Positions 1-64,000 of a DNA stretch of 64,000 nucleotides are shown piece by piece. This stretch comes from Psychroserpens sp. NJDZ02. GTDB lineage: Bacteria > Bacteroidota > Bacteroidia > Flavobacteriales > Flavobacteriaceae. Location of the stretch: positions 2,734,001 to 2,798,000 of the forward strand of contig NZ_CP039451.1 in assembly GCF_004843725.1 (NCBI RefSeq), read 5' to 3'. The translations under genes were made by a program, and so were the position numbers. Under the pieces are notes generated by a model that was not told the origin of the DNA, searched no databases, and saw only the letters and a list, made by a program, of their open reading frames with translations. Each line of letters starts with the position of its first letter. Within the stretch, counting starts at the first letter, position 1.

Positions 1-1189
1 CGATATCAAAAATTAAGTTAGCATTTGGTGGTACAGGACCACGACCAGCATCACCATATCCCAAATAACTTGGTACAAAAATTCTAGCTTTATCACCAAT
101 ATTCATGTTTAACATCGCTTCTCTAAATCCTGGGACTAGAGTAGCAGACTCGTTATAAGGCATTGCAAATGCTTGGTAAGCACCTTGTTTTGCAGCGTCC
201 TCACTATATTGATTGTATTTTTTAGCATCTGCTTCTGTCGTAGAAAAGAAAAAACTTCCATCCTCAAAAAGACCTGTACAATCTATTAAAACACGATCAG
301 AAGATTTTGGTTTTACGCCGTTTGGTTTAGCATCAAGAATCATTACTAATCCTGTTGGGTATTCTTTTACTTCCCCTTTCATCTCAGCATTGGCTTTAAT
401 AAAGTTATTAATAGCTTCTTTAGCTTTTTCTTTAATAAGCGCTTGCTCTTTAGCTTTTAGTTCGTCTAATTTTTTAGATAATAAAGGCTCTTGTTCTGTA
501 AATACCTTAGGAGCATCAAAAGCTTTGGCAGCTTTCCCTTTACGAATAATATTGACTTTTTCTATAACCACATCTTCTACAGGTTTATTACTTCTTGGGA
601 CTACAGCAACATTAGAGATCGTGTCTTGTACATCTAGACCTTGCACTAATTCTCCAAAAACAGAGTGACAACTTACACCACGTCCGCTACAGTTTTTTAA
701 GCTACCGTCGGCATAAAAACCATCAAGATTTTGCTTTGCTACTTCTGTGATAAAAAACTGACTTCCGTTAGTATCATAACCACCAGAGTTTGCCATAGAC
801 AAAATTCCAGCTTTGTCATGACTTAAACTAGTGTCAAACTCGCTAAAAAATTTGAATCCAGCACTTCCCATTCCTGTTCCTGTTGGGTCTCCACCTTGGA
901 TCATAAATTTATCCATTACTCTGTGGAATATAATACCATTATAAAACGGTTTTCCTTTTAAAGAGTCCTCTAATTTTGGATGTGTACCTTCTGCTAATCC
1001 TACAAAGTTAGCAACCACTACAGGGACTTTATCGTAAAATAATTTAGCGACCATTGTCCCTTTATTAGTTACAATTTCAGCATATAATCCGTCTTCTAAG
1101 TCTGGATATTTTTCTTGACAAGAATTAGTTGTCAAACTTACCATTAAGGCTATTAGTAATAGTTTCATCGTGTTAATTAATTTATTCAT
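1..1189 (-). CDS. Cyclophilin-FKBP fusion peptidyl-prolyl isomerase, lipoprotein (C-terminus beyond window)
   Basis: The reverse strand is open from an ATG at 1189 to the window edge, 396 codons with no stop. Residues 8-24 form a lipoprotein signal ending at Cys24. A cyclophilin domain follows (FHRV at 88-91, QGGDP at 98-102, later NSGGYDTNGSQFFIT). After a Lys/Glu/Ala-rich linker comes an FKBP domain (LVPGFREAML, FVPSYLGYGDAGRG, VPPNANLIFDI). Both folds catalyse cis-trans isomerisation of prolyl bonds, here presumably in the periplasm. A second start at 1168 (MKLLLIAL) would suit the signal peptide as well. It lies 18 nt before gldI in the reading direction, reversed order, so both PPIases are on one strand. 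The end of the FKBP domain is cut by the window. Confidence 0.93.
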   Translation of the reverse strand, partial: MNKLINTMKLLLIALMVSLTTNSCQEKYPDLEDGLYAEIVTNKGTMVAKLFYDKVPVVVANFVGLAEGTHPKLEDSLKGKPFYNGIIFHRVMDKFMIQGGDPTGTGMGSAGFKFFSEFDTSLSHDKAGILSMANSGGYDTNGSQFFITEVAKQNLDGFYADGSLKNCSGRGVSCHSVFGELVQGLDVQDTISNVAVVPRSNKPVEDVVIEKVNIIRKGKAAKAFDAPKVFTEQEPLLSKKLDELKAKEQALIKEKAKEAINNFIKANAEMKGEVKEYPTGLVMILDAKPNGVKPKSSDRVLIDCTGLFEDGSFFFSTTEADAKKYNQYSEDAAKQGAYQAFAMPYNESATLVPGFREAMLNMNIGDKARIFVPSYLGYGDAGRGPVPPNANLIFDI

Positions 1190-1207
1190 TGTGTTTAGGG
1201 TTTATAA

Positions 1208-1753
1208 CTATTCTTTTTGGGTTACCGAAAGTACAGAAACTTCGCAAATTATCGGAATGTTAGTTCCAATTTTATTTTCATCTCCATAATACCCATACGC
1301 TTTTTGTGACGGAAAAATAAACGTAGCAGTTTCTCCTGCATGCATTAATTTTAAACCTTCTCGAAGTCCGGAGAACAGCTCTTGCTGGTCCATAGCGTAA
1401 TTTTGAGTTTTAAGTTCTTCTTTGGTATAAATGGTAGTGCCGTTAAGCGCTTTAACATCATAATTAAATTTGACAAGATCTCCAAAAACAGGTTTTGGTA
1501 AACTATCGTTGTCTATTTTTGTATTAAAATGATACCAAAATCCATTTCCAGAAGTTTGATATTGTTGTTCTGGTTGCGAAGCTATAATGGTTTCGATAAC
1601 TTTGGTTTCTTTTTGGTATAAGGCTTTGTTTCTAGCGACAGAGGCATCTATAAGCGAACCAGAATTTACAGAAATTGGCTTTCTCGCTTCTGGAGTCTTG
1701 CAGCTTAATGCTGTGATGCACACCAATAATAGTAAGGCTAAATTACGATTCAT
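1208..1753 (-). CDS. gldI: Gliding motility-associated FKBP-type peptidyl-prolyl isomerase GldI
   Basis: Lipoprotein of 181 residues: signal MNRNLALLLLVCITALSC with lipidated Cys18, then a C-terminal FKBP domain (roughly 85-181; GLREGLKLMHAGETATFIF, KAYGYYG). Length and layout match GldI, an FKBP lipoprotein needed for gliding and type IX secretion in Flavobacterium johnsoniae (family knowledge). An upstream ATG at 1798 is in frame, but the start at 1753 gives a clean signal peptide. It overlaps the end of the DHH phosphoesterase gene by 11 nt, so the two are probably translated from one message. The DHH gene and divergent ndk beside it recall the order I remember for other flavobacterial gldI loci. 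Confidence 0.88.
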   Translation of the reverse strand: MNRNLALLLLVCITALSCKTPEARKPISVNSGSLIDASVARNKALYQKETKVIETIIASQPEQQYQTSGNGFWYHFNTKIDNDSLPKPVFGDLVKFNYDVKALNGTTIYTKEELKTQNYAMDQQELFSGLREGLKLMHAGETATFIFPSQKAYGYYGDENKIGTNIPIICEVSVLSVTQKE

Positions 1754-2762
1754 GTAATACGGTGTTATATTGAGGTAATATACTAATAAATTTTTCAATG
1801 GTCTGTTCTAGATTAGTATCACTTTTACCGCCAGCTGCATTGGTGTGTCCGCCGCCATGAAAATGTGATCTAGACATTTCGTTTACAGAAAAATCACCCT
1901 TAGAGCGTAATGATATTTTTATAATACCTTGCTGTAAGTCTTCAATAAAAATAGCCGCTAATACAACATTATTAAGGGACAAGGCATAATTGACAAAGCC
2001 TTCTGTGTCTCCTTTTTTATAATCAAATTGCTGTAATTCTTTTTGAGATAGCGTAATATAGGCAGCTCTAGATTCTGGAACGACTTTTAAATTGCTTAAC
2101 GCGCAACCTAACAGTTGTAAGCGGTTATAGCTATTGGTGTCATAGACTTGATTGTGTATCATCGTATTATCTGCACCTTTGTCTATTAAGTCAGCAATAG
2201 CTCTGTGCGTCGCACTAGTAGTAGATCTAAATCTAAAAGATCCCGTATCCGTCATTATTCCCACATAAATAGCAGTGGCTGTATTGCTATCAATATGGTC
2301 TAAACCATTCAGATTTTTTATAAAATTATAGACCATCTCACAGGTAGAGCTCATACTAACATCACTATATGTGTATTTAGCATAGTCATCTGGCTGCTGA
2401 TGGTGATCAATCATTATTTTTAAAGCAGTACTGTTATTTAAAACAGTTTCCATATCTCCTGCACGATGAAACGCGTTAAAGTCTAGCGTGAAAATAATAT
2501 CAGCTTCAGCTAATTTTTGGTCACTATCGTCTTTTTGACTTTCATATTTAAGAATTAAATCCTGTCCAGGAATCCATTTTAAAAACTCAGGGTAGTCATT
2601 TGGTAACACAACAGTAGCTTGATGATTGGTTTTTGTTAAATAATGAAACAAAGCCAAACTAGAGCCTATAGCATCTCCATCTGGGTTTTTATGGCTTACA
2701 ATTACAATTTTTTTTGGCGTAGCCAATAACTGATTTATGTCTGTGTAGTCTTGTTTTGTCAT
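1743..2762 (-). CDS. DHH/DHHA1 phosphoesterase, NrnA-like (oligoribonuclease / pAp phosphatase type)
   Basis: 339 residues with the complete DHH signature: NPDGDAIGS at 26-34, an Asp in LDFNAFHRAGD near 94, the DHH triad at 119-121, and YVGIMTDTGSFRFRST. The DHHA1 substrate-binding motif GGGHTNAAGG begins at 303. These proteins use two metal ions to degrade short oligonucleotides or dephosphorylate pAp. Size fits NrnA rather than RecJ. It is divergent from ndk, and its start at 2762 leaves 142 nt that carry the ndk promoter. Its end overlaps gldI. Which of the two activities dominates cannot be told from sequence. Confidence 0.87.
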   Translation of the reverse strand: MTKQDYTDINQLLATPKKIVIVSHKNPDGDAIGSSLALFHYLTKTNHQATVVLPNDYPEFLKWIPGQDLILKYESQKDDSDQKLAEADIIFTLDFNAFHRAGDMETVLNNSTALKIMIDHHQQPDDYAKYTYSDVSMSSTCEMVYNFIKNLNGLDHIDSNTATAIYVGIMTDTGSFRFRSTTSATHRAIADLIDKGADNTMIHNQVYDTNSYNRLQLLGCALSNLKVVPESRAAYITLSQKELQQFDYKKGDTEGFVNYALSLNNVVLAAIFIEDLQQGIIKISLRSKGDFSVNEMSRSHFHGGGHTNAAGGKSDTNLEQTIEKFISILPQYNTVLHES

Positions 2763-2799
2763 AGCCCACGAATATACGATTTTTTAATAATTGAATTTA

Positions 2800-2829
2800 T
2801 TGTTTTTATTAATAAATGCCGTACTTTTG
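2800..2829 (+). promoter_or_regulatory. Bacteroidota-type promoter of ndk
   Basis: TTG at 2800-2802, 19 nt, then TACTTTTG at 2822-2829. This matches the phylum consensus TTTG-N19-TAnnTTTG, and leaves an untranslated leader of roughly 70 nt before the ndk ATG. Confidence 0.7.
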
Positions 2830-2904
2830 CACAAAATTAACAATCTCTTTTTATAATTAAAGAGGGTTAGTTTTAAACGAATTAGATAACATTAAAATAA
2901 AAAA

Positions 2905-3324
2905 ATGGCAACTAACAGAACATTTACAATGCTTAAGCCTGACTCTGTTGAAAAGGGTTATATCGGCGCAATCTTAGAAAAAATTAACGCTTCAGGTTTT
3001 AGAATCGTTGCAATGAAGTTAACACACATGACTAAGCAAGATGCAGAAGCATTTTACGCAGTACATAGTGAAAGACCTTTTTATGGTGAGTTAGTAGAGT
3101 ATATGACACGTGGTCCTATTGTAGCTGCTATTTTAGAAAAAGATAACGCAGTAGACGATTTTAGAACTTTAATTGGTGCTACTAATCCTGCTGATGCAGC
3201 TGAAGGAACTATCCGTAAATTATATGCAGCTTCTATTGGAGAAAATGCAGTACACGGAAGTGATAGTGATGAAAATGCAGCTATTGAAGGTGCTTTCCAT
3301 TTTTCTGGACGTGAAATGTTTTAA
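2905..3324 (+). CDS. ndk: Nucleoside diphosphate kinase
   Basis: 139 residues, the usual NDK length. The N-terminus [15 protein letters not shown] is typical, and the phospho-accepting histidine is His117 in ENAVHGSDS. The enzyme moves the gamma-phosphate from ATP to other (d)NDPs through phosphohistidine and balances nucleotide pools. It is monocistronic: a recognisable promoter lies at 2800-2829 and a rho-independent terminator follows the stop. Confidence 0.98.
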
Positions 3325-3345
3325 GTTTTAAAACACTATACAATT

Positions 3346-3379
3346 AAAAAAAAATCCAGCTATTTGCTGGATTTTTTTT
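3346..3379 (+). terminator. Rho-independent terminator of ndk
   Basis: Perfect 7-bp stem ATCCAGC (3354-3360) / GCTGGAT (3366-3372) with a 5-nt loop, flanked by an A run before and a T run after. Confidence 0.9.
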
Positions 3380-3642
3380 GTTTTTTATACAGTAGAGAGG
3401 AGGGAGTATTCGCTTTGTATTGCTGTTTTTTTTTATGAAATAAAACTTTATTCAACTGAAAAAGAAAGTTTTGTTCCTGTTGAAAGGGTCTATAACAAAA
3501 TTATAGTTGGATGTAATAATAAATGTAGGTTAAGTGTTAAGTGAAGCCCATGGTTTTTATTAAACTACAAATTGGAACATTGACCTAAAAAGCGGATCAT
3601 TTTATTTTCGATTCAATTAGTTGCGTCTTTTAAAACTAAGGC
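3380..3642. other. Non-coding AT-rich stretch between ndk and the first cold-shock gene
   Basis: With the flanking terminators, the gene-free interval is 379 nt. I see no credible ORF, RNA gene or repeat in it. It separates convergent transcription units. Confidence 0.5.
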
Positions 3643-3680
3643 ACAAAAAAAAGCCTCTCTAAATAAATAGAAAGGCTTTA
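3643..3680 (-). terminator. Rho-independent terminator of the first cold-shock gene
   Basis: Read on the minus strand: AAAGCCTTTC, a loop, then a matching arm with one mismatch (AGAGAGGCTT), and a T run supplied by the A run at 3644-3651. Confidence 0.8.
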
Positions 3681-3703
3681 ATCTTAAAGATATATGGTAG
3701 TTG

Positions 3704-3895
3704 TTAAAGTACTTTAACGTTAACTGCGTTTAATCCTTTTTTTCCTTCTTGTAAGTCGAATTCAACTTCGTCACCTTCACGAACTTCGTCAATTAATCCT
3801 GAAATGTGTACAAAATGGTCTTTGTTTACACCTTCTTCTGTAATGAATCCGAAACCTTTAGCGTCATTGAAGAATTTTACTGTGCCTTTACTCAT
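3704..3895 (-). CDS. Cold-shock protein, CspA family
   Basis: 63 residues, one cold-shock domain: KGTVKFFNDAKGFGFIT holds RNP1 (KGFGFI) and HFVHISG is RNP2. These small beta-barrels bind single-stranded RNA/DNA and melt mRNA structure. A close paralogue is encoded 174 nt upstream on the same strand (4070-4261), and the two differ mainly in the EEGVNK/EDGSDA segment. Each has its own terminator, so they are separate units. Confidence 0.95.
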   Translation of the reverse strand: MSKGTVKFFNDAKGFGFITEEGVNKDHFVHISGLIDEVREGDEVEFDLQEGKKGLNAVNVKVL

Positions 3896-4010
3896 CGTAA
3901 TAAAATTTAATATTGATTATTTTAATAGTACAAATATGACGCCAATAAATTTAACAATGAGCTTTTATTATATTTATTTTCAATTATTTGACTATTAGTG
4001 TTCTAAACAG

Positions 4011-4040
4011 AAAAAACCTCTCCGTTTGGAAAGGTTTTTT
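4011..4040 (-). terminator. Rho-independent terminator of the second cold-shock gene
   Basis: Arms 4011-4023 and 4028-4040 pair over 13 positions with one mismatch around a GTTT loop. Both ends are A/T runs, so it could work in either direction, but the only gene reading into it is on the minus strand. Confidence 0.85.
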
Positions 4041-4069
4041 GTGTAATGATTTAAATAGAAAATATATAA

Positions 4070-4261
4070 TTATACTACTTTTACATTTACTGCGTTCATA
4101 CCTTTTCTTCCTTCTTGTAAGTCGAATTCTACGATATCTCCTTCACGAACTTCGTCGATTAATCCAGAAATGTGTACGAAATGGTCTGCGTCTGATCCAT
4201 CTTCAGTTATAAAACCGAATCCTTTTGAATCATTGAAAAATTTTACTGTACCTTGTGCCAT
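4070..4261 (-). CDS. Cold-shock protein, CspA family (paralogue)
   Basis: 63 residues from the ATG at 4261. The frame is open further upstream to 4294, but the added residues are not part of the domain and the start at MAQGTVKFF aligns with the neighbouring paralogue. RNP1 (KGFGFI) and RNP2 (HFVHI) are intact. The role is RNA chaperoning at low temperature or in growth transitions (family knowledge). The two paralogues look like a tandem duplication. Confidence 0.95.
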   Translation of the reverse strand: MAQGTVKFFNDSKGFGFITEDGSDADHFVHISGLIDEVREGDIVEFDLQEGRKGMNAVNVKVV

Positions 4262-4371
4262 TGTAATAAAAAAATTTGTTAATAATAGTCTCAAAGATAA
4301 AATATAAAATATTAATTAAACATATTTTTTTTGAATTTTTTTATCAAAAAAACAGTGTATTAATAATTTAA

Positions 4372-4668
4372 TCATCTTAAAACCAGTTTTTTAATGATGT
4401 CTTTACCTAGTTCTTCGTTTAATAAAGTTATAATTTTTTGGTTACCATAACTTAATTCTTCGCGTAAAGCGCTAGAGCTTAATTGCACATAAAGGATGTC
4501 CTTTTTTAATTCGATAGCAGTCGTATAATTGTTAATGCCATTACCCATTAATTTTGCCCAAGCATCTCTAACATTAACTTTGTCTAACCCTTTTTCAAGG
4601 TTGTTTTCTGTGACAAAGTTTTTTAATGCGTCCGATATATTTAATAAGTTGTTGTTGCGTTTTGCCAT
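4372..4668 (-). CDS. DUF721 / DciA-like protein
   Basis: 98 residues, cytoplasmic, with the DUF721 pattern: DAWAKLMGNGINNYTTAIELKKDILYV, then SSALREELSYGNQKII. The fold resembles the N-terminal domain of DnaA, and DciA proteins of this family help load the replicative helicase. In Bacteroidota a short version usually sits beside recF, as here. Its ATG overlaps the stop of the lipoprotein gene by one base (TAATG), pointing to translational coupling. A replication-linked role is inferred from family and neighbours. Confidence 0.8.
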   Translation of the reverse strand: MAKRNNNLLNISDALKNFVTENNLEKGLDKVNVRDAWAKLMGNGINNYTTAIELKKDILYVQLSSSALREELSYGNQKIITLLNEELGKDIIKKLVLR

Positions 4669-5081
4669 TAGTCTATTGTTATAGGTGTGTAGCGGTTATA
4701 TATGTATAAATCTTTATTTTGGTTTATAACCTGTAGTTTGTCTTTGCTAGCTTTTAAAATGGTTTCTTTCCAATGTGAAAAAGGTGTTTTGTAATATAAA
4801 TTAAGACTGTCGTTTTCTATTTTAAAAACAAATTGCTCAGCGTCTTTTGACGTCTCATAGGTGCCATTAAAAATAGGTTTTAGTTTTTTTCTAAAGCCAA
4901 CCGAATCTTTATTTATTTCAATGTAATCTATCGTTTCATTAATCTTATATTGCTTTTTTGTGCCATCTTTTAAAATCACTTCGCTTATTTCCCAATATCC
5001 AGAGACGTGTTGTTTAAGGTCTTCAGGATTTTGAGAACAGCTTACTATCAATATAAGTAAAATATAGGTTAGTTTTTTCAT
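4668..5081 (-). CDS. Lipocalin-like lipoprotein
   Basis: 137 residues starting at MKKLTYILLILIVSC, with the lipid-modified Cys at 15. The rest is beta-rich with a WEI.....DGT opening typical of short lipocalin-like lipoproteins of Bacteroidota. A start at 5102 is possible but puts seven extra residues before the signal and overlaps recF. The chosen start lies directly after the recF stop. No catalytic motif is visible and the ligand is unknown. Confidence 0.65.
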   Translation of the reverse strand: MKKLTYILLILIVSCSQNPEDLKQHVSGYWEISEVILKDGTKKQYKINETIDYIEINKDSVGFRKKLKPIFNGTYETSKDAEQFVFKIENDSLNLYYKTPFSHWKETILKASKDKLQVINQNKDLYIYNRYTPITID

Positions 5082-5082
5082 G

Positions 5083-6162
5083 TTATAGCTTAAATATTTC
5101 ATAAGATTGGTGGACTTGTTTTACCGCGTTTTCTGTGCGTTCGGCATGTGTATCACTGATAAAAATTTGTCCAAAATTTTCGTCGTTAACTAATTTTATA
5201 ATTTGTGCAACACGGGTTTCGTCTAATTTATCAAAAATATCATCCAAAAGCAAAATTGGATTATCCCCACTAATGGCTTTTAGACTGTCAAATTGTGCTA
5301 ATTTTAAAGCAATTAAGTATGATTTTTGTTGCCCTTGACTCCCGAATTTTTTAATAGGGTAGTCTCCAATATTAAATTCTAAATCATCCTTATGCACACC
5401 AACACTAGTGTATTGTAACGCTTTGTCTTTATTAATTGCTTTTCTTAACAGTTGGTCTAAGTCGTTTTCAAATAAATCACTTTTATAATTTAAGCTAACG
5501 TCTTCATTATTGTTGCTAATGGCTTTATACCGCGCTTTAAATAATGGAATAAAGTTGTCTAAAAAATCTTTTCTTTTTTGAAAAATCTCTGTACCATAAA
5601 GCTGTAATTGCTGATTATAAACTTCTATAGTGTCATTATTATAGGTGTGGTTGGCAGCAAAATATTTTAATAACGAGTTGCGTTGTGATAAAATCTTATT
5701 ATAATTAATTAAACTTGCTAAATAACCTTTGTCACTTTGACTAATCACACTATCAATAAATTTACGTCTAGTATCGCTACCATCAATAATTAAATCTCTA
5801 TCGGCAGGACTAATAATGACTAAAGGTAAAAAACCAATGTGATCACTAAACTTCTCGTAAGCCTTACTATTGCGTTTGATAACTTTTTTTTGTCCCTTTT
5901 TTAAACTGACAACAATGTTTTCTTTCTTTTGGTCTTTATCGTATTCTCCGCTAATAACAAAAAACTCTTCATCGTATTTTATGTTCTGCGAAGCAACGGG
6001 GTTAAAATAGCTTTTACCAAAGGATAAATGGTAAATAGCATCCAGTGCATTTGTTTTTCCAACCCCATTATTACCTACAAGGCAGTTAATAGTCTCGTTA
6101 AACGCAAAGGTTTTGGAGTCAAAATTTTTATAGTTTAAAAGTGATAAGGACTTTAAAATCAT
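5083..6162 (-). CDS. recF: DNA replication and repair protein RecF
   Basis: 359 residues. Walker A is GNNGVGKT near 29-36, the ABC-type signature is FGSQGQQKS, and Walker B is [16 protein letters not shown] near the C-terminus. RecF is an SMC-like ATPase that helps load RecA at single-strand gaps. It heads a three-gene minus-strand unit with the lipoprotein and the DUF721 protein. Confidence 0.96.
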
Positions 6163-6268
6163 AGAGTTATTACTAAAATAGAGGGCTTTAAATAAGGAGG
6201 CCTCGTAAGGATGTGCAAATTATTGAAAAATATCAAATAAATAACCTTTTATTTCTGAAGAAAAATTA

Positions 6269-6276
6269 TATTTTTG
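6269..6276 (+). promoter_or_regulatory. Candidate -7 box of the TPR-ribH-mutL unit
   Basis: TATTTTTG fits TAnnTTTG and lies 20 nt before the ATG at 6297. No clear -33 TTG is visible at the expected distance, so support is partial. Confidence 0.4.
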
Positions 6277-6296
6277 TGCGCATTAATAAAATTAAT

Positions 6297-7067
6297 ATGG
6301 CGACTTACAAGAAAAGAGGATACAAACCAAAAACAACAGTAGAAAAGGAAGTTGAAGTTGAAGATAGCTCAACAACCGCTGAAGTTTTTAATACATTAGA
6401 CGAATCTGCAAATAAGGCAGAGGAGTTTGTAGAGAAAAATCAGAAAAACATTTTTATTATTATTGGTGTTGCAGCAGCTTTTGCTTTAGCCTATTTAGGG
6501 TATCAACAGTTTATAGTTAAACCAAAACAAGGGGAAGCTATGAATGAAATGTATCAAGCACAAAAATTCTTTAATGAAGCTGTAGTTGCTACTGTAGGAC
6601 AAGATTCTTTATATAACTTAGCCTTAACAGGAGGAGAGGGTAAATTAGGATTAGTAGATATAGCCTCTCAATTTAGTGGTACAGCAGCAGGGAACCTAGC
6701 TAACTATTATGCAGGTATGGCATATTTTAATACTAACGATTATCAGAACGCAGTGACTTATCTTGATGCTTTTGATAGTGAAGATGAAGCATTAGGGCCT
6801 ATTGCTAAAGGAGTGATTGGTGATGCTTATGCTCAAACAAATGAAAAATCAAATGCATTAGACTATTATAAGAAGGCTGCTAACTTACGTCAAAATGAGT
6901 TTTCGACGCCAACTTATTTATTTAAAGCAGGAGTTACCGCTTTAGATATGGGAGACGCTTCTGAAGCATTAGAATTATTAAATAAAATTAAAGACAACTA
7001 TCCAAATTCACCAGAAGCTACTCAAGCGGAAGTATTTATTGGAAAAGCGCAAGCAATGTCTAACTAA
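6297..7067 (+). CDS. Membrane-anchored tetratricopeptide-repeat protein
   Basis: 256 residues from the ATG at 6297, the one just after the candidate promoter. An upstream in-frame ATG at 6213 would add 28 non-conserved residues. A charged N-terminus is followed by one transmembrane helix (about 51-70, IFIIIGVAAAFALAYLGYQQF) and then TPR-type helical pairs with recurring Ala/Tyr/Gly positions. The layout recalls YfgM-like proteins, which sit at the inner membrane and face the periplasm. It is followed after 8 nt by ribH. Function is not known; a role in envelope protein quality control is only an analogy. Confidence 0.75.
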   Translation: MATYKKRGYKPKTTVEKEVEVEDSSTTAEVFNTLDESANKAEEFVEKNQKNIFIIIGVAAAFALAYLGYQQFIVKPKQGEAMNEMYQAQKFFNEAVVATVGQDSLYNLALTGGEGKLGLVDIASQFSGTAAGNLANYYAGMAYFNTNDYQNAVTYLDAFDSEDEALGPIAKGVIGDAYAQTNEKSNALDYYKKAANLRQNEFSTPTYLFKAGVTALDMGDASEALELLNKIKDNYPNSPEATQAEVFIGKAQAMSN

Positions 7068-7075
7068 TTACATTT

Positions 7076-7555
7076 ATGGCAACAACAAATTTATCAGCAT
7101 ACGATAAGACAACAATCCCAAACGGAGAGCAATTTCGGTTTGGGATTGTTGTTTCAGAATGGAACGAGGACATTACACAAGGTTTATTAGAAGGTGCTAA
7201 AAGTACACTCTTAGAGCACGGTGTAAAATTAGAGAATATTGCAATCTGGGATGTTCCTGGAAGTTATGAGCTAATTTATGGTTGTAAGAAAATGCAAAAC
7301 CAAAGGGTAGATGCCGTTATTGCAATAGGTAGTGTTATCCAAGGCGAAACTAAGCATTTTGATTTTGTATGCGAAGCAGTAGCACAAGGGATAAAAGACC
7401 TTAATGTTATTGATGAAACGCCTGTTATCTTTTGTGTGCTTACGGATAATAATAAGCAACAATCTATTGACCGTTCTGGCGGAAAACTCGGTAATAAAGG
7501 TGTCGAAGCAGGTGTTGCAGCTTTAAAAATGGCAACATTACGTCACAACGCTTAG
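7076..7555 (+). CDS. ribH: 6,7-dimethyl-8-ribityllumazine synthase
   Basis: 159 residues, normal length. Family features include FGIVVSEWNEDITQGLLEGA, the WDVPGSYELIYG loop and GSVIQGETKHFDFVCEAVAQGI with the catalytic His. It condenses 5-amino-6-ribitylaminouracil with 3,4-dihydroxy-2-butanone 4-phosphate, the penultimate step of riboflavin synthesis. No FMN riboswitch is seen upstream; the gene sits 8 nt behind the TPR gene and is probably cotranscribed. Confidence 0.97.
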   Translation: MATTNLSAYDKTTIPNGEQFRFGIVVSEWNEDITQGLLEGAKSTLLEHGVKLENIAIWDVPGSYELIYGCKKMQNQRVDAVIAIGSVIQGETKHFDFVCEAVAQGIKDLNVIDETPVIFCVLTDNNKQQSIDRSGGKLGNKGVEAGVAALKMATLRHNA

Positions 7556-7645
7556 TGTCTGTTAACAATTTTTAGCATTCATAATCTATCGTTCTGCAGT
7601 ATTTTCAGTATTTTTGAGTGATATTCACATTAAAACTACTAAGGC

Positions 7646-7864
7646 TTGTTTAGTCAGAAGAAAAACAAAAAATTTAGCTATCAGTCTCGATTTTCTAAAG
7701 AGGAAACCGCAGCGACTAAACTTAAGGCAAGTTTAAATAGTAGTTGGGATGATACAAGGCGTAAATCCTCTAGCGCTAAAAAAGGGAGTGCCCTATTTTT
7801 ACTGGTAGGTGTATTAGTTTTTATTGCTGTTTTAATGTATTATTTAGAAACTAAAATTAAATAG
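7646..7864 (+). CDS. Small single-pass membrane protein, paralogue of the next gene
   Basis: 72 residues with a basic N-terminal motif KKNKKFSYQSRF and one C-terminal transmembrane helix (ALFLLVGVLVFIAVLMYYL). No ATG is available in this frame, and TTG at 7646 is the best start because it aligns with MGLLSKRKNKKFDYTPRF of the following gene. Genes of this kind, downstream of ribH, are often mislabelled as riboflavin synthase subunits, but nothing here supports an enzymatic role. Function unknown. Confidence 0.6.
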   Translation: MFSQKKNKKFSYQSRFSKEETAATKLKASLNSSWDDTRRKSSSAKKGSALFLLVGVLVFIAVLMYYLETKIK

Positions 7865-7873
7865 AGTTGTGCT

Positions 7874-8155
7874 ATGGGATTGCTATCTAAACGTAAAAAT
7901 AAAAAGTTTGATTATACACCTCGTTTTTATAAAGGTGAAGGCAATCCGTTTGAAATAAAGCACAAATTTGACGAGCATAGAACTACCGTAGGTGAAAACC
8001 TTAACTTCAAACAAAAAATTAATAATGCTTTTGACGAGTTTAAAAACAGTCCAGATAAAGCAGCAAACAGGCGTGTTTTAGTAATTATAGCAGTTTTAAT
8101 ATTTCTATTTTTATTATTAATGGGCTTCGATTTATCCATATTCTTCCCTAACTAA
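7874..8155 (+). CDS. Small single-pass membrane protein, paralogue of the previous gene
   Basis: 93 residues: basic RKNKKFDYTPRFYKGEGNPFE at the N-terminus, a hydrophilic middle, and one transmembrane helix near 70-88 (VLVIIAVLIFLFLLLMGF). It shares its N-terminal motif and topology with the protein at 7646-7864, so a local duplication is likely. It lies 4 nt before mutL. The conserved position between ribH and mutL in flavobacteria suggests a real gene; its job is unknown. Confidence 0.7.
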   Translation: MGLLSKRKNKKFDYTPRFYKGEGNPFEIKHKFDEHRTTVGENLNFKQKINNAFDEFKNSPDKAANRRVLVIIAVLIFLFLLLMGFDLSIFFPN

Positions 8156-8159
8156 ACGT

Positions 8160-10013
8160 ATGGCAGATATTATTCAATTATTACCAGATCACGTTGCTAA
8201 TCAAATCGCAGCAGGAGAGGTTGTACAACGTCCAGCTTCCGTTGTAAAGGAGCTGTTAGAAAATGCAATTGATGCAGATTCAACCCTTATTAAACTTATC
8301 ATTAAAGATGCTGGTAAAACACTAGTTCAGGTTATTGATAATGGTAAAGGTATGACAACTACCGATGCTAGGTTAAGTTTTGAGCGTCATGCAACGTCCA
8401 AAATTAAATCTGCAGAGGATTTATTCCAATTAAACACTAAGGGATTTAGAGGAGAAGCTTTGGCTAGTATTGCGGCGATTGCACATGTCGAGCTTAAAAC
8501 AAAACAAGAGCATGAAGATGTTGGGACGGCTATTGTTATAGAAGGTAGTGATATTAAGTCTCAGGAGGTAGTTGTTACGCCAAAAGGAACATCGTTATCT
8601 GTAAAGCATTTGTTTTTTAATATTCCTGCAAGGCGTAATTTTTTAAAGTCGAATACGGTAGAATTACGACATATTATTGACGAGTTTCATCGTGTGGCAT
8701 TAGCGCATCCCTCAATTGGATTTTCGATGTTTAGTAATGGAAACGAAACGTTTAACTTACCGCAAAGTAACTATAGACAACGTATCGTTAATATTTTTGG
8801 AAACAAGACTAACGAAAAATTAGTACCAGTAGAAGAAGCTACGGAAGTACTTGTCATTTCAGGTTTTGTTGGAAAGCCGGAGTTTGCCAAAAAATCTAGA
8901 AACGAACAATTCTTTTTTGTTAATGATCGTTTTATTAAGAGTGCTTATCTTAATCATGCTATTAATTCAGCATTTGAAGGTTTATTAAAAGATGGCGCAC
9001 AGCCAAGTTATTATTTAAATTTAACGGTTAATCCACAAACTATAGATATTAATATTCATCCAACAAAAACAGAGATTAAGTTTGATGATGAGCACACATT
9101 ATACGCTATTTTAAGATCGGCAGTAAAGCATAGTTTAGGGCAGTTTAACATTGCACCTGTCTTAGATTTTGACCGTGATGCTAATTTAGATACACCGTAT
9201 AGTTACGAACAAAAAGGAATGCCTAGTGTTGAAGTCGATCGTAGCTTTAACCCTTTTAAAGAGGATACGCCCAAAGTAAAAACAGTGGCAAGTACGCCGA
9301 CATACAAAAAGGAACCTAGTGCTAATTGGGAGAGTTTATATGTTGGATTAGAATCTAAAGGCACAAAAACGACTACGGATTTTAGCGAAATTCATTTTGA
9401 AAGTCAACCTCAAAACGAAAGTATTTTTAAAAATGAAAATGCAGTAGAGCAGAAGCAAACGACGTATCAACTTAATAATAAATTTATTATAAGTACTATA
9501 AAATCGGGAATGTTAGTTATTGATCAACATCGTGCACACCAACGCGTATTGTATGAAGATTTTTTAAGACATATTACTATAAAAGAAGGGGTTAGTCAAC
9601 AATTATTATTTCCTTTGGAATTACATTTCTCGAATCAAGAAATTGCGTTGATTAATCAATTGAAAGAAGATCTAGAATCTACTGGGTTTATATTTCAATC
9701 TATAGAAAACGAAACGGTGCAAATAACTGGTGTTCCAGTAAATGTTCCAGAAAGCGAAGTCTCTATAATTTTAGAACAGTTAATTAGTGATGTTGAAAAT
9801 GAAGTCCCTGATAGTAATTTTTCAGCAACCGATTTATTAGCAAAATCTATGGCTAAAAGTTTAGCTATAAAAACAGGACAGTCTTTAACTAATCCTGAGC
9901 AAGAACATTTGGTAAACCGTTTGTTTGGTTGTACAGAGCCTAACGTATCACCAACTAATAGAACCACATTTATAACAATGACTGTGGACGAGTTAGATAA
10001 AAAATTTATGTAA
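8160..10013 (+). CDS. mutL: DNA mismatch repair protein MutL
   Basis: 617 residues. The GHKL ATPase region is complete: ELLENAIDAD (motif I), VIDNGKGM (motif II), FERHATSKI and TKGFRGEALASIAA (motif III). After a variable linker (about 345-430) comes the dimerisation domain with VIDQHRAHQRVLYEDF near 455-470. MutL couples mismatch recognition by MutS to strand removal. The C-terminus is short, and I do not see a DQHA(X)2E(X)4E endonuclease motif in exact form; DQHRAHQRVLYEDF is a close variant, so nicking activity is possible. Confidence 0.97.
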   Translation: MADIIQLLPDHVANQIAAGEVVQRPASVVKELLENAIDADSTLIKLIIKDAGKTLVQVIDNGKGMTTTDARLSFERHATSKIKSAEDLFQLNTKGFRGEALASIAAIAHVELKTKQEHEDVGTAIVIEGSDIKSQEVVVTPKGTSLSVKHLFFNIPARRNFLKSNTVELRHIIDEFHRVALAHPSIGFSMFSNGNETFNLPQSNYRQRIVNIFGNKTNEKLVPVEEATEVLVISGFVGKPEFAKKSRNEQFFFVNDRFIKSAYLNHAINSAFEGLLKDGAQPSYYLNLTVNPQTIDINIHPTKTEIKFDDEHTLYAILRSAVKHSLGQFNIAPVLDFDRDANLDTPYSYEQKGMPSVEVDRSFNPFKEDTPKVKTVASTPTYKKEPSANWESLYVGLESKGTKTTTDFSEIHFESQPQNESIFKNENAVEQKQTTYQLNNKFIISTIKSGMLVIDQHRAHQRVLYEDFLRHITIKEGVSQQLLFPLELHFSNQEIALINQLKEDLESTGFIFQSIENETVQITGVPVNVPESEVSIILEQLISDVENEVPDSNFSATDLLAKSMAKSLAIKTGQSLTNPEQEHLVNRLFGCTEPNVSPTNRTTFITMTVDELDKKFM

Positions 10014-10016
10014 GTT

Positions 10017-10844
10017 ATGATGAGAATAACAGATACGGTTAAACATCTAATAATTTTAAATGTACTAATGTTTTTTGGTACAATGACCGTAGGTGATGGT
10101 CGTTTATTTTACGATTTGTTTGCAATGCATTTTCCTGCAAGTGATGCTTTTAAGCCTTGGCAAGTCGTAACACACATGTTTATGCATGGTGGTTTTACGC
10201 ACCTATTGTTTAATATGTTTGCTTTGTGGATGTTTGGAGGGCCAGTAGAACAACGTTTAGGTCGTAACAAGTTTTTATTTTTGTATTTCTCAGCTGGTTT
10301 AGCTGCAGTATTGTTTCAATTATCAGGTTATTATTGGGATTACCTTCCAGCTTTAAAAACTTTATTAGAATCAGGTTTAAGTAAGAGTGCAATTAATGAT
10401 ATTATCAATTTCAATATTTTAGACGGTAACCAATATACAGGACAGTTACTGACGGAGCAATTAAATACTTATTTTACTGAAAATAATATAAGCGAAAGTG
10501 TCCTTAATCAAGCAAATTATCAAACACTATTTGAAACTAACGTTTTAGTACATAATAGCACAATGGTAGGTGCATCAGGTTGTATAATGGGTATTTTAGC
10601 AGCTTTTGGTATGATGAATCCTAATGCGGAATTAATGATGCTATTTTTACCAATACCAATCAAAGCAAAATATTTTATTCCAGGGATTATACTATTAGAT
10701 GTCATATCAGCGTTTACAGGACAGTCCTTTTTTAGTCCTAGTAATACAGCTTATTTGGCTCACGTTGGAGGTGCGCTTATTGGCTTTTTTATTATGTGGT
10801 ATTGGCGTAAAACACAATTCAATAAAAACCGTTGGGATAGATAG
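10017..10844 (+). CDS. Rhomboid-family intramembrane serine protease (first copy)
   Basis: 275 residues, polytopic. The catalytic dyad is visible: Ser187 in GASG (185-188) and His249 in LAHVGGALIG. HMFMHGGFTHLLFNM is the usual membrane-embedded His/Asn region near 53-67. An insertion of about 60 residues between the second helix and the GASG motif (roughly 110-175) makes it longer than GlpG. It begins 3 nt after mutL; its last codon abuts the start of the second rhomboid. Substrates are unknown. Confidence 0.9.
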   Translation: MMRITDTVKHLIILNVLMFFGTMTVGDGRLFYDLFAMHFPASDAFKPWQVVTHMFMHGGFTHLLFNMFALWMFGGPVEQRLGRNKFLFLYFSAGLAAVLFQLSGYYWDYLPALKTLLESGLSKSAINDIINFNILDGNQYTGQLLTEQLNTYFTENNISESVLNQANYQTLFETNVLVHNSTMVGASGCIMGILAAFGMMNPNAELMMLFLPIPIKAKYFIPGIILLDVISAFTGQSFFSPSNTAYLAHVGGALIGFFIMWYWRKTQFNKNRWDR

Positions 10845-11702
10845 ATGAGTCAGTTAGAACAACTAAAATATAAATATGCTAGGCTTAATGTCTTAGAAAA
10901 AATAATAGCAATTAATGTTGTTGTATTTTTGTTTGCTATTATATTTAGACGTGTGATTCCTAATTTTTTTAGGTGGTTATATTTGCCAAGTGATTTTTCT
11001 GGTTTTTTATATAAACCGTGGACTATAATAACTTATGGATTCCTTCATTTTGATCCTATCCATGTTTTATTTAATATGTTATGGTTGTACTTTTTAGGAG
11101 GTATGATGCTAAATTTATTTAAAGCTAAAACGGCTTTAAGTATCTATTTTATGGGTATCATGGCAGGGGGATTGGCCTTTCTGTTTGGATATAATGTATT
11201 ACCTCAAATATTTGCAGATACAGCTTACTTGATTGGAGCATCAGCTGGTATTAGAGCAATCCTTATCTTTTTATGTGCCTATATGCCAAATAAAGAAATG
11301 CAGTTCTTTACCTTTAATTTAAAACTATGGTGGATCGGAGCTGCAATTACTGGTTTTGATATTTTAAATATATTTGGAGGGAATAATGCAGGTGGTAATT
11401 TAGCGCATCTAGGTGGTGCGGCTTTAGGTTTTTTGTATGCTAAGCAATTAGCTAAAGGCCATGATATAGGTAGCGGTTTTGAACGTTTTATGGATTGGGC
11501 TAGTAACTTGTTTAAAGTTAATAGCAAACCTAAAATGAAAACGGTTTACAAGAAAAGTAAAGTAGCGGGTTATAAGAAAGATGAATTTAATCAGTTTAAT
11601 AATCAGAAAAAAATAGATATTATTTTGGATAAGATTAGTAAAAGTGGTTATGATAGTTTGTCTAAAGAAGAGAAGCAATTTTTGTTTAAAGCTGGAAAAT
11701 AA
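10845..11702 (+). CDS. Rhomboid-family intramembrane serine protease (second copy)
   Basis: 285 residues. The dyad is Ser133 in GASAG and His188 in LAHLGGAALGF. A soluble, basic C-terminal tail (about 215-285) ends in a conserved-looking SKSGYDSLSKEEKQFLF element also seen in other Bacteroidota rhomboids. The usual fourth motif residue Gly is Ala (GASA), which is tolerated in the family. The ATG begins directly after the stop codon of the first rhomboid, so the pair is surely co-translated. Confidence 0.9.
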   Translation: MSQLEQLKYKYARLNVLEKIIAINVVVFLFAIIFRRVIPNFFRWLYLPSDFSGFLYKPWTIITYGFLHFDPIHVLFNMLWLYFLGGMMLNLFKAKTALSIYFMGIMAGGLAFLFGYNVLPQIFADTAYLIGASAGIRAILIFLCAYMPNKEMQFFTFNLKLWWIGAAITGFDILNIFGGNNAGGNLAHLGGAALGFLYAKQLAKGHDIGSGFERFMDWASNLFKVNSKPKMKTVYKKSKVAGYKKDEFNQFNNQKKIDIILDKISKSGYDSLSKEEKQFLFKAGK

Positions 11703-11714
11703 TAGAATAATAAT

Positions 11715-12731
11715 ATGAAGCGCTTAAAGTTTTCCGAGAAAGTTGTCTTCTTCATCAATTCTGTTGTTGCCTTTCTGCTCTTGCTATCTTATGTGTTGCC
11801 CAATATTCCGCCTAAAACATTTGCGACGCTATCGGTGTTAAGTTTAGGTGTTCCTTTTTTAATACTACTTAATGTTTTGTTTTTTGTATACTGGTTGTTC
11901 AAAATAAAAAAACAGTTATTATTGTCATTAGTGGTTATAACCATTGGTTATTTTTTATTTGGGTCGTTATATAAGTTTTCTAATTGGGAAGCAGATGGCA
12001 CAGAAGGTTTGACTGTGATGAATTATAATGTACGCTTGTTTAATTTCTATGAATGGATTCCGGAAAAGGGAATCGATAAGAAGTTAGTAGAATTTGTTAA
12101 AAAAGAAAAACCACAAGTTTTAAATATTCAAGAATACCACTTACAAGACAATTTAGATTTTTCTTTTTTTAAATATAAATACGTAAAATTAGAGGGTGAA
12201 AAGTCTAAAGTCGGACAGGCTATATTTTCTCAATTTCCTATTATTAATTCTGGCTCGGTTGATTTTCCTAATACAGCAAACAATGCTATTTTTGCAGATA
12301 TAGTTAAAGGTAAGGATACTATTAGGGTGTATAATTTACACCTACAGTCTTTGCGGATTAATCCTAGAGAGCAGCGTTTAACTACAGAGAATTCCGAAAA
12401 ACTAATTAACGGTATTGGTGAAGCCTTTAAATTGCAGCAAAGTCAAACTGAATTGTTTTTGAAACATAAAAATAAAAGTCCTTATAAAGTTATTATTAGC
12501 GGCGACTTTAATAACTCTGCGTTTTCTTATGTTTATAAAACCATAAGAGGGGATATGAAAGATAGTTTTAAGCAGCAAGGAAATGGTTTTGGACGGACTT
12601 ATAATTTTAAGTTTTTTCCTTTGCGAATAGATTTTTTACTTGTAGATAAATCGTGGACGGTTGATAATTTTAAAACGTATGATGTGGAGTATTCTGATCA
12701 TTACCCAATCCTGACTAAAATATCATTTTAG
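11715..12731 (+). CDS. Endonuclease/exonuclease/phosphatase family membrane protein
   Basis: 338 residues. Three transmembrane helices occupy about 10-90, then an EEP domain: MNYNVRLFN, the metal-binding Glu in NIQEYH, GDFNNSAFSYVY, and the terminal catalytic SDHYPI. EEP enzymes cleave phosphodiester or phosphomonoester bonds (DNases, sphingomyelinases, lipid phosphatases), so the substrate cannot be named. It closes the plus-strand run that starts at 6297 and overlaps the convergent DUF6122 gene by 4 nt. Confidence 0.85.
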   Translation: MKRLKFSEKVVFFINSVVAFLLLLSYVLPNIPPKTFATLSVLSLGVPFLILLNVLFFVYWLFKIKKQLLLSLVVITIGYFLFGSLYKFSNWEADGTEGLTVMNYNVRLFNFYEWIPEKGIDKKLVEFVKKEKPQVLNIQEYHLQDNLDFSFFKYKYVKLEGEKSKVGQAIFSQFPIINSGSVDFPNTANNAIFADIVKGKDTIRVYNLHLQSLRINPREQRLTTENSEKLINGIGEAFKLQQSQTELFLKHKNKSPYKVIISGDFNNSAFSYVYKTIRGDMKDSFKQQGNGFGRTYNFKFFPLRIDFLLVDKSWTVDNFKTYDVEYSDHYPILTKISF

Positions 12732-13042
12732 TAAGACATCAAATAACAGTCAGTAGTATCTGCGATAATATGTATAACTAAACCAAGACCTATCAATCTT
12801 GTTTTTTTTGGTACTAGCAGTAATATATACACCGCTATAGCATAATAACTATGTAAAGGATGGAAGTTTATGCTGCATCTATTAGGCGAAAAGATAGGTG
12901 TTGCTAATAAGTGGTCAATATCTATTAAAAAGCCTAATAACATTATTAAAAAGGCCTTTTTCCACTGCGATTTAAAGCAGAGTAGTGCGACTAAAAGTGG
13001 TAAGCCAAAATGGATGCCGTAATGTATAATGGGCTGTATCAC
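12728..13042 (-). CDS. DUF6122 family membrane protein
   Basis: 104 residues, four hydrophobic segments and a conserved FLIDIDHLLATPIF with clustered acidic/His residues, plus INFHPLHSYY and HIIADTTDC. These are the family hallmarks as I recognise them. The His/Asp clusters recall metal-dependent membrane hydrolases, but that is speculative. It follows wbqC with no gap. Confidence 0.7.
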   Translation of the reverse strand: MIQPIIHYGIHFGLPLLVALLCFKSQWKKAFLIMLLGFLIDIDHLLATPIFSPNRCSINFHPLHSYYAIAVYILLLVPKKTRLIGLGLVIHIIADTTDCYLMSY

Positions 13043-13660
13043 TTATGGTAATTGTTGCGTTTCTAAATAATTAAGCGCGTTGGTCCCTTCATTAAATAAT
13101 AAATCCAATATACTTAGATTATTAATATAACCATGCTTTTCACCAAAGACTTGGGTGTAGGGGGTAAGTGGCATGTTTTGTTCTTTTCTAGCATTTGATA
13201 AGTAACGATAGTCTGTTAAATCAGTTGGTGTTTTGTTGAAGTTAGAAGTAAATTTGGGTGCAATATCTAACTGTAAACACGCTGTGATTATTTCGAAACA
13301 TTTTAAGTTGTGATCAAAGATGTAATCAGATTTTAATTGAAAAAGTGGGCGAATATCGTCTTCATAAAATTCGAAATAAGGTGACGTTTTGTAAGCAGAT
13401 TCTAAACTTTTCCAGTGTACCAATTGCCAGTTGTCCTTTGCACTGATTTTTACATCCTTGTATAACTGGCGTTCTTTATGACTATGAATAACAGGTACAC
13501 TTAGTTGTAGTTTTCCATTGGCTCCGTAAATATACGTTCGGTTTCTATAGGTTTGCTTTTGAAAATTATCATGTATCTCAAAGGTCAAACTTTCAGCTTT
13601 AGCAATAGCAACAAACTGTGCGATACTAGGGAAATATGTTGGATGGATAAGTATGTTCAT
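13043..13660 (-). CDS. WbqC-like family protein
   Basis: 205 residues; the N-terminus ILIHPTYFPSIAQFVAIAKA and the repeated QTYRNRTYI....G...LSVPV pattern are characteristic of WbqC-like proteins, some of which lie in O-antigen clusters. In flavobacteria it typically lies next to lepB, as here. The biochemical activity is not established; no signal peptide is seen. Confidence 0.8.
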   Translation of the reverse strand: MNILIHPTYFPSIAQFVAIAKAESLTFEIHDNFQKQTYRNRTYIYGANGKLQLSVPVIHSHKERQLYKDVKISAKDNWQLVHWKSLESAYKTSPYFEFYEDDIRPLFQLKSDYIFDHNLKCFEIITACLQLDIAPKFTSNFNKTPTDLTDYRYLSNARKEQNMPLTPYTQVFGEKHGYINNLSILDLLFNEGTNALNYLETQQLP

Positions 13661-13756
13661 TTGTTAATGAAAATAGATTACTACGTTATTCATTTATTTA
13701 CAATTTAAATATAGTCTTTATAAGACTGTAGTTTCGCAGTAATGCTAAATTGTATT

Positions 13757-15448
13757 TTAAGCGTTCTTACGTTTTCTATATTTATTATATCCAAAAATTA
13801 ATCCTAGAAGCACTAAAAATGGAATAAAGTAAGACGTTAATTTTCCATCACCTCCAACGGTGGTAAATAGTCTATTCCATCGTATTTTATTAATTCCTTT
13901 GCCATTGGCATCCCAACTCATCCATACAAATACAGGTTTTCCAACGACGTGGTCAAACGGAACAAACCCCCACATTCTAGCATCTTGAGAGTTATGTCTG
14001 TTGTCTCCCATCATCCAGTAGTAGTCTTGTTTAAATGTGTAAGAGTCTACAACTTTATCATTGATTAAAATTTGATTTCCGTTAACCTTAAGTGTATTAC
14101 CTTCATAAGCAGTCAATACACGTTTGTAAATAGGTAAGGTTTCTAAATTTAAAGCGATGGTTTTACCAGCTTGCGGAATATAAATCGGTCCAAAAAAGTC
14201 TCTGTTCCAAGTGTAACCTGGTGCATTAGGGAAAATATTTTCTGTTGTGCTAGAAGATAAATCTTTAGTAACGCTTAATACCTCTGGATCACTTTTCATT
14301 ATTGATGCTAAATCTTCTGTTAAATTAACATACAAGGCTGTTTCGGCCATATCTAATTTTAATAAATCGAAAGACTTCTGATCTAAATTAGCAAGAAAAT
14401 TAACTTCTAAAGAGTCTTGTTTTGTTACAGAAACGTCAATCTTTTTTACTTTTAAATAGTTTTGAAACTCTGCTTTGTTAAAATTTGAAGCACTTGTTTT
14501 AAAAACGTAACGTTCTTGTTTTTCTGTAATTTTATATTTTTGGTATAAAGCTTCTGGTGTCGTATTTTTTAATATTACTTTATAAAAAAACTGAAGCTTT
14601 GCTCTGTCTGGAAGTTGATTTTTAACACCATCGATATAAACGTATCCATCTTTTATAGATAATGTATCACCTGGTAGACCAACACAACGTTTTACGTAGT
14701 TTGTTTTTTTATCAATTGGCTTATGACGTACTTCTCCGTAAGGGTTATTAATAACCACTAACGTATCTACCGGCCAGTTAAATACAACAATATCATTACG
14801 TTTGATACTTTGAAAAGCAGGAAGTCTAAATTTAGGTAATTGTGGGAATTTTAAATAGGAAGGTGTCGTAGTGCCAGGAAGGGCATCGTGTATCATCGGT
14901 ATGGCTACAGTCGTTTGTGGCGCTCTTGCACCATAATGTACTTTACTAACTAATAAAAAATCACCAACTAACAATGTCTTTTCTAAGGAAGAGGTTGGGA
15001 TAAGAAAAGGCTGTATAAAATACGTGTGGACTATAGTGGCAGCGACAACAGCAAATAAAATAGAACTTACCCAATCTCCTAATTCTGTTCTTGGTTGTAG
15101 GTCTCTCTCTTTAATATGGTTTATATCTGTTGCAACATAGTTTAAATAAAAGCTATAAAAACCTAAAGTAAATATGGCTAGAAAAGTATCGATAGCAGAG
15201 TTTTTGCCATAACTTCTGGCAATCTCAACCCAAATAACAGGTAATAAAATAAGATTTACAATAGGTAAAAATAATAGGATCGTCCACCACCAAGGTCTAT
15301 TAATAATCTTCATTAATATTACAGCATTGTAGACAGGTATAAAAGCTTCCCATGCTTGTCGGTCTGCTTTTTTATATAATTTCCACGTGGCTAATCCATG
15401 TAAAACTTGAATAACTAAGAAAAAGATAATCCACTGTGTAATGTCCAT
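13757..15448 (-). CDS. lepB: Signal peptidase I
   Basis: 563 residues. An N-terminal multi-pass region (about 1-105, related to DUF5684) precedes the peptidase. The nucleophile lies in IPTSSLEKTLLVGDF (Ser154), the general-base lysine is Lys253 in NYVKRCVGLPGD, and MMGDNRHNSQDARMWGFVP is box E. The insertion of about 200 residues between boxes D and E is normal for Bacteroidota. It removes signal peptides from exported proteins at the inner membrane. It is transcribed with dapB and the parAB genes upstream. Confidence 0.95.
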   Translation of the reverse strand: MDITQWIIFFLVIQVLHGLATWKLYKKADRQAWEAFIPVYNAVILMKIINRPWWWTILLFLPIVNLILLPVIWVEIARSYGKNSAIDTFLAIFTLGFYSFYLNYVATDINHIKERDLQPRTELGDWVSSILFAVVAATIVHTYFIQPFLIPTSSLEKTLLVGDFLLVSKVHYGARAPQTTVAIPMIHDALPGTTTPSYLKFPQLPKFRLPAFQSIKRNDIVVFNWPVDTLVVINNPYGEVRHKPIDKKTNYVKRCVGLPGDTLSIKDGYVYIDGVKNQLPDRAKLQFFYKVILKNTTPEALYQKYKITEKQERYVFKTSASNFNKAEFQNYLKVKKIDVSVTKQDSLEVNFLANLDQKSFDLLKLDMAETALYVNLTEDLASIMKSDPEVLSVTKDLSSSTTENIFPNAPGYTWNRDFFGPIYIPQAGKTIALNLETLPIYKRVLTAYEGNTLKVNGNQILINDKVVDSYTFKQDYYWMMGDNRHNSQDARMWGFVPFDHVVGKPVFVWMSWDANGKGINKIRWNRLFTTVGGDGKLTSYFIPFLVLLGLIFGYNKYRKRKNA

Positions 15449-15511
15449 ATTTGTAATAATTATTGTCTATTAATTATGTGATAGTTGCAAATGTTGTTAA
15501 ATTTATTAAAG

Positions 15512-16213
15512 TTACCCAATATTTAACACATCTTTCATAGTAAATACCCCTGTTTTTCCTACTAACCATTCTGCTGCGATGACAGCTCCTAACGCAAAAC
15601 CTTCTCTGTTATGTGCTTCGTGCTCGATTGTAATAGTGTCAATAGGACTTGTGTAGCGTATAACATGTGTTCCAGGAACTTCGGGAATACGTTTAGCTAT
15701 AATAGGAATACTATTGTCTGGAGCAGTATCTAATTGCCAATCTTGATACTTTGTGTTATTTTTGATAATACCTTCTGCCAATGTAATTGCTGTACCACTT
15801 GGTGCATCTAACTTTTGGGTGTGATGTATTTCTTCAATATCAAGCTTATAGTCATTAAGCTTAGCCATCATTTTGGCTAAAGTTTCGTTGAGTTCAAAAA
15901 AAATATTGACGCCTAAGCTAAAATTGGAGGCATATATAAAAGCACCTTTTTGTTTTGCGCAAAGCGAAACCATGTCGTCATATTTATCTAACCAACCTGT
16001 AGTACCTGATATTACAGGAACTTGATTATTGATACAGTTGCTAATATTATTAAAAGCAGCTGTTGGTACGCTGAAATCTATAGCGACGTCTGCCTCTTTT
16101 ATATTGTAGTTTGTGTCTCGTGATGTTTTAATAACTATGGTGTGTCCACGTTGTAAAGCAATAGTCTCTATTGCTTTACCCATTTTACCATAGCCTAGTA
16201 AAGCGATTTTCAT
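15512..16213 (-). CDS. dapB: 4-hydroxy-tetrahydrodipicolinate reductase
   Basis: 233 residues: NAD(P)-binding LLGYGKMGKAI at the N-terminus, SGTTGWL, and the catalytic EIHHTQKLDAPSGTA with paired His and Lys. It reduces the heterocyclic product of DapA in the diaminopimelate/lysine pathway, feeding peptidoglycan. It lies between the DUF5683 gene (7 nt gap) and lepB. Confidence 0.97.
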   Translation of the reverse strand: MKIALLGYGKMGKAIETIALQRGHTIVIKTSRDTNYNIKEADVAIDFSVPTAAFNNISNCINNQVPVISGTTGWLDKYDDMVSLCAKQKGAFIYASNFSLGVNIFFELNETLAKMMAKLNDYKLDIEEIHHTQKLDAPSGTAITLAEGIIKNNTKYQDWQLDTAPDNSIPIIAKRIPEVPGTHVIRYTSPIDTITIEHEAHNREGFALGAVIAAEWLVGKTGVFTMKDVLNIG

Positions 16214-16220
16214 GCGTATT

Positions 16221-16868
16221 TTAAAATTGGAAATTTAAAGATAGTCCAACACGTCCTTCATTATCAAATTCTTCAATTCTATAATTTGGTCTTAAACTTA
16301 AGTCGTCACTGATGTTGTACTGTAGTAAATGCGCGTCAACATTGGCATCAAGAATATTTAAAGCATAAAATCCTATTGTAACTAGTAAGGATAACTCTTT
16401 GTTTCTTCTGTAACTTGTTTGTGCCGAGCGTAATGCGTCATCCGTTAATCGGCCCTGAAACTCGTCATCAGAATAGCCTGCTAAACGTCTTTTGTAAGCA
16501 TCTCTTGCCCGATTGTATTGTTTGTTGTTATCAACATAAAAATACACTCCAGTCCCTAATGCAATATAAACGATTGGTATTTTCCAGTATTTACCGTTAT
16601 AAGCTTGACCTAAACCGGGTAAAATCGCTGAGTAAAATGACGCTTTAGATGGTGCTAATGGATCATACGGTCTTGTTTTTTTTAAAACATCAGTGTCTAT
16701 TATAATTGGTTTGTCAGCTTTCTTTTTTTTCTTTTGTTTTAAGACTTTTGGGAGCTCTTCAGATTGATCAGTACTATCTGCTGGTGTTGCAGTAGAGTCG
16801 TCTTGAGCAAAGGATAGTGCACAAAATAAACAAAAGACTAAACAAATAAAATAGGACTTATTGACCAC
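16221..16868 (-). CDS. DUF5683 domain protein
   Basis: 215 residues with a signal peptide (SYFICLVFCLFCALSFAQ), a lysine-rich stretch, and a DUF5683-type core: SFYSAILPGLGQAYNGKYWKIPIVYIALG followed by two hydrophobic segments. Probably an inner-membrane or periplasmic protein. It overlaps the end of parB by 11 nt and is part of the conserved parAB-dapB-lepB order of flavobacteria. Function unknown. Confidence 0.8.
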   Translation of the reverse strand: MVNKSYFICLVFCLFCALSFAQDDSTATPADSTDQSEELPKVLKQKKKKKADKPIIIDTDVLKKTRPYDPLAPSKASFYSAILPGLGQAYNGKYWKIPIVYIALGTGVYFYVDNNKQYNRARDAYKRRLAGYSDDEFQGRLTDDALRSAQTSYRRNKELSLLVTIGFYALNILDANVDAHLLQYNISDDLSLRPNYRIEEFDNEGRVGLSLNFQF

Positions 16869-17772
16869 CTTCTACTAGTTTTTTTATACGGTTAAAATCT
16901 TCTTCAGAATGAAAAGGAATAGTGATTTTTCCTTTACCATTACTAGCTACTTTAACGTCGATTTTATGTCCAAAGTATTCTGAAAAAGCACTAACGCCTT
17001 TTTTAACATATATTGGCAGTTCTTCAGTTTGCTTTTCTTTTTTAACAGGTACTACAACTTCTTTGGTCGTGTTGTAGTTACGTACTAAAGTTTCAGTATC
17101 TCTAACGGATAATTTTTCCGTTAAAATAGTTTCGTAAATTTCTAGCTGTATATTTTGATCTTCAATAGTAATAAGAGCTCGACCGTGACCCATAGATAAA
17201 AAGCCATCACGCATCCCTGTTTGGATGATTGGATCTAATTTTAATAAACGTAAATAGTTAGCAATAGTACTGCGTTTTTTTCCAACACGCTCGCTCATTT
17301 GTTCTTGCGTTAATTGAATTTCGTCAATTAAACGTTGGTATGACATTGCAATTTCTATTGGGTCTAAATCTTGACGTTGGATATTTTCCACCAAAGCCAT
17401 TTCAAGACTTTCTTGGTCATTTGCAATCCTGATGTATGCAGGAATTGTTTTTAATCCGATTGATTTTGAAGCACGAAAACGACGTTCTCCAGAGACTAAT
17501 TGGTAATCTTCAAAACCTAATTTCCGTACTGTAATTGGTTGTATAACACCTAGTTCTTTAATAGAAGATGCTAATTCACGCAGCGTTTCTTCATTAAAAT
17601 TAGTACGAGGTTGAAAGGGATTCATTTCAATAGAATCCAAATCTAATTCGACAATATTACCAATTACTTTATCTGCATTTTTATCTTTTGCAGATTGTAT
17701 GTCATTTTCTGGGTCTTTCAATAGTGCTGAAAGTCCACGTCCTAAAGCCTGTTTTTTTACTGCCTTCGCCAT
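16858..17772 (-). CDS. parB: Chromosome partitioning protein ParB
   Basis: 304 residues: GRGLSALL at the N-terminus, the CTP-binding NPFQPRTNF and GERRFRA motifs, and a KorB-type helix-turn-helix (MSERVGKKRSTIANYLRLLKLD). ParB loads as a clamp at parS and drives origin segregation with ParA. It starts 3 nt after the parA stop. No parS-like 16-mer palindrome was recognised by eye in this window. Confidence 0.96.
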   Translation of the reverse strand: MAKAVKKQALGRGLSALLKDPENDIQSAKDKNADKVIGNIVELDLDSIEMNPFQPRTNFNEETLRELASSIKELGVIQPITVRKLGFEDYQLVSGERRFRASKSIGLKTIPAYIRIANDQESLEMALVENIQRQDLDPIEIAMSYQRLIDEIQLTQEQMSERVGKKRSTIANYLRLLKLDPIIQTGMRDGFLSMGHGRALITIEDQNIQLEIYETILTEKLSVRDTETLVRNYNTTKEVVVPVKKEKQTEELPIYVKKGVSAFSEYFGHKIDVKVASNGKGKITIPFHSEEDFNRIKKLVEGGQ

Positions 17773-17775
17773 AAA

Positions 17776-18540
17776 TTAGGAGTTTTTTGTAATAATTTCT
17801 TTTGCTAAACTTAAATAATTGCTGGCACCTTTACTAGAGGCATCATAATTTATAATGCTTTCTCCATAACTTGGTGCTTCACTAAGTTTGACGTTACGTT
17901 GTATAATGGTTGAAAAAACCATGTCGTTAAAGTGTTTTTGTACTTCTTCTACGACTTGATTAGATAGGCGTAAACGCGAATCGTACATCGTTAATAATAA
18001 ACCTTCAATATCTAAATCTGGGTTGTGTATTTTTTGGACACTTTTTACGGTATTCAATAATTTACCAAGACCTTCTAACGCAAAGTATTCGCATTGGATT
18101 GGTATAATTACGGCATCTGCAGCCGTTAAAGCGTTAAGGGTTAGTAAGCCCAAAGATGGTGCGCAGTCTATTAATATAAAGTCGTAATCGTCTTTAATGT
18201 CTTGTAATGCCTTTTTTAGCATATACTCGCGCTCTTCTTTGTCTACAAGTTCTATCTCAATAGCTACTAAATCGATATGCGAAGGGATAATGTCTAAATT
18301 AGGCGTATTTGTTTTTAATACAGCCTGTCTAGCGCTATTGGTATGCTCTAGTAATTGGTAGGTTCCTATCTCTACAGACTCTACATCTATTCCTAAACCT
18401 GAGGTTGCATTAGCTTGTGGGTCAGCATCAATTAAAAGTACTTTTTTTTCTAAAACACCTAGTGAAGCTGCTAAGTTAACAGAGGTTGTTGTTTTACCAA
18501 CACCACCTTTTTGATTGGCAATTGCTATTATTTTACCCAT
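17776..18540 (-). CDS. parA: Chromosome partitioning ATPase ParA/Soj
   Basis: 254 residues. Deviant Walker A KGGVGKTTTSVNLA at 10-23, ADPQANATSGLG switch region, and DCAPSLGLLTLNAL. A dimerising ATPase that binds DNA and moves ParB-parS complexes. It is the first gene of the minus-strand parA-parB-DUF5683-dapB-lepB cluster, so its promoter should lie in 18541-18700. Confidence 0.96.
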   Translation of the reverse strand: MGKIIAIANQKGGVGKTTTSVNLAASLGVLEKKVLLIDADPQANATSGLGIDVESVEIGTYQLLEHTNSARQAVLKTNTPNLDIIPSHIDLVAIEIELVDKEEREYMLKKALQDIKDDYDFILIDCAPSLGLLTLNALTAADAVIIPIQCEYFALEGLGKLLNTVKSVQKIHNPDLDIEGLLLTMYDSRLRLSNQVVEEVQKHFNDMVFSTIIQRNVKLSEAPSYGESIINYDASSKGASNYLSLAKEIITKNS

Positions 18541-18843
18541 TAATTTAATTTGGTTTTTATTGAAAATTTAGCTTTTAACTAAAGCTAAAAGTCCACCGTA
18601 AAAATACAATTATTTATGAGTAAATAAAATGATAGTTGTTAACATTAGATGAAATGGAGAGTGTAATTAAATAGCGTGCTGATTTCTAGTGCTGATTTAG
18701 GGTTTTTCTTTTTGTGTTTTGGTCATGCGATAAGCTAGTTTTAAGAGCGCTTAGCTTTTAATTTAACACAATGGCCTTGCTTTTTTTCTTTAGTTTTAAT
18801 TATTTTTTCTTAGAAAAAAAGTAATAAAGTCATTTTAGTCAAT
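18541..18843. other. Non-coding region upstream of parA
   Basis: AT-rich. It should contain the parA promoter, though no good TAnnTTTG box is apparent. No ORF or RNA gene is seen. Confidence 0.4.
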
Positions 18844-18883
18844 CGGAATACCCACAGTTAATATATTATGGGTGAGTATTCCG
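18844..18883 (-). terminator. Inverted repeat, probable terminator of the beta-helix gene
   Basis: CGGAATACCCAC (18844-18855) pairs with GTGAGTATTCCG (18872-18883), 11 of 12 positions, just after the stop of the minus-strand gene. No immediate T tract follows, so termination is probable rather than certain. Confidence 0.5.
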
Positions 18884-18897
18884 GTTGTTAGGCTGTT

Positions 18898-20859
18898 TTA
18901 GTTTTTTAATATTCTTTTTATTACTTGTTTATGGCTCGTATTTATTTTTAAAAAGTAGACACCACTAGGTAAGTCTTTCATGTTAAATGGTACAATCCTT
19001 TTGTTGTTTATGGTGCTATTATAGATTGTAGCGCCTAATAGGTTTACAATTGATAAATTAGTTATGACGTTGGATTCACTACTCTTCAATTCTATCGTAA
19101 TTGAAGAGGTCGTTGGGTTAGGATAAACTTTAATTGCAGATTTTTCATTTTCGAAATCGGTATTACTTAAAGTATTATCTCCAGATTCAAAAGCACCAAC
19201 GTCTGGAGCTAATCCTTCATATGATTTGCTTAACTCCTGACCTGCTGTCCATGTTAAAGGCGTGTTTAGTGTTAGTGTATTAGTGGTGTAATTTACATTG
19301 GTAATAATAGCGCTTGTAGTTTGGCCTTTTAGTTGGATCGTGTCTCCGTAATAAGCAGCGATACCAAAACCATCAGTAAAATAAGAGGCATCCGCGACGA
19401 CCATTGTTGTTCCACTTCCTGCTGAAGGTGTATTAGTAAGAAAACCACCAGCATCTATCATTGGACTGTCTTGAGATAAATGAAAATCGTAAGCCGAAGC
19501 ATCTACAAAGTTAGGATTTGCTTGAAGGCTGTTTAAAAATAATTGAGGATGATTAGTTTCCCACCAGGTTAATGATTTTGGATCAGGATTGGACGAAGAA
19601 TCACGGTTTCCGTAAGCAATCGTGTACAATTCATCAATTTGAGAATTGAATATATTATTATTGTCTATAACAACATCGGTGATTCTACCCGTAAAAATTT
19701 GGACAGGCTTAGTGTCAAGATCAGTATACCAAGAATAGCGTGTGTCTCTTTGTATAAATTGATTCTTAAACAGTATGTTGTTTTTTATTTCTTGATCATA
19801 AAAAGTATGATTAGTCGATCCAGAGATATTGATTCCACCAAATTCATTATTGTAGAAATTATTATTGTAAATTCTGTTTCCATAGTTGAAAGTTGCTTCG
19901 GAAGAATATAGTGTTAATGATATTGGCGGGCCTTGACACTCATAAAATATATTATTTCTAATAATACCGTTTTGCCCTGCATATTGAATACCTGAATAAG
20001 GAGAGGCATTAATAGGAGAAGTTGTGAAAGCAAAAATATTTTGTTCTATGACATTATGCTTTGTATCATCAAGCGATGTGATTTTTAGATAAGGAGTATC
20101 ACCATGTCCTACATTAGCACAATCATAAACTTCTCCTATTTTTTGTAAAGCATTATAAAAATAATTTTCACGAATGACATTATAATTACTACATTTAATA
20201 GTCCACAAAACGTGTTCTGCATTGGTTATTGTATTGTTATCAATTAAATTATAATTTGATTGAATCAATCCAATGTTATCTTGAGTCGAGTTGTCAATGG
20301 TATTGTGTGTAATCCTATTATGATCAGATTCTTGAAAAAACAACCCAGTTTTAGAACTACCTCCTCCATCGACAGCATCTCTAAAAGTATTGTTTTTTAA
20401 GATAAGGTTGTTTGATCCTAGTGCATTTAGCCAACGTCTAACATTTTCTATTTTTAATCCATCAATAGTTATATAATCAACTTCATAAATTAAAATAGCA
20501 GGGGAAAGTGTGACACCCGTAATTAATACTTCTTCGTAATTAAAGTTTTTATAAGTAATTGGTTCTGATGCTGTTCCAGAACGGGAGGGTTTTAATTGAG
20601 AGTTAAAAATTCCTTCACGAATAACAACTGTGTCACCAGGATAAGCAGCTGCTGTTGCTTCTTCAAAAGTGTTGTATGCATCCCCGTCAGAACCCGAACA
20701 ATTTCGGTTCGAAATTGAGTAGTTGCCGACGCAGTCTGATGATAATTGATTGTCTACATAAATAGTGTCTCCGGCAAAAGACTGTATACTAGTTAGTAGG
20801 AGGGTAGTGTAGATTAAAGTGTTAAGTTTTTTGTTGAAAATTGTAGTTTTTTTACTCAT
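18898..20859 (-). CDS. Secreted right-handed beta-helix protein with type IX secretion sorting domain
   Basis: 653 residues from MSKKTTIFNKKL. The start at 20859 leaves a standard signal peptide ending at SFAG; a start at 20928 would add 23 unrelated residues. The middle (about 60-480) is parallel beta-helix: repeated N-rich turns such as HNRITHNTIDNSTQDNIG and GIQYAGQNGIIRNNIF, the fold of polysaccharide lyases. The last ~75 residues are a por-type sorting domain (VYPNPTTSSITIEL, NLLGATIYN, LPSGVYFLKI), which directs passage through the type IX system and surface attachment or release. Alginate or glycosaminoglycan lyase activity is possible, but no catalytic residues can be assigned. Confidence 0.85.
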   Translation of the reverse strand: MSKKTTIFNKKLNTLIYTTLLLTSIQSFAGDTIYVDNQLSSDCVGNYSISNRNCSGSDGDAYNTFEEATAAAYPGDTVVIREGIFNSQLKPSRSGTASEPITYKNFNYEEVLITGVTLSPAILIYEVDYITIDGLKIENVRRWLNALGSNNLILKNNTFRDAVDGGGSSKTGLFFQESDHNRITHNTIDNSTQDNIGLIQSNYNLIDNNTITNAEHVLWTIKCSNYNVIRENYFYNALQKIGEVYDCANVGHGDTPYLKITSLDDTKHNVIEQNIFAFTTSPINASPYSGIQYAGQNGIIRNNIFYECQGPPISLTLYSSEATFNYGNRIYNNNFYNNEFGGINISGSTNHTFYDQEIKNNILFKNQFIQRDTRYSWYTDLDTKPVQIFTGRITDVVIDNNNIFNSQIDELYTIAYGNRDSSSNPDPKSLTWWETNHPQLFLNSLQANPNFVDASAYDFHLSQDSPMIDAGGFLTNTPSAGSGTTMVVADASYFTDGFGIAAYYGDTIQLKGQTTSAIITNVNYTTNTLTLNTPLTWTAGQELSKSYEGLAPDVGAFESGDNTLSNTDFENEKSAIKVYPNPTTSSITIELKSSESNVITNLSIVNLLGATIYNSTINNKRIVPFNMKDLPSGVYFLKINTSHKQVIKRILKN

Positions 20860-21144
20860 TTGTTTTGCTCGATTAAATGTGGTTTTTTGTCGCCGAACGA
20901 ATTTAAGTGAAAAAAATGACAATTTCAACTTTATATTTACCTGTGTAATAATAATCGGTATTTTGGTAATTTATCTGTCAAAAAGTTTGGGAATAACGTT
21001 GGTTGAAACATCGGAAACAATAAACTATAGGTTTTAGTGTAATTTGTTGCTATTTATCAATTACGGTATCAATAAACTATTTAGGGTTTATGGGTAGTGG
21101 TTTAATAAATGGGGTTTATTTTTCTAGTGACTTCTGCTATTTTA

Positions 21145-21660
21145 TTAATGTTTATCATTTGTGTTGTCTGATATTCCAATTAAGTCTGACGTATTGAGGT
21201 AATCAGAAAAGTTGTATTCTTTTAACAGGGATAATAACACTTTGCCAAATTGTACAGTGCAATTGTTTTTTGAATATTGACCAGTTATTTTGTTGTCAAT
21301 AGTGATGTTTCCTGTTAAGGTTGATATTTTGACTATTGCAGAAATAGCATCGTTTTTGTACAAATCAAAAATTAAATTATAATGGTATAATAAAGCTCTT
21401 TTTTGATTATAAGATTTTGGGTTTAGTAGATTAGTAATCAGTAAGTCTTTGTCTTTGTTGGATAGGGTAACGGTTGCTAATTTTTTTTCATATTCTTTGT
21501 CTTTGCTGTTTGGGCTAGACATGTCTTTAGTCTGTATGTCCCAAATAGAAAATTGAATACTATCTAATTCTTTTGAAGGTAAGAGATTGCTAATTGGATT
21601 AGTTTGCGAGTATGATATAATTGATATTAAAAATATATGGATTGCAAGAAGTTGTTTCAT
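21145..21660 (-). CDS. Exported protein of unknown function
   Basis: 171 residues with a signal peptide (MKQLLAIHIFLISIISYSQ) and a mostly charged mature part; no domain recognised. It is isolated: 285 nt on one side and 119 nt on the other. Nothing indicates shared transcription with the phospholipase gene beyond same strand and proximity. Confidence 0.6.
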   Translation of the reverse strand: MKQLLAIHIFLISIISYSQTNPISNLLPSKELDSIQFSIWDIQTKDMSSPNSKDKEYEKKLATVTLSNKDKDLLITNLLNPKSYNQKRALLYHYNLIFDLYKNDAISAIVKISTLTGNITIDNKITGQYSKNNCTVQFGKVLLSLLKEYNFSDYLNTSDLIGISDNTNDKH

Positions 21661-21779
21661 AAATAATTATATGCTTTTTATATTATACCGGTAGATTAAG
21701 GTAATAAAATACCAGCTGTCAGCGGGCTTGATAACAATTTAGTAATTAAATAATAGTGTTTTATCTGATTTTAAAGGAG

Positions 21780-22619
21780 TTATTTTTTACCTCTAAACCA
21801 TTTAAACTCGTTAGTCCTTATTACATATCCAAAGCGTATCATATTTTCCTGTCTTTTGTAGTTAAGCAAACCTTCTGCCTGGCCAACATACCACTCTAAC
21901 ATTAAATATTGGTTAGAAATGTTATTACTAAAAGGATTGTAATAAACGCGTGTTCGGAAAGAACCTTTGCTGTCTAAATTGAGTCCTTTTCTTAGTCTAA
22001 GATCAAATATTAATTTATCTGGTATTGCCGTATGAGACACCTTAATTTGGCCGATACCTACGTATTCTAGAAGATCAGGATTTCCTTCTTTATAACTATA
22101 AGGTAACCAGGCTTTAAAGCTAGCCATAGTTTTTTTAGAGAGATTTGTGGTGTATTCTAAACTTAAACGATTCCAACTTCTTGAGTAAATACTGTCTCTT
22201 CCGTTGGATTCGTGTTCTAAAGAAAATGTCACTACACCTTTTAATCGCTCTTCTTTGTCATAAATAAACTTTCCTACAGCTAAAGATGGATTAAAATTGA
22301 TATCCTTAAACGGAAGAGATTCTTCATATATATTCCAAAAGGATTTTTGGGTGTAGGTTAAATAGATGTAAGTGTCCCATGGTAAGCGACTTCTGGTCAG
22401 GATTTGCTTGAAACTGATTTGATATTTGGCATCCGCAGTAGTGCTATTAATATCCTTGTTGGCAGGTACCCCTGAAATAAAATAATTGTCTTTATGAGTT
22501 GAAAAATAGGGCATCTTCGCTATCGAGTCCTGTAACTCTTGCTTGGTGTAAGCCTGGGAGTAGGTCTTATTTGAAAATAGCAGTATAAGTAAAAGACTTA
22601 TAATTACGACTTTTGGCAT
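21780..22619 (-). CDS. pldA: Outer-membrane phospholipase A
   Basis: About 279 residues from MPKVVIISLLLILLF; an ATG at 22640 is also in frame. A signal peptide precedes a beta-barrel with aromatic-rich strands. The catalytic region is HESNGRDSIYSRSWNRLSLEY, which matches OMPLA His142-Ser144 (H-x-S-N-G-R) and the calcium-site SRSWNR. The enzyme hydrolyses acyl chains of phospholipids that reach the outer leaflet and protects outer-membrane asymmetry. It is alone in its unit. Confidence 0.87.
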   Translation of the reverse strand: MPKVVIISLLLILLFSNKTYSQAYTKQELQDSIAKMPYFSTHKDNYFISGVPANKDINSTTADAKYQISFKQILTRSRLPWDTYIYLTYTQKSFWNIYEESLPFKDINFNPSLAVGKFIYDKEERLKGVVTFSLEHESNGRDSIYSRSWNRLSLEYTTNLSKKTMASFKAWLPYSYKEGNPDLLEYVGIGQIKVSHTAIPDKLIFDLRLRKGLNLDSKGSFRTRVYYNPFSNNISNQYLMLEWYVGQAEGLLNYKRQENMIRFGYVIRTNEFKWFRGKK

Positions 22620-22908
22620 AGGATACTTGATATAATACATGTCGTGCTATTTTATTTGGTCATTAAACAACCTATTAAAGTGTTTAATAAACGATTTTAG
22701 TTAATGGTTTAGTGATTACTCAATGCTTTTAGCCATTCTATAAATTGAATTGTGGACTATTTAAAGGATTAAGTTAATGGGGTTTTATTTTAATTATTAT
22801 CGATTGTCAGACCTACTGGATAAAAGAAATCATAGGATGATATTTATTTAAACATTATAAACAAATAAAACACTTAAGACTAAAAAAAACGTGTAATTCC
22901 ACTGTTTA

Positions 22909-25032
22909 TTAATCAATCAATATCTCTAATATTTTAATCGCAGCTTCACTAATCTTTGTTCCAGGACCAAAAACAGCAACAGCGCCAGCATCAAATAGAT
23001 ATTGGTAGTCTTGTTTCGGGATAACACCACCAACAACAACCATTATATCTTCACGACCATATTTTTTTAGCTCTTCAATAACTTGTGGTACTAATGTTTT
23101 ATGCCCTGCAGCTAATGAAGAAACTCCTAAAATATGAACATCATTTTCAACCGCTTGTTTTGCAGCTTCATGCGGAGTTTGAAATAGGGGCCCAATATCC
23201 ACGTCAAAACCAACATCAGCATAACCTGTAGCAACTACTTTGGCACCGCGATCGTGACCGTCTTGTCCCATTTTAGCAATCATTATACGGGGTCTACGTC
23301 CATCTTGTTCTGCAAATTGATCTGCTAGTTCTTTTGCTTTTGCAAAAGATTTGTCATCTTTGATTTCTTTACTATACACGCCAGAAAAGGATTTAATTTG
23401 TGCTTTATAACGTCCAAAAACAGCTTCTAATGCGTCACTAATTTCTCCTAAAGTTGCTCTTTCTTTTGCAGCGACTACTGCTAAAGCTAATAAATTGTCT
23501 TCACCTGTTTTAGCCGCTTTCGTTAAATTATCTAAAGCTTGATTTACTTTAACGGTATTTCTTTCGGCTTTAATTTTTTCTAAACCTTCAATCTGCTGCA
23601 AACGTACAGTTTGATTATCTACTTCTAGGGTTGCAATAGCATCTTCTTCGTCTAAGACGTATTTGTTAACGCCGACAATAATATCTTGACCAGAATCTAT
23701 ACGTGCTTGTTTTCTAGCGGCAGCTTCCTCGATACGTAATTTAGGGATGCCAGCCTCAATAGCTTTAGTCATTCCTCCTAGTTCTTCAACTTCTTCAATT
23801 AAAGACCATGCTTTTTCGGTAATATCTTGCGTTAGTTTTTCGACATAATAACTACCTGCCCAAGGGTCAACTGTTTTAGTGATATTGGTTTCTTCTTGTA
23901 AATATATTTGTGTGTTTCTAGCAATTCGAGCAGAAAAATCTGTTGGTAAAGCAATAGCTTCGTCTAAAGCATTGGTGTGTAAACTTTGTGTTCCTCCAAA
24001 AGCAGCAGCAGTGGCTTCAATAGTTGTACGGGCCACATTATTAAACGGGTCTTGTTCCGTTAGACTCCATCCACTAGTTTGGCAATGTGTACGTAAGGCT
24101 AAACTTTTAGTGTTCTTAGGATTAAACTGGCTAACCAATTTGGCCCATAACATACGTGCCGCACGCATTTTGGCAATTTCCATAAAATGATTCATACCAA
24201 TAGCCCAGAAAAAGGATAATCTAGGAGCAAAAGTATCGATGTCCATACCGGCAGCCAAGCCTTTACGGATATATTCTAATCCATCGGCTAGCGTGTAGGC
24301 TAGCTCAATATCACAAGTTGCTCCTGCTTCTTGCATGTGGTAACCAGAGATACTAATACTATTAAATTTAGGCATATTCTTGCTGGTGTATTCAAAAATA
24401 TCCGAAATAATTTTCATTGATGGTGTAGGAGGGTAGATGTAGGTGTTACGCACCATAAACTCCTTTAAAATATCGTTTTGTATCGTTCCTGCTAATAATT
24501 CAGGTTTAACACCTTGTTCTTCTGCTGCCACAATATAAAATGCCATAATTGGTAATACAGCACCATTCATGGTCATGGAAACTGACATTTTATCTAATGG
24601 GATTTGGTCAAATAAGACTTTCATATCTTCAACCGAATCTATCGCTACACCGGCTTTTCCAACATCACCAACGACACGTTCGTGATCTGAATCATAACCT
24701 CTATGTGTTGCTAAATCAAAAGCCACAGATAGTCCTTTTTGTCCCGCTTCTAGATTACGTCTATAAAAGGCATTACTTTCTTCGGCAGTACTAAAACCTG
24801 CATATTGTCTAATAGTCCAAGGTCTTCTAACATACATGGTCGAATAAGGACCTCGAAGGTTGGGAGCTAACCCAGCTACAAAATCAAGATGCTCGACTTG
24901 TTTTAAATCGGCTTTAGTGTATACTGATTTGACAGTAATATCTTCCGCAGTTAAAAAAGAGGTGATAGCCTGTTGCTTATCGCTACTAATTGCAGATTTT
25001 AAGGTTATATGTTGAAGGTCTTTTCTAGCCAT
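22909..25032 (-). CDS. Methylmalonyl-CoA mutase, large (B12-binding) subunit
   Basis: 707 residues. N-terminal TIM barrel with [32 protein letters not shown], and the C-terminal cobalamin domain with [24 protein letters not shown] (DxHxxG at about 585-590; His is the cobalt ligand) plus SSLAAGH. It interconverts methylmalonyl-CoA and succinyl-CoA. The small subunit is encoded upstream (25736-27058), separated by a lipoprotein gene. The ATG overlaps the lipoprotein stop by one base. Confidence 0.97.
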
Positions 25033-25721
25033 TAGTGATTGTGTCCTGTGTGATCAACTGCTGTATTTGGCACTTTTTTCTGAATAGGAGTCGCTGTAGG
25101 CTTTTTATTAAAGTCTATAGGTTGTGCTTTAGCGATGTTTGCAGTTAAATCTAAATTAGTAAAATCTACAGCATTAAGTTTTGAATAGTATAAATCTAAA
25201 GCGACAAAGGTTGCTAAATTAGTATCTCTAGCATATGATGTATTGCTGCTTAAAGGTGATGCAAACAATTCAGAACGCATACTGTTAGTTGTTATTAGTG
25301 CGTTTAAAGTTTGTTTAAGGCCATTATCTTCTATGTTGTCTGAGATACATTTAACAACAGCACTATTGTAATTTAAATGATTGTCGTCCCATAGTTCTGT
25401 TTTTGATTTCAAGATATCAAAAACAGCCTTGGTATGTGGTGTTACTGTTTTTTCAAGCTCTGTTCTATTAGAAATGAAACTACTGATGTATGCTCTGTAA
25501 GCTCTTAATTTATTTTGACCTTTTTGGTCATATTTATTTAAAATATCACTTTCAAAAGCGTACAAAGCTTCTTTTAGTAAATCATCATAACCTGACTTAC
25601 AATCTACAGCATTGGGTTGATCTGCGTATTTAAATTCTGATAATTTTGCTTCACTTTTTTTACAGCTTAAATTTAAAGCTATACTGACTACTAATGCAAT
25701 TTTAAAAATACGTGTGTTCAT
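25032..25721 (-). CDS. Lipoprotein of unknown function inside the mutase operon
   Basis: 229 residues. The signal ends at LNLSC with lipid-modified Cys20, followed by a mostly helical domain and a His-rich tail DHTGHNH. The gene sits between the two mutase subunits: 14 nt after the small-subunit gene and overlapping the large-subunit start by one base (TAATG). It is therefore co-transcribed and probably translationally coupled. I do not recognise the family; position is the only clue, and it may be unrelated to B12 or propionate metabolism. Confidence 0.65.
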
Positions 25722-25735
25722 AGTTTAATAATCTT

Positions 25736-27058
25736 TTATTCAGTTTTTAATCGGTTTTGTTCTAATGTTTCAGCTAATCGTCTTTCTATGATTGGTTCGA
25801 TTAGTGTTTTTCTTGGATTCATTTTTAAAAAAGGAAACAACTCAAGATTGTGTTTCATCTTATCCTCTTTATTGGGGTGTTTATTGGTCCCTAGAAGTGT
25901 GATGCTTCCATTATCAAATTGCTCCTGTTCTTTAGTCGCGCTTTCTTTTATTTTTTTCTGAATTTGACCGTCCTTCAATTGCGCAATAAATCCACCACTG
26001 GTTTCAATATCTTTGAATAAAGTTAATGCTTTTTCTGCTAATTGAGTAGTTAAAGTTTCAATATAATAGCTTCCATCTGAAGCATTATTAACTTCATCAA
26101 AATAACTTTCTTTTTTTAAAATCAGCAATTGATTACGTGCTATACGTTCTCCAAACTCATTGTCCTTATGGTAAAGCGCGTCATAAGGTAGGTTAAAAAC
26201 GGTATTTGCTCCTCCAAGTATGGCACTCATACATTCTGTAGTGGTACGTAACATATTGGTGTTATAATCGTAAATAGTTTTATTACGTTTGGTTGGTATT
26301 GCGTTTATTTTTAATTGCGCTTTACAATTATATTCGGGCGCTAAAGTGTTATATAAGACACGAAACGCTCTGAGTTTTGCTATTTCAAAAAAGTAATTGG
26401 TACTTACAGCAACATTAAAATGAATCGTTTGTATTTCTGCTTTAGCAAAGTCAACCGAATTAAAATAGTCGTTTAAATGTGATAGACCATAGGCTAATTG
26501 TTGTGCCATTGTCGCACCAGCATTTTGATATGTAGTGGTATCAACTGTAATTTGATTAGCTGTAATAAATCTGTTTTCTGAAGATTCAAACCAATTACCA
26601 GTTTTTGCTAAGTGTCCAATCGGATCGTATATTATTTGTGCTTTCGCAGAAATTTTGGCCAGGTTATTAATAAATTGTTCGTCGGAAAAAAGAAGTTCTA
26701 GTTGAATAGCAGTGGTCTCTAGATCGATATTTTCTAAAGTCTCTTCAATTGAAATAGTGTTACTAGGAATAATAAATTTTATGGTTTCAGCACCTCGTTC
26801 TATAGCATCTAAGGCTTTTTTATTGGACGCTTTTTCGTTTTGAACAAAAATGATTTGCCCGACAGTCCAATGTTGGGGTTGGACTGTAAAGGTTTCTGTC
26901 ATTTCATCTTGGTGATAAAATGGACGTACGTCAATCCCTTCATTAGTTTTCCAAACAAGGGTGTTGTTGTAATCAGCACCTTTTAAATCGACTTGGATTT
27001 TTTGTTTCCAAGCTTTAGAAGATACTTTTTCAAATGCGGAAAAAAGTGGATTACTCAT
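25736..27058 (-). CDS. Methylmalonyl-CoA mutase, small subunit
   Basis: 440 residues, homologous to the catalytic barrel of the large subunit (WTVGQIIFVQNE, ILGGANTVFNLPYDALY) but without the C-terminal cobalamin domain, as expected for the structural beta subunit of a heterodimeric enzyme. It overlaps the FtsB-like gene by 8 nt, so the operon runs ftsB-like, small subunit, lipoprotein, large subunit. Confidence 0.93.
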   Translation of the reverse strand: MSNPLFSAFEKVSSKAWKQKIQVDLKGADYNNTLVWKTNEGIDVRPFYHQDEMTETFTVQPQHWTVGQIIFVQNEKASNKKALDAIERGAETIKFIIPSNTISIEETLENIDLETTAIQLELLFSDEQFINNLAKISAKAQIIYDPIGHLAKTGNWFESSENRFITANQITVDTTTYQNAGATMAQQLAYGLSHLNDYFNSVDFAKAEIQTIHFNVAVSTNYFFEIAKLRAFRVLYNTLAPEYNCKAQLKINAIPTKRNKTIYDYNTNMLRTTTECMSAILGGANTVFNLPYDALYHKDNEFGERIARNQLLILKKESYFDEVNNASDGSYYIETLTTQLAEKALTLFKDIETSGGFIAQLKDGQIQKKIKESATKEQEQFDNGSITLLGTNKHPNKEDKMKHNLELFPFLKMNPRKTLIEPIIERRLAETLEQNRLKTE

Positions 27059-27350
27059 TGTTTTTGGTCTTTAAGCTGTCTTCGTATTCGATGATATAAA
27101 TATCTTCGTTTTCCTTTTTCATATAATATTTCTCTCTCGCAAAAGTTTCTAGACCATCAGCACTGGTCAGCTTTTTAATAGCTTTTTTATCTTTTACGAT
27201 TTCCTTTCTATAATACTCTTTTTCGTCCTCTAGCTTGCTTCTTTCGTGATTAACTTCAATATGACTTTGTAATGAGTTGGTGTCAAAAAAAACCATCCAA
27301 ACGCCAAACCCGATGAGGATAATTATATATATGTTTTTGTACCACTTCAT
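27051..27350 (-). CDS. FtsB/DivIC-like septum formation initiator protein
   Basis: 99 residues. One N-terminal transmembrane helix (about 6-24), then a coiled coil (HERSKLEDEKEYYRKEI) and the typical C-terminal LETFAREKYYMKKENEDIYIIE. FtsB/DivIC proteins bridge early and late divisome parts with FtsL and FtsQ. It is 9 nt behind udk and overlaps the mutase small subunit. Confidence 0.88.
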   Translation of the reverse strand: MKWYKNIYIIILIGFGVWMVFFDTNSLQSHIEVNHERSKLEDEKEYYRKEIVKDKKAIKKLTSADGLETFAREKYYMKKENEDIYIIEYEDSLKTKNNE

Positions 27351-27359
27351 TGTCTTATA

Positions 27360-27968
27360 TTATTGTAATTTCTCGTTAATAATGGTCTTTACAATATCTA
27401 CAGCAACGGTGTTGTATTTATTGTTTGGAATAATAATATCTGCATATTCCATCATGGGTTGTATAAACTGTTGATGCATTGGTTTTAGTGTGTTTTGGTA
27501 ACGAGCTAAAACTTCGTCTATATCTCTACCACGCTCTGTAATATCACGTTTTAATCTTCTAATTAAACGCTCGTCGCTATCAGCATGAACAAAAATTTTA
27601 ATATCAAACATTTCTCTAAGTTCAGGATGTGTTAGTATTAAAATACCTTCCACTATCATCACTTTCCTTGGCTTTGTCTTTATCGTATCCCCAGTTCTGT
27701 TATGTTTTACAAAAGAATATACAGGCTGCTCGATAGCTTGTCCTGCTTTTAATTCCTTAAGATGTTGTTCTAAAAGTTCAAAATCTATAGATCTAGGATG
27801 GTCAAAGTTAATTTTAATTCTTTCGTCGTAAGACAGGTGGCTCGTATCTTTATAATACGAATCCTGAGAGATTATACCAACCTCTCCTTCTGGTAACTGG
27901 GTTAAAATTTGATTAACAACCGTTGTTTTACCACAACCAGTACCTCCTGCAATTCCTATTATCAGCAT
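27360..27968 (-). CDS. udk: Uridine kinase
   Basis: 202 residues. P-loop GGTGCGKTT near 8-16, the substrate region QDSYYKD and NFDHPRSIDFELL, and EGILILTHPELREMFDIKIFV. It phosphorylates uridine/cytidine in pyrimidine salvage. First gene of the minus-strand unit that runs through the mutase genes to 22909. Confidence 0.95.
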   Translation of the reverse strand: MLIIGIAGGTGCGKTTVVNQILTQLPEGEVGIISQDSYYKDTSHLSYDERIKINFDHPRSIDFELLEQHLKELKAGQAIEQPVYSFVKHNRTGDTIKTKPRKVMIVEGILILTHPELREMFDIKIFVHADSDERLIRRLKRDITERGRDIDEVLARYQNTLKPMHQQFIQPMMEYADIIIPNNKYNTVAVDIVKTIINEKLQ

Positions 27969-28136
27969 ATTTTTTTATTAAATTCAATAGGCAAATTTAA
28001 TAAAATCTTTAGGATGAATGTTACTCAAATATGGGGAATTATAAATTACTTTGTATTCAGAATTCAGAATTTGATAATTAAAGTAACTTTTTTTGAAATT
28101 TTATTAAAATAATAGTTCTAGTTCCAATAAAAGTTA

Positions 28137-28144
28137 TATATTTG
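28137..28144 (+). promoter_or_regulatory. -7 box of the tRNA-Pro gene
   Basis: TATATTTG, an exact TAnnTTTG match, 43 nt before the mature tRNA. The -33 element is weak. Confidence 0.6.
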
Positions 28145-28187
28145 CACCTCCAAAAAACAAATAGTTTAGCGGAATTGATAATCAATT

Positions 28188-28262
28188 CGGGGTGTAGCGT
28201 AGCCCGGTTATCGCGCCACGTTTGGGACGTGGAGGCCGCAGGTTCGAATCCTGCCACCCCGA
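28188..28262 (+). tRNA. tRNA-Pro, anticodon UGG
   Basis: 75 nt cloverleaf. Acceptor CGGGGTG pairs with CACCCCG (28255-28261) and A28262 is the discriminator. The anticodon stem CCACG/CGTGG encloses loop TTTGGGA with anticodon TGG at 28223-28225. The T arm is GCAGG-TTCGAAT-CCTGC. The 3' CCA is not encoded. An independent unit with its own promoter and terminator. Confidence 0.97.
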
Positions 28263-28263
28263 C

Positions 28264-28298
28264 AAAAAAAGCTTCAGTTTTACTGAGGCTTTTTTTTA
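28264..28298 (+). terminator. Rho-independent terminator of tRNA-Pro
   Basis: AAAAAAAGCTTCAG / CTGAGGCTTTTTTTT with a TTTTA loop; one mismatch in the stem. Confidence 0.85.
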
Positions 28299-28343
28299 TT
28301 GTCTTTTTTGTGGCTTTTTACCGGGTTTTTGCCAGCAAATTGA

Positions 28344-29708
28344 TTATTTATTGATGTAAACTGTCTTTATGTTTACAAATTCTAGTATTCCTTCTTTAGA
28401 TAATTCTCTACCATAACCGGAAGCTTTTGTTCCGCCAAATGGTAATCTTGGATCAGATTTAACCATCTCATTAATAAAAAGAGCACCATCAGGAATGTCG
28501 CTTATCTCGTCATAAATAGCTTTAATGTTCTCTGTAAAAATCATAGTCCCTAATCCAAATCTTGAATTTTTGGCTAACGCTAACGCCTCTTTTTTGTCCT
28601 TCGCTTTAATTACTGCCGCTACTGGTCCAAATGTCTCTTCATCAAAAATAGGCATATCAGGTTTTACATTTGTAATAATAGTCGGTTGGTAAAAAGCGCC
28701 ATCTCTAGAATTACCATAATGTAAAGTTGCGCCTTTTTCAATAGATTTTGAGACTTGAGTTTCTAATTCTTTAGCTAAATCCTCTCTAGCCATAACACTA
28801 ATGTAAGTGTCCGCATCTTCAGGATTACCAATTTTTAAATCTTTTACTTTTTGAGTGAATTGTTCTAAAAACGTATCGTAAATTTTTTCGGTGACAATAA
28901 AACGCTTTGCAGCGATACAACTTTGACCATTATTTTGCATTCTAGCGGTAACCATTGTATCTAAATATTTGTCCAAATTAGCGTCGTCTAATACAACACA
29001 AGCATTATTACCGCCTAATTCTAACACTGTTTTTTTTAAGTTTTGACCAGCTAAGGTTGCAATACTTTTTCCTGCTTTTTCACTACCTGTTAAGGTGATT
29101 GCCTTTACTATATCATTACCAATAATAGCATCCATGTCTTCATGGTTAATGATCAATGTCTGAAAGCAACCTTCTGGATACCCAGCGTCTAAAAATAGTT
29201 TTTGTATGGCAATAGCAGTTCCTGTACTATTTGAAGCATGTTTAAGTAAGCCGACATTACCTGCTGTTAATGTGGGGATTGCAAATCTAAATACTTGCCA
29301 GAAAGGATAGTTCCATGGCATTACAGAGAGTATAGTCCCTAAAGGATCGTAACTTATAAAGCTTTCGTGAGCTTCCGTTTTAATGATTTGATCAGATAAA
29401 AATTTATCAGCATTGGCAATATAAAAATCACATAGCTTGGCGCATTTTTCAATTTCAGCAATACTCTGACTTATAGGTTTACCCATTTCGCGAGTCATGA
29501 GTTGTCCAAATTCTTCTTTTTTATCTTCTAGAATATTCGCAACATTTTTTAATAATTTTGCGCGATGTTTAATATCTGTTGTTTTCCAATTATTAAACGC
29601 TTTCTGAGCGTGTTCTAGGATTGTACTTATTTCTGATGCGGTATGATAATTATAGTGTTCAAGGTCTTGTCCTGAATAAGGGTTTTGAGTATGGATTGAC
29701 TGTTTCAT
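28344..29708 (-). CDS. Aldehyde dehydrogenase, succinate-semialdehyde type
   Basis: 454 residues. The ALDH signature is complete: MPWNYPFWQVFRFAIP, TGSEKAGKSIA, the catalytic Glu in LELGGNNACVVLDD, the nucleophile Cys in NNGQSCIAAKRF, and EETFGPVAAV. The length and GQSCIAAKRF place it near NAD-dependent succinate-semialdehyde dehydrogenases (Sad/YneI), though ALDH substrates are hard to call from sequence. No dedicated GABA genes are nearby. Monocistronic, convergent with the tRNA. Confidence 0.87.
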   Translation of the reverse strand: MKQSIHTQNPYSGQDLEHYNYHTASEISTILEHAQKAFNNWKTTDIKHRAKLLKNVANILEDKKEEFGQLMTREMGKPISQSIAEIEKCAKLCDFYIANADKFLSDQIIKTEAHESFISYDPLGTILSVMPWNYPFWQVFRFAIPTLTAGNVGLLKHASNSTGTAIAIQKLFLDAGYPEGCFQTLIINHEDMDAIIGNDIVKAITLTGSEKAGKSIATLAGQNLKKTVLELGGNNACVVLDDANLDKYLDTMVTARMQNNGQSCIAAKRFIVTEKIYDTFLEQFTQKVKDLKIGNPEDADTYISVMAREDLAKELETQVSKSIEKGATLHYGNSRDGAFYQPTIITNVKPDMPIFDEETFGPVAAVIKAKDKKEALALAKNSRFGLGTMIFTENIKAIYDEISDIPDGALFINEMVKSDPRLPFGGTKASGYGRELSKEGILEFVNIKTVYINK

Positions 29709-29829
29709 TTTGCTTTAATTTGTTTTGTTAAAATTATGAATTATCGATAAATAACACTTTTAATAATTGTCATTTAACAAATATTTATCAATTAATTTAC
29801 ATTTTATTTAAGAATAATTAAATGAATGA

Positions 29830-29837
29830 TTTTTAAC
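29830..29837 (+). promoter_or_regulatory. -7 box of the ytxH-holin-like unit
   Basis: TAACTTTG fits TAnnTTTG and lies 76 nt before the YtxH-domain start. The -33 region is not clear. Confidence 0.5.
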
Positions 29838-29913
29838 TTTGTGTCAGTAGGGACGAATAACTATCTACTATAAAATGCAGTTATTTATTAATAATTTAAA
29901 AAAGAAAAAGAAG

Positions 29914-30240
29914 ATGAGTAAGAACACAAATACAGCATTAGGACTTTTATTAGGAGGTGCCATTGGAGCAACATTAGGAATTTTATTTGCACCTGATAAA
30001 GGGAGTAGTACAAGAAAAAAATTAAAAGAAGAGGCTATCGCCACTAAAGATAAAATTGCGAATGAGGCTATACATTTAAAAGATCAAGTGTCAAGTACAT
30101 TAACTTCTCAAAAACATACGTTAGATACGCAATTGGAAAGTATTGTGTCTAGTGCTAGTTATAAGGCAGACGATGTCATAACTTCTTTAGAAAGTAAATT
30201 AAAAGATTTAAAAGCAAAGAATAAAAAATTACAGAAATAG
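29914..30240 (+). CDS. YtxH domain-containing protein
   Basis: 108 residues from MSKNTNTALGLLLGGAIGATLGILFAPDKGS, a glycine-rich membrane hairpin typical of YtxH, followed by Lys/Glu-rich amphipathic helices. The earlier in-frame ATG at 29875 precedes a poly-Lys run and is less likely; the purine run AAAAAAGAAG before 29914 is a plausible binding region. Members are often stress-induced. Heads a three-gene unit. Confidence 0.8.
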   Translation: MSKNTNTALGLLLGGAIGATLGILFAPDKGSSTRKKLKEEAIATKDKIANEAIHLKDQVSSTLTSQKHTLDTQLESIVSSASYKADDVITSLESKLKDLKAKNKKLQK

Positions 30241-30241
30241 T

Positions 30242-30589
30242 ATGACTGTTTTTGAATCTATACAAGACTCTTCAAATCAGGCTATCGATAAAGGAGAAGA
30301 TTATTTAAAGAAATCCCACGAGTACTACAAGCTTAAGGTTTTTCAGCAACTAACAACATCTGTTAGTTTGGTACTGAAGGCCCTTTTAATAGGTGGATTG
30401 GTACTTATAGGATTTGTTTTTATTGCGGTGGGTAGTGCTATTGCTATAGGAAGTATGTTAGATAGTTTTTCTTTAGGCTTTTTAATAGTCGGTCTAGTTT
30501 TTATGTTGTTCTCTGTTATTATTTATTTTAACAGACAACAAATTAATAGTAAAGTTATCCAATCCATTTCTAAAACCTTTTTTGATTAA
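30242..30589 (+). CDS. Phage-holin-family-like small membrane protein
   Basis: 115 residues. An amphipathic N-terminus (about 1-40) and two transmembrane helices (ALLIGGLVLIGFVFIAVGSAIAIG and LGFLIVGLVFMLFSVIIYF) match the holin-superfamily group common in chromosomes. There are no phage genes nearby, so it is unlikely to be a lysis protein. Starts 1 nt after the ytxH stop. Confidence 0.75.
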   Translation: MTVFESIQDSSNQAIDKGEDYLKKSHEYYKLKVFQQLTTSVSLVLKALLIGGLVLIGFVFIAVGSAIAIGSMLDSFSLGFLIVGLVFMLFSVIIYFNRQQINSKVIQSISKTFFD

Positions 30590-30590
30590 T

Positions 30591-30791
30591 ATGACACAAT
30601 TTAAGACTGAAGCAGACATAGAAAGGGAATTGAGAAAACTGAGTTTAGAAAAACAAATTGCTTGGGAAGAGTTAAAAGGAATTAAAGGCGATTTTAAAGA
30701 AGCGATTCAGCCTCCACAATGGTTACAGACAGGGTATCGGATGTTTTCTAAATTTGGAATGATGATGTTGTTAAAAAAGATAATTAAGTGA
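30591..30791 (+). CDS. Small conserved protein, DUF6327-like
   Basis: 66 residues from the ATG at 30591, 1 nt after the previous stop. Charged helical N-terminus (EADIERELRKLSLEKQIAWEE), then QPPQWLQTGYRMFSKFG and a short hydrophobic end. It always seems to accompany the YtxH/holin-like pair in flavobacteria. Function unknown. Confidence 0.6.
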   Translation: MTQFKTEADIERELRKLSLEKQIAWEELKGIKGDFKEAIQPPQWLQTGYRMFSKFGMMMLLKKIIK

Positions 30792-31091
30792 TTTAGAGTT
30801 AAGGCATAGATAAAATAATATTATCAAATTCTTTTGTAATCGTAAATGGTTATAGAAGAATTTTTTTTGCCCCATTTTTTATAGCAAGACATAAATTGAT
30901 ATAACAAAAAAAAATAATATTAAGATATGGGCTCAAGTCTGAAGTCGGTCTTTTAAGCGGATGTCTTAATGACTTCTTAATAGTTATCTTGCTTTGTTAA
31001 TGTCCGTTAAAGTCTTTGTAATAGCATGTTAAAGACTGTTGTCGAGTCTTATTTAGCTTTTATATTTGTCTAAAATTATACATCAGTACTT
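30792..31091. other. Non-coding stretch after the ytxH unit
   Basis: AT-rich, with no ORF or RNA gene that I can support and no clear terminator hairpin behind the last gene of the unit. Confidence 0.4.
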
Positions 31092-31250
31092 ATGCGTTGG
31101 ACCATCTTTTTTATCATGTTAGCCTTTATATCAGCTGTTCTTGGCTTCGGTCATATTATTGGTGGTTTGGCTTTTGTAGCAAAGATTTGTTGCTTTATTT
31201 TTCTGAGTTTATTTGTTGGTAAACTTTATAAAACAATCTCCGAATGTTAA
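31092..31250 (+). CDS. DUF1328-like membrane microprotein
   Basis: 52 codons, ATG to TAA. The start MRWTIFFIMLAFISAVLGFG and the following GGLAFVAKICCFIFLSLFVG reproduce the two-helix DUF1328 (YtjA) pattern, in which LRWAIIFLVIALIAAVLGFGG is usual. It stands alone between the stress-type unit and trxB. YtjA-like proteins are small inner-membrane proteins, often stress-regulated, of unknown mechanism. The family match makes it a real gene in my view despite its size. Confidence 0.7.
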   Translation: MRWTIFFIMLAFISAVLGFGHIIGGLAFVAKICCFIFLSLFVGKLYKTISEC

Positions 31251-31467
31251 CAGGTTAGTGTTTTTATAATCTTCATAAAAATGGAGTCTCTAGTCTTTTA
31301 ATTTCGGCTTGACCCGTGATTTTATTTCTTGAATCTAATTTAATTCAGTTAGAATTTTAACTCAATGTATTTTGGATAAGTAGATTTTAAAAATAATGAT
31401 ATAAGAAGTCCTTATAGCTTAATAATAACTTTTAATAAGTCTAGTGTAAGTTTCCTTATAAAAATTC

Positions 31468-31475
31468 TACTTTTG
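31468..31475 (+). promoter_or_regulatory. -7 box of trxB
   Basis: TACTTTTG, an exact TAnnTTTG match, 22 nt before the ATG at 31498. The same octamer serves ndk. The -33 element is weak. Confidence 0.55.
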
Positions 31476-31497
31476 TAGAAGATAAAACGAATTTAAT

Positions 31498-32481
31498 ATG
31501 TCAGAGACAATAGAAAAAGTAAAATGCTTAATAATAGGGTCTGGTCCTGCAGGTTATACTGCAGCGATTTATGCCGCTAGAGCTAATATGAAACCTGTTT
31601 TATATCAAGGTACTCAACCAGGTGGGCAGTTAACAACGACTAACGAAGTTGAAAATTTTCCTGGATACCCTGATGGAATAACAGGTCCAGCGATGATGAT
31701 GGAATTGCAAAAGCAGGCAGAACGTTTTGAAACAGATGTTAGAAACGGTTGGATTACTAAAGTTGATTTTTCTGGAGAGGTCCATAAAGTTTGGGTTAAT
31801 GAGGAGAAAGAAATCCATTGTGACACCATAATCATATCTACCGGAGCTAGTGCAAAGTATTTAGGTTTAGAGTCTGAACAGAAATATTTGAAATTAGGAG
31901 GAGGTGTGTCTGCATGTGCAGTGTGTGATGGTTTTTTCTACAGAAATCAAGAAGTAGTAATTGTTGGAGCAGGAGATAGTGCTTGCGAAGAAGCACATTA
32001 CTTATCTAAACTATGTACAAAAGTAACGATGTTGGTAAGACGTGATGAGTTTAGAGCTTCTAAAATTATGTCAGAACGTGTTAAAAATACTAAAAACATC
32101 GAAATCTTATTCAATACAGAAACAGAAGAAGTTGTTGGAGATGGTCAGGTTGTAACAGGTGTTAAAGTACTTAATAATAAAACGAAGGACTCCCATTTAA
32201 TTCCTGCTACTGGATTTTTTGTAGCTATTGGACATAAGCCAAATACAGATATCTTTAAAGGATTTTTAGATTTAGATGAAACGGGATATATTATCAATGC
32301 TAAACCAGGAACATCTAAAACGAATATAGATGGTGTTTTTGTAAGTGGAGATGCGGCAGATCACGTGTACAGACAAGCTATTACAGCTGCAGGTACAGGT
32401 TGTATGGCTGCTTTAGATGCAGAACGTTACTTAGCAGCTAAAGATTCTAGTTTTGAAGTAAGTACTTCTAATTACAATTAG
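31498..32481 (+). CDS. trxB: Thioredoxin-disulfide reductase
   Basis: 327 residues. FAD-binding GSGPAGYTAA at the N-terminus, redox-active CAVC in SACAVCDGFF, NADPH-binding VGAGDSACEEA, and the C-terminal GVFVSGDAAD. It transfers electrons from NADPH to thioredoxin. Monocistronic, with promoter and terminator visible. Confidence 0.97.
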   Translation: MSETIEKVKCLIIGSGPAGYTAAIYAARANMKPVLYQGTQPGGQLTTTNEVENFPGYPDGITGPAMMMELQKQAERFETDVRNGWITKVDFSGEVHKVWVNEEKEIHCDTIIISTGASAKYLGLESEQKYLKLGGGVSACAVCDGFFYRNQEVVIVGAGDSACEEAHYLSKLCTKVTMLVRRDEFRASKIMSERVKNTKNIEILFNTETEEVVGDGQVVTGVKVLNNKTKDSHLIPATGFFVAIGHKPNTDIFKGFLDLDETGYIINAKPGTSKTNIDGVFVSGDAADHVYRQAITAAGTGCMAALDAERYLAAKDSSFEVSTSNYN

Positions 32482-32500
32482 AGCTTAAACTTTTTAAAAT

Positions 32501-32537
32501 AAAAAAAACCGAAGCATTTGCTTCGGTTTTTTTATGT
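32501..32537. terminator. Bidirectional terminator between trxB and the GIN-domain gene
   Basis: ACCGAAGC (32508-32515) / GCTTCGGT (32520-32527) extended by A/T runs on both sides, loop ATTT. It can end trxB (+) and the convergent gene (-). Confidence 0.9.
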
Positions 32538-32554
32538 CTTTATTTTTTTTTGAA

Positions 32555-33379
32555 TTACTTCTTTTTTAAGATAGCATTACCTTCAAAATGTTCAATAGTT
32601 ATTTTAGAACTGCCGTAGATTTCCAGTATTGAGGTTCCTGAAGCATTAATCACTAAATTGTCACTCGCAGCAATATTAGCTTTAGCTCTGTTCTCTGCAG
32701 TAACTGTAGCATTTTTTGTCGTCAGATTTTCGCCATTAAATTCTGAAGAATTATCAGCATTTAATATTAAGTTTTCAGTATCACCTTCAATTTTAGCATC
32801 AGCACTTTCTAATAGATCGACTACTATTTTAGAAGCATTTATCAAGGCTTCTACTTTACTGCTGTTGTTTAATTCTAAAGTTGCAGCTTTAGCAGTGATG
32901 TTAAGTTCAGCTTTAGCTTTATCGTTGTTTATTAATTTAAACAAATTACTTTCTATAGTTAAATAGGCTTTCGCGTTTCCAGAAGTAGTAAGTGTTAAAT
33001 CTTTGAAATCTAAACTGCTTGTCGAGCTAATTTCGGCATCTTCCTTAAGCTCGATAGTATTTAATAGATCACTATAATAAACGATAATTTCTAATTTCTT
33101 TTCTTGAAGTCTACCGGTGGTCTTTAAAGTTAGGGTGCTGTCTTGAGAGACAATTTTAATGTATTCATGCAAATTATCATCGGTCATTATAGACACTTTA
33201 GTGGAATCTGATTTGACTAATCTTACTTCAAATTCTTCATTTAAAACCAAACGCTGAAAAGCATTTACGCCAGTCATTTTTGTTGTTAAAACACGACTTC
33301 CTTTTACTTTTTGCTTTTTTTGAGCAAATGTAATAGTAGTCATTAAAATAAAAAGTAGAGGGAGTAATTGTTTTGTCAT
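32555..33379 (-). CDS. Exported GIN-domain (DUF2807) protein
   Basis: 274 residues from MTKQLLPLLFILMTTITFAQ, the best signal peptide; a start at 33406 adds nine residues. The mature part is a repetitive beta-structure with Asp/Ala/Ser-rich turns, as in DUF2807 auto-transporter-adhesin-like proteins: FEVRLVKSDSTKVSI, then many short strands. Envelope-located; the partner is unknown. It lies close to the PspC-PadR pair, which carries a similar beta-rich tail. Confidence 0.78.
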   Translation of the reverse strand: MTKQLLPLLFILMTTITFAQKKQKVKGSRVLTTKMTGVNAFQRLVLNEEFEVRLVKSDSTKVSIMTDDNLHEYIKIVSQDSTLTLKTTGRLQEKKLEIIVYYSDLLNTIELKEDAEISSTSSLDFKDLTLTTSGNAKAYLTIESNLFKLINNDKAKAELNITAKAATLELNNSSKVEALINASKIVVDLLESADAKIEGDTENLILNADNSSEFNGENLTTKNATVTAENRAKANIAASDNLVINASGTSILEIYGSSKITIEHFEGNAILKKK

Positions 33380-33584
33380 TATTAATATAAAATTTGTTAC
33401 GCACAAAGATAAGCAAAAACCATCCCAAACTTTTTTTTAAGCTTGAAATGGCTGGTTTTTTGATTGATTATTTTTGATTTAATTTGATGCCTGTTCTAAA
33501 AAAAAATAGGCACAATGGTTGTTACTAGATACTCGATTACTGTGATCATAGTGATTTTATTTTTTGATTGATGATTAGTACTTA

Positions 33585-35468
33585 TTATTTATTGTCTTTG
33601 TTACTTGTTATGTTAATGCCATCGTCTTCATTAATAGTTACTTTGACGTTTTCTGTACTTGCTTTGGCGCCTTCGTCATTAATGATGACATCTAAATTTT
33701 TGGTTTTTGCGACTAAACCATCTTCATTAACGACTATGATAGCGTCGTCCTGAGTGGTTGTATTAGATTGTTTATTGTTGTTTTCTTCATTATTATCTGT
33801 GTCACAATCCAAACATTCTAATTTGGCGTGTTTTACTAATAAATGTTGCTCTTCCATTCCATTATTTAAAATGTCGTTGTAATAATGGGTATTATTTTTG
33901 TGGTAATTATAGGTGCTTTCTTCGGCATATAAAATACTTCCTTCTGGTAGGTATAAGGTTAATTCAATTTCTTGATCTCTTGATATTTCATTTTTAGGCA
34001 CTGTAAAATAATTATCTAGTATTAAGTTGTTATCTACTAGCGTGTAATTATAATTGATGTTTTTAGCTCTGTTTTTAGCTTTATCAAAGTTGATACCTCT
34101 AGCAGATTTTTTGACTCTAAGCTTAGCGACATTATCCTTTGTCGACTTAACTATTAGTCTGATACCTTGAGAGAATACGACATCATTACCGTTGTCATCA
34201 TTTGTATGTTGTAGACCAAAATCTCTTATAAAACGCTCGGCAAATGTATCATTGTAATTCATGCTAAGGACTAAAGTGTCATTAGTTTTAATGTTAGTTA
34301 ATTGCTGTGTTTTGATGTCTGAAGCCTGCTCTTTATAACTTAAACCTTGTTTTGTACCAACAATAGCTAATCCAATAACGGCCATGATCCATAAACCAAT
34401 TAAGCTGTATTTAGCAACACTACCCATTGGTTTTAAGTTTTTTATTAATATTTTTAAACCTAAATAGATAAAGAAAATAATAGGAATTACACTTACTATA
34501 AATATTAAGACAGGGAATAACCAAAAGAGGCCATCGGTACCATCATATGTTCTTACAAAGTCGGACGTAAAAAATGTAAAATCAGCATCAAAGAAGGTTC
34601 CAAAAATTAAGCCAATGGCTAAGGCTATGATACCAGCAACGCAGGATACAACTAATGCGATACCGATAAATTTTGAAACTATTTTTAATAAAGATGAAAT
34701 CACACCGCCTAGGCTTTCAAAAAACGATTGACTACTTGATTTAATTTTATTAGTATCTATTTTTTTTACTGATTCGGAAAAACTATCAGAGGCTTGTTCA
34801 AACCCTTCTTTAAATTTGTCTGCATGTTTTTGAAAATCTATATTTTTTACATTTTCTGTTACACTATCAAACCCGTCTCTAATTTTTTTTTCGATGTTTG
34901 TAATGGTGACTTCTTCTCCAGTCATGGTTAACTTATCTGCAGTAGACGTCGCTTCTGGAATAAAAACCCATAGTAAGATGTATAAAAACACACCTGTTCC
35001 TGCTCCAAAAATTAAGAGTACCCAAATTAACCTGACCCAAATAACTTCGATATTAAAGTAATGTGCTAATCCAGAGCAAACACCACCAACATAACTGTTT
35101 TCAGTATCTCTAAATAGTTTTTTAGAGTTTACATTTTTAGATTTTGAATACGAGCTTGATTTCGAGTAACTTTTGTGCTCAGGCTCATCTTCAAAAATTT
35201 CGTCATCAACAAGGTAGTCTTCCGGCTGTCCCATAATGGTAATAACATCATCGACTTCTGTATTGCTAATTACTTGACGGTCTGTTTTCATGCGTTCAGA
35301 AAACAATTCTGCTATTCTTATTTCTATATCAGCTATAATTTCAGAACGCCCTTGAGAGTCCGTAAATGAACGTTTTATAGCCTCAAGATAGCGCTGTAAT
35401 TTTAAGTACGCATCTTCATCTATATGAAAAAATATACCTGCTAAATTTATATTGACTGTTTTATTCAT
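33585..35468 (-). CDS. PspC domain membrane protein
   Basis: 627 residues. N-terminal about 1-60 is a conserved MNKTVNINLAGIFFHIDEDA module; the PspC domain follows near 110-165 (LFRDTENSYVGGVCSGLAHYFNIEVIWVRLIW). There are further membrane segments between about 250 and 360 and a large soluble beta-rich C-terminal region. PspC-type proteins sense or buffer inner-membrane stress. It overlaps the padR gene by 8 nt, so the regulator and the membrane protein form one unit. Confidence 0.87.
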   Translation of the reverse strand: MNKTVNINLAGIFFHIDEDAYLKLQRYLEAIKRSFTDSQGRSEIIADIEIRIAELFSERMKTDRQVISNTEVDDVITIMGQPEDYLVDDEIFEDEPEHKSYSKSSSYSKSKNVNSKKLFRDTENSYVGGVCSGLAHYFNIEVIWVRLIWVLLIFGAGTGVFLYILLWVFIPEATSTADKLTMTGEEVTITNIEKKIRDGFDSVTENVKNIDFQKHADKFKEGFEQASDSFSESVKKIDTNKIKSSSQSFFESLGGVISSLLKIVSKFIGIALVVSCVAGIIALAIGLIFGTFFDADFTFFTSDFVRTYDGTDGLFWLFPVLIFIVSVIPIIFFIYLGLKILIKNLKPMGSVAKYSLIGLWIMAVIGLAIVGTKQGLSYKEQASDIKTQQLTNIKTNDTLVLSMNYNDTFAERFIRDFGLQHTNDDNGNDVVFSQGIRLIVKSTKDNVAKLRVKKSARGINFDKAKNRAKNINYNYTLVDNNLILDNYFTVPKNEISRDQEIELTLYLPEGSILYAEESTYNYHKNNTHYYNDILNNGMEEQHLLVKHAKLECLDCDTDNNEENNNKQSNTTTQDDAIIVVNEDGLVAKTKNLDVIINDEGAKASTENVKVTINEDDGINITSNKDNK

Positions 35469-35805
35469 TGTTAGTTGATTTAATTGATGTTACTATATTT
35501 ACTGCATTTTGTAATTCGTTCCAAGTCGTGGTTAATTCCTTTAAAAAAAGATGACCTGTTTCTGTTAAGCCGTAATATTTACGTGGTGGCCCTGAAGTGG
35601 ATTCTTCCCAACGGTAGCTGAGTAATCCTGCATTTTTAAGTCGTGTTAATAAAGGATATATAGTCCCTTCTACAACTAGCAACTTTGCGTCTTTAAGTGT
35701 GCCTAAGATCTCAGCAACATAAGCATCTTCGTCCTTCAAGACTGATAAGATGCAGTATTCCAGAACACCTTTTCGCATTTGTGCTTTTGTATTTTCTATT
35801 TTCAT
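35461..35805 (-). CDS. PadR family transcriptional regulator
   Basis: 114 residues, single winged-helix domain: RKGVLEYCILSVL, VVEGTIYPLLTRLKNAGLLSYRWEES, GPPRKYYGLTETGH. Such small PadR proteins usually repress the neighbouring membrane-protein gene, here the PspC gene with which it overlaps; autoregulation is inferred. Confidence 0.92.
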   Translation of the reverse strand: MKIENTKAQMRKGVLEYCILSVLKDEDAYVAEILGTLKDAKLLVVEGTIYPLLTRLKNAGLLSYRWEESTSGPPRKYYGLTETGHLFLKELTTTWNELQNAVNIVTSIKSTNNE

Positions 35806-35967
35806 AAGTCTTTTCTGGTGTTTTTTACAAGTGTTATGTCATTGGCATTACAGATAGCGATGTTTGGTGATTGTCTTAAAGTTGTTGCGCTTGTCATAGT
35901 TTTGTACACTGTTTCATAATGATTAACTGTTCGTTTTTTGATTGATTGATTGATTAATGCGTACTCG

Positions 35968-36414
35968 TTATTTTATAAATTCTATGGTAAGGGGATACTG
36001 GTATTCTTGTCCATCCTTCGCTTTTAAACTAGCATTGATAATAAAAATTAGTTCTAATATAAATCCAATAACAGCTAATAATCCTAAACTTCCACCAATG
36101 TAAAATAGGGGAGAAGGATCACTAATATTGATATGGATACCTTCAAACGCATGAAAATCTAAAATATCTAAATGGTTAAATAGACTAAAAGCAAAAAAAG
36201 GAATGGTCAGTATGCCTATAATCATAGCGTATAATAAAATGCTAAACTGAAAATTAATAGCTTGCTTACCATGTGTATCAATAAAGTCCGATTTATCTTT
36301 ATTAGCAATCCATAATATGATTGGAGCAATGATGTTTCCAAATGGAAATATAAATCGAGAAAAAGTCGATAAATGAATAAAAGTGGCTAGGTTTTTTTGA
36401 TGATTGGTGATCAT
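35968..36414 (-). CDS. DUF4870 domain membrane protein
   Basis: 148 residues. The pattern FIHLSTFSRFIFPFGNIIAPIILW, KDKSDFIDTHGKQAINFQ and three to four transmembrane helices is the DUF4870 signature. Function unknown; commonly found near PspC/PadR genes as here. Confidence 0.85.
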   Translation of the reverse strand: MITNHQKNLATFIHLSTFSRFIFPFGNIIAPIILWIANKDKSDFIDTHGKQAINFQFSILLYAMIIGILTIPFFAFSLFNHLDILDFHAFEGIHINISDPSPLFYIGGSLGLLAVIGFILELIFIINASLKAKDGQEYQYPLTIEFIK

Positions 36415-36558
36415 ATTTTAAAAGTATATAATAGTTGTCTATGCAAATATATATCTTTAGGAAGGTATTATGCAATACAAAGTACTGTAATTTAACATAT
36501 TTTTAACATAGTGTATTCTCGATTATTTTCAATAATTTAGCTGAAAATAGATTTATAA

Positions 36559-37014
36559 ATGAAGATATCTCCTAGTAAACTCAATACATTCACAATGCTT
36601 AAGTTACCATCAGCCTATTTGTGTGGTGTGCGTACAAAAGTATTAAATGACGAACAGTGCATAACAACGGTAAAACATCGATGGATTAATCAAAATCCTT
36701 TTAAATCTATGTTTTGGGCAGTTCAAGGTATGGCAGCAGAGTTTTCTACTGGTGCGATGATGATAATGAAGATTAAAGCGTCTGGTAAAAAAATATCTAT
36801 GTTAGTTACAACTAACAATGCCACGTTTACAAAAAAGGCAACAGGTAGAATAACGTTTGTATGTAATGATGGTAATAAAGTAGATGATGCTTTAGCTGAA
36901 GCCATTAAAACTGGTGAAGGTCAAACACTTTGGATGCAATCTGTAGGTACAAATGCAGATGGGGTAGTCGTTTCTACTTTTAATTTTGAGTGGTCAGTAA
37001 AAGTAAAAAGTTAG
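36559..37014 (+). CDS. DUF4442 hotdog-fold, putative thioesterase
   Basis: 151 residues. LPSAYLCGVRTKVLNDEQC and NPFKSMFWAVQGMAAEFSTGAMM fit the DUF4442 group of the hotdog superfamily, some members of which are acyl-CoA thioesterases. No catalytic residue can be assigned with confidence. Faces the DUF4870 gene divergently and precedes an AIM24 protein by 60 nt. Confidence 0.72.
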   Translation: MKISPSKLNTFTMLKLPSAYLCGVRTKVLNDEQCITTVKHRWINQNPFKSMFWAVQGMAAEFSTGAMMIMKIKASGKKISMLVTTNNATFTKKATGRITFVCNDGNKVDDALAEAIKTGEGQTLWMQSVGTNADGVVVSTFNFEWSVKVKS

Positions 37015-37074
37015 TATATTATTGTAACAAATAATATAAATAAACAACATATAATAAATTAAAACCTTAGTAAT

Positions 37075-37905
37075 ATGTATCAAAAAAAGGGAGCATCTAA
37101 TAGTAGTTTAAACGCACACGAGATCGATTATGAGATTTTTGGTGAAGAAATGCAATATGTAGAGATTGAGTTAGATCCAGAAGAAGGTGTTATTGCGGAA
37201 GCAGGAAGCTTTATGATGATGGATAATGGTATTAAAATGGAAACCATTTTTGGGGATGGCTCTCAAAATGATACGGGCTTTTTAGGAAAAATATTTGGTG
37301 CAGGTAAACGTTTGTTAACCGGTGAAAGTCTTTTTATGACTGCGTTTTATAATAATCTTACAGGAAAGCGTAAGGTTAGTTTTGCATCACCTTATCCTGG
37401 AAAAATTTTAGCAATAGATTTATTAGAGCATAACGGTAAATTTATTTGCCAAAAAGATGCTTTTTTATGTGCAGCAAAAGGCGTTAGTGTTGGAATCGAA
37501 TTTAGTAAAAAATTGGGTCGCGGCTTATTTGGTGGCGAAGGTTTTATTATGCAAAAACTAGAAGGTGATGGTTTAACTTTTGTGCATGCTGGCGGAACTT
37601 TAGCCAAAAAAGTACTAAAAAGAGGAGACACATTAAGAGTGGATACAGGTTGCATTGTTGGGTTTACACAAGACGTAAATTATGATATAGAGTTTGTTGG
37701 AGGTATTAAAAACACCATTTTTGGTGGGGAAGGTATGTTTTTTGCAAAATTGCAAGGTCCAGGTATTGTTTACATCCAATCGTTACCTTTTAGTAGATTA
37801 GCAGGACGTGTTTTACAGAGTATTCCTAGCGGTGGTAAAACTAAGGGAGAAGGTAGTATTTTAGGTGGTTTAGGGAATTTGTTGGATGGTGATAATCGCT
37901 TTTAG
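37075..37905 (+). CDS. AIM24 / TIGR00266 family protein
   Basis: 276 residues. The family pattern is clear: [53 protein letters not shown], with repeated [22 protein letters not shown] beta-trefoil-like units. Role in bacteria unknown. Likely cytoplasmic. Confidence 0.85.
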
Positions 37906-38052
37906 TTTTGTAATTTTAACGTTGCTTTAACTGTTAAAATTTGATAGGTTTCATTTTTGGATAGCTTTTTATTGTTACCTTTAATCGAAACTTTTAAACT
38001 GTTCGCCTATATTACAACACTACTTTAAATCAACTTAAAAAAAATATTAATT

Positions 38053-38250
38053 ATGGCAAGAGCAATGTTTGAGTACACTAAAACTGTATTGCAAAAAGTT
38101 AGTTTTGACACGTCTTTGTTTTGTAAAGAAGTACAAAAAGCTCTAGAGCGGTTACTACCATATGAGATTGAAGAGCTTAAGCTTTATATAGAATCTCTAG
38201 TGCAACAAAACCCAAAACTAGACCAATGTTTAATTTATTTAAAACCTTAA
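38053..38250 (+). CDS. Small conserved flavobacterial protein of unknown function
   Basis: 65 residues, cytoplasmic, helical: MARAMFEYTKTVLQKVSFD, FCKEVQKALERLLPYEIEELKLYI. It has its own terminator 13 nt downstream. I recall similar proteins in many flavobacteria but know no function. Confidence 0.65.
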   Translation: MARAMFEYTKTVLQKVSFDTSLFCKEVQKALERLLPYEIEELKLYIESLVQQNPKLDQCLIYLKP

Positions 38251-38262
38251 TAAAAAGAGATA

Positions 38263-38290
38263 AAAAGCGACCCACGGGTCGCTTTTATAT
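38263..38290 (+). terminator. Rho-independent terminator
   Basis: AAAAGCGACCC / GGGTCGCTTTT separated by AC. The core stem GCGACC/GGTCGC is repeated in the terminator at 41685-41716. Confidence 0.9.
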
Positions 38291-38334
38291 TTTATATAGC
38301 ACAAGTTTATTTTATTAATTTCATCTAAATGATA

Positions 38335-38342
38335 TAACTTTG
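38335..38342 (+). promoter_or_regulatory. -7 box of the MbnP/MbnH-like operon
   Basis: TAACTTTG fits TAnnTTTG. Transcription would begin near 38349, leaving only about 10 nt before the proposed start of the first gene. The -33 element is not evident. Confidence 0.5.
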
Positions 38343-38358
38343 CAAAAATCATTTTTTT

Positions 38359-38739
38359 CTGAAAAAGCTGTTTACAATACTATTGTTTTTATCTTTTGCT
38401 ATACGACCAATGTATTATGTTGGTTATGTGGCTTACTTTCAGTTAAATATAGATTATATTATAGATGCCTATTGTATTAATAAGGAAAAACCGCAATTGG
38501 CTTGTAATGGTAAGTGTCATTTAGCAAAGCAATTGCAAGTCCCTACAAGTACTGATGATACTAACAGTGACGCTATAAGTAGCTTAGCAGAGTCGTTTTT
38601 TCCTGTATTCTATTCTGAATATCAATATACTCAGGATGGTAATGCTTTACTTCAACTAAAAAAGGAAAACGCTTTAGTTTACAATCAAAGGTATAGTTTC
38701 AACTTTGAACCTTTCCATTTTAAACCTCCTATTGCATAA
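38359..38739 (+). CDS. Small exported protein with CxxxCH motif, first gene of the MbnP/MbnH-like cluster
   Basis: 126 residues if read from CTG at 38359; no ATG is available before Met18. The choice gives a sensible N-terminus (LKKLFTILLFLSFAIRPMYY) behind the -7 box. Conserved-looking features are Cys39 and CNGKCHLAKQL (49-59). CxxxCH is close to, but not, a standard CxxCH heme site and could bind metal. The following genes encode MbnP and MbnH homologues, so a role in copper or heme handling is plausible. The start codon and function are both uncertain. Confidence 0.55.
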   Translation: MKKLFTILLFLSFAIRPMYYVGYVAYFQLNIDYIIDAYCINKEKPQLACNGKCHLAKQLQVPTSTDDTNSDAISSLAESFFPVFYSEYQYTQDGNALLQLKKENALVYNQRYSFNFEPFHFKPPIA

Positions 38740-38806
38740 TTTTTATTTTTCGGCTTAAGCCATAATAGGCTTATTAACTTATTACTTAAAATTAAAAATT
38801 ATACAA

Positions 38807-39607
38807 ATGAAATTAGTCAAATATACATTTGCACTTTTAGCGTGCGCAGTAATTACAGCATGTTCATCAGACGATGATACTGCTTCAGAGGATTTATCTA
38901 ATCAGTCAGGATCACTTACTTTAAAATATGATAATGGTGTAGGAGATCAAGATTTTATCTTTGGCACATCTTATAGTAAATCTAATTCTGAGTCATTTAA
39001 ATTAAATACTCTAAAATATATTATTAGTAATGTAAGGTTGATGGATGCAAATGGAAACATTTTTGAATATCCAACAGAAGACAATGCGTTTATTATAGAT
39101 GAATCAGATGGTAATAATGCAGGAGAGATCTGGGTAACTTTAGACAATGTAGATGCTGCAGATTATGTGTCTGTCACTTTTGGTGTTGGTATTGATCAAG
39201 AAAGGTTTGCTCTTGGTGCAGAGGGACAAGGTGCATTTTTAGAACTAGCAGATGAAGAAGAAATGATGTGGAGCTGGGCAACAGGCTATAAATTTGTTAG
39301 ATTAGATGGTACGTATTCTACAAGTACAATGACTGATCAACCTTTAAATGTGCACATGGGTAGCGTTGGGACAGCTTTAGATAATTATAGAGAGGTAACT
39401 TTAGACTTTCCTAATACAGTTTTAGTAAGAGCAGATAAGACTCCAGAAGTACATATTGAAGCAGATATAGCCAAAGTCTTTGATGGTAGTACTGCTGTAA
39501 ACTTTGCAGATGGCTATGATCAAGTACATACAGATGCAGATAAGACAGCAGTAATCGCAACAAACATATCTACTATGTTTGAAGTACACCACGTACATAA
39601 CGATTAA
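38807..39607 (+). CDS. MbnP-like lipoprotein
   Basis: 266 residues. Lipoprotein signal ending at Cys19 (ITACSSDDD). The core has the MbnP family pattern: FKLNTLKYIISNVRLMDANG, WVTLDNVDAADYVSVTFGVGID, and MMWSWATGYKFVR at 153-165 with the paired Trp, ending in a His-rich HHVHND. In methanobactin operons MbnP is the copper-binding partner whose Trp is oxidised to kynurenine by the diheme enzyme MbnH. The next gene encodes an MbnH-like protein. Copper binding here is inferred from the family. Confidence 0.82.
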   Translation: MKLVKYTFALLACAVITACSSDDDTASEDLSNQSGSLTLKYDNGVGDQDFIFGTSYSKSNSESFKLNTLKYIISNVRLMDANGNIFEYPTEDNAFIIDESDGNNAGEIWVTLDNVDAADYVSVTFGVGIDQERFALGAEGQGAFLELADEEEMMWSWATGYKFVRLDGTYSTSTMTDQPLNVHMGSVGTALDNYREVTLDFPNTVLVRADKTPEVHIEADIAKVFDGSTAVNFADGYDQVHTDADKTAVIATNISTMFEVHHVHND

Positions 39608-39615
39608 ATATAACT

Positions 39616-39655
39616 AATACACCATTGAAAATTTGATGATTTTCAATGGTGTATT
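39616..39655 (+). promoter_or_regulatory. Perfect 17-bp intercistronic hairpin between mbnP-like and mbnH-like genes
   Basis: Arms 39616-39632 and 39639-39655 are perfectly complementary around the loop TTGATG. There is no T tract, and the next ATG is 13 nt away at 39669. It may stabilise the upstream message, attenuate transcription or limit translation of the peroxidase. Confidence 0.7.
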
Positions 39656-39668
39656 AAATCTTATACTT

Positions 39669-40715
39669 ATGAAAAAAGTAAGCCTTATTATATTAGGCTT
39701 GGTATCTCTGTTTTCTTGTTCTAAAAGTACAGAACAGGAGAGCTATGTGCCAATACCTTTACAGTTAGAATTACCATCTAATTTTCCAGACATCGCTTAT
39801 AATTTGGATAATAATCCGATTACAGAGGCCGGTTTTGAGTTGGGGAAAAAGTTGTTTTATGAAGGCAAATTATCTTCTAATGGTGCTATCGCTTGTGCTT
39901 TTTGTCATGAACAAGCCTTTGCGTTTACACATCATGGACATACCCTAAGTCATGGTGTTAATGGGGCGATTGGACTTAGAAATGCCCAACCCATGCAAAA
40001 TTTAGCATATCAAACCTCTTTTATGTGGGATGGTGCGGCAACACATCTAGATTTTCAGCCCATTATACCTTTAACTAGTGAGTTAGAAATGGGAGAAACA
40101 TTAAGTAATGTGATTGTCAAGTTGCAACAGGATAGTTATTATCAAGAACAATTTGAAAAAGCCTTTGACGATGGCGAAATTAATAGCGAAAACATGCTAA
40201 AAGCCTTATCACAGTTTATGGTAATGATGGTGTCTTCAAACTCTAGATACGATAAGTATGTAAGAAACGAAGATAATGTGACCTTAACAACTATGGAACT
40301 GGATGGCTTAAATACATTTCAGAACAAATGCTCTGGATGTCACAGCTCGGATTTATTTACCGACCAATCGTTCAGAAATAATGGACTACCTGTAAATCCA
40401 CAATTAGACGATAAAGGCCGTTTTAATATCCTAGAAGATCCAAATGATTTATACAAATTTAAAGTGCCAAGTCTTCGTAATATAGAAGTGTCGTATCCAT
40501 ATATGCATGACGGACGATTTACTACATTAGAAGTTGTTTTGGACTTTTATGATGCTAATGTTGTAGATAACAGAAATGTAGATCCAGCACTATTAAGAGC
40601 TGATGGTACTTATGGTATCTCACTTACCGATTACGAAAAAGAAAGTTTGATAGCTTTCTTAAAAACATTAACAGATACTCAATTTTTAGAAGATGAGCGT
40701 TTTGCAGAATATTAA
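39669..40715 (+). CDS. MbnH-like diheme cytochrome c peroxidase family lipoprotein
   Basis: 348 residues from ATG 39669 (MKKVSLIILGLVSLFSC, lipid-modified Cys17); the earlier ATG at 39633 lies inside the hairpin. Two heme c sites are visible: CAFCH (76-80) and CSGCH (221-225). Other family features are FTHHGHTLSHGVNG, RNAQPMQNLAY and KVPSLRNIEVSYPYMHDGRF. MauG/MbnH enzymes use a bis-Fe(IV) state to oxidise a partner protein rather than H2O2 alone. Pairing with an MbnP homologue favours that role over plain peroxidase. Confidence 0.87.
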   Translation: MKKVSLIILGLVSLFSCSKSTEQESYVPIPLQLELPSNFPDIAYNLDNNPITEAGFELGKKLFYEGKLSSNGAIACAFCHEQAFAFTHHGHTLSHGVNGAIGLRNAQPMQNLAYQTSFMWDGAATHLDFQPIIPLTSELEMGETLSNVIVKLQQDSYYQEQFEKAFDDGEINSENMLKALSQFMVMMVSSNSRYDKYVRNEDNVTLTTMELDGLNTFQNKCSGCHSSDLFTDQSFRNNGLPVNPQLDDKGRFNILEDPNDLYKFKVPSLRNIEVSYPYMHDGRFTTLEVVLDFYDANVVDNRNVDPALLRADGTYGISLTDYEKESLIAFLKTLTDTQFLEDERFAEY

Positions 40716-41679
40716 ATATATCATTATTGGGGTTGTAATGTTAGGTTTCGCTAAAGCGGAAGCTCATAATCCTGTAAACCCGTGTACAAAATACGAACCT
40801 TTTAAGGTATCATGTGACTTGTGTGGTTGCTCCACAAGTAGTGGGAGTTTTGGTTTTGGAACTTTAAGCAATGCTAATTTTATTGGTTTGCGATATATCT
40901 ATCAAAATTTTGAATCTAAAAATGGGATTTTTGAAAATTCGCCTACTAGTAAAGAAGCCTTTAATACCGTACAGTTATGGGCTCAAATCCCTGTAAACGA
41001 ATCGTTTTATGTGACCGCTAGTTTGCCTTATCAAGATTTAACACGAGATTTTAATGGAGCTAAAGAAAACTTGAATGGCTTAGGAGATGCTAGTGTTGTG
41101 GGATGGTATAAACATGTTTTTTATAAAAAGAAAGACAATGATGTGGTTGATTTTAATGCAGAAAAAGAACCTTCAGGACATAGTTTACAATTTGGAATGG
41201 GGGTTAAATTACCAACAGGACAATTTGAACAACGTTTAGCGGATAATATTAATCCAGGCTTTCAAGTAGGGACAGGAAGTGTGGATGGTGTATTTTCTTT
41301 AGGATATAACTATGGAAATGATAGCTTTGGAGTCAATACATTATTAAGCTATTATTTAAAAGGCGAAAATAAAAATGACTACCAATTTGGAGATCAATTT
41401 AGTTATGCCGTTAATTTTTTTACAGCAATACCTAAAGAGAAAATGAATATCATGCCATTTATGGGAGTATCTGGAGATATTTATGATCCTATAACACAAT
41501 ATGGAGAAACATTAAGCGATACGGATGGTAACATCTTAAATTTTAGTTTAGGATCTGAGCTAGCCATCGAAAAATTTATTTTTGGGGCGAGTTATACGTT
41601 GCCAATCAGTCAGCATTTATTTGGCGATAATGTAGAGTCCAAACAACGGGTATCTGTGTATGTCAATTTTGCACTTTAA
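40693..41679 (+). CDS. Outer-membrane beta-barrel protein of the MbnP/MbnH-like cluster
   Basis: 328 residues; signal peptide ending near Ala24. A Cys-rich N-terminus follows (Cys31, then CDLCGC at 41-46), then barrel-like strands (LQFGMGVKLPTGQFE, FSLGYNYGNDSFGVNTLLSYYL) ending in VSVYVNFAL with a terminal hydrophobic residue. It overlaps the mbnH-like gene by 23 nt. Related proteins are annotated as transporters or phenol-degradation MetA-like proteins. The CxxCxC cluster could hold copper; that is inference. Confidence 0.75.
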   Translation: MSVLQNIKYIIIGVVMLGFAKAEAHNPVNPCTKYEPFKVSCDLCGCSTSSGSFGFGTLSNANFIGLRYIYQNFESKNGIFENSPTSKEAFNTVQLWAQIPVNESFYVTASLPYQDLTRDFNGAKENLNGLGDASVVGWYKHVFYKKKDNDVVDFNAEKEPSGHSLQFGMGVKLPTGQFEQRLADNINPGFQVGTGSVDGVFSLGYNYGNDSFGVNTLLSYYLKGENKNDYQFGDQFSYAVNFFTAIPKEKMNIMPFMGVSGDIYDPITQYGETLSDTDGNILNFSLGSELAIEKFIFGASYTLPISQHLFGDNVESKQRVSVYVNFAL

Positions 41680-41684
41680 AGACT

Positions 41685-41716
41685 AAAAAAAAGCGACCAA
41701 CTGGTCGCTTTTTTTT
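41685..41716. terminator. Bidirectional terminator between the MbnP/MbnH cluster and oxyR
   Basis: AAGCGACCA (41691-41699) / TGGTCGCTT (41702-41710) with A and T runs outside. It serves both convergent units. Confidence 0.9.
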
Positions 41717-41719
41717 ATA

Positions 41720-42661
41720 TTATTTTTTTTGAATGGGACTAATGATTTGCACATTTTGAAAAGCAATGGCGCCTCTAACAACACCTGCGATAACATCTCT
41801 TAACGCTTCAATGATTTGCATTTTAAGTTCACTTTTGTGATATATCAAACTAACTTCTCTAGCAGGAGAAGGTTCTGCAAAATAGTGCAGGTTCTGTTTT
41901 GCTTTTTCGTTTAAATCTAAAGTGTGTAAGTAAGGTAGTAAAGTCATCCCTAAACCTTCATTAGATAGTTTTACTAACGTTTCAATACTTCCGCTTTCTA
42001 ATTGAAACTTGTCATCGTTTTGATTTTTAAACGCTTTACAAAGGTTGATAACACCATCTCTAAAACAATGCCCATCTTCTAATAACAGCATATCATCAAT
42101 TTCTAAATCCGATGTTTCTAAGGTTTTTTTGTCTCTTAATCTATGGTTTTGTGGGACGTATGCAACAAAAGGTTCAAAATATAAAACACGCTCTTTAATG
42201 GTTTCATTTTCTAAAGGTGTTGCCGCAATTGCAGCATCTAAATGCCCATCATTAATACGTGTTATGATTTCTTCTGTCGTTAATTCTTCAATTTTAAGTT
42301 TAACTTTAGGATATTTTTTTACAAAGTTATTTAAAAACATAGGTAATAAAGTAGGCATAATTGTAGGTATGATACCTAATCTAAATTCACCTCCAATAAA
42401 CCCTTTCTCTTGATCAACAATATCTTGTATTCTATAGGATTCGTTTACAATATTTCTGGCTTGCGTGACTATTTTTTTACCAACTTCCGTTAACTCAATT
42501 GGCTTTTTACTTCTGTCAAAAATTAAAACATCCAATTGGTCCTCTAATTTCTGAATTTGCATACTTAAAGTAGGCTGCGTTACAAAACATTTTTGTGCAG
42601 CTTTAGTAAAGTTTTGGTTTTCGGCTACAGCCAAAACATATGATAATTGAGTAATAGTCAT
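41720..42661 (-). CDS. oxyR: Hydrogen-peroxide sensor OxyR, LysR family
   Basis: 313 residues. N-terminal LysR helix-turn-helix (NFTKAAQKCFVTQPTLSMQIQKLE) and an effector domain carrying Cys199 and Cys208 in GHCFRDGVINLC, the same spacing and numbering as E. coli OxyR. H2O2 oxidises the pair to a disulfide, activating peroxide-defence genes. It is divergent from dps with an operator-like sequence between them, and next to a heme peroxidase cluster, consistent with a peroxide stress locus. Confidence 0.96.
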   Translation of the reverse strand: MTITQLSYVLAVAENQNFTKAAQKCFVTQPTLSMQIQKLEDQLDVLIFDRSKKPIELTEVGKKIVTQARNIVNESYRIQDIVDQEKGFIGGEFRLGIIPTIMPTLLPMFLNNFVKKYPKVKLKIEELTTEEIITRINDGHLDAAIAATPLENETIKERVLYFEPFVAYVPQNHRLRDKKTLETSDLEIDDMLLLEDGHCFRDGVINLCKAFKNQNDDKFQLESGSIETLVKLSNEGLGMTLLPYLHTLDLNEKAKQNLHYFAEPSPAREVSLIYHKSELKMQIIEALRDVIAGVVRGAIAFQNVQIISPIQKK

Positions 42662-42665
42662 GCTT

Positions 42666-42710
42666 ATAGTTTAAGACTATAAAAATATAACATCTATCAA
42701 TTAAATTGAT
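42666..42710. promoter_or_regulatory. Candidate OxyR operator in the oxyR-dps intergenic region
   Basis: ATAGTTTAAGACTAT (42666-42680) fits the ATAG-N7-CTAT half-site of OxyR. Then, 15 nt later, ATCAATT-A-AATTGAT (42696-42710) is a perfect 7-1-7 palindrome. It lies 4 nt upstream of the oxyR start and just before the dps -7 box, which suits both autorepression and dps activation. Confidence 0.6.
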
Positions 42711-42733
42711 GTTTAAAGCGGATTATTTAATCG

Positions 42734-42741
42734 TAAATTTG
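42734..42741 (+). promoter_or_regulatory. -7 box of dps
   Basis: TAAATTTG fits TAnnTTTG, 23 nt before the dps ATG. Confidence 0.55.
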
Positions 42742-42764
42742 AGTAACCAATAAAACAAAATATT

Positions 42765-43244
42765 ATGACACTAAATACATTAGGACTAGACACTCAGAAA
42801 ACGAAGGAATTAGCAGAACAACTAAATCAGTTGTTAGCTAATTTTCAAATATATTATCAAAATTTAAGAGGTATCCATTGGAATATTAGAGGGAAAAACT
42901 TTTTTGACTTACATGTTAAGTTTGAAGAGTTATATACGGATGCCAATATGAAAGTAGATTTAATTGCAGAGCGTGTATTAACATTAGGAGAAACGCCATT
43001 ACATACTTTTGATGATTATATAAAATCGTCTAAAGTGCCTGTTGGACATAATGTGTCTAAAGATGATAATGCAGTGGCATTAATAGTAACGTCTTTAACA
43101 GAATTACTAAAACTAGAGCGTCATATTTTAGAAACTGCTGGAGAGGCAAATGATGAAGGAACAAACTCCATGATTAGCGACTTTATCTCTGAGCAAGAAA
43201 AAACCATTTGGATGATGAATGCTTGGTTAGGAAAAAGCCTATAA
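42765..43244 (+). CDS. dps: Dps family DNA-protecting ferritin
   Basis: 159 residues. The Dps ferroxidase pattern is present: NLRGIHWNIRGKNFFDLHVKFEELYTDA, with His and acidic residues at the dimer interface. Dps oxidises Fe(II) with H2O2 and shields DNA. It is divergent from oxyR across 103 nt holding an OxyR-like site, matching the usual regulon. A terminator follows. Confidence 0.95.
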   Translation: MTLNTLGLDTQKTKELAEQLNQLLANFQIYYQNLRGIHWNIRGKNFFDLHVKFEELYTDANMKVDLIAERVLTLGETPLHTFDDYIKSSKVPVGHNVSKDDNAVALIVTSLTELLKLERHILETAGEANDEGTNSMISDFISEQEKTIWMMNAWLGKSL

Positions 43245-43262
43245 TTGCATTACATGATAATT

Positions 43263-43291
43263 AAAAAGAGCAGCTTAGGTTGCTCTTTTTT
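43263..43291 (+). terminator. Rho-independent terminator of dps
   Basis: AAAAAGAGCA (43263-43272) / TGCTCTTTTT (43281-43290), 8-nt loop, continuing T run. Confidence 0.88.
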
Positions 43292-43377
43292 TTGTTTAAG
43301 TCCATTAGAATTCTAAAAATTATTTGACTATATATTTATGCAAGAGTAGCTTAATTAAGTTATAGTATTATGTGTAA

Positions 43378-43761
43378 TTAGTCTTTATTTTGAAGTAATA
43401 AAGTCACAAGCTCTGGTCGGTTTATAATTAAGTTGTTAATGACAGTAGTGTCGCTTAAATCCATTCTGATATCAGGTATAAGGCTTCATGTTGGATCGTC
43501 AAAATCGGCACAGCCCATAAGCCAATTCGCAATTATTCTATCTTCTATTGGATGGTCATCAATTATCTTTAGGTTGTTATGCCTTTTATTTCTACGAAGA
43601 CGCTTAGTAAGATCATCAAGATCTTTAGACTTGCCTTCAGTAAATTGAATAAATAAACCGTTTTTGTGCATTACAACACTGCAGATTGCATCCATTGTAT
43701 TAATAGCACACGAATCATGCAAAAGATCTAATAAATCACACTTATTAAATTGTTTTTAGAT
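43378..43761 (-). pseudogene. Decayed BLUF (blue-light, FAD) domain gene
   Basis: One frame reads DLLDLLHDSCAINTMDAICS, then NGLFIQFTEG, LRRNKRHNNLKIIDDHPIEDR and NWLMGCADFDDPT. These follow the second half of a BLUF domain closely (NG.F.Q.LEG, RH..., PI..R, W.MG). A TGA at 43486-43488 interrupts it, and the same frame continues for 35 plausible codons to TAA at 43378. Upstream, a stop lies about 45 nt before DLLDLL and the flavin-binding N-terminus with its Tyr is missing. No ATG fits. BLUF proteins sense blue light; this copy is dead. Confidence 0.75.
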
Positions 43762-43917
43762 GGACCAGTCTAAATGCTGCTGCGACATTTTATAATATAG
43801 TTTTGATAGGGTCTAGGGGAGTAGTACTATGTTAGATAAATAAATTTTAAATTCAAATTTTACGGACTAAAAAAGCCACTATAAAGCGGCTTAATTACTG
43901 GTCGTTTTTTGATGAGG

Positions 43918-44379
43918 TTAGAACCGTATTTTAAAATCTAAAGTCTCTGAGGTTACATTAAATTTGGCTTCAGAAAATTGAGGTGGACCATAACTCATAG
44001 GGTTATTTGACATTCCGTAGTTTTCTAAAGGCATCCCATTTTCAAAATCCATACGGTTATTTTTATTTTCGTCATGTAATACCATTATGGCATACGCCCC
44101 TGGCTTTACATTTTTAAAAGTGATCGTTGCAGTGTTATTTTTAATGCTAATGTTTTTATGTTGTATACCTTGTCCTTTCATCCAAGTCTCTGTTGTGTGT
44201 AAAGCAAATCCTATTTGTCCAGTATTATTTTTTACATTAGTAACGGTTACGGTTATAGTTTGTCCTTGCTCTAATTTTGTGTCTGTCTGTGCAACAGTAC
44301 ATGTGATACTCAGTGTAAATAAAATTAAAGTATTTAATACATGTCTTTTAATTCGGTTTGAAGTCATTATTGTGTTCAT
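43918..44379 (-). CDS. DUF2141 exported protein
   Basis: 153 residues. Signal peptide ends near VAQ; mature part TVTVTNVKNNTGQIGFALHTT, FKNVKPGAYAIMVLHDENKNNRMDFE and GMPLENYGMSNNP is a clear DUF2141 match (about 110-residue beta-sandwich). It is intact although genes on both sides are decayed. Function unknown. Confidence 0.87.
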   Translation of the reverse strand: MNTIMTSNRIKRHVLNTLILFTLSITCTVAQTDTKLEQGQTITVTVTNVKNNTGQIGFALHTTETWMKGQGIQHKNISIKNNTATITFKNVKPGAYAIMVLHDENKNNRMDFENGMPLENYGMSNNPMSYGPPQFSEAKFNVTSETLDFKIRF

Positions 44380-44482
44380 TGTGTGTTGTTTTTATTGGTT
44401 AACACTTCAAAAATGCAATTAACAATGCAACAATTCTAATACAACTGGCTCAACTGTTATTTTTAATAGACCAATTGTCTTT

Positions 44483-44815
44483 TTATTGTAAACGGATGAT
44501 TTCTAAGCGCTTATTTTTTTGTTTTCCTGCTTTGGTATTGGTTGCGTTAATAGGGGAGTGGCTACCAAATCCTTTAGTTATTAGTTTAGTTAAATTTACA
44601 CTTTTACTTATTTCAAAAATAAATTAAAACAGGTTTGGCCATTTTTACTGTTTTTATCTGCCCTCTTTTTTTACTATTTCGAGGTAGTCAATAATACTTA
44701 TATTTTCTTTGGCTTCCAGGTATTTATCAATTTTATCAGGACAGTCATAAAAACGGGCTACACCAAAGACATGAGTAGATTAGTCTGCTGTGTTGATAAT
44801 ACCATCATTATCATT
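44483..44815 (-). pseudogene. Decayed OmpA-family gene with thrombospondin type 3-like repeats
   Basis: The 3' end reads SVNLTKLITKGFGSHSPINA then AGKQKNKRLEIIRLQ-stop (stop at 44483-44485), a standard OmpA peptidoglycan-binding C-terminus. Upstream, near 44700-44815, the frame gives NDNDGIINTAD, a stop, then VFGVARFYDCPDKIDKYLEA, which are calcium-binding TSP3-type repeats of Bacteroidota OmpA proteins. A further stop at 44654-44656 and loss of the middle of the gene show it is dead. The promoter of the next gene lies in its remains. Confidence 0.7.
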
Positions 44816-44844
44816 GTGGATTTGTTTTATAAAAACTAATTTTG
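44814..44844 (+). promoter_or_regulatory. Promoter of the UPF0126 gene
   Basis: TTG (44814-44816), 20 nt, TAATTTTG (44837-44844): a good TTG-N-TAnnTTTG match, 17 nt before the ATG at 44862. Confidence 0.65.
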
Positions 44845-44861
44845 CATTTTATATATATCAT

Positions 44862-45467
44862 ATGTTTTACATTATTGACATTTTAGGGACCATTGCTTTT
44901 GCAATTTCTGGTGTATTAGTTGCGCTTAATAAGCGCATGGATGCTTTTGGGATTTTAATTATTGCGTTTGTAACGGCGGTAGGTGGCGGAACATTGCGTG
45001 ATATTTTAATTGGCGAAACACCAGTAGGTTGGATGAAAGATATGACGTTTATCTATGTTATTATTTTATCAACCATTTTTGCTGTCGCTTTTAGATCTAA
45101 AATTGACTATTTACGAAAGTCATTATTGTTATTTGATACTATTGGTATTGGACTATATACCGTTGTTGGTGTAGAAAAAGGAATATCTGCAGGACTACAC
45201 CCTATCATTTGTGTCTTTTTAGGGACAATGTCTGCTTGTTTTGGAGGGGTTATTAGGGATATTTTGTGTAATGAAATACCAGTAATATTTAGAAAAGAGG
45301 TGTATGCTACTGCTTGTATTTTAGGAGGTGCAACTTATTTTTTAGTGATCAAACTCCCTATAGCTTCAGATTTTGTATTTGTAATAGCGGGAGTTGTTGT
45401 TATTGCAATTAGATTAATTGCTGTTAAGTTTAAAGTCAGTTTACCTAACTTGTATAGGGACAATTAA
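44862..45467 (+). CDS. UPF0126/TRIC-type membrane protein
   Basis: 201 residues from ATG 44862; an upstream in-frame ATG at 44790 is ruled out because the promoter lies between. Seven hydrophobic segments and two inverted repeats of the family: GTIAFAISGVLVALNKRMDAFG with GGGTLRDIL, and again GTMSACFGGVIRDILCNE. Related bacterial proteins are trimeric channels; E. coli YicG is linked to glycine uptake. Monocistronic, strong hairpin behind it. Confidence 0.9.
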   Translation: MFYIIDILGTIAFAISGVLVALNKRMDAFGILIIAFVTAVGGGTLRDILIGETPVGWMKDMTFIYVIILSTIFAVAFRSKIDYLRKSLLLFDTIGIGLYTVVGVEKGISAGLHPIICVFLGTMSACFGGVIRDILCNEIPVIFRKEVYATACILGGATYFLVIKLPIASDFVFVIAGVVVIAIRLIAVKFKVSLPNLYRDN

Positions 45468-45514
45468 TACTACTTTCTGATTAAATAGCTAACGAAAACC
45501 CAATATATACTGTT

Positions 45515-45566
45515 ATAGCTTTGAGTTACCAATCCTAAATATTAGGGACTGGTAACTTAAAGCTAT
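45515..45566. terminator. Long bidirectional hairpin
   Basis: Arms 45515-45531 and 45550-45566 pair at 16 of 17 positions, with an inner TCCTAA/TTAGGGA pairing. T-rich sequence follows on both strands. It separates the convergent UPF0126 gene and the 344-residue exported protein. Confidence 0.75.
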
Positions 45567-45570
45567 TGGT

Positions 45571-46605
45571 TTATTTTTTGTTTTTATCTATTATTTTTTT
45601 TCTGTCTTCGGCTATTTCTAAATTAAATTTCCACTTATTATTATAGTTCACTTCATCTCTTAGTTTTGCAAACTCAATAGCTTTCTCGTAGTCGCCTAAG
45701 GCGTAATAAACACCAGAAATATTACTTAGTAAACTCCAGTATACTTTCTTTTGTTTTTTGTCTGTTTTATCTGTGATTTTGTCAAGCTCTTTTTTAAAGT
45801 GGATTAAGCTTTTATTAGCAATAACTTTTAAGTCTTCTAAATAAGTGTCACTAAATTCTACCGCGTTTAAGGCTAACAATTGATCGACTTGGTCATTATT
45901 ACTGATACCATACTTTTCTTCTTTTTTAATATGAAATAGATTGATTCTTTGTTTTTCATAATAACTAGTAAATGCCGATTTCAAGCCTTTTGATATTTTT
46001 ATAACCACATTATCAGAGATTTTGTTGTTTTTAACAGTACGGTAGTCTCTGGCATTGGCGATATATTGATTTTTAATTTGAGAAAGCGCAATACTACTCG
46101 ATTTTATGGACGCATTATTATATACACCAGCACTTTCGGATTTATACTTGTCAGAAAATGTGTTATCATATAAAATGTTATCTTCATTATCTTTGACCAC
46201 AACTTTGATTGAGGAGGTTAACTCTACAATACCAGTATATGTATTAACAGCCTTTTCACCATACCCTTTTTTCTCTTCAACTCTAATAATATGTTTTACG
46301 CCTAAATCTGTAAACTCGATTATAAAATCAGGAGTTTCTGAGGTTGTAAAATTGGGCATTTCTAAATAGCGCTTAACAGAATTCGCGATATCAGGATTAG
46401 AGTAAGCTGTTGTTTTTTGTTCGCCATTAACTATAAGTTTAATATTATCTGTGTTGGACCTAATTTTAGTAGCGTAGGTTGTAAAGTTTTCAGGTAAAGC
46501 AATCTCTGGAAAATGGATTTCCTGGATGTACCATCCTTTGTTTTTTGCATTTTGTGCATTTAAGTTTAAGCTAACTAGTAATAAAAGGATAATAATTTTT
46601 TTCAT
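45571..46605 (-). CDS. Exported TPR-ended protein of unknown function
   Basis: 344 residues. Signal peptide MKKIIILLLLVSLNLNAQ; a beta-rich middle with FIIEFTDLGVKHIIRVEEKKG; one tetratricopeptide-like unit near the C-terminus (VYYALGDYEKAIEFAKLRDE). No family name recognised. Probably periplasmic or outer-membrane associated. Confidence 0.7.
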   Translation of the reverse strand: MKKIIILLLLVSLNLNAQNAKNKGWYIQEIHFPEIALPENFTTYATKIRSNTDNIKLIVNGEQKTTAYSNPDIANSVKRYLEMPNFTTSETPDFIIEFTDLGVKHIIRVEEKKGYGEKAVNTYTGIVELTSSIKVVVKDNEDNILYDNTFSDKYKSESAGVYNNASIKSSSIALSQIKNQYIANARDYRTVKNNKISDNVVIKISKGLKSAFTSYYEKQRINLFHIKKEEKYGISNNDQVDQLLALNAVEFSDTYLEDLKVIANKSLIHFKKELDKITDKTDKKQKKVYWSLLSNISGVYYALGDYEKAIEFAKLRDEVNYNNKWKFNLEIAEDRKKIIDKNKK

Positions 46606-46683
46606 GTTTTGATTTGTATTGATAGGGTAATTAAACTAAATTTTATTGTTTAAGACTACTTTATGACTTTAAAAGTTAATGAT

Positions 46684-46968
46684 CTATTCTTGCTTGCCAT
46701 AAAAGTTGACTAATACTTTTCCAAATATAAAATATAAGCATAGGATGGTTAACCCGCCTATAAAAAAAACATTGGTTAGTAATATTTGATAACCATACTT
46801 TAAACAAAACAATGAACAATAAGTAAGCAGTTGCAAAATAGCGTAGGCGATATTTCCTTTTGGACTATAACCAAACAAGCCAAGGAAATGGGTTTTGGTA
46901 AGCCCAAAAATTAGGTGTGGCATAGCATTTACTAATAGTGCTCCAATAAAAAAATTGATTATATTCAT
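46684..46968 (-). CDS. Small integral membrane protein
   Basis: 94 residues from MNIINFFIGALLVNAMPHLIFGL, chosen over ATG 47013 because the earlier residues are hydrophilic and not membrane-like. Three hydrophobic helices. Function unknown. Confidence 0.6.
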   Translation of the reverse strand: MNIINFFIGALLVNAMPHLIFGLTKTHFLGLFGYSPKGNIAYAILQLLTYCSLFCLKYGYQILLTNVFFIGGLTILCLYFIFGKVLVNFYGKQE

Positions 46969-47461
46969 TTTTGAATTTATACAGGTATTGTCAAAATAAC
47001 TTATTAAATACAAAACTAGTAATTTATAAACTTATTAGTACTTTAATGTTGAATATGCTCAAATTAAATAGGTTCTGTTTTTGGTTTTTTCTCTCTCTGT
47101 GTTTGAGTTAAAGAATACTATTGTGGTTAGGATTTGCTGAATAGAATAACTTAACGATTCTATTTTTTTTTAACGATACTGTAGATTGTGTTTATTTATC
47201 AAAATGTAGTTTTTCCATAAACGGGCACACATTAAAAGCCTTAACTTTTTAGACAAGTCTTCTTCATTTAAAAAAATATACGTAGTTCTACGTATTGTAA
47301 GACTACTTTATAAATTGTAGCTTAGCTTTTTAAAACCGAAATCAGGAACAAAAAGTGCGGATATCCCTTAATATTTAGGGGTATATGGAATAAAAGCCAC
47401 CATATAACTAGTTGGCATTCATTGAGCAACGAACTCGAAAAATAATCCTAAATTAAAATAT
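46969..47461. other. Gene-free left border of the accessory region
   Basis: No ORF. An imperfect hairpin lies at 47371-47396 (ATATCCCT...AGGGGTATAT), and ATATAACTAGTTGGCA at 47402-47417 resembles the far-side core of the palindromic elements found later (e.g. 50729-50742). This suggests the first gene of the array also has such a site before it. Confidence 0.4.
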
Positions 47462-48106
47462 ATGAAACAATCATTTTTTTTCATCTTAATTGCAACTCTA
47501 CTTATTACATCTTGTCAGGTTGTCAATAAAAAAGTAATAAGCAAAAAAGATAAATCAGAAAAAAAAGAAACAATTAAAATAGATTTAATAAATGGAGAAA
47601 TTAATGATATTTCATTTAAAGAATTGCTTCCAATAATTTATGACAAAACAAACACTTCTGGCAGTTATTGGGATAAAACGGAGGAATTTGGTAAACCATA
47701 TTTAAAGAAATTTTATGAAGAAGGCTTCAATATTCCTTTTATATTTAATGATTATAAAGTATTAGCGTCTGCTGCAAAACAAAAAATTGAGGGTCTTGAT
47801 TACCAATTAGTTTTAAGTAGTGGTTTTAATTATATGAAGTTGACACTTGATTTTGAGAAAAATATAAGTATAGAAGGTGTAACAACTTTAGAAATTAATA
47901 AAAACACAAGAATTAAAGAAATACTTATTGCACTTGGAAACCCTGACATCAAAACTCCACTAACCAATGTTTCTACTCGTGTCGTTAATTATCAATACAA
48001 TAATAAAGTTCCACATTGTAAGATTCTTTTTGAGTTTTTCGAAAATTCAAGTAAAATTAAGAGAATAGAAATTGCAAGTAATAAATATCCAAGAGATATG
48101 CATTAA
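47462..48106 (+). CDS. Lipoprotein of unknown function (array gene)
   Basis: 214 residues. Signal MKQSFFFILIATLLITSC with lipid-modified Cys18, a Lys-rich linker, then a beta-rich domain ending in FEFFENSSKIKRIEIASN. No family recognised. First gene of the mosaic; an IS1182 scar begins about 125 nt behind the stop. Confidence 0.6.
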   Translation: MKQSFFFILIATLLITSCQVVNKKVISKKDKSEKKETIKIDLINGEINDISFKELLPIIYDKTNTSGSYWDKTEEFGKPYLKKFYEEGFNIPFIFNDYKVLASAAKQKIEGLDYQLVLSSGFNYMKLTLDFEKNISIEGVTTLEINKNTRIKEILIALGNPDIKTPLTNVSTRVVNYQYNNKVPHCKILFEFFENSSKIKRIEIASNKYPRDMH

Positions 48107-48232
48107 AATAAATTGTGTCTAATAAAAGAAATTGAAACTGAAATCAAACATTCACTCCAAAGATTAGAGTATTGAAAAATGGAAATAAGTAAGACAATTA
48201 GAACTCGGAAAAAACAACGAAATGCCAACACC

Positions 48233-48621
48233 GGTAACCGTTGCACAACCCCTTAAAAAAGCATAAAAACAGCTTAAAATCTTTGGTTTTAAGCTATTTT
48301 TAATTTTAATACGTCATATTTTCTCTAAAATGCAAGTGGCTTAAAACATAGTATTCGAAGGCTTATTAGGTAGTTTTTGGTACTTTTAATATAAGCAGGT
48401 AGTCCCGCTATGCTTTCTGGCCCGTTTTTTATATATTTTAAATACTTTTTAAGATTATAGGCTGTTGCGGATAGATGCATACACTTATTAGCTTGTTTAA
48501 TCCCAAGGGTATTCACTTTTCCCATGCCTAAAAACTGGGTTAGTGTACCAAATACGGACTCTACCGTGCTTTGTCTTTTTCCTTTCATATAGCTTCCTTT
48601 ATCACAAATTCGTGGTCGCCC
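48233..48621 (-). mobile_element. IS1182-family remnant: transposase C-terminus and right end
   Basis: On the minus strand the frame 48611-48325 encodes KGKRQSTVESVFGTLTQFLG, ANKCMHLSATAYNLKKYLKY and ends CFKPLAF-stop, the C-terminal part of an IS1182-type DDE transposase. A hairpin terminator (48274-48301) and the element end (GGGGTTGTGCAACGGTTACC read outward) follow. The N-terminal three quarters are missing: at 48612-48622 the sequence changes into an IS3 fragment facing the other way. Confidence 0.8.
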
Positions 48622-48870
48622 TTTATTGAACAAGATCCGTGTTACGAAAACGCAATGGCAGAACGTATAAATGGCAAATTAAAAGATGAGTTCTATTTAG
48701 ATCAAACCTTTGATAACGTGGCACACGCAAAGAGAATTGGAAAAAATGCAATTAATTTATACAACGACGTTAGATTACATTTATCTTTAGATTATAAAAC
48801 ACCTAATATGGTATATAAATTATCAGCTTAAAAACAATTTTAACCTGTAGCCATATTTCAGGACAAGACA
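48622..48870 (+). mobile_element. IS3-family remnant: transposase C-terminus and right end
   Basis: Encodes EQDPCYENAMAERINGKLKD and HLSLDYKTPNMVYKLSA-stop (stop 48829-48831), the end of an IS3 orfB integrase. After the stop come 39 nt ending GGACAAGACA, the right terminus. The same end occurs at 52043, 55775 and 57431. Only the last 68 codons remain. Confidence 0.82.
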
Positions 48871-49281
48871 GTTATTAAATTTGATTTTTTAGGCTACTCT
48901 TTTCAACCTAGAACATCCAAATCTGAGAAGACTAAAGGATTATTTTTAGGCTTTGATTGTGCCATAAGTATAAGTTCCAAGAAGCGTATTGCTGATAAAT
49001 TAGGAGAATTGAAAGTACATAGAATGACTTGTAAGAGTATTATAGGTATTGCGCATCGCTTAAACCCTATTATTAGAGGTTGGATACGCTACTAGGGTAA
49101 ATTTAGAATATCTATGCTACACAAGGTTTTCAAATTACTCAACAATCGTTTAGTGAGGTGGGCAAGAAAACGGTATAAGCGCTATAAAACAAGTATAAAA
49201 CGTGCCTATAAATGGTTTAACAGAGAGCAGGAACAATTCCCTAACTTATTTTATCATTGGCACATGGGTTTTATCCAGTAA
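48871..49281 (+). pseudogene. Group II intron reverse transcriptase/maturase, 5'-truncated, with internal stop
   Basis: Begins exactly after the IS3 end. The frame reads FDFLGYSFQPR, GIAHRLNPIIRGWIRY, stop, GKFRISMLHKVFKLLNNRLVRWARKRYKR and FYHWHMGF. This is the maturase/X region and C-terminus of a group II intron-encoded protein. A TAG at 49093-49095 replaces what is normally a Tyr codon. The catalytic YADD part is gone. Confidence 0.82.
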
Positions 49282-49307
49282 TTTAGTACTTTAGATTTGT
49301 ATAACAA

Positions 49308-49381
49308 GAGCCGTATGATGCGAGAGTATCACGTACGGTTCTGTGAGAGACTTGAGGTGAAATCCCTCTTGTCTACTCGAC
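49308..49381 (+). ncRNA. Group II intron domains V and VI (3' end of truncated intron)
   Basis: 49308-49341 is a canonical 34-nt domain V: GAGCCGTATGATGCGAGAG then TATCACGTACGGTTC, with the GAGCCG/CGGTTC stem ends and the GCGA-like tip. Domain VI follows with a bulged-A type arm (CTTGAGG...CCTCTTG). The intron ends near 49377-49381. Without domains I-IV it cannot splice by itself. Confidence 0.85.
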
Positions 49382-50017
49382 TACATAAACGTTACAAAAC
49401 ATTACTCTAAAAAAATAAGCTTAGATGATTTATCTGAAGATGAGTTTACGGGGATTACAATAACAAAAAAAGGTAAAAGTTTCATTAAAGAAAAATGCCA
49501 ATCAGTAAAAAACTTTAAAGGTATTGTTATCTTTTACCTTTCGGTTGAGAATGAGGAACCTCGTGGAGGTGATGCACAGCTATTTCCCTTAGATGGTCAA
49601 TTTGTATTCATATATCTAAATTCTGCTGCTCTTAGAGATTTTCCACATGAAATAGGTCATGTATTAGGATTACAACATTCTTTCCTTGAGACATCGGATT
49701 ATATTTCGAAAATGGAAAATATTATCAAGAAATATAATATTCAGTTAAATGAACAAAAAGCTTATAGGAAACAACCAAATTATAATCAAAACAAGGTAGA
49801 GAAAAATATTTCTAAATTAAATCAATATATAGAGGATTCGAAACAGGATATTATAGAATATCAATCTATTATAAAAGACAATCCCTATAAGTTCCCAGAA
49901 ACTTCAACAACGAATTTGATGGACTACTTCGTTGGTGATGATATCTATAAGAGTAAAGATTTTTACAGATGGCAATGGCTTATTATGCAGAAAGATATTA
50001 TAAATTATTACAATTAA
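49382..50017 (+). pseudogene. Metzincin-type zinc metallopeptidase, 3' exon only
   Basis: An uninterrupted frame runs from the intron 3' end to TAA at 50015-50017 (about 211 codons). It contains HEIGHVLGLQH (49646-49678), the HExxHxxGxxH zinc site, and NLMDY (49913-49927), a Met-turn, followed by YRWQWLIMQKDI. This spacing is typical of metallopeptidase toxin domains that end polymorphic or type VI effectors in Bacteroidota. The 5' part was lost when the intron's front half was replaced by IS3. A later ATG at 49712 is internal. The next gene, 2 nt away, could be its immunity partner. Confidence 0.68.
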
Positions 50018-50019
50018 AC

Positions 50020-50466
50020 ATGAGAACATTCATTTTATTTTTTATCATCGCTTTGTCTTATTCTTGTAAGACTAAAATAAATCCACCATCTATCAAAGTA
50101 ATTGAAATTCCAGACCCTAATCCTCATACTTCTAAAGTACCTTTAGGGAATAATTCGATTAAAGCTGTCGTCAAGTACTTTAATGGAAAAAATGTGACTT
50201 TGGCTGCAATTAAATTAGTAGTTAACGACACTACATGCGTAAATTCGTATTCTAATTTTGATGGTCAATTCAGCATTTTATATGACAAGGAAATAATTAA
50301 CACAGAAAGTCATCTTGTAGTTGTTTTTAAAGGGTATTCAAAAAAGATTATTCCTTTCACCGACATTGAGAAGGATAGCGTTATAACCCTTAATAAGAGC
50401 GGAGAACTTCTTACCGAAACAGAATATCACTATTTTTTTGACAATATAAGAAGTTGCACTCAATAA
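50020..50466 (+). CDS. Lipoprotein with carboxypeptidase-regulatory-like domain, possible immunity partner
   Basis: 148 residues from MRTFILFFIIALSYSC (lipid-modified Cys16); earlier ATGs in this frame overlap the peptidase. The mature part shows SIKAVVKYFNGKNVTLAAIKLVVNDT and SYSNFDGQFSILYDKEI, a transthyretin-like beta-sandwich. It starts 2 nt after the metallopeptidase stop. A periplasmic lipoprotein behind a toxin-like peptidase suggests immunity; this is inference from position. Confidence 0.6.
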   Translation: MRTFILFFIIALSYSCKTKINPPSIKVIEIPDPNPHTSKVPLGNNSIKAVVKYFNGKNVTLAAIKLVVNDTTCVNSYSNFDGQFSILYDKEIINTESHLVVVFKGYSKKIIPFTDIEKDSVITLNKSGELLTETEYHYFFDNIRSCTQ

Positions 50467-50550
50467 CTTTCTTTAACAGATTAATATAATTGATTTCTTC
50501 CAAAATAAGTTTTTTTGGATGTTCAAATAATAGTTGAGAACAAACGTTTT

Positions 50551-50747
50551 GTAACAGCGTATAAAAAACATAGGGCATTTGTCTTAACCTAAAGGTCTGT
50601 GAGTATTAATTAAGTCCGCTAAATATAAAATTTGGCGTTTATAGTAAAAAAGATAAAAGCAAAATTTTTATATTTAGCTAAGTAATAAACCGAAACGAAA
50701 GTGCTTATCACCTGCCCTATGTTTCTTATACTAACCGTTGGCAACAA
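50551..50747 (+). repeat. Complete palindromic inter-gene element
   Basis: Outer arms GTATAAAAAACATAGGGCA (50559-50577) and its near-perfect complement (50713-50731, 18 of 19). Gene-side core GTAACA (50551-50556), far-side core CCGTTGGC (50735-50742). A second inverted repeat lies inside (50618-50634 / 50659-50678). Sits between two unrelated single genes; see findings. Confidence 0.7.
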
Positions 50748-50770
50748 GCTAAAAATCAGAACGCAAGAAA

Positions 50771-51499
50771 ATGAATAGAATACTTTTTATATTATTTCTA
50801 ACTTTCAATTTAAGTTGTTTTTCGCAAACTCAAGCGGAAATGAATAAAGATGTCTATGCAGAATTTAATGAATCTGACAAGCAACTAAATGACATATATA
50901 AAACCATTTTATCAGAATATAAAACAGATACAATTTTTATAGATAATTTAAAAAAATCTCAACGATTATGGACACAATTCCGAGATGCTGAAATGGAAAT
51001 GAAATATCCAAATTACCCAGAAAAAATATACGGTTCAATTCATCCGACTTGTAGAGCATTTTATTTAAAAGAATTGACTGACAAACGAATCAAAACTCTA
51101 AATATTTGGGTTAGCAGAACTGAAGAAGGTGATGTTTGTAGTGGTTCTGTTAAGATCATTGAAGAAATAGATTCTGAATATATGGGCAAAGCATATATTG
51201 GGAAAAATGGAGAGATATGGTTGACTGCAAATATGAAAAGAGACCATCGAATTTTTGGTTATAAAAATAAAGACATCAATTCGACAAAAATGATACTAAT
51301 ATCAATTTTCACGAATGAAGTAAAAAACAATCCATTTGACTGTAAATATGGAGCATATTATGAAACAAGCGGAATTAAAGATTTCAAGTTAAAATATGTT
51401 GAGACTGAGAATAACTTTTTGAAAATTAAAATAATAAAAGAAGGAAAAACCATTGACGAAGTATTTATGTTAAAAAAATGGTTTGAATTTGAAAAATAA
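50771..51499 (+). CDS. LprI-like (DUF1311) exported protein
   Basis: 242 residues. Signal peptide ending near CFSQ; an LprI-N-type helical domain at about 20-115: NKDVYAEFNESDKQLNDIYK, LKKSQRLWTQFRDAEMEM and the conserved GSIHPTCRAFYLKELTDKRI with Cys. The C-terminal half is a different beta-rich region. LprI of mycobacteria inhibits lysozyme; many members are uncharacterised. It begins 23 nt after the palindromic element. Confidence 0.75.
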   Translation: MNRILFILFLTFNLSCFSQTQAEMNKDVYAEFNESDKQLNDIYKTILSEYKTDTIFIDNLKKSQRLWTQFRDAEMEMKYPNYPEKIYGSIHPTCRAFYLKELTDKRIKTLNIWVSRTEEGDVCSGSVKIIEEIDSEYMGKAYIGKNGEIWLTANMKRDHRIFGYKNKDINSTKMILISIFTNEVKNNPFDCKYGAYYETSGIKDFKLKYVETENNFLKIKIIKEGKTIDEVFMLKKWFEFEK

Positions 51500-51576
51500 A
51501 AAAAGCCAGTTGCCAATAAAGTACTGTGTTAAAAACAAGTAAAATCCCATTAATTTTTCACTAACGTACTTTTATA

Positions 51577-51796
51577 TTATTTATCAAATATTAACCCTGA
51601 TTTAGCAATAGCAAAGGCTTGTTTTAATAACTTATTACAAACCGCTATTAAGGCTTGTTTTTTGCTTTTTCCTTTGGCTACTAATCGCTCATAAATAGCC
51701 TTGCAAGCTTTGTTGTATTTGCAAGCGCTAAAACTGCACATAAACAATAAATTTCTAAGTTTTTGATTACCCATTTTACTAATTGGTGGTCGCCCT
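51577..51796 (-). mobile_element. IS110-family remnant: transposase C-terminus
   Basis: Minus-strand frame PPISKMGNQKLRNLLFMCSF, CKYNKACKAIYERLVAKGKS, LIAVCNKLLKQAFAIAKSG is the C-terminal IS116/IS110/IS902 domain. Everything upstream is missing: at 51786-51800 it fuses to an IS3 fragment of opposite orientation through the same short tract (GTGGTCGCCCTTTA) as the IS1182-IS3 junction at 48612. Confidence 0.8.
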
Positions 51797-52043
51797 TTAC
51801 TGAACAAGATCCGTGTTACGAAAACGCAATGGCAGAATGTGTAAATGGCATATTAAAAGATGAGTTCTATTTAGATCAAACCTTTGATAGTGTAGCACAC
51901 GCAAAGAGCGCTGCAAAAAATGCAATTAATTTATACAACGACGTTAGATTACATTTATCTTTAGACTATAAAACACCAAATATGGTATATAAATTATCAG
52001 CTTAATTCAATTTTAACCTGTAGCCATATTTCAGGACAAGACA
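51797..52043 (+). mobile_element. IS3-family remnant, second copy
   Basis: Nearly identical to 48622-48870: ENAMAECVNGILKDEFYLDQ to KLSA-stop at 52003-52005, then the right end GGACAAGACA at 52034-52043. A few substitutions separate the copies. Confidence 0.82.
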
Positions 52044-52147
52044 TTCCACTCATTTCCAAAAAAATTAATTACTTTATGGAAACGTTTTTAGGAAAATTAT
52101 TAAGCTTATTTTAGACCACAAAAAAACGTTACTCAGAATTCAAAAAA

Positions 52148-53626
52148 ATGATAAATAAATTATTTCTGACTTTCTTATTATTATCTATCGAAATAACTTT
52201 CGGACAAATAAACAAACCTGATTCTTCTATTTTAAATGAAAGTGGAATAAATTATACTCCTATTACTAAATCTTCTACCATAAATTCAACTGAAGGAGCA
52301 TCTTTTTGTAAAGGTATTTTTGAAAAACATCCTCAAGTTTTAACGGATATTGGAATATCTATTTTAATTTTAAAGGAAGAATGTAATTGTACTGTTGGAG
52401 ATTTTGATAATAATGGATATTTGGATTTTGCTTTTTGGGGGATTGACAAATCTGAACCGATAAAGCACGGAGTTAATCATTTAGATTATGAAAACTATGT
52501 TGTATTATTCTTTGAAAAATCCAATATAATAAATACAAAAAAAATTAAGACAGAACCTGGCTTACCTTTAGTTTATTACCCTAAAAGAAGCCAGATAGGA
52601 GACAATAATGAACCTATAAGTAACAAAGAATCTCTTTGGGTTTGGGGAACTACAGAAGATGGTTATGATGATTATTCACAAGGGACAGTTTACATCTACA
52701 ATAATTATACAAAAGAATTCGAAAAAGTAAAATACCCTTATGAAAACTTATCACAAACAGCAAAAACAACTTTAACAAACGATTATCTCTATAGTGCTAC
52801 TGTAAATTCAAATACTTCTTTAAATGTAAGAAGTTCTCCTGATTTAAAAGGAACAAAAATTGGAAACATAAGATATCGTAAAGAAGTAAAGGTGCTTAAG
52901 CATACTAATATTTATTTTTCTTTAAAACTAGAAAATAGAACGGCATATGGGCAATGGGTTTATATATCATATATAGATTCATACAAAAAGGTGAAAAAAG
53001 GTTATGTATTTGACTACTTTTTAGAAATGAATTTTGATACCAAGAAGCTTGGTATTAATATAACTGATGCTATAAAAAAGTTTAAAGAGCATAAAGATTG
53101 TCTTATTGAAAATGTTTCTACTGACTTTTTATTTAGTATTCAAGGGTTATCTTATTCAAAGGAAGATTCTAATAGAGTGGAACGAATACGAATTGAAATA
53201 CAAGGTATAACAGACTCGAATACTACTTTCCAAAGAATTGATTATAAACCTAATAATTGGATGATGTACAATGAAGTTGATTGTGATGCAAGAAGTAATT
53301 TTGAAGAAAAAAAGACTTCTATTGAAATCGGCAACTTAGGACACCTTATAATATGGGATTATAATATTGATGGATTACAAGATTTTGCCATTATGAGCGA
53401 CCAAGGTATGAATGCTGGTTCATATTATGATTTTTATATGCAACAAAAGGATGGTAGCTTTAAAATCGAAGAATACCCTTTTTCACTATTTCCTACTAAC
53501 ATAGATTATGAAAACAAAACAATCACTGAAATACATCCTTTAGGCTGTTGTAAATTAAGTGGAGCAACATACAAAAAAGAAAAAAATAAATGGAAATTAA
53601 TTAAAACGATAAATGAGGATATGTAA
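52148..53626 (+). CDS. Exported SH3-domain protein with XAC2610-like C-terminus
   Basis: 492 residues. Signal peptide ending near TFGQ. First part has an FG-GAP-like CNCTVGDFDNNGYLDFAFWG. A bacterial SH3 domain lies at about 215-290 (SLNVRSSPDLKGTKIGNI...GYVFDYF). The C-terminus LIIWDYNIDGLQDFAIMSDQG with EIHPLGCCKLSG recalls XAC2610-type domains. The arrangement suggests cell-wall or carbohydrate binding outside the cytoplasm. It follows an IS3 right end by 104 nt; function unknown. Confidence 0.68.
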   Translation: MINKLFLTFLLLSIEITFGQINKPDSSILNESGINYTPITKSSTINSTEGASFCKGIFEKHPQVLTDIGISILILKEECNCTVGDFDNNGYLDFAFWGIDKSEPIKHGVNHLDYENYVVLFFEKSNIINTKKIKTEPGLPLVYYPKRSQIGDNNEPISNKESLWVWGTTEDGYDDYSQGTVYIYNNYTKEFEKVKYPYENLSQTAKTTLTNDYLYSATVNSNTSLNVRSSPDLKGTKIGNIRYRKEVKVLKHTNIYFSLKLENRTAYGQWVYISYIDSYKKVKKGYVFDYFLEMNFDTKKLGINITDAIKKFKEHKDCLIENVSTDFLFSIQGLSYSKEDSNRVERIRIEIQGITDSNTTFQRIDYKPNNWMMYNEVDCDARSNFEEKKTSIEIGNLGHLIIWDYNIDGLQDFAIMSDQGMNAGSYYDFYMQQKDGSFKIEEYPFSLFPTNIDYENKTITEIHPLGCCKLSGATYKKEKNKWKLIKTINEDM

Positions 53627-53650
53627 TACTCAAAAACTGCATACAACAAT

Positions 53651-53900
53651 GGTAACCGTTGCACAACCCCTTAAAAAAGCATAAAAACAGCTTAAAATCT
53701 TTGATTTTAAGCTGTTTTTAATTTTAATACGTCATTTTTTCTCTAAAATGCAAGTGGCTTAAAACATAGTATTCGAACGCTTATTAGGTAGTTTTTGATG
53801 CTTTTAATAAAAGCAAGTAGTCCTGCTATACTTTCTAGCCCGTTTTTCATGTGTTTTTGTACTCTGCTTTACTATATATACGAAATTTCTATATCTTTAA
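53651..53900 (-). mobile_element. IS1182-family right-end scar, second copy
   Basis: Starts GGTAACCGTTGCACAACCCC only 25 nt after the stop of the SH3 gene and shows the terminator hairpin CAGCTTAAAATC/GATTTTAAGCTG and the transposase end CFKPLAF-stop. The transposase frame is lost after about 60 codons. The following ~120 nt are shared with the copy at 55349. Confidence 0.75.
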
Positions 53901-53911
53901 AAAGCACATTG

Positions 53912-54050
53912 TGCAACAGGCACACCGTGTCTAATTAATTACTTGGGTCACTGCTGACTTACGAACATTCCTACGGAATATTCTATCTGTGATTTATTTG
54001 CTAAATTAGTTGCATAACCAAGTAGCTAGCCATACACTAAACCGTTAGCC
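53912..54050 (+). repeat. Palindromic inter-gene element
   Basis: Gene-side core TGCAACA (53912-53918) and far-side core CCGTTAGC (54042-54049). Arms GTGTCTAATTAATTACTTGG (53927-53946) and the complement of 54018-54037 match at 14 of 20 positions; most differences are G/A or C/T and so allow G-T pairs. A tip hairpin ATTCC-TAC-GGAAT lies inside. Confidence 0.6.
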
Positions 54051-54222
54051 ACAATAAGACCTAAACGACCTAGAATTACATATTAATAGCTCTGATTATA
54101 TATATTTCTATGAGAAAAAATCAAGGAAAAAATTCAATAACGAGAGAAAGGCAAGCAAATCTAAATATGTTAAAGATGTTCGCGAAAATTGGAAAGAAGT
54201 AAGAATTAAAACCGAGGACTGC

Positions 54223-54558
54223 ATGCTAATAAATTATGACACCAAAGTCAATAAAGATTCTATAACCTATTCAATGACTAACGAAAAAGAATCGTTTTAT
54301 GACTGGATGGACAGAGATAATAAAAAAGTGGATTTAGTTGACATACAAAGAAGTAAAGTATTGTGTCAGCAGATAATAGACGGAAAAATTATCAAGGAAT
54401 TTTCTACTACAATTGATATGGACATTACTATTGTAGAATTTAAATTAAAAATGAGAGACTATGTGAGTGTATATTTTCCAGTTGATTTTGATAACGAAAA
54501 TTATTTTATCGATTTGGAATTTCTAAATGAAGAAATTGATAAAAATAAATTTAAATAA
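54223..54558 (+). CDS. Unknown protein, probably 5'-truncated (array gene)
   Basis: 111 residues from the first ATG. However, the frame is open back to 54058 and reads like protein (NSSDYIYFYEKK, KYVKDVRENWKEVRIKTEDC) with no ATG, GTG or TTG. The frame begins within 8 nt of the far core of the palindromic element. So the gene seems to have lost its start, or uses a rare codon. No signal peptide, no recognised domain. Confidence 0.45.
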   Translation: MLINYDTKVNKDSITYSMTNEKESFYDWMDRDNKKVDLVDIQRSKVLCQQIIDGKIIKEFSTTIDMDITIVEFKLKMRDYVSVYFPVDFDNENYFIDLEFLNEEIDKNKFK

Positions 54559-54570
54559 GCATAATTACTG

Positions 54571-54598
54571 TGGCTAACATAGTATAAAAATAGTGCTT
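54571..54598 (+). repeat. Gene-side half of a palindromic element
   Basis: GGCTAACATAGTATAAAAAT followed by AGTGC, directly behind the stop at 54558. It matches the left arm of the element at 50551 (GTAACAGCGTATAAAAAACA). A matching right half was not found before 54772. Confidence 0.5.
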
Positions 54599-54771
54599 AA
54601 TCAAGAGTTGGTACGCTTTTGTAATGTCTAATTTTTGTTTGTAAAACACTCTCATATAAACCCGTAGCTATTTTTTTTGCATAAATGTTATAAGAAATTT
54701 GACGCAACCATTTCGGGATTTTAGCATCTATTAACAAAACAGTAATATCTATTAAAAAAAAAACAGTAATC

Positions 54772-55329
54772 ATGAAAAAAATAATTCTTTTAATATCATT
54801 CATAGGAATTTTAGCATCGTGTTCAAATGATGATTCTGAATCTGAAATACAAGAATTTGTGGCTGGAGAAGTGTCTGTCGGAATTAAAAGCGGAACAGAC
54901 ATAAATGACTTGTTTGAATTTATAAATATTTTTGACCATCAAGTTGATAATGTGAACTCATTGACCTTTAATTCAAATTTGGAATCAGACAATTTACAAC
55001 ACGTTTTAGATGTTCTTAATGAAAAAACTTATACAAATGATGGCGTAAATTGGTTTGTAACAGGTTATTTAGATTCGGAAACAAACGATATTACGATATT
55101 TCCAAGACTTTTTGGAATGGAAAATACTCAATACCAAACTGACTGGATTAATTCAATGAGCGAATTAGAATTGACAGAAAAACATAATACAGAATTGAAC
55201 AGCGGAATAATCCGTTTCTACGTTCCTGTTGGTAAAGAGATAGAATGGAGAAATCAATTTGCGAATTACGATATTGTCGATTGGTCTGAACTCAATTATA
55301 TTTCAGAAATTCAACCACACACGAATTAA
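54772..55329 (+). CDS. Lipoprotein of unknown function (array gene)
   Basis: 185 residues. Signal MKKIILLISFIGILASC with lipid-modified Cys17 then an acidic linker (SNDDSESE). The rest is mixed alpha/beta with no recognised family. It is followed within 20 nt by an IS1182 scar. Confidence 0.6.
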   Translation: MKKIILLISFIGILASCSNDDSESEIQEFVAGEVSVGIKSGTDINDLFEFINIFDHQVDNVNSLTFNSNLESDNLQHVLDVLNEKTYTNDGVNWFVTGYLDSETNDITIFPRLFGMENTQYQTDWINSMSELELTEKHNTELNSGIIRFYVPVGKEIEWRNQFANYDIVDWSELNYISEIQPHTN

Positions 55330-55348
55330 AAAAAACGGCTTACCACAC

Positions 55349-55613
55349 TGTTACCGTTGCACAACCCCTTAAAAAAGCACAAAACAGCTTAAAATCTTTG
55401 ATTTTAAGCTGTTTTTAATTTTAATACGCCATACTTTCTCTAAAATACAAGTGGCTTAAAACATCGCAATCAAACGCTTATTAGATGGTTTTTGGTGCTT
55501 TTAATAATAGCAAGTAGTCCCGCTATATTTTTTAGCAGATTTTTCATGTGTTTTTGTGCCTTACATTACTAAGTAAACCAAATTTCTATATCTTTAACAA
55601 CACGTTTTGCGAG
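55349..55613 (-). mobile_element. IS1182-family right-end scar, third copy
   Basis: TGTTACCGTTGCACAACCCC, the same hairpin and transposase end (here CFKPLVF-stop) as 53651. From about 55535 on it also shares the extra segment TTTTTCATGTGTTTTTGT and AAATTTCTATATCTTTAA with the 53651 copy. Confidence 0.7.
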
Positions 55614-55710
55614 AGGTACACCGTGTATAATTAATTGTTACTGCTAGCTTACTTAAGAAAATCCTTGCGGATTTTTTATCAAGTTTTTATTTGTTAAATT
55701 AGGAACTTAA
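55614..55710 (+). repeat. Gene-side half of a palindromic element, homologous to 53912-54016
   Basis: ACACCGTGTATAATTAATTG and the inner hairpin AAAATCC-TTGC-GGATTTT. The right arm and CCGTTRGC core are absent; an IS3 right end takes their place. Confidence 0.55.
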
Positions 55711-55715
55711 ACACA

Positions 55716-55775
55716 CCACTTAAATTATCAGCTTAATTCAATTTTTGACCTGTAGCCATATCTCAGGACAAGACA
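55716..55775 (+). mobile_element. IS3-family right-end scar
   Basis: AAATTATCAGCTTAA then the 3' terminus ending GGACAAGACA at 55766-55775. Only the last few codons of orfB are kept. The next gene starts 20 nt later. Confidence 0.75.
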
Positions 55776-55795
55776 TAAAAAAACTCAAGTAGGGA

Positions 55796-56704
55796 ATGAA
55801 ATATTTTTGGATTATTATAATACTTATGACGCTTTCTTGCGTAAAGAAAAAAAAAGAATTTATACAACCTAAAATTCTAATAAAAAATTCAGGGTTTGAT
55901 TTAACCAAATTAAGTTTTAACGAAGATGTCTTGACGCTAATGTCAAAATCATTAGACACCATTAATAATTATAAGAATGTTAATTATCCAACGGACGCAC
56001 AGAAAAAAAGTTTAGCTCAAAATAGTAAAGCAATTTATTTAGATGAAAAAAGATACTATTTCCAATTATTAGAATTGGACAGTGTTGCTCAATATTTTGG
56101 TTTAATGGCCGATAACATTAAAATAGAAACGGATTCAACTTTAAAAATACAGGCTTGTTGGTCTAATGCTAAAGTATTTGACAGTACAAAATTAGACTCA
56201 GTATTACATAAAATGTACGTTCATTATGGTAAAACCAATTGGATGAAAAATTATGAAGCTGAATTAGGCTTACAAAAAGTAGTTTATGCTAACACAGACG
56301 AAAATGGAAAAATCACACACGAAATAAAATATGAGGAGTATGAAATTGACTATGAAGCATACTTGTACGAATATAAAATCAATAATTTTGATAATTTTGA
56401 TCAATGGAGTTTAGCGGATAGAATTATTCAAGTTAAAATATCTGATGGAGTTGAATCAATAATAAACCTATCCTCTGGTCAAATAGAAAGAAAACCATAT
56501 TATAGTGTCGAGCTTTTAAGTATTCTAAAAAAAGAATATGAATTAATAAAAAAGACTTTAGCCTCAGAATCCACTAAATATAATTATCCCATGCGAATTG
56601 TGAAACCATATTATATTGAAGATTTAGATTTTTACCTCCATTTTAATAGGTTTTATATTAGTGAAACAAAAGATGGAAAAAAAACATATGACTTTAATAA
56701 GTAA
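55796..56704 (+). CDS. Lipoprotein of unknown function (array gene)
   Basis: 302 residues. MKYFWIIIILMTLSC with lipid-modified Cys15, then KKKK and a Tyr/Asp-rich mixed domain (FGLMADNIKIETDSTLKIQ, NWMKNYEAELGLQKVVYAN). No family recognised. The ATG is only 20 nt from the IS3 terminus, so its original promoter was probably lost. Confidence 0.58.
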   Translation: MKYFWIIIILMTLSCVKKKKEFIQPKILIKNSGFDLTKLSFNEDVLTLMSKSLDTINNYKNVNYPTDAQKKSLAQNSKAIYLDEKRYYFQLLELDSVAQYFGLMADNIKIETDSTLKIQACWSNAKVFDSTKLDSVLHKMYVHYGKTNWMKNYEAELGLQKVVYANTDENGKITHEIKYEEYEIDYEAYLYEYKINNFDNFDQWSLADRIIQVKISDGVESIINLSSGQIERKPYYSVELLSILKKEYELIKKTLASESTKYNYPMRIVKPYYIEDLDFYLHFNRFYISETKDGKKTYDFNK

Positions 56705-56777
56705 CCTATGCGCAACAATTTAATTAGATATAAATTTTAATATTTTTAAAAATCGCTTTGAATATATATAACCGTTT

Positions 56778-57092
56778 ATGAAAAATATATTAAAATATTC
56801 TACCTTTTTTGGACTAGGAGCAATAATGATTATTGTTCTTACTTATCTTTACATGCCAAATTTATCAGGAAGTGATGCAATGGGAAAGGGTATTGCAGAT
56901 GGATACAATACTATTGGATTTATAATATTTATTGTTCCTTACTCGCTTATAATTATATTTTCTTTGTACAAGTTTTTAATAAATCAATCTGAGTTTGAAA
57001 ATAAATCTATTTGGACTGTTATTCATATTATTCCATTCTTATTTGCTGTGTTGTATGTAATTGGAAATACTCTAGAGGCTATTCAAAATTGA
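56778..57092 (+). CDS. Three-helix membrane protein of unknown function (array gene)
   Basis: 104 residues with three transmembrane helices (about 7-27, 42-64, 80-98). The N-terminus MKNILKYSTFFGLGAIMII could also act as an uncleaved signal. It lies 73 nt after the lipoprotein gene; a shared transcript is possible. Confidence 0.55.
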   Translation: MKNILKYSTFFGLGAIMIIVLTYLYMPNLSGSDAMGKGIADGYNTIGFIIFIVPYSLIIIFSLYKFLINQSEFENKSIWTVIHIIPFLFAVLYVIGNTLEAIQN

Positions 57093-57348
57093 TTGTCATT
57101 GAAAAATAACTACTGCTAACCCCAGTAAAAGTTGCACAACCCATAATATTTTAATAAATTAAGTAAACTAAGTCTTTTTAGGGGGCTTGATTTTTATTGT
57201 TTATTAAGTTTTTCCTTTATTTTGGTGCGCTTAAAAGGAGGTCTATCGCCTTTTGAATACTGTGATTTTTTTTAATAAAAAGTCAAGTGCTTTTTGCTTG
57301 ACTTTTTGCTCGATTTTGTAATAGGTTTAGCTGATTTTTAAGATTATA
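57093..57348. other. Scar region with element-end-like sequence and a hairpin
   Basis: CTGCTAACCCCAGTAAAAGT then TTGCACAACCC (57113-57142) mirrors the gene-side core plus IS1182-end junction of the other scars, but the sequence behind it is different. A perfect 11-bp hairpin AAAAAGTCAAG/CTTGACTTTTT lies at 57277-57307. No ORF. Confidence 0.45.
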
Positions 57349-57431
57349 TTTAGGTTATAAAACACCTGATATGGTATATAAATTATCAGCTTAATTCAAT
57401 TTTAACCTGTAGCTATATTTCAGGACAAGAC
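57349..57431 (+). mobile_element. IS3-family right-end scar
   Basis: TATAAAACACCTGATATGGT, KLSA-stop codons and the terminus GGACAAGAC. Fourth IS3 right end in the mosaic, again placed just before a gene. Confidence 0.75.
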
Positions 57432-57446
57432 TTATAAACCAACATT

Positions 57447-58130
57447 TTGAAACAAATACTATCAATTCTAATTTTTCTATTTTCTATTACAATTTATTCT
57501 CAAAACTTTGTGAATTTGAATTGTGAAATGGGATTTGAAAAAATTCAAGTAGAAACAAAACCTGAAGAACAAGTTTCCTATAAAACAATATACTCGCAAA
57601 AAGTTTATGGAAAAGAAAGCTTTGAATTCAGCCAAGGAATAATTGTGATTAAAAATATTAATGACCAAATTTCTCAAAATGAAATTATCGAAATTATAGG
57701 TCGTATAGCAGTTAATAAAAAATTCATCAAGATAATTGCTTTGCAAAGTTGTGATGCAGGCGAATTATACTTGCAACAAACGGAATTAACATCTGAACAG
57801 AAGAATTACTTAAGCGAAAATCTGATTGTAGAAATGGATATTGACTTACTCAAATCTTTATCAAAAAAGGAAAAGAAAAAACAAAGGAAAAAACGTGATT
57901 TAATAGAAACTGTTTCTAAAAAATCCTGCGACAAATTATCTCAATTAAATAAAAAGGACTTTACGCGTGAACAGTTTACGCAAATTGTTTCAGCTTTGAG
58001 TGCCGAATATGCCGAAAAAACAATGAATGTATACGAAATGTCATTTGAAGAAAGTGCGGGTATATTTGTAACAGATATGACCAATTACTTATTTTCGAAT
58101 TGTGGAGCACTCAAAAAATTGATGCAATAA
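57447..58130 (+). CDS. Exported protein of unknown function (array gene)
   Basis: 227 residues beginning with TTG at 57447 (LKQILSILIFLFSITIYSQ), a clear signal peptide; no ATG is available, and the start is only 16 nt from the IS3 terminus, which may have replaced the original one. The C-terminal part is helical and basic in the middle (KKEKKKQRKKRD). It contains conserved-looking Cys residues in LQSCDAGEL and SNCGALKK. No family recognised. Confidence 0.55.
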   Translation: MKQILSILIFLFSITIYSQNFVNLNCEMGFEKIQVETKPEEQVSYKTIYSQKVYGKESFEFSQGIIVIKNINDQISQNEIIEIIGRIAVNKKFIKIIALQSCDAGELYLQQTELTSEQKNYLSENLIVEMDIDLLKSLSKKEKKKQRKKRDLIETVSKKSCDKLSQLNKKDFTREQFTQIVSALSAEYAEKTMNVYEMSFEESAGIFVTDMTNYLFSNCGALKKLMQ

Positions 58131-58155
58131 TGATAACAAAGTAAAAAACACGTTT

Positions 58156-58347
58156 GCTAACAATATATATAGCAAATTGGGCGATTAGTGTTAAATCCAA
58201 AGGTCATTGTCTATTTACAAAGTCGCCAAATCTATTGATTTGGATTTAAACTAGAAAAGATAAAACAAAATAAAAAGATTTGGCTTGTGACTAAACTGAA
58301 AGTAATTACTTGTTTTCTGCCCCACTTGCCATATATTTAACGTTAGC
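58156..58347 (+). repeat. Complete palindromic inter-gene element
   Basis: Cores GCTAAC (58156-58161) and GTTAGC (58342-58347) pair perfectly. Arms ATATATAGCAAATTGGGC (58165-58182) and the complement of 58319-58336 match 15 of 18. Inside are two more perfect inverted repeats: TTAAATCCAAA/TTTGGATTTAA (58191-58201 / 58239-58249) and GCCAAATC/GATTTGGC (58225-58232 / 58277-58284). They overlap in pseudoknot order. Confidence 0.75.
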
Positions 58348-58381
58348 TGGAAGCTGAAGAAAAACTTACTGACAATAAAAA

Positions 58382-59425
58382 ATGAGAGTAATTAGAAAGT
58401 CAATAGAACAAACAACAGAGCATTATAATTTGATTTCGGAATATGAAAGCAAATATGATTTTCAAATGGATGTTGAAAAAGGTCTAAGCTCAATTTTTTT
58501 ATTTTCCCAGAACTTTCCTCTGAAAGCTGTTTCAGATTTTTTATCAGGAGAGAATTTTTCAATGTCTGAATGTTTTGAAGAAATAGAAATTTCATACCAT
58601 TTAATTAAATATGGTTTTTATAAGCAATCAATGATAAGTCTTAGGACGAGTCTAGAAATCGGTCTATTATCAATTTATTGGTCAATTATAGGAAAAGAAA
58701 GTTCTGAATTCAAACAATGGTTGTCATCTAAATTTGATACACCTTATAAAAATGAAAAATTCTGGAAAAAAATTAAAACAAATGAAAATATCAAACTTTT
58801 TGATTTAGAATTTAACCTGATTGAAGAAATTAAAAAGTTTGGTTTGTCCGACTTTGTGCACACTAAGGGAGTTAGGTATTCAAATTATGGAGAATTTCAA
58901 AGAAAGATAAAGGGACAAGATAAGTTTGAAAATTACCAAGAATGGCTAAAAAACTTTAAAGATATTGTGCGGATTTTAGAAATCTTACACTTATTAAAAT
59001 TTCCCACTTTGAATATTCGATTTTCAACTGATTTTTTGCTGTCTAAGTTTGGCACCTTTGATAGTATTCCTCAGTTTGGTTCAGGGTTCGGAGATGAGAT
59101 GAATAACCTTTCTTCATTTATTCCACAAAATCAAATATCATTTATAAATGACATGGCTAATTCCGATGAAGAAGTGATTGAAATAAAAAAATGGATTAAT
59201 GAATTACCTGACTTAACAGAAGAAGAATTAGAAAGCAAAATACTGGATAATCAAAAGAGAAATATTGAAAGTTGTGGATTTGAAAACTGGAGTTCAAATA
59301 CAACGATTTATGACAGTAGAATAACTTCTGATATGATTATCAAACTTAGAGAGTGGTCAAAATCCAAGAATTTAATGACTTTTGAAAATATAATCGAAAA
59401 CCATAAAAAGAAAGCTAGCAGCTAA
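58382..59425 (+). CDS. Cytoplasmic protein of unknown function (array gene)
   Basis: 347 residues, no signal or membrane segment. Helix-rich N-terminal half with LISEYESKYDFQMDVEKGLS and SYHLIKYGFYKQSMISLRTS, reminiscent of HEPN-like or DUF5677-like bundles, but no RxxxxH catalytic motif stands out. The last codons lie within a few bases of the gene-side core GCTAACA at 59421. Family not recognised. Confidence 0.55.
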   Translation: MRVIRKSIEQTTEHYNLISEYESKYDFQMDVEKGLSSIFLFSQNFPLKAVSDFLSGENFSMSECFEEIEISYHLIKYGFYKQSMISLRTSLEIGLLSIYWSIIGKESSEFKQWLSSKFDTPYKNEKFWKKIKTNENIKLFDLEFNLIEEIKKFGLSDFVHTKGVRYSNYGEFQRKIKGQDKFENYQEWLKNFKDIVRILEILHLLKFPTLNIRFSTDFLLSKFGTFDSIPQFGSGFGDEMNNLSSFIPQNQISFINDMANSDEEVIEIKKWINELPDLTEEELESKILDNQKRNIESCGFENWSSNTTIYDSRITSDMIIKLREWSKSKNLMTFENIIENHKKKASS

Positions 59426-59625
59426 CAATGGTAACCGTTGCACAACCCCTTAAAACAGCTTGAAATCGTTGGTTTTAAGCTATTTTTAATTTTGACTCTC
59501 CGTATTTTCTCTAAAATGCAAGTGGCTTAAAACATACCATTCGCACGCTTATTAGGTGGTTTTTGGTACTTTTAATATAAGCAAGTAGTCCCGCTATACT
59601 TTCTGGCCTGTAAGCTTCCCATAAA
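59421..59625 (-). mobile_element. IS1182-family right-end scar, fourth copy, right border of the array
   Basis: GCTAACAATGGTAACCGTTG, then CACAACCCC and the same transposase end (CFKPLAF-stop) and hairpin as the other copies, shorter at the junction. It overlaps the last codons of the array gene, so the IS end sits directly on the gene-side core. About 80 nt later normal chromosome resumes. Confidence 0.75.
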
Positions 59626-59705
59626 ACCGAACTATTAAAAATTAAAAGGATAGTAGTTAAACGCCTTATCGGAATGACATTGGGTTAGAAATATTTTTTA
59701 ATTAG

Positions 59706-60356
59706 CTATTTTTTTTGTGCAATCAGTAGTGTGTTGGTACCTGTCACCTGTTCTAAGACAGTACAAGTAAAATGAGTCTGCTTTTTAAAATAATTAATCA
59801 CATGATATGGTTTGTCTTGCTTGTCTAAATTTATCCCCAAATTATAAAGGACAGTCCCTTTTGGGTTTATCATTTTAGATAAGGTATTACTAAACGTTTC
59901 TGTTAAAAATGGAGTAGGGACCTCTTGATCAATAAATAGGTCAACTATAATTAAATCATAGTTTGAAGTACAGGTGTTTACAAAATCTAAAGCATCACAA
60001 TTAAAGATGTTTATATTGTCAAAATGGGATAAGTTAAACTCGTTTTTTGCTATAGAAATTACTTTCTCATCAATCTCTAAGACATCTAATGTCCCGTTAT
60101 AATCAAATTTGTTTTTCAAAGAATGGACGATACTGCCGCCACCTAATCCAAGGAGTAATATGGAGTGACTGTTTTTAATATCTATTTTAGAAAGACCTGT
60201 TTCTAGAATGCGCTGCAAAGTGCCGTAAGAATAGTTTGCATTTTTACTATCTAATACTTTTCGACCGTTAATCCAAGTGACTTCTAATACGCCATTAAAA
60301 TCAGTGTCTATTTTAGTGGTTTGAGGCCAGATAAAACTCAGTAGTTTTTTCATCAT
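59706..60356 (-). CDS. Spermidine synthase-like SAM-dependent methyltransferase
   Basis: 216 residues. The Rossmann motif is LLLGLGGGSIVHSL with VLEIDEKVISIA, then FNCDALDFVNT and DLIIVDLFIDQEVPTPF, as in spermidine-synthase-type enzymes. The gatekeeper region and size are shorter than true SpeE, so the substrate is open. First ATG pair at 60356/60353. First core gene after the mosaic. Confidence 0.8.
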   Translation of the reverse strand: MMKKLLSFIWPQTTKIDTDFNGVLEVTWINGRKVLDSKNANYSYGTLQRILETGLSKIDIKNSHSILLLGLGGGSIVHSLKNKFDYNGTLDVLEIDEKVISIAKNEFNLSHFDNINIFNCDALDFVNTCTSNYDLIIVDLFIDQEVPTPFLTETFSNTLSKMINPKGTVLYNLGINLDKQDKPYHVINYFKKQTHFTCTVLEQVTGTNTLLIAQKK

Positions 60357-60521
60357 AAATTAAGAACAACGTATTACAAGATTAGTCGTTTGGTTTAGTT
60401 ACAAATTTAATTGTTTTTATATATTGTGATAGCAATTTATCATTATTAAATAATAGTATGTCTTTTAAATGTAGGCCTGTACTTTCGGTATTAAATAGGA
60501 TTAACAGGAAATATCATGTAT

Positions 60522-60566
60522 AAAAAAGCTCCTTTTATCACAGTATAGTACTGGATAAAAGGAGCT
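60522..60566 (-). terminator. Rho-independent terminator of the M3 peptidase gene
   Basis: Perfect 12-bp stem GCTCCTTTTATC/GATAAAAGGAGC (60528-60539 / 60554-60565), extended inside by CAGTA/TACTG, with an A run at 60522-60527 giving the T tract on the minus strand. Confidence 0.9.
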
Positions 60567-60585
60567 GTAATTATTGGTAGACGTC

Positions 60586-62742
60586 TTAGTTTTCTGTTGT
60601 CACAGGAAATCCGCGGTCTCTTAATAAGGCTTCAATTTTAGCATCTCGTCCTCTAAATTGTCTAAAAGCTTCAGCGGGATCCATGCTGTTTCTTGGCGCA
60701 AATAAGTACTTGACTAATTTATCAGCAACTTCTTTATCATAAAACCCTCCTGGAGCATCTTTAAAGGCTTCTGAGGCATCACTAGTTAATACATCTGCCC
60801 ACATGTAACCATAATAAGCAGTAGCGTAACCTTCACCAGAAAAAACATGACCAAAATGTGGCGTTCTGTGACGCATTGGTAATTCTTTTGGCATATTTAA
60901 TTCGACTAACGTTTCACGTTCAAATTTGTCAATATCAATATTTTCAGGATCAGCGAGGTGTAATTTCATATCCATTAGTGCAGACGCTAAATATTCAGTA
61001 GTACCAAACCCTTGATTAAAAGTAGAAGCTTTTTTGATTTTAGCCACTAAACTAGCAGGAATTGGCGCCCCAGTTTTATTATGTACTAAAAATTGATTGA
61101 TGACTTCATCTGTAGATAACCAACGTTCTAATAATTGACTCTGAAACTCGGTATAATCTCTAACACCTCCATTTAAAGTTGGGTATTTTACATTAGAAGA
61201 GAAGAAGTGTAACGCATGCCCAAACTCATGAAAAAAGGTTTGTGCATCATCCCAAGAGATTAATACAGCTTCTCCAGGCGCCGCTTTTACAAAGTTTGAA
61301 TTGTTTGACGCTAAGACTGTTTTTGGACCATCAAACGTCGTGTGACTTCTGTATGTTGTTGCCCAAGCACCAGAACGTTTTCCTGGTCTTGCAAAGGGAT
61401 CTAAATACCATAAACCAATATGTTTTCCAGACTCTAAATCGGTCACTTCCCAAACTTTAACGTCTTCATGAAATACGGGTACTTTACCTTCTTCAACAGG
61501 TGTAAACTTGTAATTAAATAAACGTCCAGCAGTGTAAAATAAGGCTTGAGTTAATTTGTCTAGTTGTAAGTATTGTTTCACCTCATCGCTATCCAAGTCG
61601 TATTTTTTCTGTCTTACTTTTTCTGCATAAAAACGGTAATCCCAAGATTCAATTTCAATTTTATTTCCTGAGGCATCAGCAACAGCTTGCATGTCTGCAA
61701 CTTCTTCTTTAACTCTTGCAATGGCTGCAGGCCAAACGGCTTCCATTAATCCCATAGCATTTTCTGGTGTTTTAGCCATACGGTCTTGTAAACGCCATTC
61801 TGCATAATTCTTATACCCTAATAATTCAACACGTTCTCTACGTAGTTTTAAAATATCGGCGATAAGTGTATTGTTATCATATTGGTCCCCATTATCTCCT
61901 CTAGAGTAGTAGTTGGTCCAAACTTGCTTACGTAATTCACGATTTGTACTGTACGTTAAAAAAGGATCCATTGAAGATCTTGTGTTGGTGATGGCATATT
62001 GCCCTTCCTTACCATTATCTGTTGCTATTTTTGCAGCAGATTTAATAAACCCTTCACTTAAACCGTCTAATTGGTCTTTGGTTAAATAGGTGATATAATT
62101 TTCTTCATCATGTAATACATTATCTCCAAATTTATTATAAAGTGTCGATAGCTCTTTGTTTATCTCAGCATACCGTTTCTTTTTAGTGGCATCTAATTCT
62201 GCACCATTCATTTCAAAACGTTTGTAAATAAGGTCAACAACACGTTGTTGATCTACTGGCAAAGGTTTGCTTTGCGACGCATCATAAACAGATTTGATAC
62301 GTTTAAATAATTTTTCGTTTTGATTAATTTTAGAAGTATAATCAGATAATTTTGGCGCTAGGTTACCTTGTACTTCTCTAAATTCTGGGCTACTCATATT
62401 ACTACTAAAAATACCGTAGTAAGTAAAGACGTTATCTAAACCGCTACCAGCACGTTCCATAGCTTCAATAGTATTTTCAAAAGTAGGTGCTTCTGTATTG
62501 TTGGCAATAGCATCTATATCTTCTAGACCTTTTTCCATACCTTCAAGAACAGCAGATTCTATTTGATCAACTTTCATTTTGTCAAAAGCAGGAACACCTC
62601 CGTAAGGTCCGGTGTAGTCTTTAAGCAGTATGTTATCAGACATTGGTTTTGCGGGTTCTGCAGTTTCAGCTTCTTTTTTACAACTCACACTAAATAGTAC
62701 AATAGTGCAGGTTAGGATAGAATATAATGTGTTTTTTTTCAT
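60586..62742 (-). CDS. M3 family zinc metallopeptidase, lipoprotein (peptidyl-dipeptidase Dcp type)
   Basis: 718 residues. Lipoprotein signal to Cys21 (LFSVSCKKEAE), then the M3 fold with FFHEFGHALHFF (HExxH at about 500-504) and a downstream Glu in FGTTEYLASALMDM. Also present: MRHRTPHFGHVFSGEGYATAYYGY, the conserved substrate region. M3 enzymes clear short peptides; a lipid anchor places this copy in the envelope. Monocistronic. Confidence 0.95.
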   Translation of the reverse strand: MKKNTLYSILTCTIVLFSVSCKKEAETAEPAKPMSDNILLKDYTGPYGGVPAFDKMKVDQIESAVLEGMEKGLEDIDAIANNTEAPTFENTIEAMERAGSGLDNVFTYYGIFSSNMSSPEFREVQGNLAPKLSDYTSKINQNEKLFKRIKSVYDASQSKPLPVDQQRVVDLIYKRFEMNGAELDATKKKRYAEINKELSTLYNKFGDNVLHDEENYITYLTKDQLDGLSEGFIKSAAKIATDNGKEGQYAITNTRSSMDPFLTYSTNRELRKQVWTNYYSRGDNGDQYDNNTLIADILKLRRERVELLGYKNYAEWRLQDRMAKTPENAMGLMEAVWPAAIARVKEEVADMQAVADASGNKIEIESWDYRFYAEKVRQKKYDLDSDEVKQYLQLDKLTQALFYTAGRLFNYKFTPVEEGKVPVFHEDVKVWEVTDLESGKHIGLWYLDPFARPGKRSGAWATTYRSHTTFDGPKTVLASNNSNFVKAAPGEAVLISWDDAQTFFHEFGHALHFFSSNVKYPTLNGGVRDYTEFQSQLLERWLSTDEVINQFLVHNKTGAPIPASLVAKIKKASTFNQGFGTTEYLASALMDMKLHLADPENIDIDKFERETLVELNMPKELPMRHRTPHFGHVFSGEGYATAYYGYMWADVLTSDASEAFKDAPGGFYDKEVADKLVKYLFAPRNSMDPAEAFRQFRGRDAKIEALLRDRGFPVTTEN

Positions 62743-62791
62743 ATAATAATAGATATTTTTTTTCAGCTTAAAAATACTTAAAAGTGAGTAG

Positions 62792-63478
62792 TTAATCTAT
62801 GATTTCTACTTTTTTAATATAGATATTTCTCATTGGCCAATCGGCTTCATCCACTTTAACCGCATTTATTTTATCAACAATGTCCATGCCTTTTATAACT
62901 TCTCCAAAAACAGTGTAATCACCATCTAAGTGGTACGCGTCTTGTTGGGTTATAAAAAACTCATAAGGAGAGGCTAGTTTGTGCGGATTTTCAACCTCAC
63001 TACTAGGCATGGATATGACACCTCTTTTATGTGTGTAGCCCCGTTTAGTATCAGTGGGTAATAAATAATGACCAATTTTATAACGTTTTGCAGCTACCTT
63101 TACATTGTCCGTGTTACCACCTTGAATGATAAAGTTTTTTACTACGCGATGAAACTGAGTGTTATCAAAAGCACCTTGTTTAGTTAAAAATATAAAATTG
63201 GCACGATGGAATTTGGTTTTGTCATATAATAAAATATCGATAGCACCAACAGAGGTTATAATACGGACTTTGTTTTCTTTGTTGTTAGTAGCATAGTCTA
63301 AAAAGAAATCCATCACATTATCCTTTGAGACATAAGGATATTCTCTAACAGGCGTGGTGTCTTTTTCAACGACTTTAGTCTCTGTTTTAGAAGTGTTGTT
63401 TTTGGTTTTAGACTTGGATTGTTTATCTTCACAATTAAGACATAAAAAACAAAAACCAACCAATAATAATACGCGCAT
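62792..63478 (-). CDS. Cyclophilin-type peptidyl-prolyl isomerase, lipoprotein
   Basis: 228 residues from MRVLLLVGFCFLCLNC; a start at 63508 would overlap the divergent NUDIX gene, so 63478 is preferred. Cyclophilin core: FHRVVKNFIIQGGNT, KRGVISMPSSEV, FFITQQDAYHLDGDYTVFGEVIKGMDIV. It is the fourth folding-catalyst-type protein of the window counting the FKBP/cyclophilin genes at the left end. Confidence 0.9.
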   Translation of the reverse strand: MRVLLLVGFCFLCLNCEDKQSKSKTKNNTSKTETKVVEKDTTPVREYPYVSKDNVMDFFLDYATNNKENKVRIITSVGAIDILLYDKTKFHRANFIFLTKQGAFDNTQFHRVVKNFIIQGGNTDNVKVAAKRYKIGHYLLPTDTKRGYTHKRGVISMPSSEVENPHKLASPYEFFITQQDAYHLDGDYTVFGEVIKGMDIVDKINAVKVDEADWPMRNIYIKKVEIID

Positions 63479-63485
63479 TTTTAAA

Positions 63486-64000
63486 ATGAATTTTAATGAA
63501 TTTATCATAGCGTTGCCAAAAATAAAAAATATCCCTTTGCCAGCCGAAGCTTCTCAGCTTAAAATGGTACCATCTTACAGACAGGAGTTAGTTACCCAAC
63601 AAGGCGAAAATATTAAAAAAGCAAGACAAAGCGCAGTATTAGCATTGTTTTATCCTGATTTAGACGCACAAACTAAACTGATTTTAATTTTACGAAAAAC
63701 CTATAAAGGGGTACATTCCGGTCAAGTAGGTTTTCCTGGTGGTAAAGTAGAGTTGGAGGATAAAGATTTAATGTATACCGCATTGCGAGAAACGCATGAA
63801 GAAGTTGGGGTCCATCCCAAACTAGTGACTGTTTATAAAAAAATGACACAAGTTTATATTCCGCCAAGTAACTTTAACGTGCAACCTTATATAGGTGCGG
63901 CAACACAAACCCCTATTTTTACCAAGCAGGATGATGAAGTGGAGGATTTATTGGAAGTTTACCTGTCGGATTTATTAGATGATAATAATGTAACGTCTAA
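63486..64000 (+). CDS. NUDIX hydrolase, CoA pyrophosphatase type (C-terminus beyond window)
   Basis: Open from ATG 63486 to the window edge, 171 codons. NUDIX box GGKVELEDKDLMYTALRETHEEVG fits GX5EX7REUXEEXGU, with the preceding VLALFYPD and GVHSGQVGFPGG typical of CoA pyrophosphatase (NudL/Pcd1) proteins. They split CoA into 3',5'-ADP and 4'-phosphopantetheine. Divergent from the cyclophilin gene, 7 nt apart. Confidence 0.88.
   Translation, partial: MNFNEFIIALPKIKNIPLPAEASQLKMVPSYRQELVTQQGENIKKARQSAVLALFYPDLDAQTKLILILRKTYKGVHSGQVGFPGGKVELEDKDLMYTALRETHEEVGVHPKLVTVYKKMTQVYIPPSNFNVQPYIGAATQTPIFTKQDDEVEDLLEVYLSDLLDDNNVTS

Follow-up and report, generated by a model that had tools for sequence, protein, structure and literature searches.

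The window analysed here, a 64,000-nucleotide stretch of the chromosome of the marine flavobacterium Psychroserpens sp. NJDZ02, contains a run of single genes separated by long palindromic elements, and raises the question of what these elements are and which enzyme acts on them. A first-pass annotation had taken them for recombination sites of a cassette-type mobile system. The single-ORF units, the differing gene content and the linked recombinase clade described below support this proposal, and we read the region, with a probability of roughly 0.9 on sequence grounds, as a satellite cassette array, headed by attI, that belongs to an integron-like system.

Palindromic sites and the array in the window

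The elements in the window occur far beyond chance. Element 1 gave 49 BLAST matches in its own genome at E <= 1, of which 13, itself included, have E <= 4.3e-35, and 95 elements were counted in the stretches taken from this genome. They are long covarying palindromes that separate single-gene units: in a 20-element alignment 95.0% of cells are paired, with changes on both sides in 15 of 27 pairs. None of 500 shuffled alignments reached any structure measure, and sliding the partners reduced the pairing to 31-45%. This covariation, together with site lengths of about 55 to 205 nt, corresponds to the attC trait of an imperfect palindrome with variable sequence and conserved structure. Searches used model R1, built from alignment A1, and model R2, built from alignment A2 and added because R1 was poor on many short sites. 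The very short sites (about 55 nt) of the Rufibacter locus L163, where R2 gave no match, were found through the start/end signature described in the next section.

Elements are present close to the three positions first annotated, at 50545-50745, 58151-58350 and 53913-54052. Three presumed halves had also been listed; those at about 54571 and 55614 are real as degraded sites, whereas that at about 47402 is an attI-like site instead. The canonical integron core consensus is GTTRRRY / RYYYAAC. GTT and AAC are kept in the element core, with exchange within GTT, and the next letters are cassette-specific and often not RRRY; in place of the CGTTRGC core noted initially we find (C/A)GTT followed by these cassette-specific letters. 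The features are as follows.

47279-47331, + strand: conserved module (ACGTAGTTCTACGTATTG palindrome and following bases), candidate promoter; exact match at 47279-47297
47332-47413, + strand: attI-like site, from BLAST with integrase-linked attI (E 2.7e-13), alignment and cassette start; a copy of the integrase gene's last codons without the integrase, with exchange in GTT 47411-47413
47412-48228, + strand: cassette 1, lipoprotein-like ORF 47462-48106; start TTGGCATTCATT and end AACGAAATGCCAA complementary with one extra A, counted as 2 mismatches
48226-48633, - strand: DDE_Tnp_1_6 transposase fragment, in the site behind cassette 1
48869-49391, + strand: group II intron fragment (Rfam RF00029 at 49306-49381), adjoining the right end of a site (..TACATAAACG/TT); 97% to the intron found in the relative at this locus
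49392-50554, + strand: cassette 2, whose ORFs are interrupted; no mismatch between start TTACAAAACATT and end AACGTTTTGTAA
50545-50745, + strand: long attC-like site 1, first placed at 50551-50747; BLAST copies and R1 199.1 bits, not independent (a row of A1)
50738-51516, + strand: cassette 3, ORF 50771-51499 with LprI domain (PF07007); start TTGGCAACAAGC, end GCCAGTTGCCAA, 1 mismatch
53913-54052, + strand: short attC-like site; R2 76.3 bits, not independent (a row of A2)
54045-54577, + strand: cassette 4, ORF 54223-54558; start TTAGCCACAATA and end TACTGTGGCTAA match perfectly
54568-54695, + strand: degraded attC-like site; R2 55.7 bits
54772-55329, + strand: cassette ORF, 185 aa, weak lipoprotein signal; no cassette start found for it
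55609-55732, + strand: degraded attC-like site (R2 37.1 bits) beside a transposase-element fragment that is common to the relative's locus
55796-56704, + strand: array ORF, 302 aa, no Pfam match
57447-58130, + strand: ORF of 227 aa that precedes long site 2 and matches no Pfam family
58151-58350, + strand: long attC-like site 2; R1 168.0 bits, not independent (a row of A1)
58343-59425, + strand: cassette 5, ORF 58382-59425; start TTAGCTGGAAGC, end GCTAGCAGCTAA, 2 mismatches in 12
59424-59607, - strand: transposase-element fragment in the last site

From 59691 onwards the window is again syntenic with the same-genus relative. The array is partly decayed by the transposase fragments and the group II intron.

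Arrays begin at attI-like sites. The genome holds 20 of these at E <= 1.1e-5, including 47332-47413, a count made without the weaker matches (17 of 37, E above 1e-4), and the same-genus relative G005 holds 19 at E <= 5.1e-6. A same-strand element follows within 8 kb in 20/20 cases in the own genome (random positions, 4.0%); three elements outside the fetched stretches, two of them weak, were added to this pairing by hand, and two of the 20 pairings depend on R1 matches that are weak (E 0.054 and 0.47). The module at 47279-47331 also lies upstream of most other satellite attI-like sites, being found in 12 of 16 aligned satellite copies.

Cassette boundaries, content and apparent movement

Each cassette spans from the T that follows (C/A)G in the core up to the corresponding position where its own site ends. 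Its start is the reverse complement of its end over eight contiguous bases, with more past a fixed mismatch, so that the cassette-specific complementarity reaches 11 of 12 bases. Among 198 element pairs a mean of 4.37 of six variable positions matched, with 6/6 in 123; pairing within one site gave 2.23 and shuffles 1.93 (sd 0.085, largest 2.23 of 2000). Within the array, a site's own arms pair barely above chance (2.23 versus 1.93), a weak point of the fold-back model as to how excision from an array would start. Forty of 289 merged matches were left out, 38 without a recognizable core and two as opposite-strand echoes. Position 10 is mismatched in 123/123 perfect pairs, among which there are 55 different hexamers.

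The imperfect pairs are unevenly distributed. With the data split by a repeated, probably IS-derived left tail, a division chosen after the complementarity had been seen, 0/40 pairs with such a tail and 123/158 of all others are perfect; 25 of these 158, from all genomes, fall below 5 of 6. Perfect pairs amount to 109/130 in 16 other genomes and, repeated tails excluded, to only 14/30 in the own genome.

The signature was also recovered de novo. Across 80 named integrase loci there were 56 matches downstream on the integrase strand (17 loci, one Rufibacter start being counted twice), none upstream on the same strand and six on the other strand. Controls with the fixed letter changed gave 9, 12 and 6 matches in all, and the bias was gone. 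No downstream signature was seen in 63/80 loci, an unsorted set with many loci that are on short contigs or do not belong to the clade. A plain 6-of-6 search that omitted the fixed mismatch was abandoned as too noisy, with 55 matches in negative loci and 155 in canonical IntI loci (one strand). In silico, the site of the circular form folds more stably than the site in situ for 37 of 40 sites of genome G023, as the start/end complementarity demands.

The 278 de novo cassette rows, which include one zero-length artefact and rows doubled where stretches overlap, have the longest ORF on the array strand in 233 cases and on the opposite strand in eight, with no ORF of 50 aa in 37. The elements do, as had been asked, flank single ORFs, and the integron trait of mobile cassettes with mostly one ORF in array orientation is found here. 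One 391-bp cassette and its site, 99.6% identical over 538 nt, occur in two distant arrays of the own genome, at attI in one and behind a different, unrelated site in the other. In G023, cassettes of 583 and 435 bp are repeated 33 kb apart. Such near-identical units at different array positions break at GTT. Gene content also differs from that of the same-genus relative: the corresponding locus of G005 has flanks and attI in common with the window and no cassette gene in common (blastn, E <= 1e-8). In genus members other than G005 synteny failed, the flank gene being found by DNA in 1/9.

The strongest competing reading is that the system was once functional and that the arrays in this genome are relics. 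The transposase and intron fragments that fill the window array would fit, as would the repeated, probably IS-derived left side of 38/68 own-genome pairs. We nevertheless regard this reading as rather unlikely given the nearly identical 391-bp cassette in two distant arrays, the content that differs from the same-genus relative and an integrase frame that is intact.

The associated tyrosine recombinase

That integrase lies elsewhere. The first-pass annotation had noted that the window holds no tyrosine integrase, and the three PF00589 genes of the genome are indeed all outside it. One encodes a 393-aa protein (1,217,661-1,218,839) that is likely to be the enzyme of the cassette arrays. Its relatives are situated just upstream of such arrays in many genomes, with attI behind the gene, and R2 in 52 of the 80 named loci placed 45 of 47 matches downstream on the same strand. 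In 28/36 loci no more than 215 nt separate the integrase stop from the first cassette start, which in 21 of the 28 has no mismatch in 12 positions; in 4/36 no such start was found within 600 nt of the integrase. The loci thus have the integron trait of an attI beside the integrase at which the cassettes begin.

Elements are present in 34/37 genomes with the recombinase clade and in 6/23 without it (Fisher p 1.9e-7), integrase presence being set at 250 bits after the gap down to 202 bits had been seen. The suggestion that one recombinase always accompanies the arrays holds as far as one clade is associated, but 'always' fails in both directions: R1 found no element in three of the 37 integrase-bearing genomes, and G028, in which no integrase was detected, has 26.

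An obvious alternative is that an ordinary IntI runs the array, as a canonical integron or as a CALIN (an attC cluster that lacks an integrase). The cassettes, attI, palindromic sites and GTT exchange all fit, and the catalytic core of the 393-aa protein resembles IntI4 (PDB 2a3v). However, none of the three PF00589 genes reaches the TIGR02249 (IntI) cut-off of 265 bits, the 393-aa protein scoring 195.6 and the two Xer-like proteins 112.4 and 134.5. The segment from KDR to HxLRH is 58-59 aa long in 23/23 aligned relatives versus 100 aa in 18/18 canonical IntI examined; these 18 of 20 loci, with L129 (fused frame) and L131 (no frame) left out, were used in the tree as well. There the relatives of the 393-aa recombinase and IntI form separate clades, with weak support for the root and for the placement of the XerA-like rows; the Bacteroidota clade does not include L169, L173 and L176, three relatives that have an N-terminal extension. 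In 20 canonical IntI loci the script used found no complementarity beyond position 8, most matches there being perhaps due to chance. Integrons are defined in PMC9668308 by an IntI-family tyrosine recombinase with the IntI-specific additional domain, and this domain is absent from the 393-aa recombinase. Judged by its sequence, the integrase is not an IntI and lies outside the IntI clade, which makes control by an ordinary IntI very unlikely.

It is slightly less probable still that the housekeeping XerC/XerD move the cassettes in the manner of dif modules, with the third recombinase a mere neighbour. In favour of this, the genome has XerC-like and XerD-like genes and the third recombinase has a Xer-like core; the closest solved structures by sequence and the top fold ranks are of XerA type (PDB 5hxy and 4a8e). 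Against this, its clade sits beside arrays in many genera, with attI directly behind the gene, and co-occurs with the elements. The enzyme also differs from the XerA-type recombinases in its extra N-terminal part and its link to cassette arrays. The N-terminal 98 residues matched no Pfam family and were barely covered by the structure comparison. The two remaining readings are scarcely credible: scattered MITEs or REP-type repeats close to gene ends, for which repeated palindromes and nearby transposase fragments might speak, were rejected on the cassette-specific start/end complementarity and the attI-like sites ahead, besides the consistent array orientation and the duplicated cassettes that break at GTT, and a separate transposon per unit with 12-bp terminal inverted repeats, which the inverted-repeat unit ends resemble, on the variety of those ends (55 hexamers in 123 pairs), the common part being the site between units.

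Proposed mechanism and relation to known systems

A cassette is made up of one ORF and the palindromic site behind it, and for the integron-like reading we infer the following course of its recombination. The integrase would recombine two neighbouring sites at GTT and so release the cassette in circular form. This circle would hold one site, both arms of which now come from the same cassette and could pair, so that one strand folds back; the folded site would then be inserted at attI. Position and homology suggest that the satellite attI sites are served in trans, the single integrase gene supplying about 20 attI platforms, including 47332-47413.

The system resembles sedentary chromosomal integrons (superintegrons; IntI, attI and attC) in its single-gene cassettes of one orientation, the palindromic site behind each, the GTT exchange, the integration site beside the integrase and the many elements (51 in the 60 kb of G023 examined). 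It differs from them in an enzyme that lacks the IntI additional domain, lies outside the IntI clade and has an extra N-terminal part of about 95 aa, in complementarity of up to 11/12 with a fixed mismatch, and in about 20 attI-like sites per genome (G000 and G005). Here the integrase gene points at the array and its stop codon is followed by attI, whereas common integrons have a divergent layout. In archaeal integrons attI is described as downstream of intI as well (PMC9668308). Like a CALIN, the window array has no adjoining integrase, but an attI-like site stands at its head and the chromosome encodes an integrase of matching type at another place. In dif (Xer) modules, too, tyrosine recombinase sites flank genes. 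Those sites are short and bound by XerC/XerD; the sites here are about 55 to 205 nt long, form fold-back structures and are linked to another recombinase.

A complete-genome survey names one complete integron in Bacteroidetes proper, that of Salinibacter ruber M1, and reports integrons as rare there (PMC9024848). We detected canonical IntI in 84 of 296 genomes of the phylum, 83 of them outside Bacteroidia, and relatives of the 393-aa integrase in 149/295 Bacteroidia genomes, a count of the enzyme alone and not of arrays. A large pool of mobile, mostly uncharacterized genes may therefore escape tools based on IntI and attC, and an overlooked integron-style system may be common across Bacteroidia. 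In the open-access literature searched, no title or abstract described such a system. On balance, we lean towards a second kind of integron: a non-IntI lineage without the IntI-specific domain that would carry out fold-back cassette recombination in about half of Bacteroidia, with one integrase feeding about 20 attI platforms in trans in Olleya-like genomes, most satellite attI having their own conserved upstream module. The additional domain of IntI is held to be essential (PMC8138268, PMC9668308); the present arrays suggest that it is apparently dispensable for cassette-type arrays. The alternative integrase offers a test case for whether integrons arose convergently or as sisters, and the pairing of cassette-specific ends has implications for cassette birth and for selection by single-strand folding.

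Four of these points lay beyond the sight of the first-pass annotation: the presence of attI, an integrase encoded elsewhere in the chromosome, the complementarity of cassette starts and ends, and the non-IntI nature of the enzyme.

Cassette ends and the predicted fold of the sites

Searching the single-contig, 4.32 Mb genome of Psychroserpens sp. NJDZ02 (G000) with the element at 50545-50745 of the window (C1:2734001-2798000) gave 49 matches at E <= 1, 13 of them at E <= 4.3e-35, which lie in clusters mostly of one orientation. Twenty elements could be aligned across about 200 nt, and the structure predicted from them comprises 27 pairs, of which 15 show changes in both partners. None of 500 shuffles attained any of five structure measures, and pairing fell to 31-45% when the partners were slid. 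With the covariance model of this long class (R1) the same genome yielded 94 matches (E <= 1), including some antisense echoes of the palindromes; a second model (R2) was built from shorter elements, about 138 nt in length. At a Rufibacter integrase locus (L163) the sites measure no more than about 55 nt and carry a GGCCGACGGCC hairpin; canonical attC sites at their shortest are of similar size.

The ends of the cassettes (an ORF plus its site, running from GTT to GTT) were compared using 249 elements from 19 genomes (95 from G000), which gave 198 neighbouring same-strand pairs with a gap below 4 kb. The six variable bases past (C)G/TT, where a unit begins, form the reverse complement of the six that precede AACA, where that unit ends, with a mean match of 4.37 of 6 and 123 perfect pairs, whereas the two sides of one single site match at only 2.23 of 6 and shuffled starts and ends at 1.93 (s.d. 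0.085; none of 2000 shuffles above 2.23). The complementarity reaches position 12 (0.75, 0.89 and 0.93 at positions 9, 11 and 12). Position 10 is the exception, with a mismatch in every one of the 123 perfect pairs (A against C in 106). This is the pattern expected if the unit circularises at GTT and the site folds.

When the pairs were sorted post hoc by a repeated left tail, which is probably IS-derived, perfect pairs made up none of the 40 with the tail and 123 of the 158 without. Outside G000, 109 of 130 untailed pairs from 16 genomes were perfect; within it the figure was 14 of 30, and 38 of its 68 pairs were tailed. The sites are invaded by DDE_Tnp_1_6 elements, IS110-family elements and a group II intron. 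Such invasion explains in part the degraded elements described in the first-pass annotation and probably also the tailed pairs. Copies of the intron (48869-49391 of the window and locus L250 of G005, a genome of the same genus) end just 5' of the cassette start CG/TT in both genomes, as if, judging by these junctions, the intron were targeting the sites.

A linked integrase and attI-like sites

Three genes of G000 encode PF00589 proteins, one XerC-like, one XerD-like and the third a 393-residue tyrosine recombinase, here termed the integrase. It and the attI-like copy in the window lie as follows.

1,217,661-1,218,839 of G000: integrase (393 aa), 2.9 kb ahead of the first R1-found element of an array
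47332-47413 of the window: attI-like copy

The closest named relative of the integrase is from Olleya namhaensis (91%). Relatives at E <= 1e-60 occur in 29 of 60 genomes, G000 included, and a search with the integrase alignment A7 (threshold 250 bits) added eight of the remaining 31 (one a fragment, one with broken frames). Elements (R1, E <= 0.001) are present in 34 of these 37 genomes versus six of the other 23 (Fisher p = 1.9e-7), although one of the 23, G028, carries 26 elements. Among 80 named integrase loci taken from a genome scan, a de novo search for the start/end signature gave 56 hits downstream on the integrase strand (17 loci), none upstream on that strand and six on the other strand, whereas a control with the fixed letter changed gave 9, 12 and 6, with no such bias. 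R2, which was built without the named loci, was run on 52 of them; 45 of its 47 hits were downstream on the integrase strand and the other two were at one locus on the opposite strand, while R1 gave 18 hits, 16 on the plus strand. Downstream hits (R1, R2 or signature) were obtained in Algibacter, Winogradskyella, Zunongwangia, Flavobacterium and Seonamhaeicola, among others, and also in Algoriphagus, Rufibacter and a Cyclobacterium MAG. At E <= 1e-68, 149 of 295 evenly drawn Bacteroidia genomes have integrase relatives, a count based on the integrase and not on arrays. In draft genomes, several contigs stop immediately after the integrase or after the first of the sites (L081, L084, L085, L099), probably because assemblies break at these repeats; the number of arrays is likely to be an underestimate. 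Some relatives (L186, L188, L163, L160) have longer N-terminal parts, with 210 to 395 residues before the core.

The first cassette start was sought at 36 integrase loci, 20 from the relatives and G000 and 16 from the 80 named loci, chosen for signature hits. It lies within 215 nt downstream of the integrase stop at 28 loci (21 without mismatch in 12 positions, five with one, two with two) and within 600 nt at 32; three loci have it farther away, and at the last one no start was found. G000 contains 20 copies of the integrase-linked attI-like sequence at E <= 1.1e-5, the linked one included, and G005 contains 19 at E <= 5.1e-6. Within 8 kb downstream of all 20 copies in G000 there is a same-strand element, and no copy has one in the reverse direction, compared with 4.0% of random positions; at two copies this element matches R1 weakly (E = 0.054 and 0.47), and at one it is 6.8 kb off with another attI-like site between. 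The common sequence of 17 aligned copies ends at GTT, and most carry what in the integrase gene are its final codons, the remainder being absent. Of 16 aligned satellite copies, 12 also have in common an additional module upstream, which contains the palindrome ACGTAGTTCTACGTATTG or a near version of it. The palindrome has 44 matches with up to two mismatches across G000 (control, one), six of which form a series spaced by about 141 bases at G000:C1:1082736-1083459, away from the listed attI sites.

Cassette movement and content

A 391 bp cassette and its site occur at 29.39 kb and 960.7 kb of G000 with 99.6% identity over 538 nt. Homology starts at the G of GTT, preceded at one copy by an attI end (..CATATAACTA) and at the other by that of a different site (..CTGAGCC); the right end could not be placed because the next cassettes in line begin alike. 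In genome G023, two copies of a 583 bp cassette lie about 33 kb from each other and diverge on the right straight after GTTG, and a 435 bp cassette is present in six copies. In G005 the window locus is bordered by matching flanks (window 44821-47423, 88.6%; 59691-64000, 92.6%) and shares the attI, but blastn (E <= 1e-8) found none of the window cassette genes there, and only transposase or intron fragments and site sequence are common to the two between the flanks. The median de novo cassette is 732 nt long, and in cassettes with an ORF of 50 aa the longest ORF covers a median of 90%. Ten window ORFs were scanned; two gave Pfam matches above the cut-off (LprI and SH3_3) and one further ORF gave only a weak lipoprotein signal.

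Relation to IntI integrons and proposed mechanism

The integrase scores below the cut-offs of TIGR02249 (195.6 versus 265 bits) and NF040815 (203.1 versus 220 bits), and has 18 residues where IntI4 (2a3v) has 61. Among 80 proteins compared, the segment from KDR to HxLRH is 58-59 residues in all 23 A7 rows and exactly 100 in 18 canonical IntI, those kept out of 20 family-search loci. An insertion in the catalytic domain is described as defining the integron-like tyrosine recombinase subgroup (PMC8138268). In a quick maximum-likelihood tree, IntI form one clade (SH-aLRT 100), which holds one Pseudoalteromonas row with an 81-residue segment, and 37 Bacteroidota integrases form a separate clade (SH-aLRT 96), the root being weak. 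The structures nearest to the AlphaFold2 model (mean pLDDT 79, pTM 0.49) are XerA and IntI4, and no Pfam match was found for the extra N-terminal part. Of 296 genomes of the phylum, 84 contain canonical IntI above the cut-off, and 83 of these fall outside the class of the window.

The system is integron-like in the features that could be tested, enzyme identity excepted, and it is therefore not classed as an IntI integron. Its layout is not unique, since attI is likewise reported immediately downstream of intI in archaeal integrons (PMC9668308). A 2008 survey (PMC2426708) and a 2021 review (PMC8618304) list the Bacteroidetes/Chlorobi group or Bacteroidota as integron-bearing, the IntegronFinder 2.0 authors mention a single complete integron from Bacteroidetes proper (PMC9024848), and a Tenacibaculum strain outside the present genome set is described as lacking integrons by that program (PMC10013915). 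No earlier description of this cassette system was found in the open-access literature, the only literature searched.

Unit boundaries, complementarity, attI, integrase linkage, duplication and variable content are read directly from the genomes. In the proposed mechanism, the cassette would close into a circle, one strand of the site would fold, and the linked integrase would be the catalyst, putatively acting in trans on the satellite attI sites. Folding in silico predicts the circular form to be more stable than the form in the array for 37 of 40 G023 sites. Within arrays, each site has its arms from two different cassettes and these pair little above chance, so excision may need just the inner stem or may differ in course from insertion.

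On the reverse strand of a Firmicutes MAG locus (L189; PGZN01000027.1), four consecutive cassette-like units, each with one signature mismatch, diverge from a non-IntI tyrosine recombinase with a short 58-residue segment; the locus may represent a further integron-like lineage, one in which the layout is divergent.
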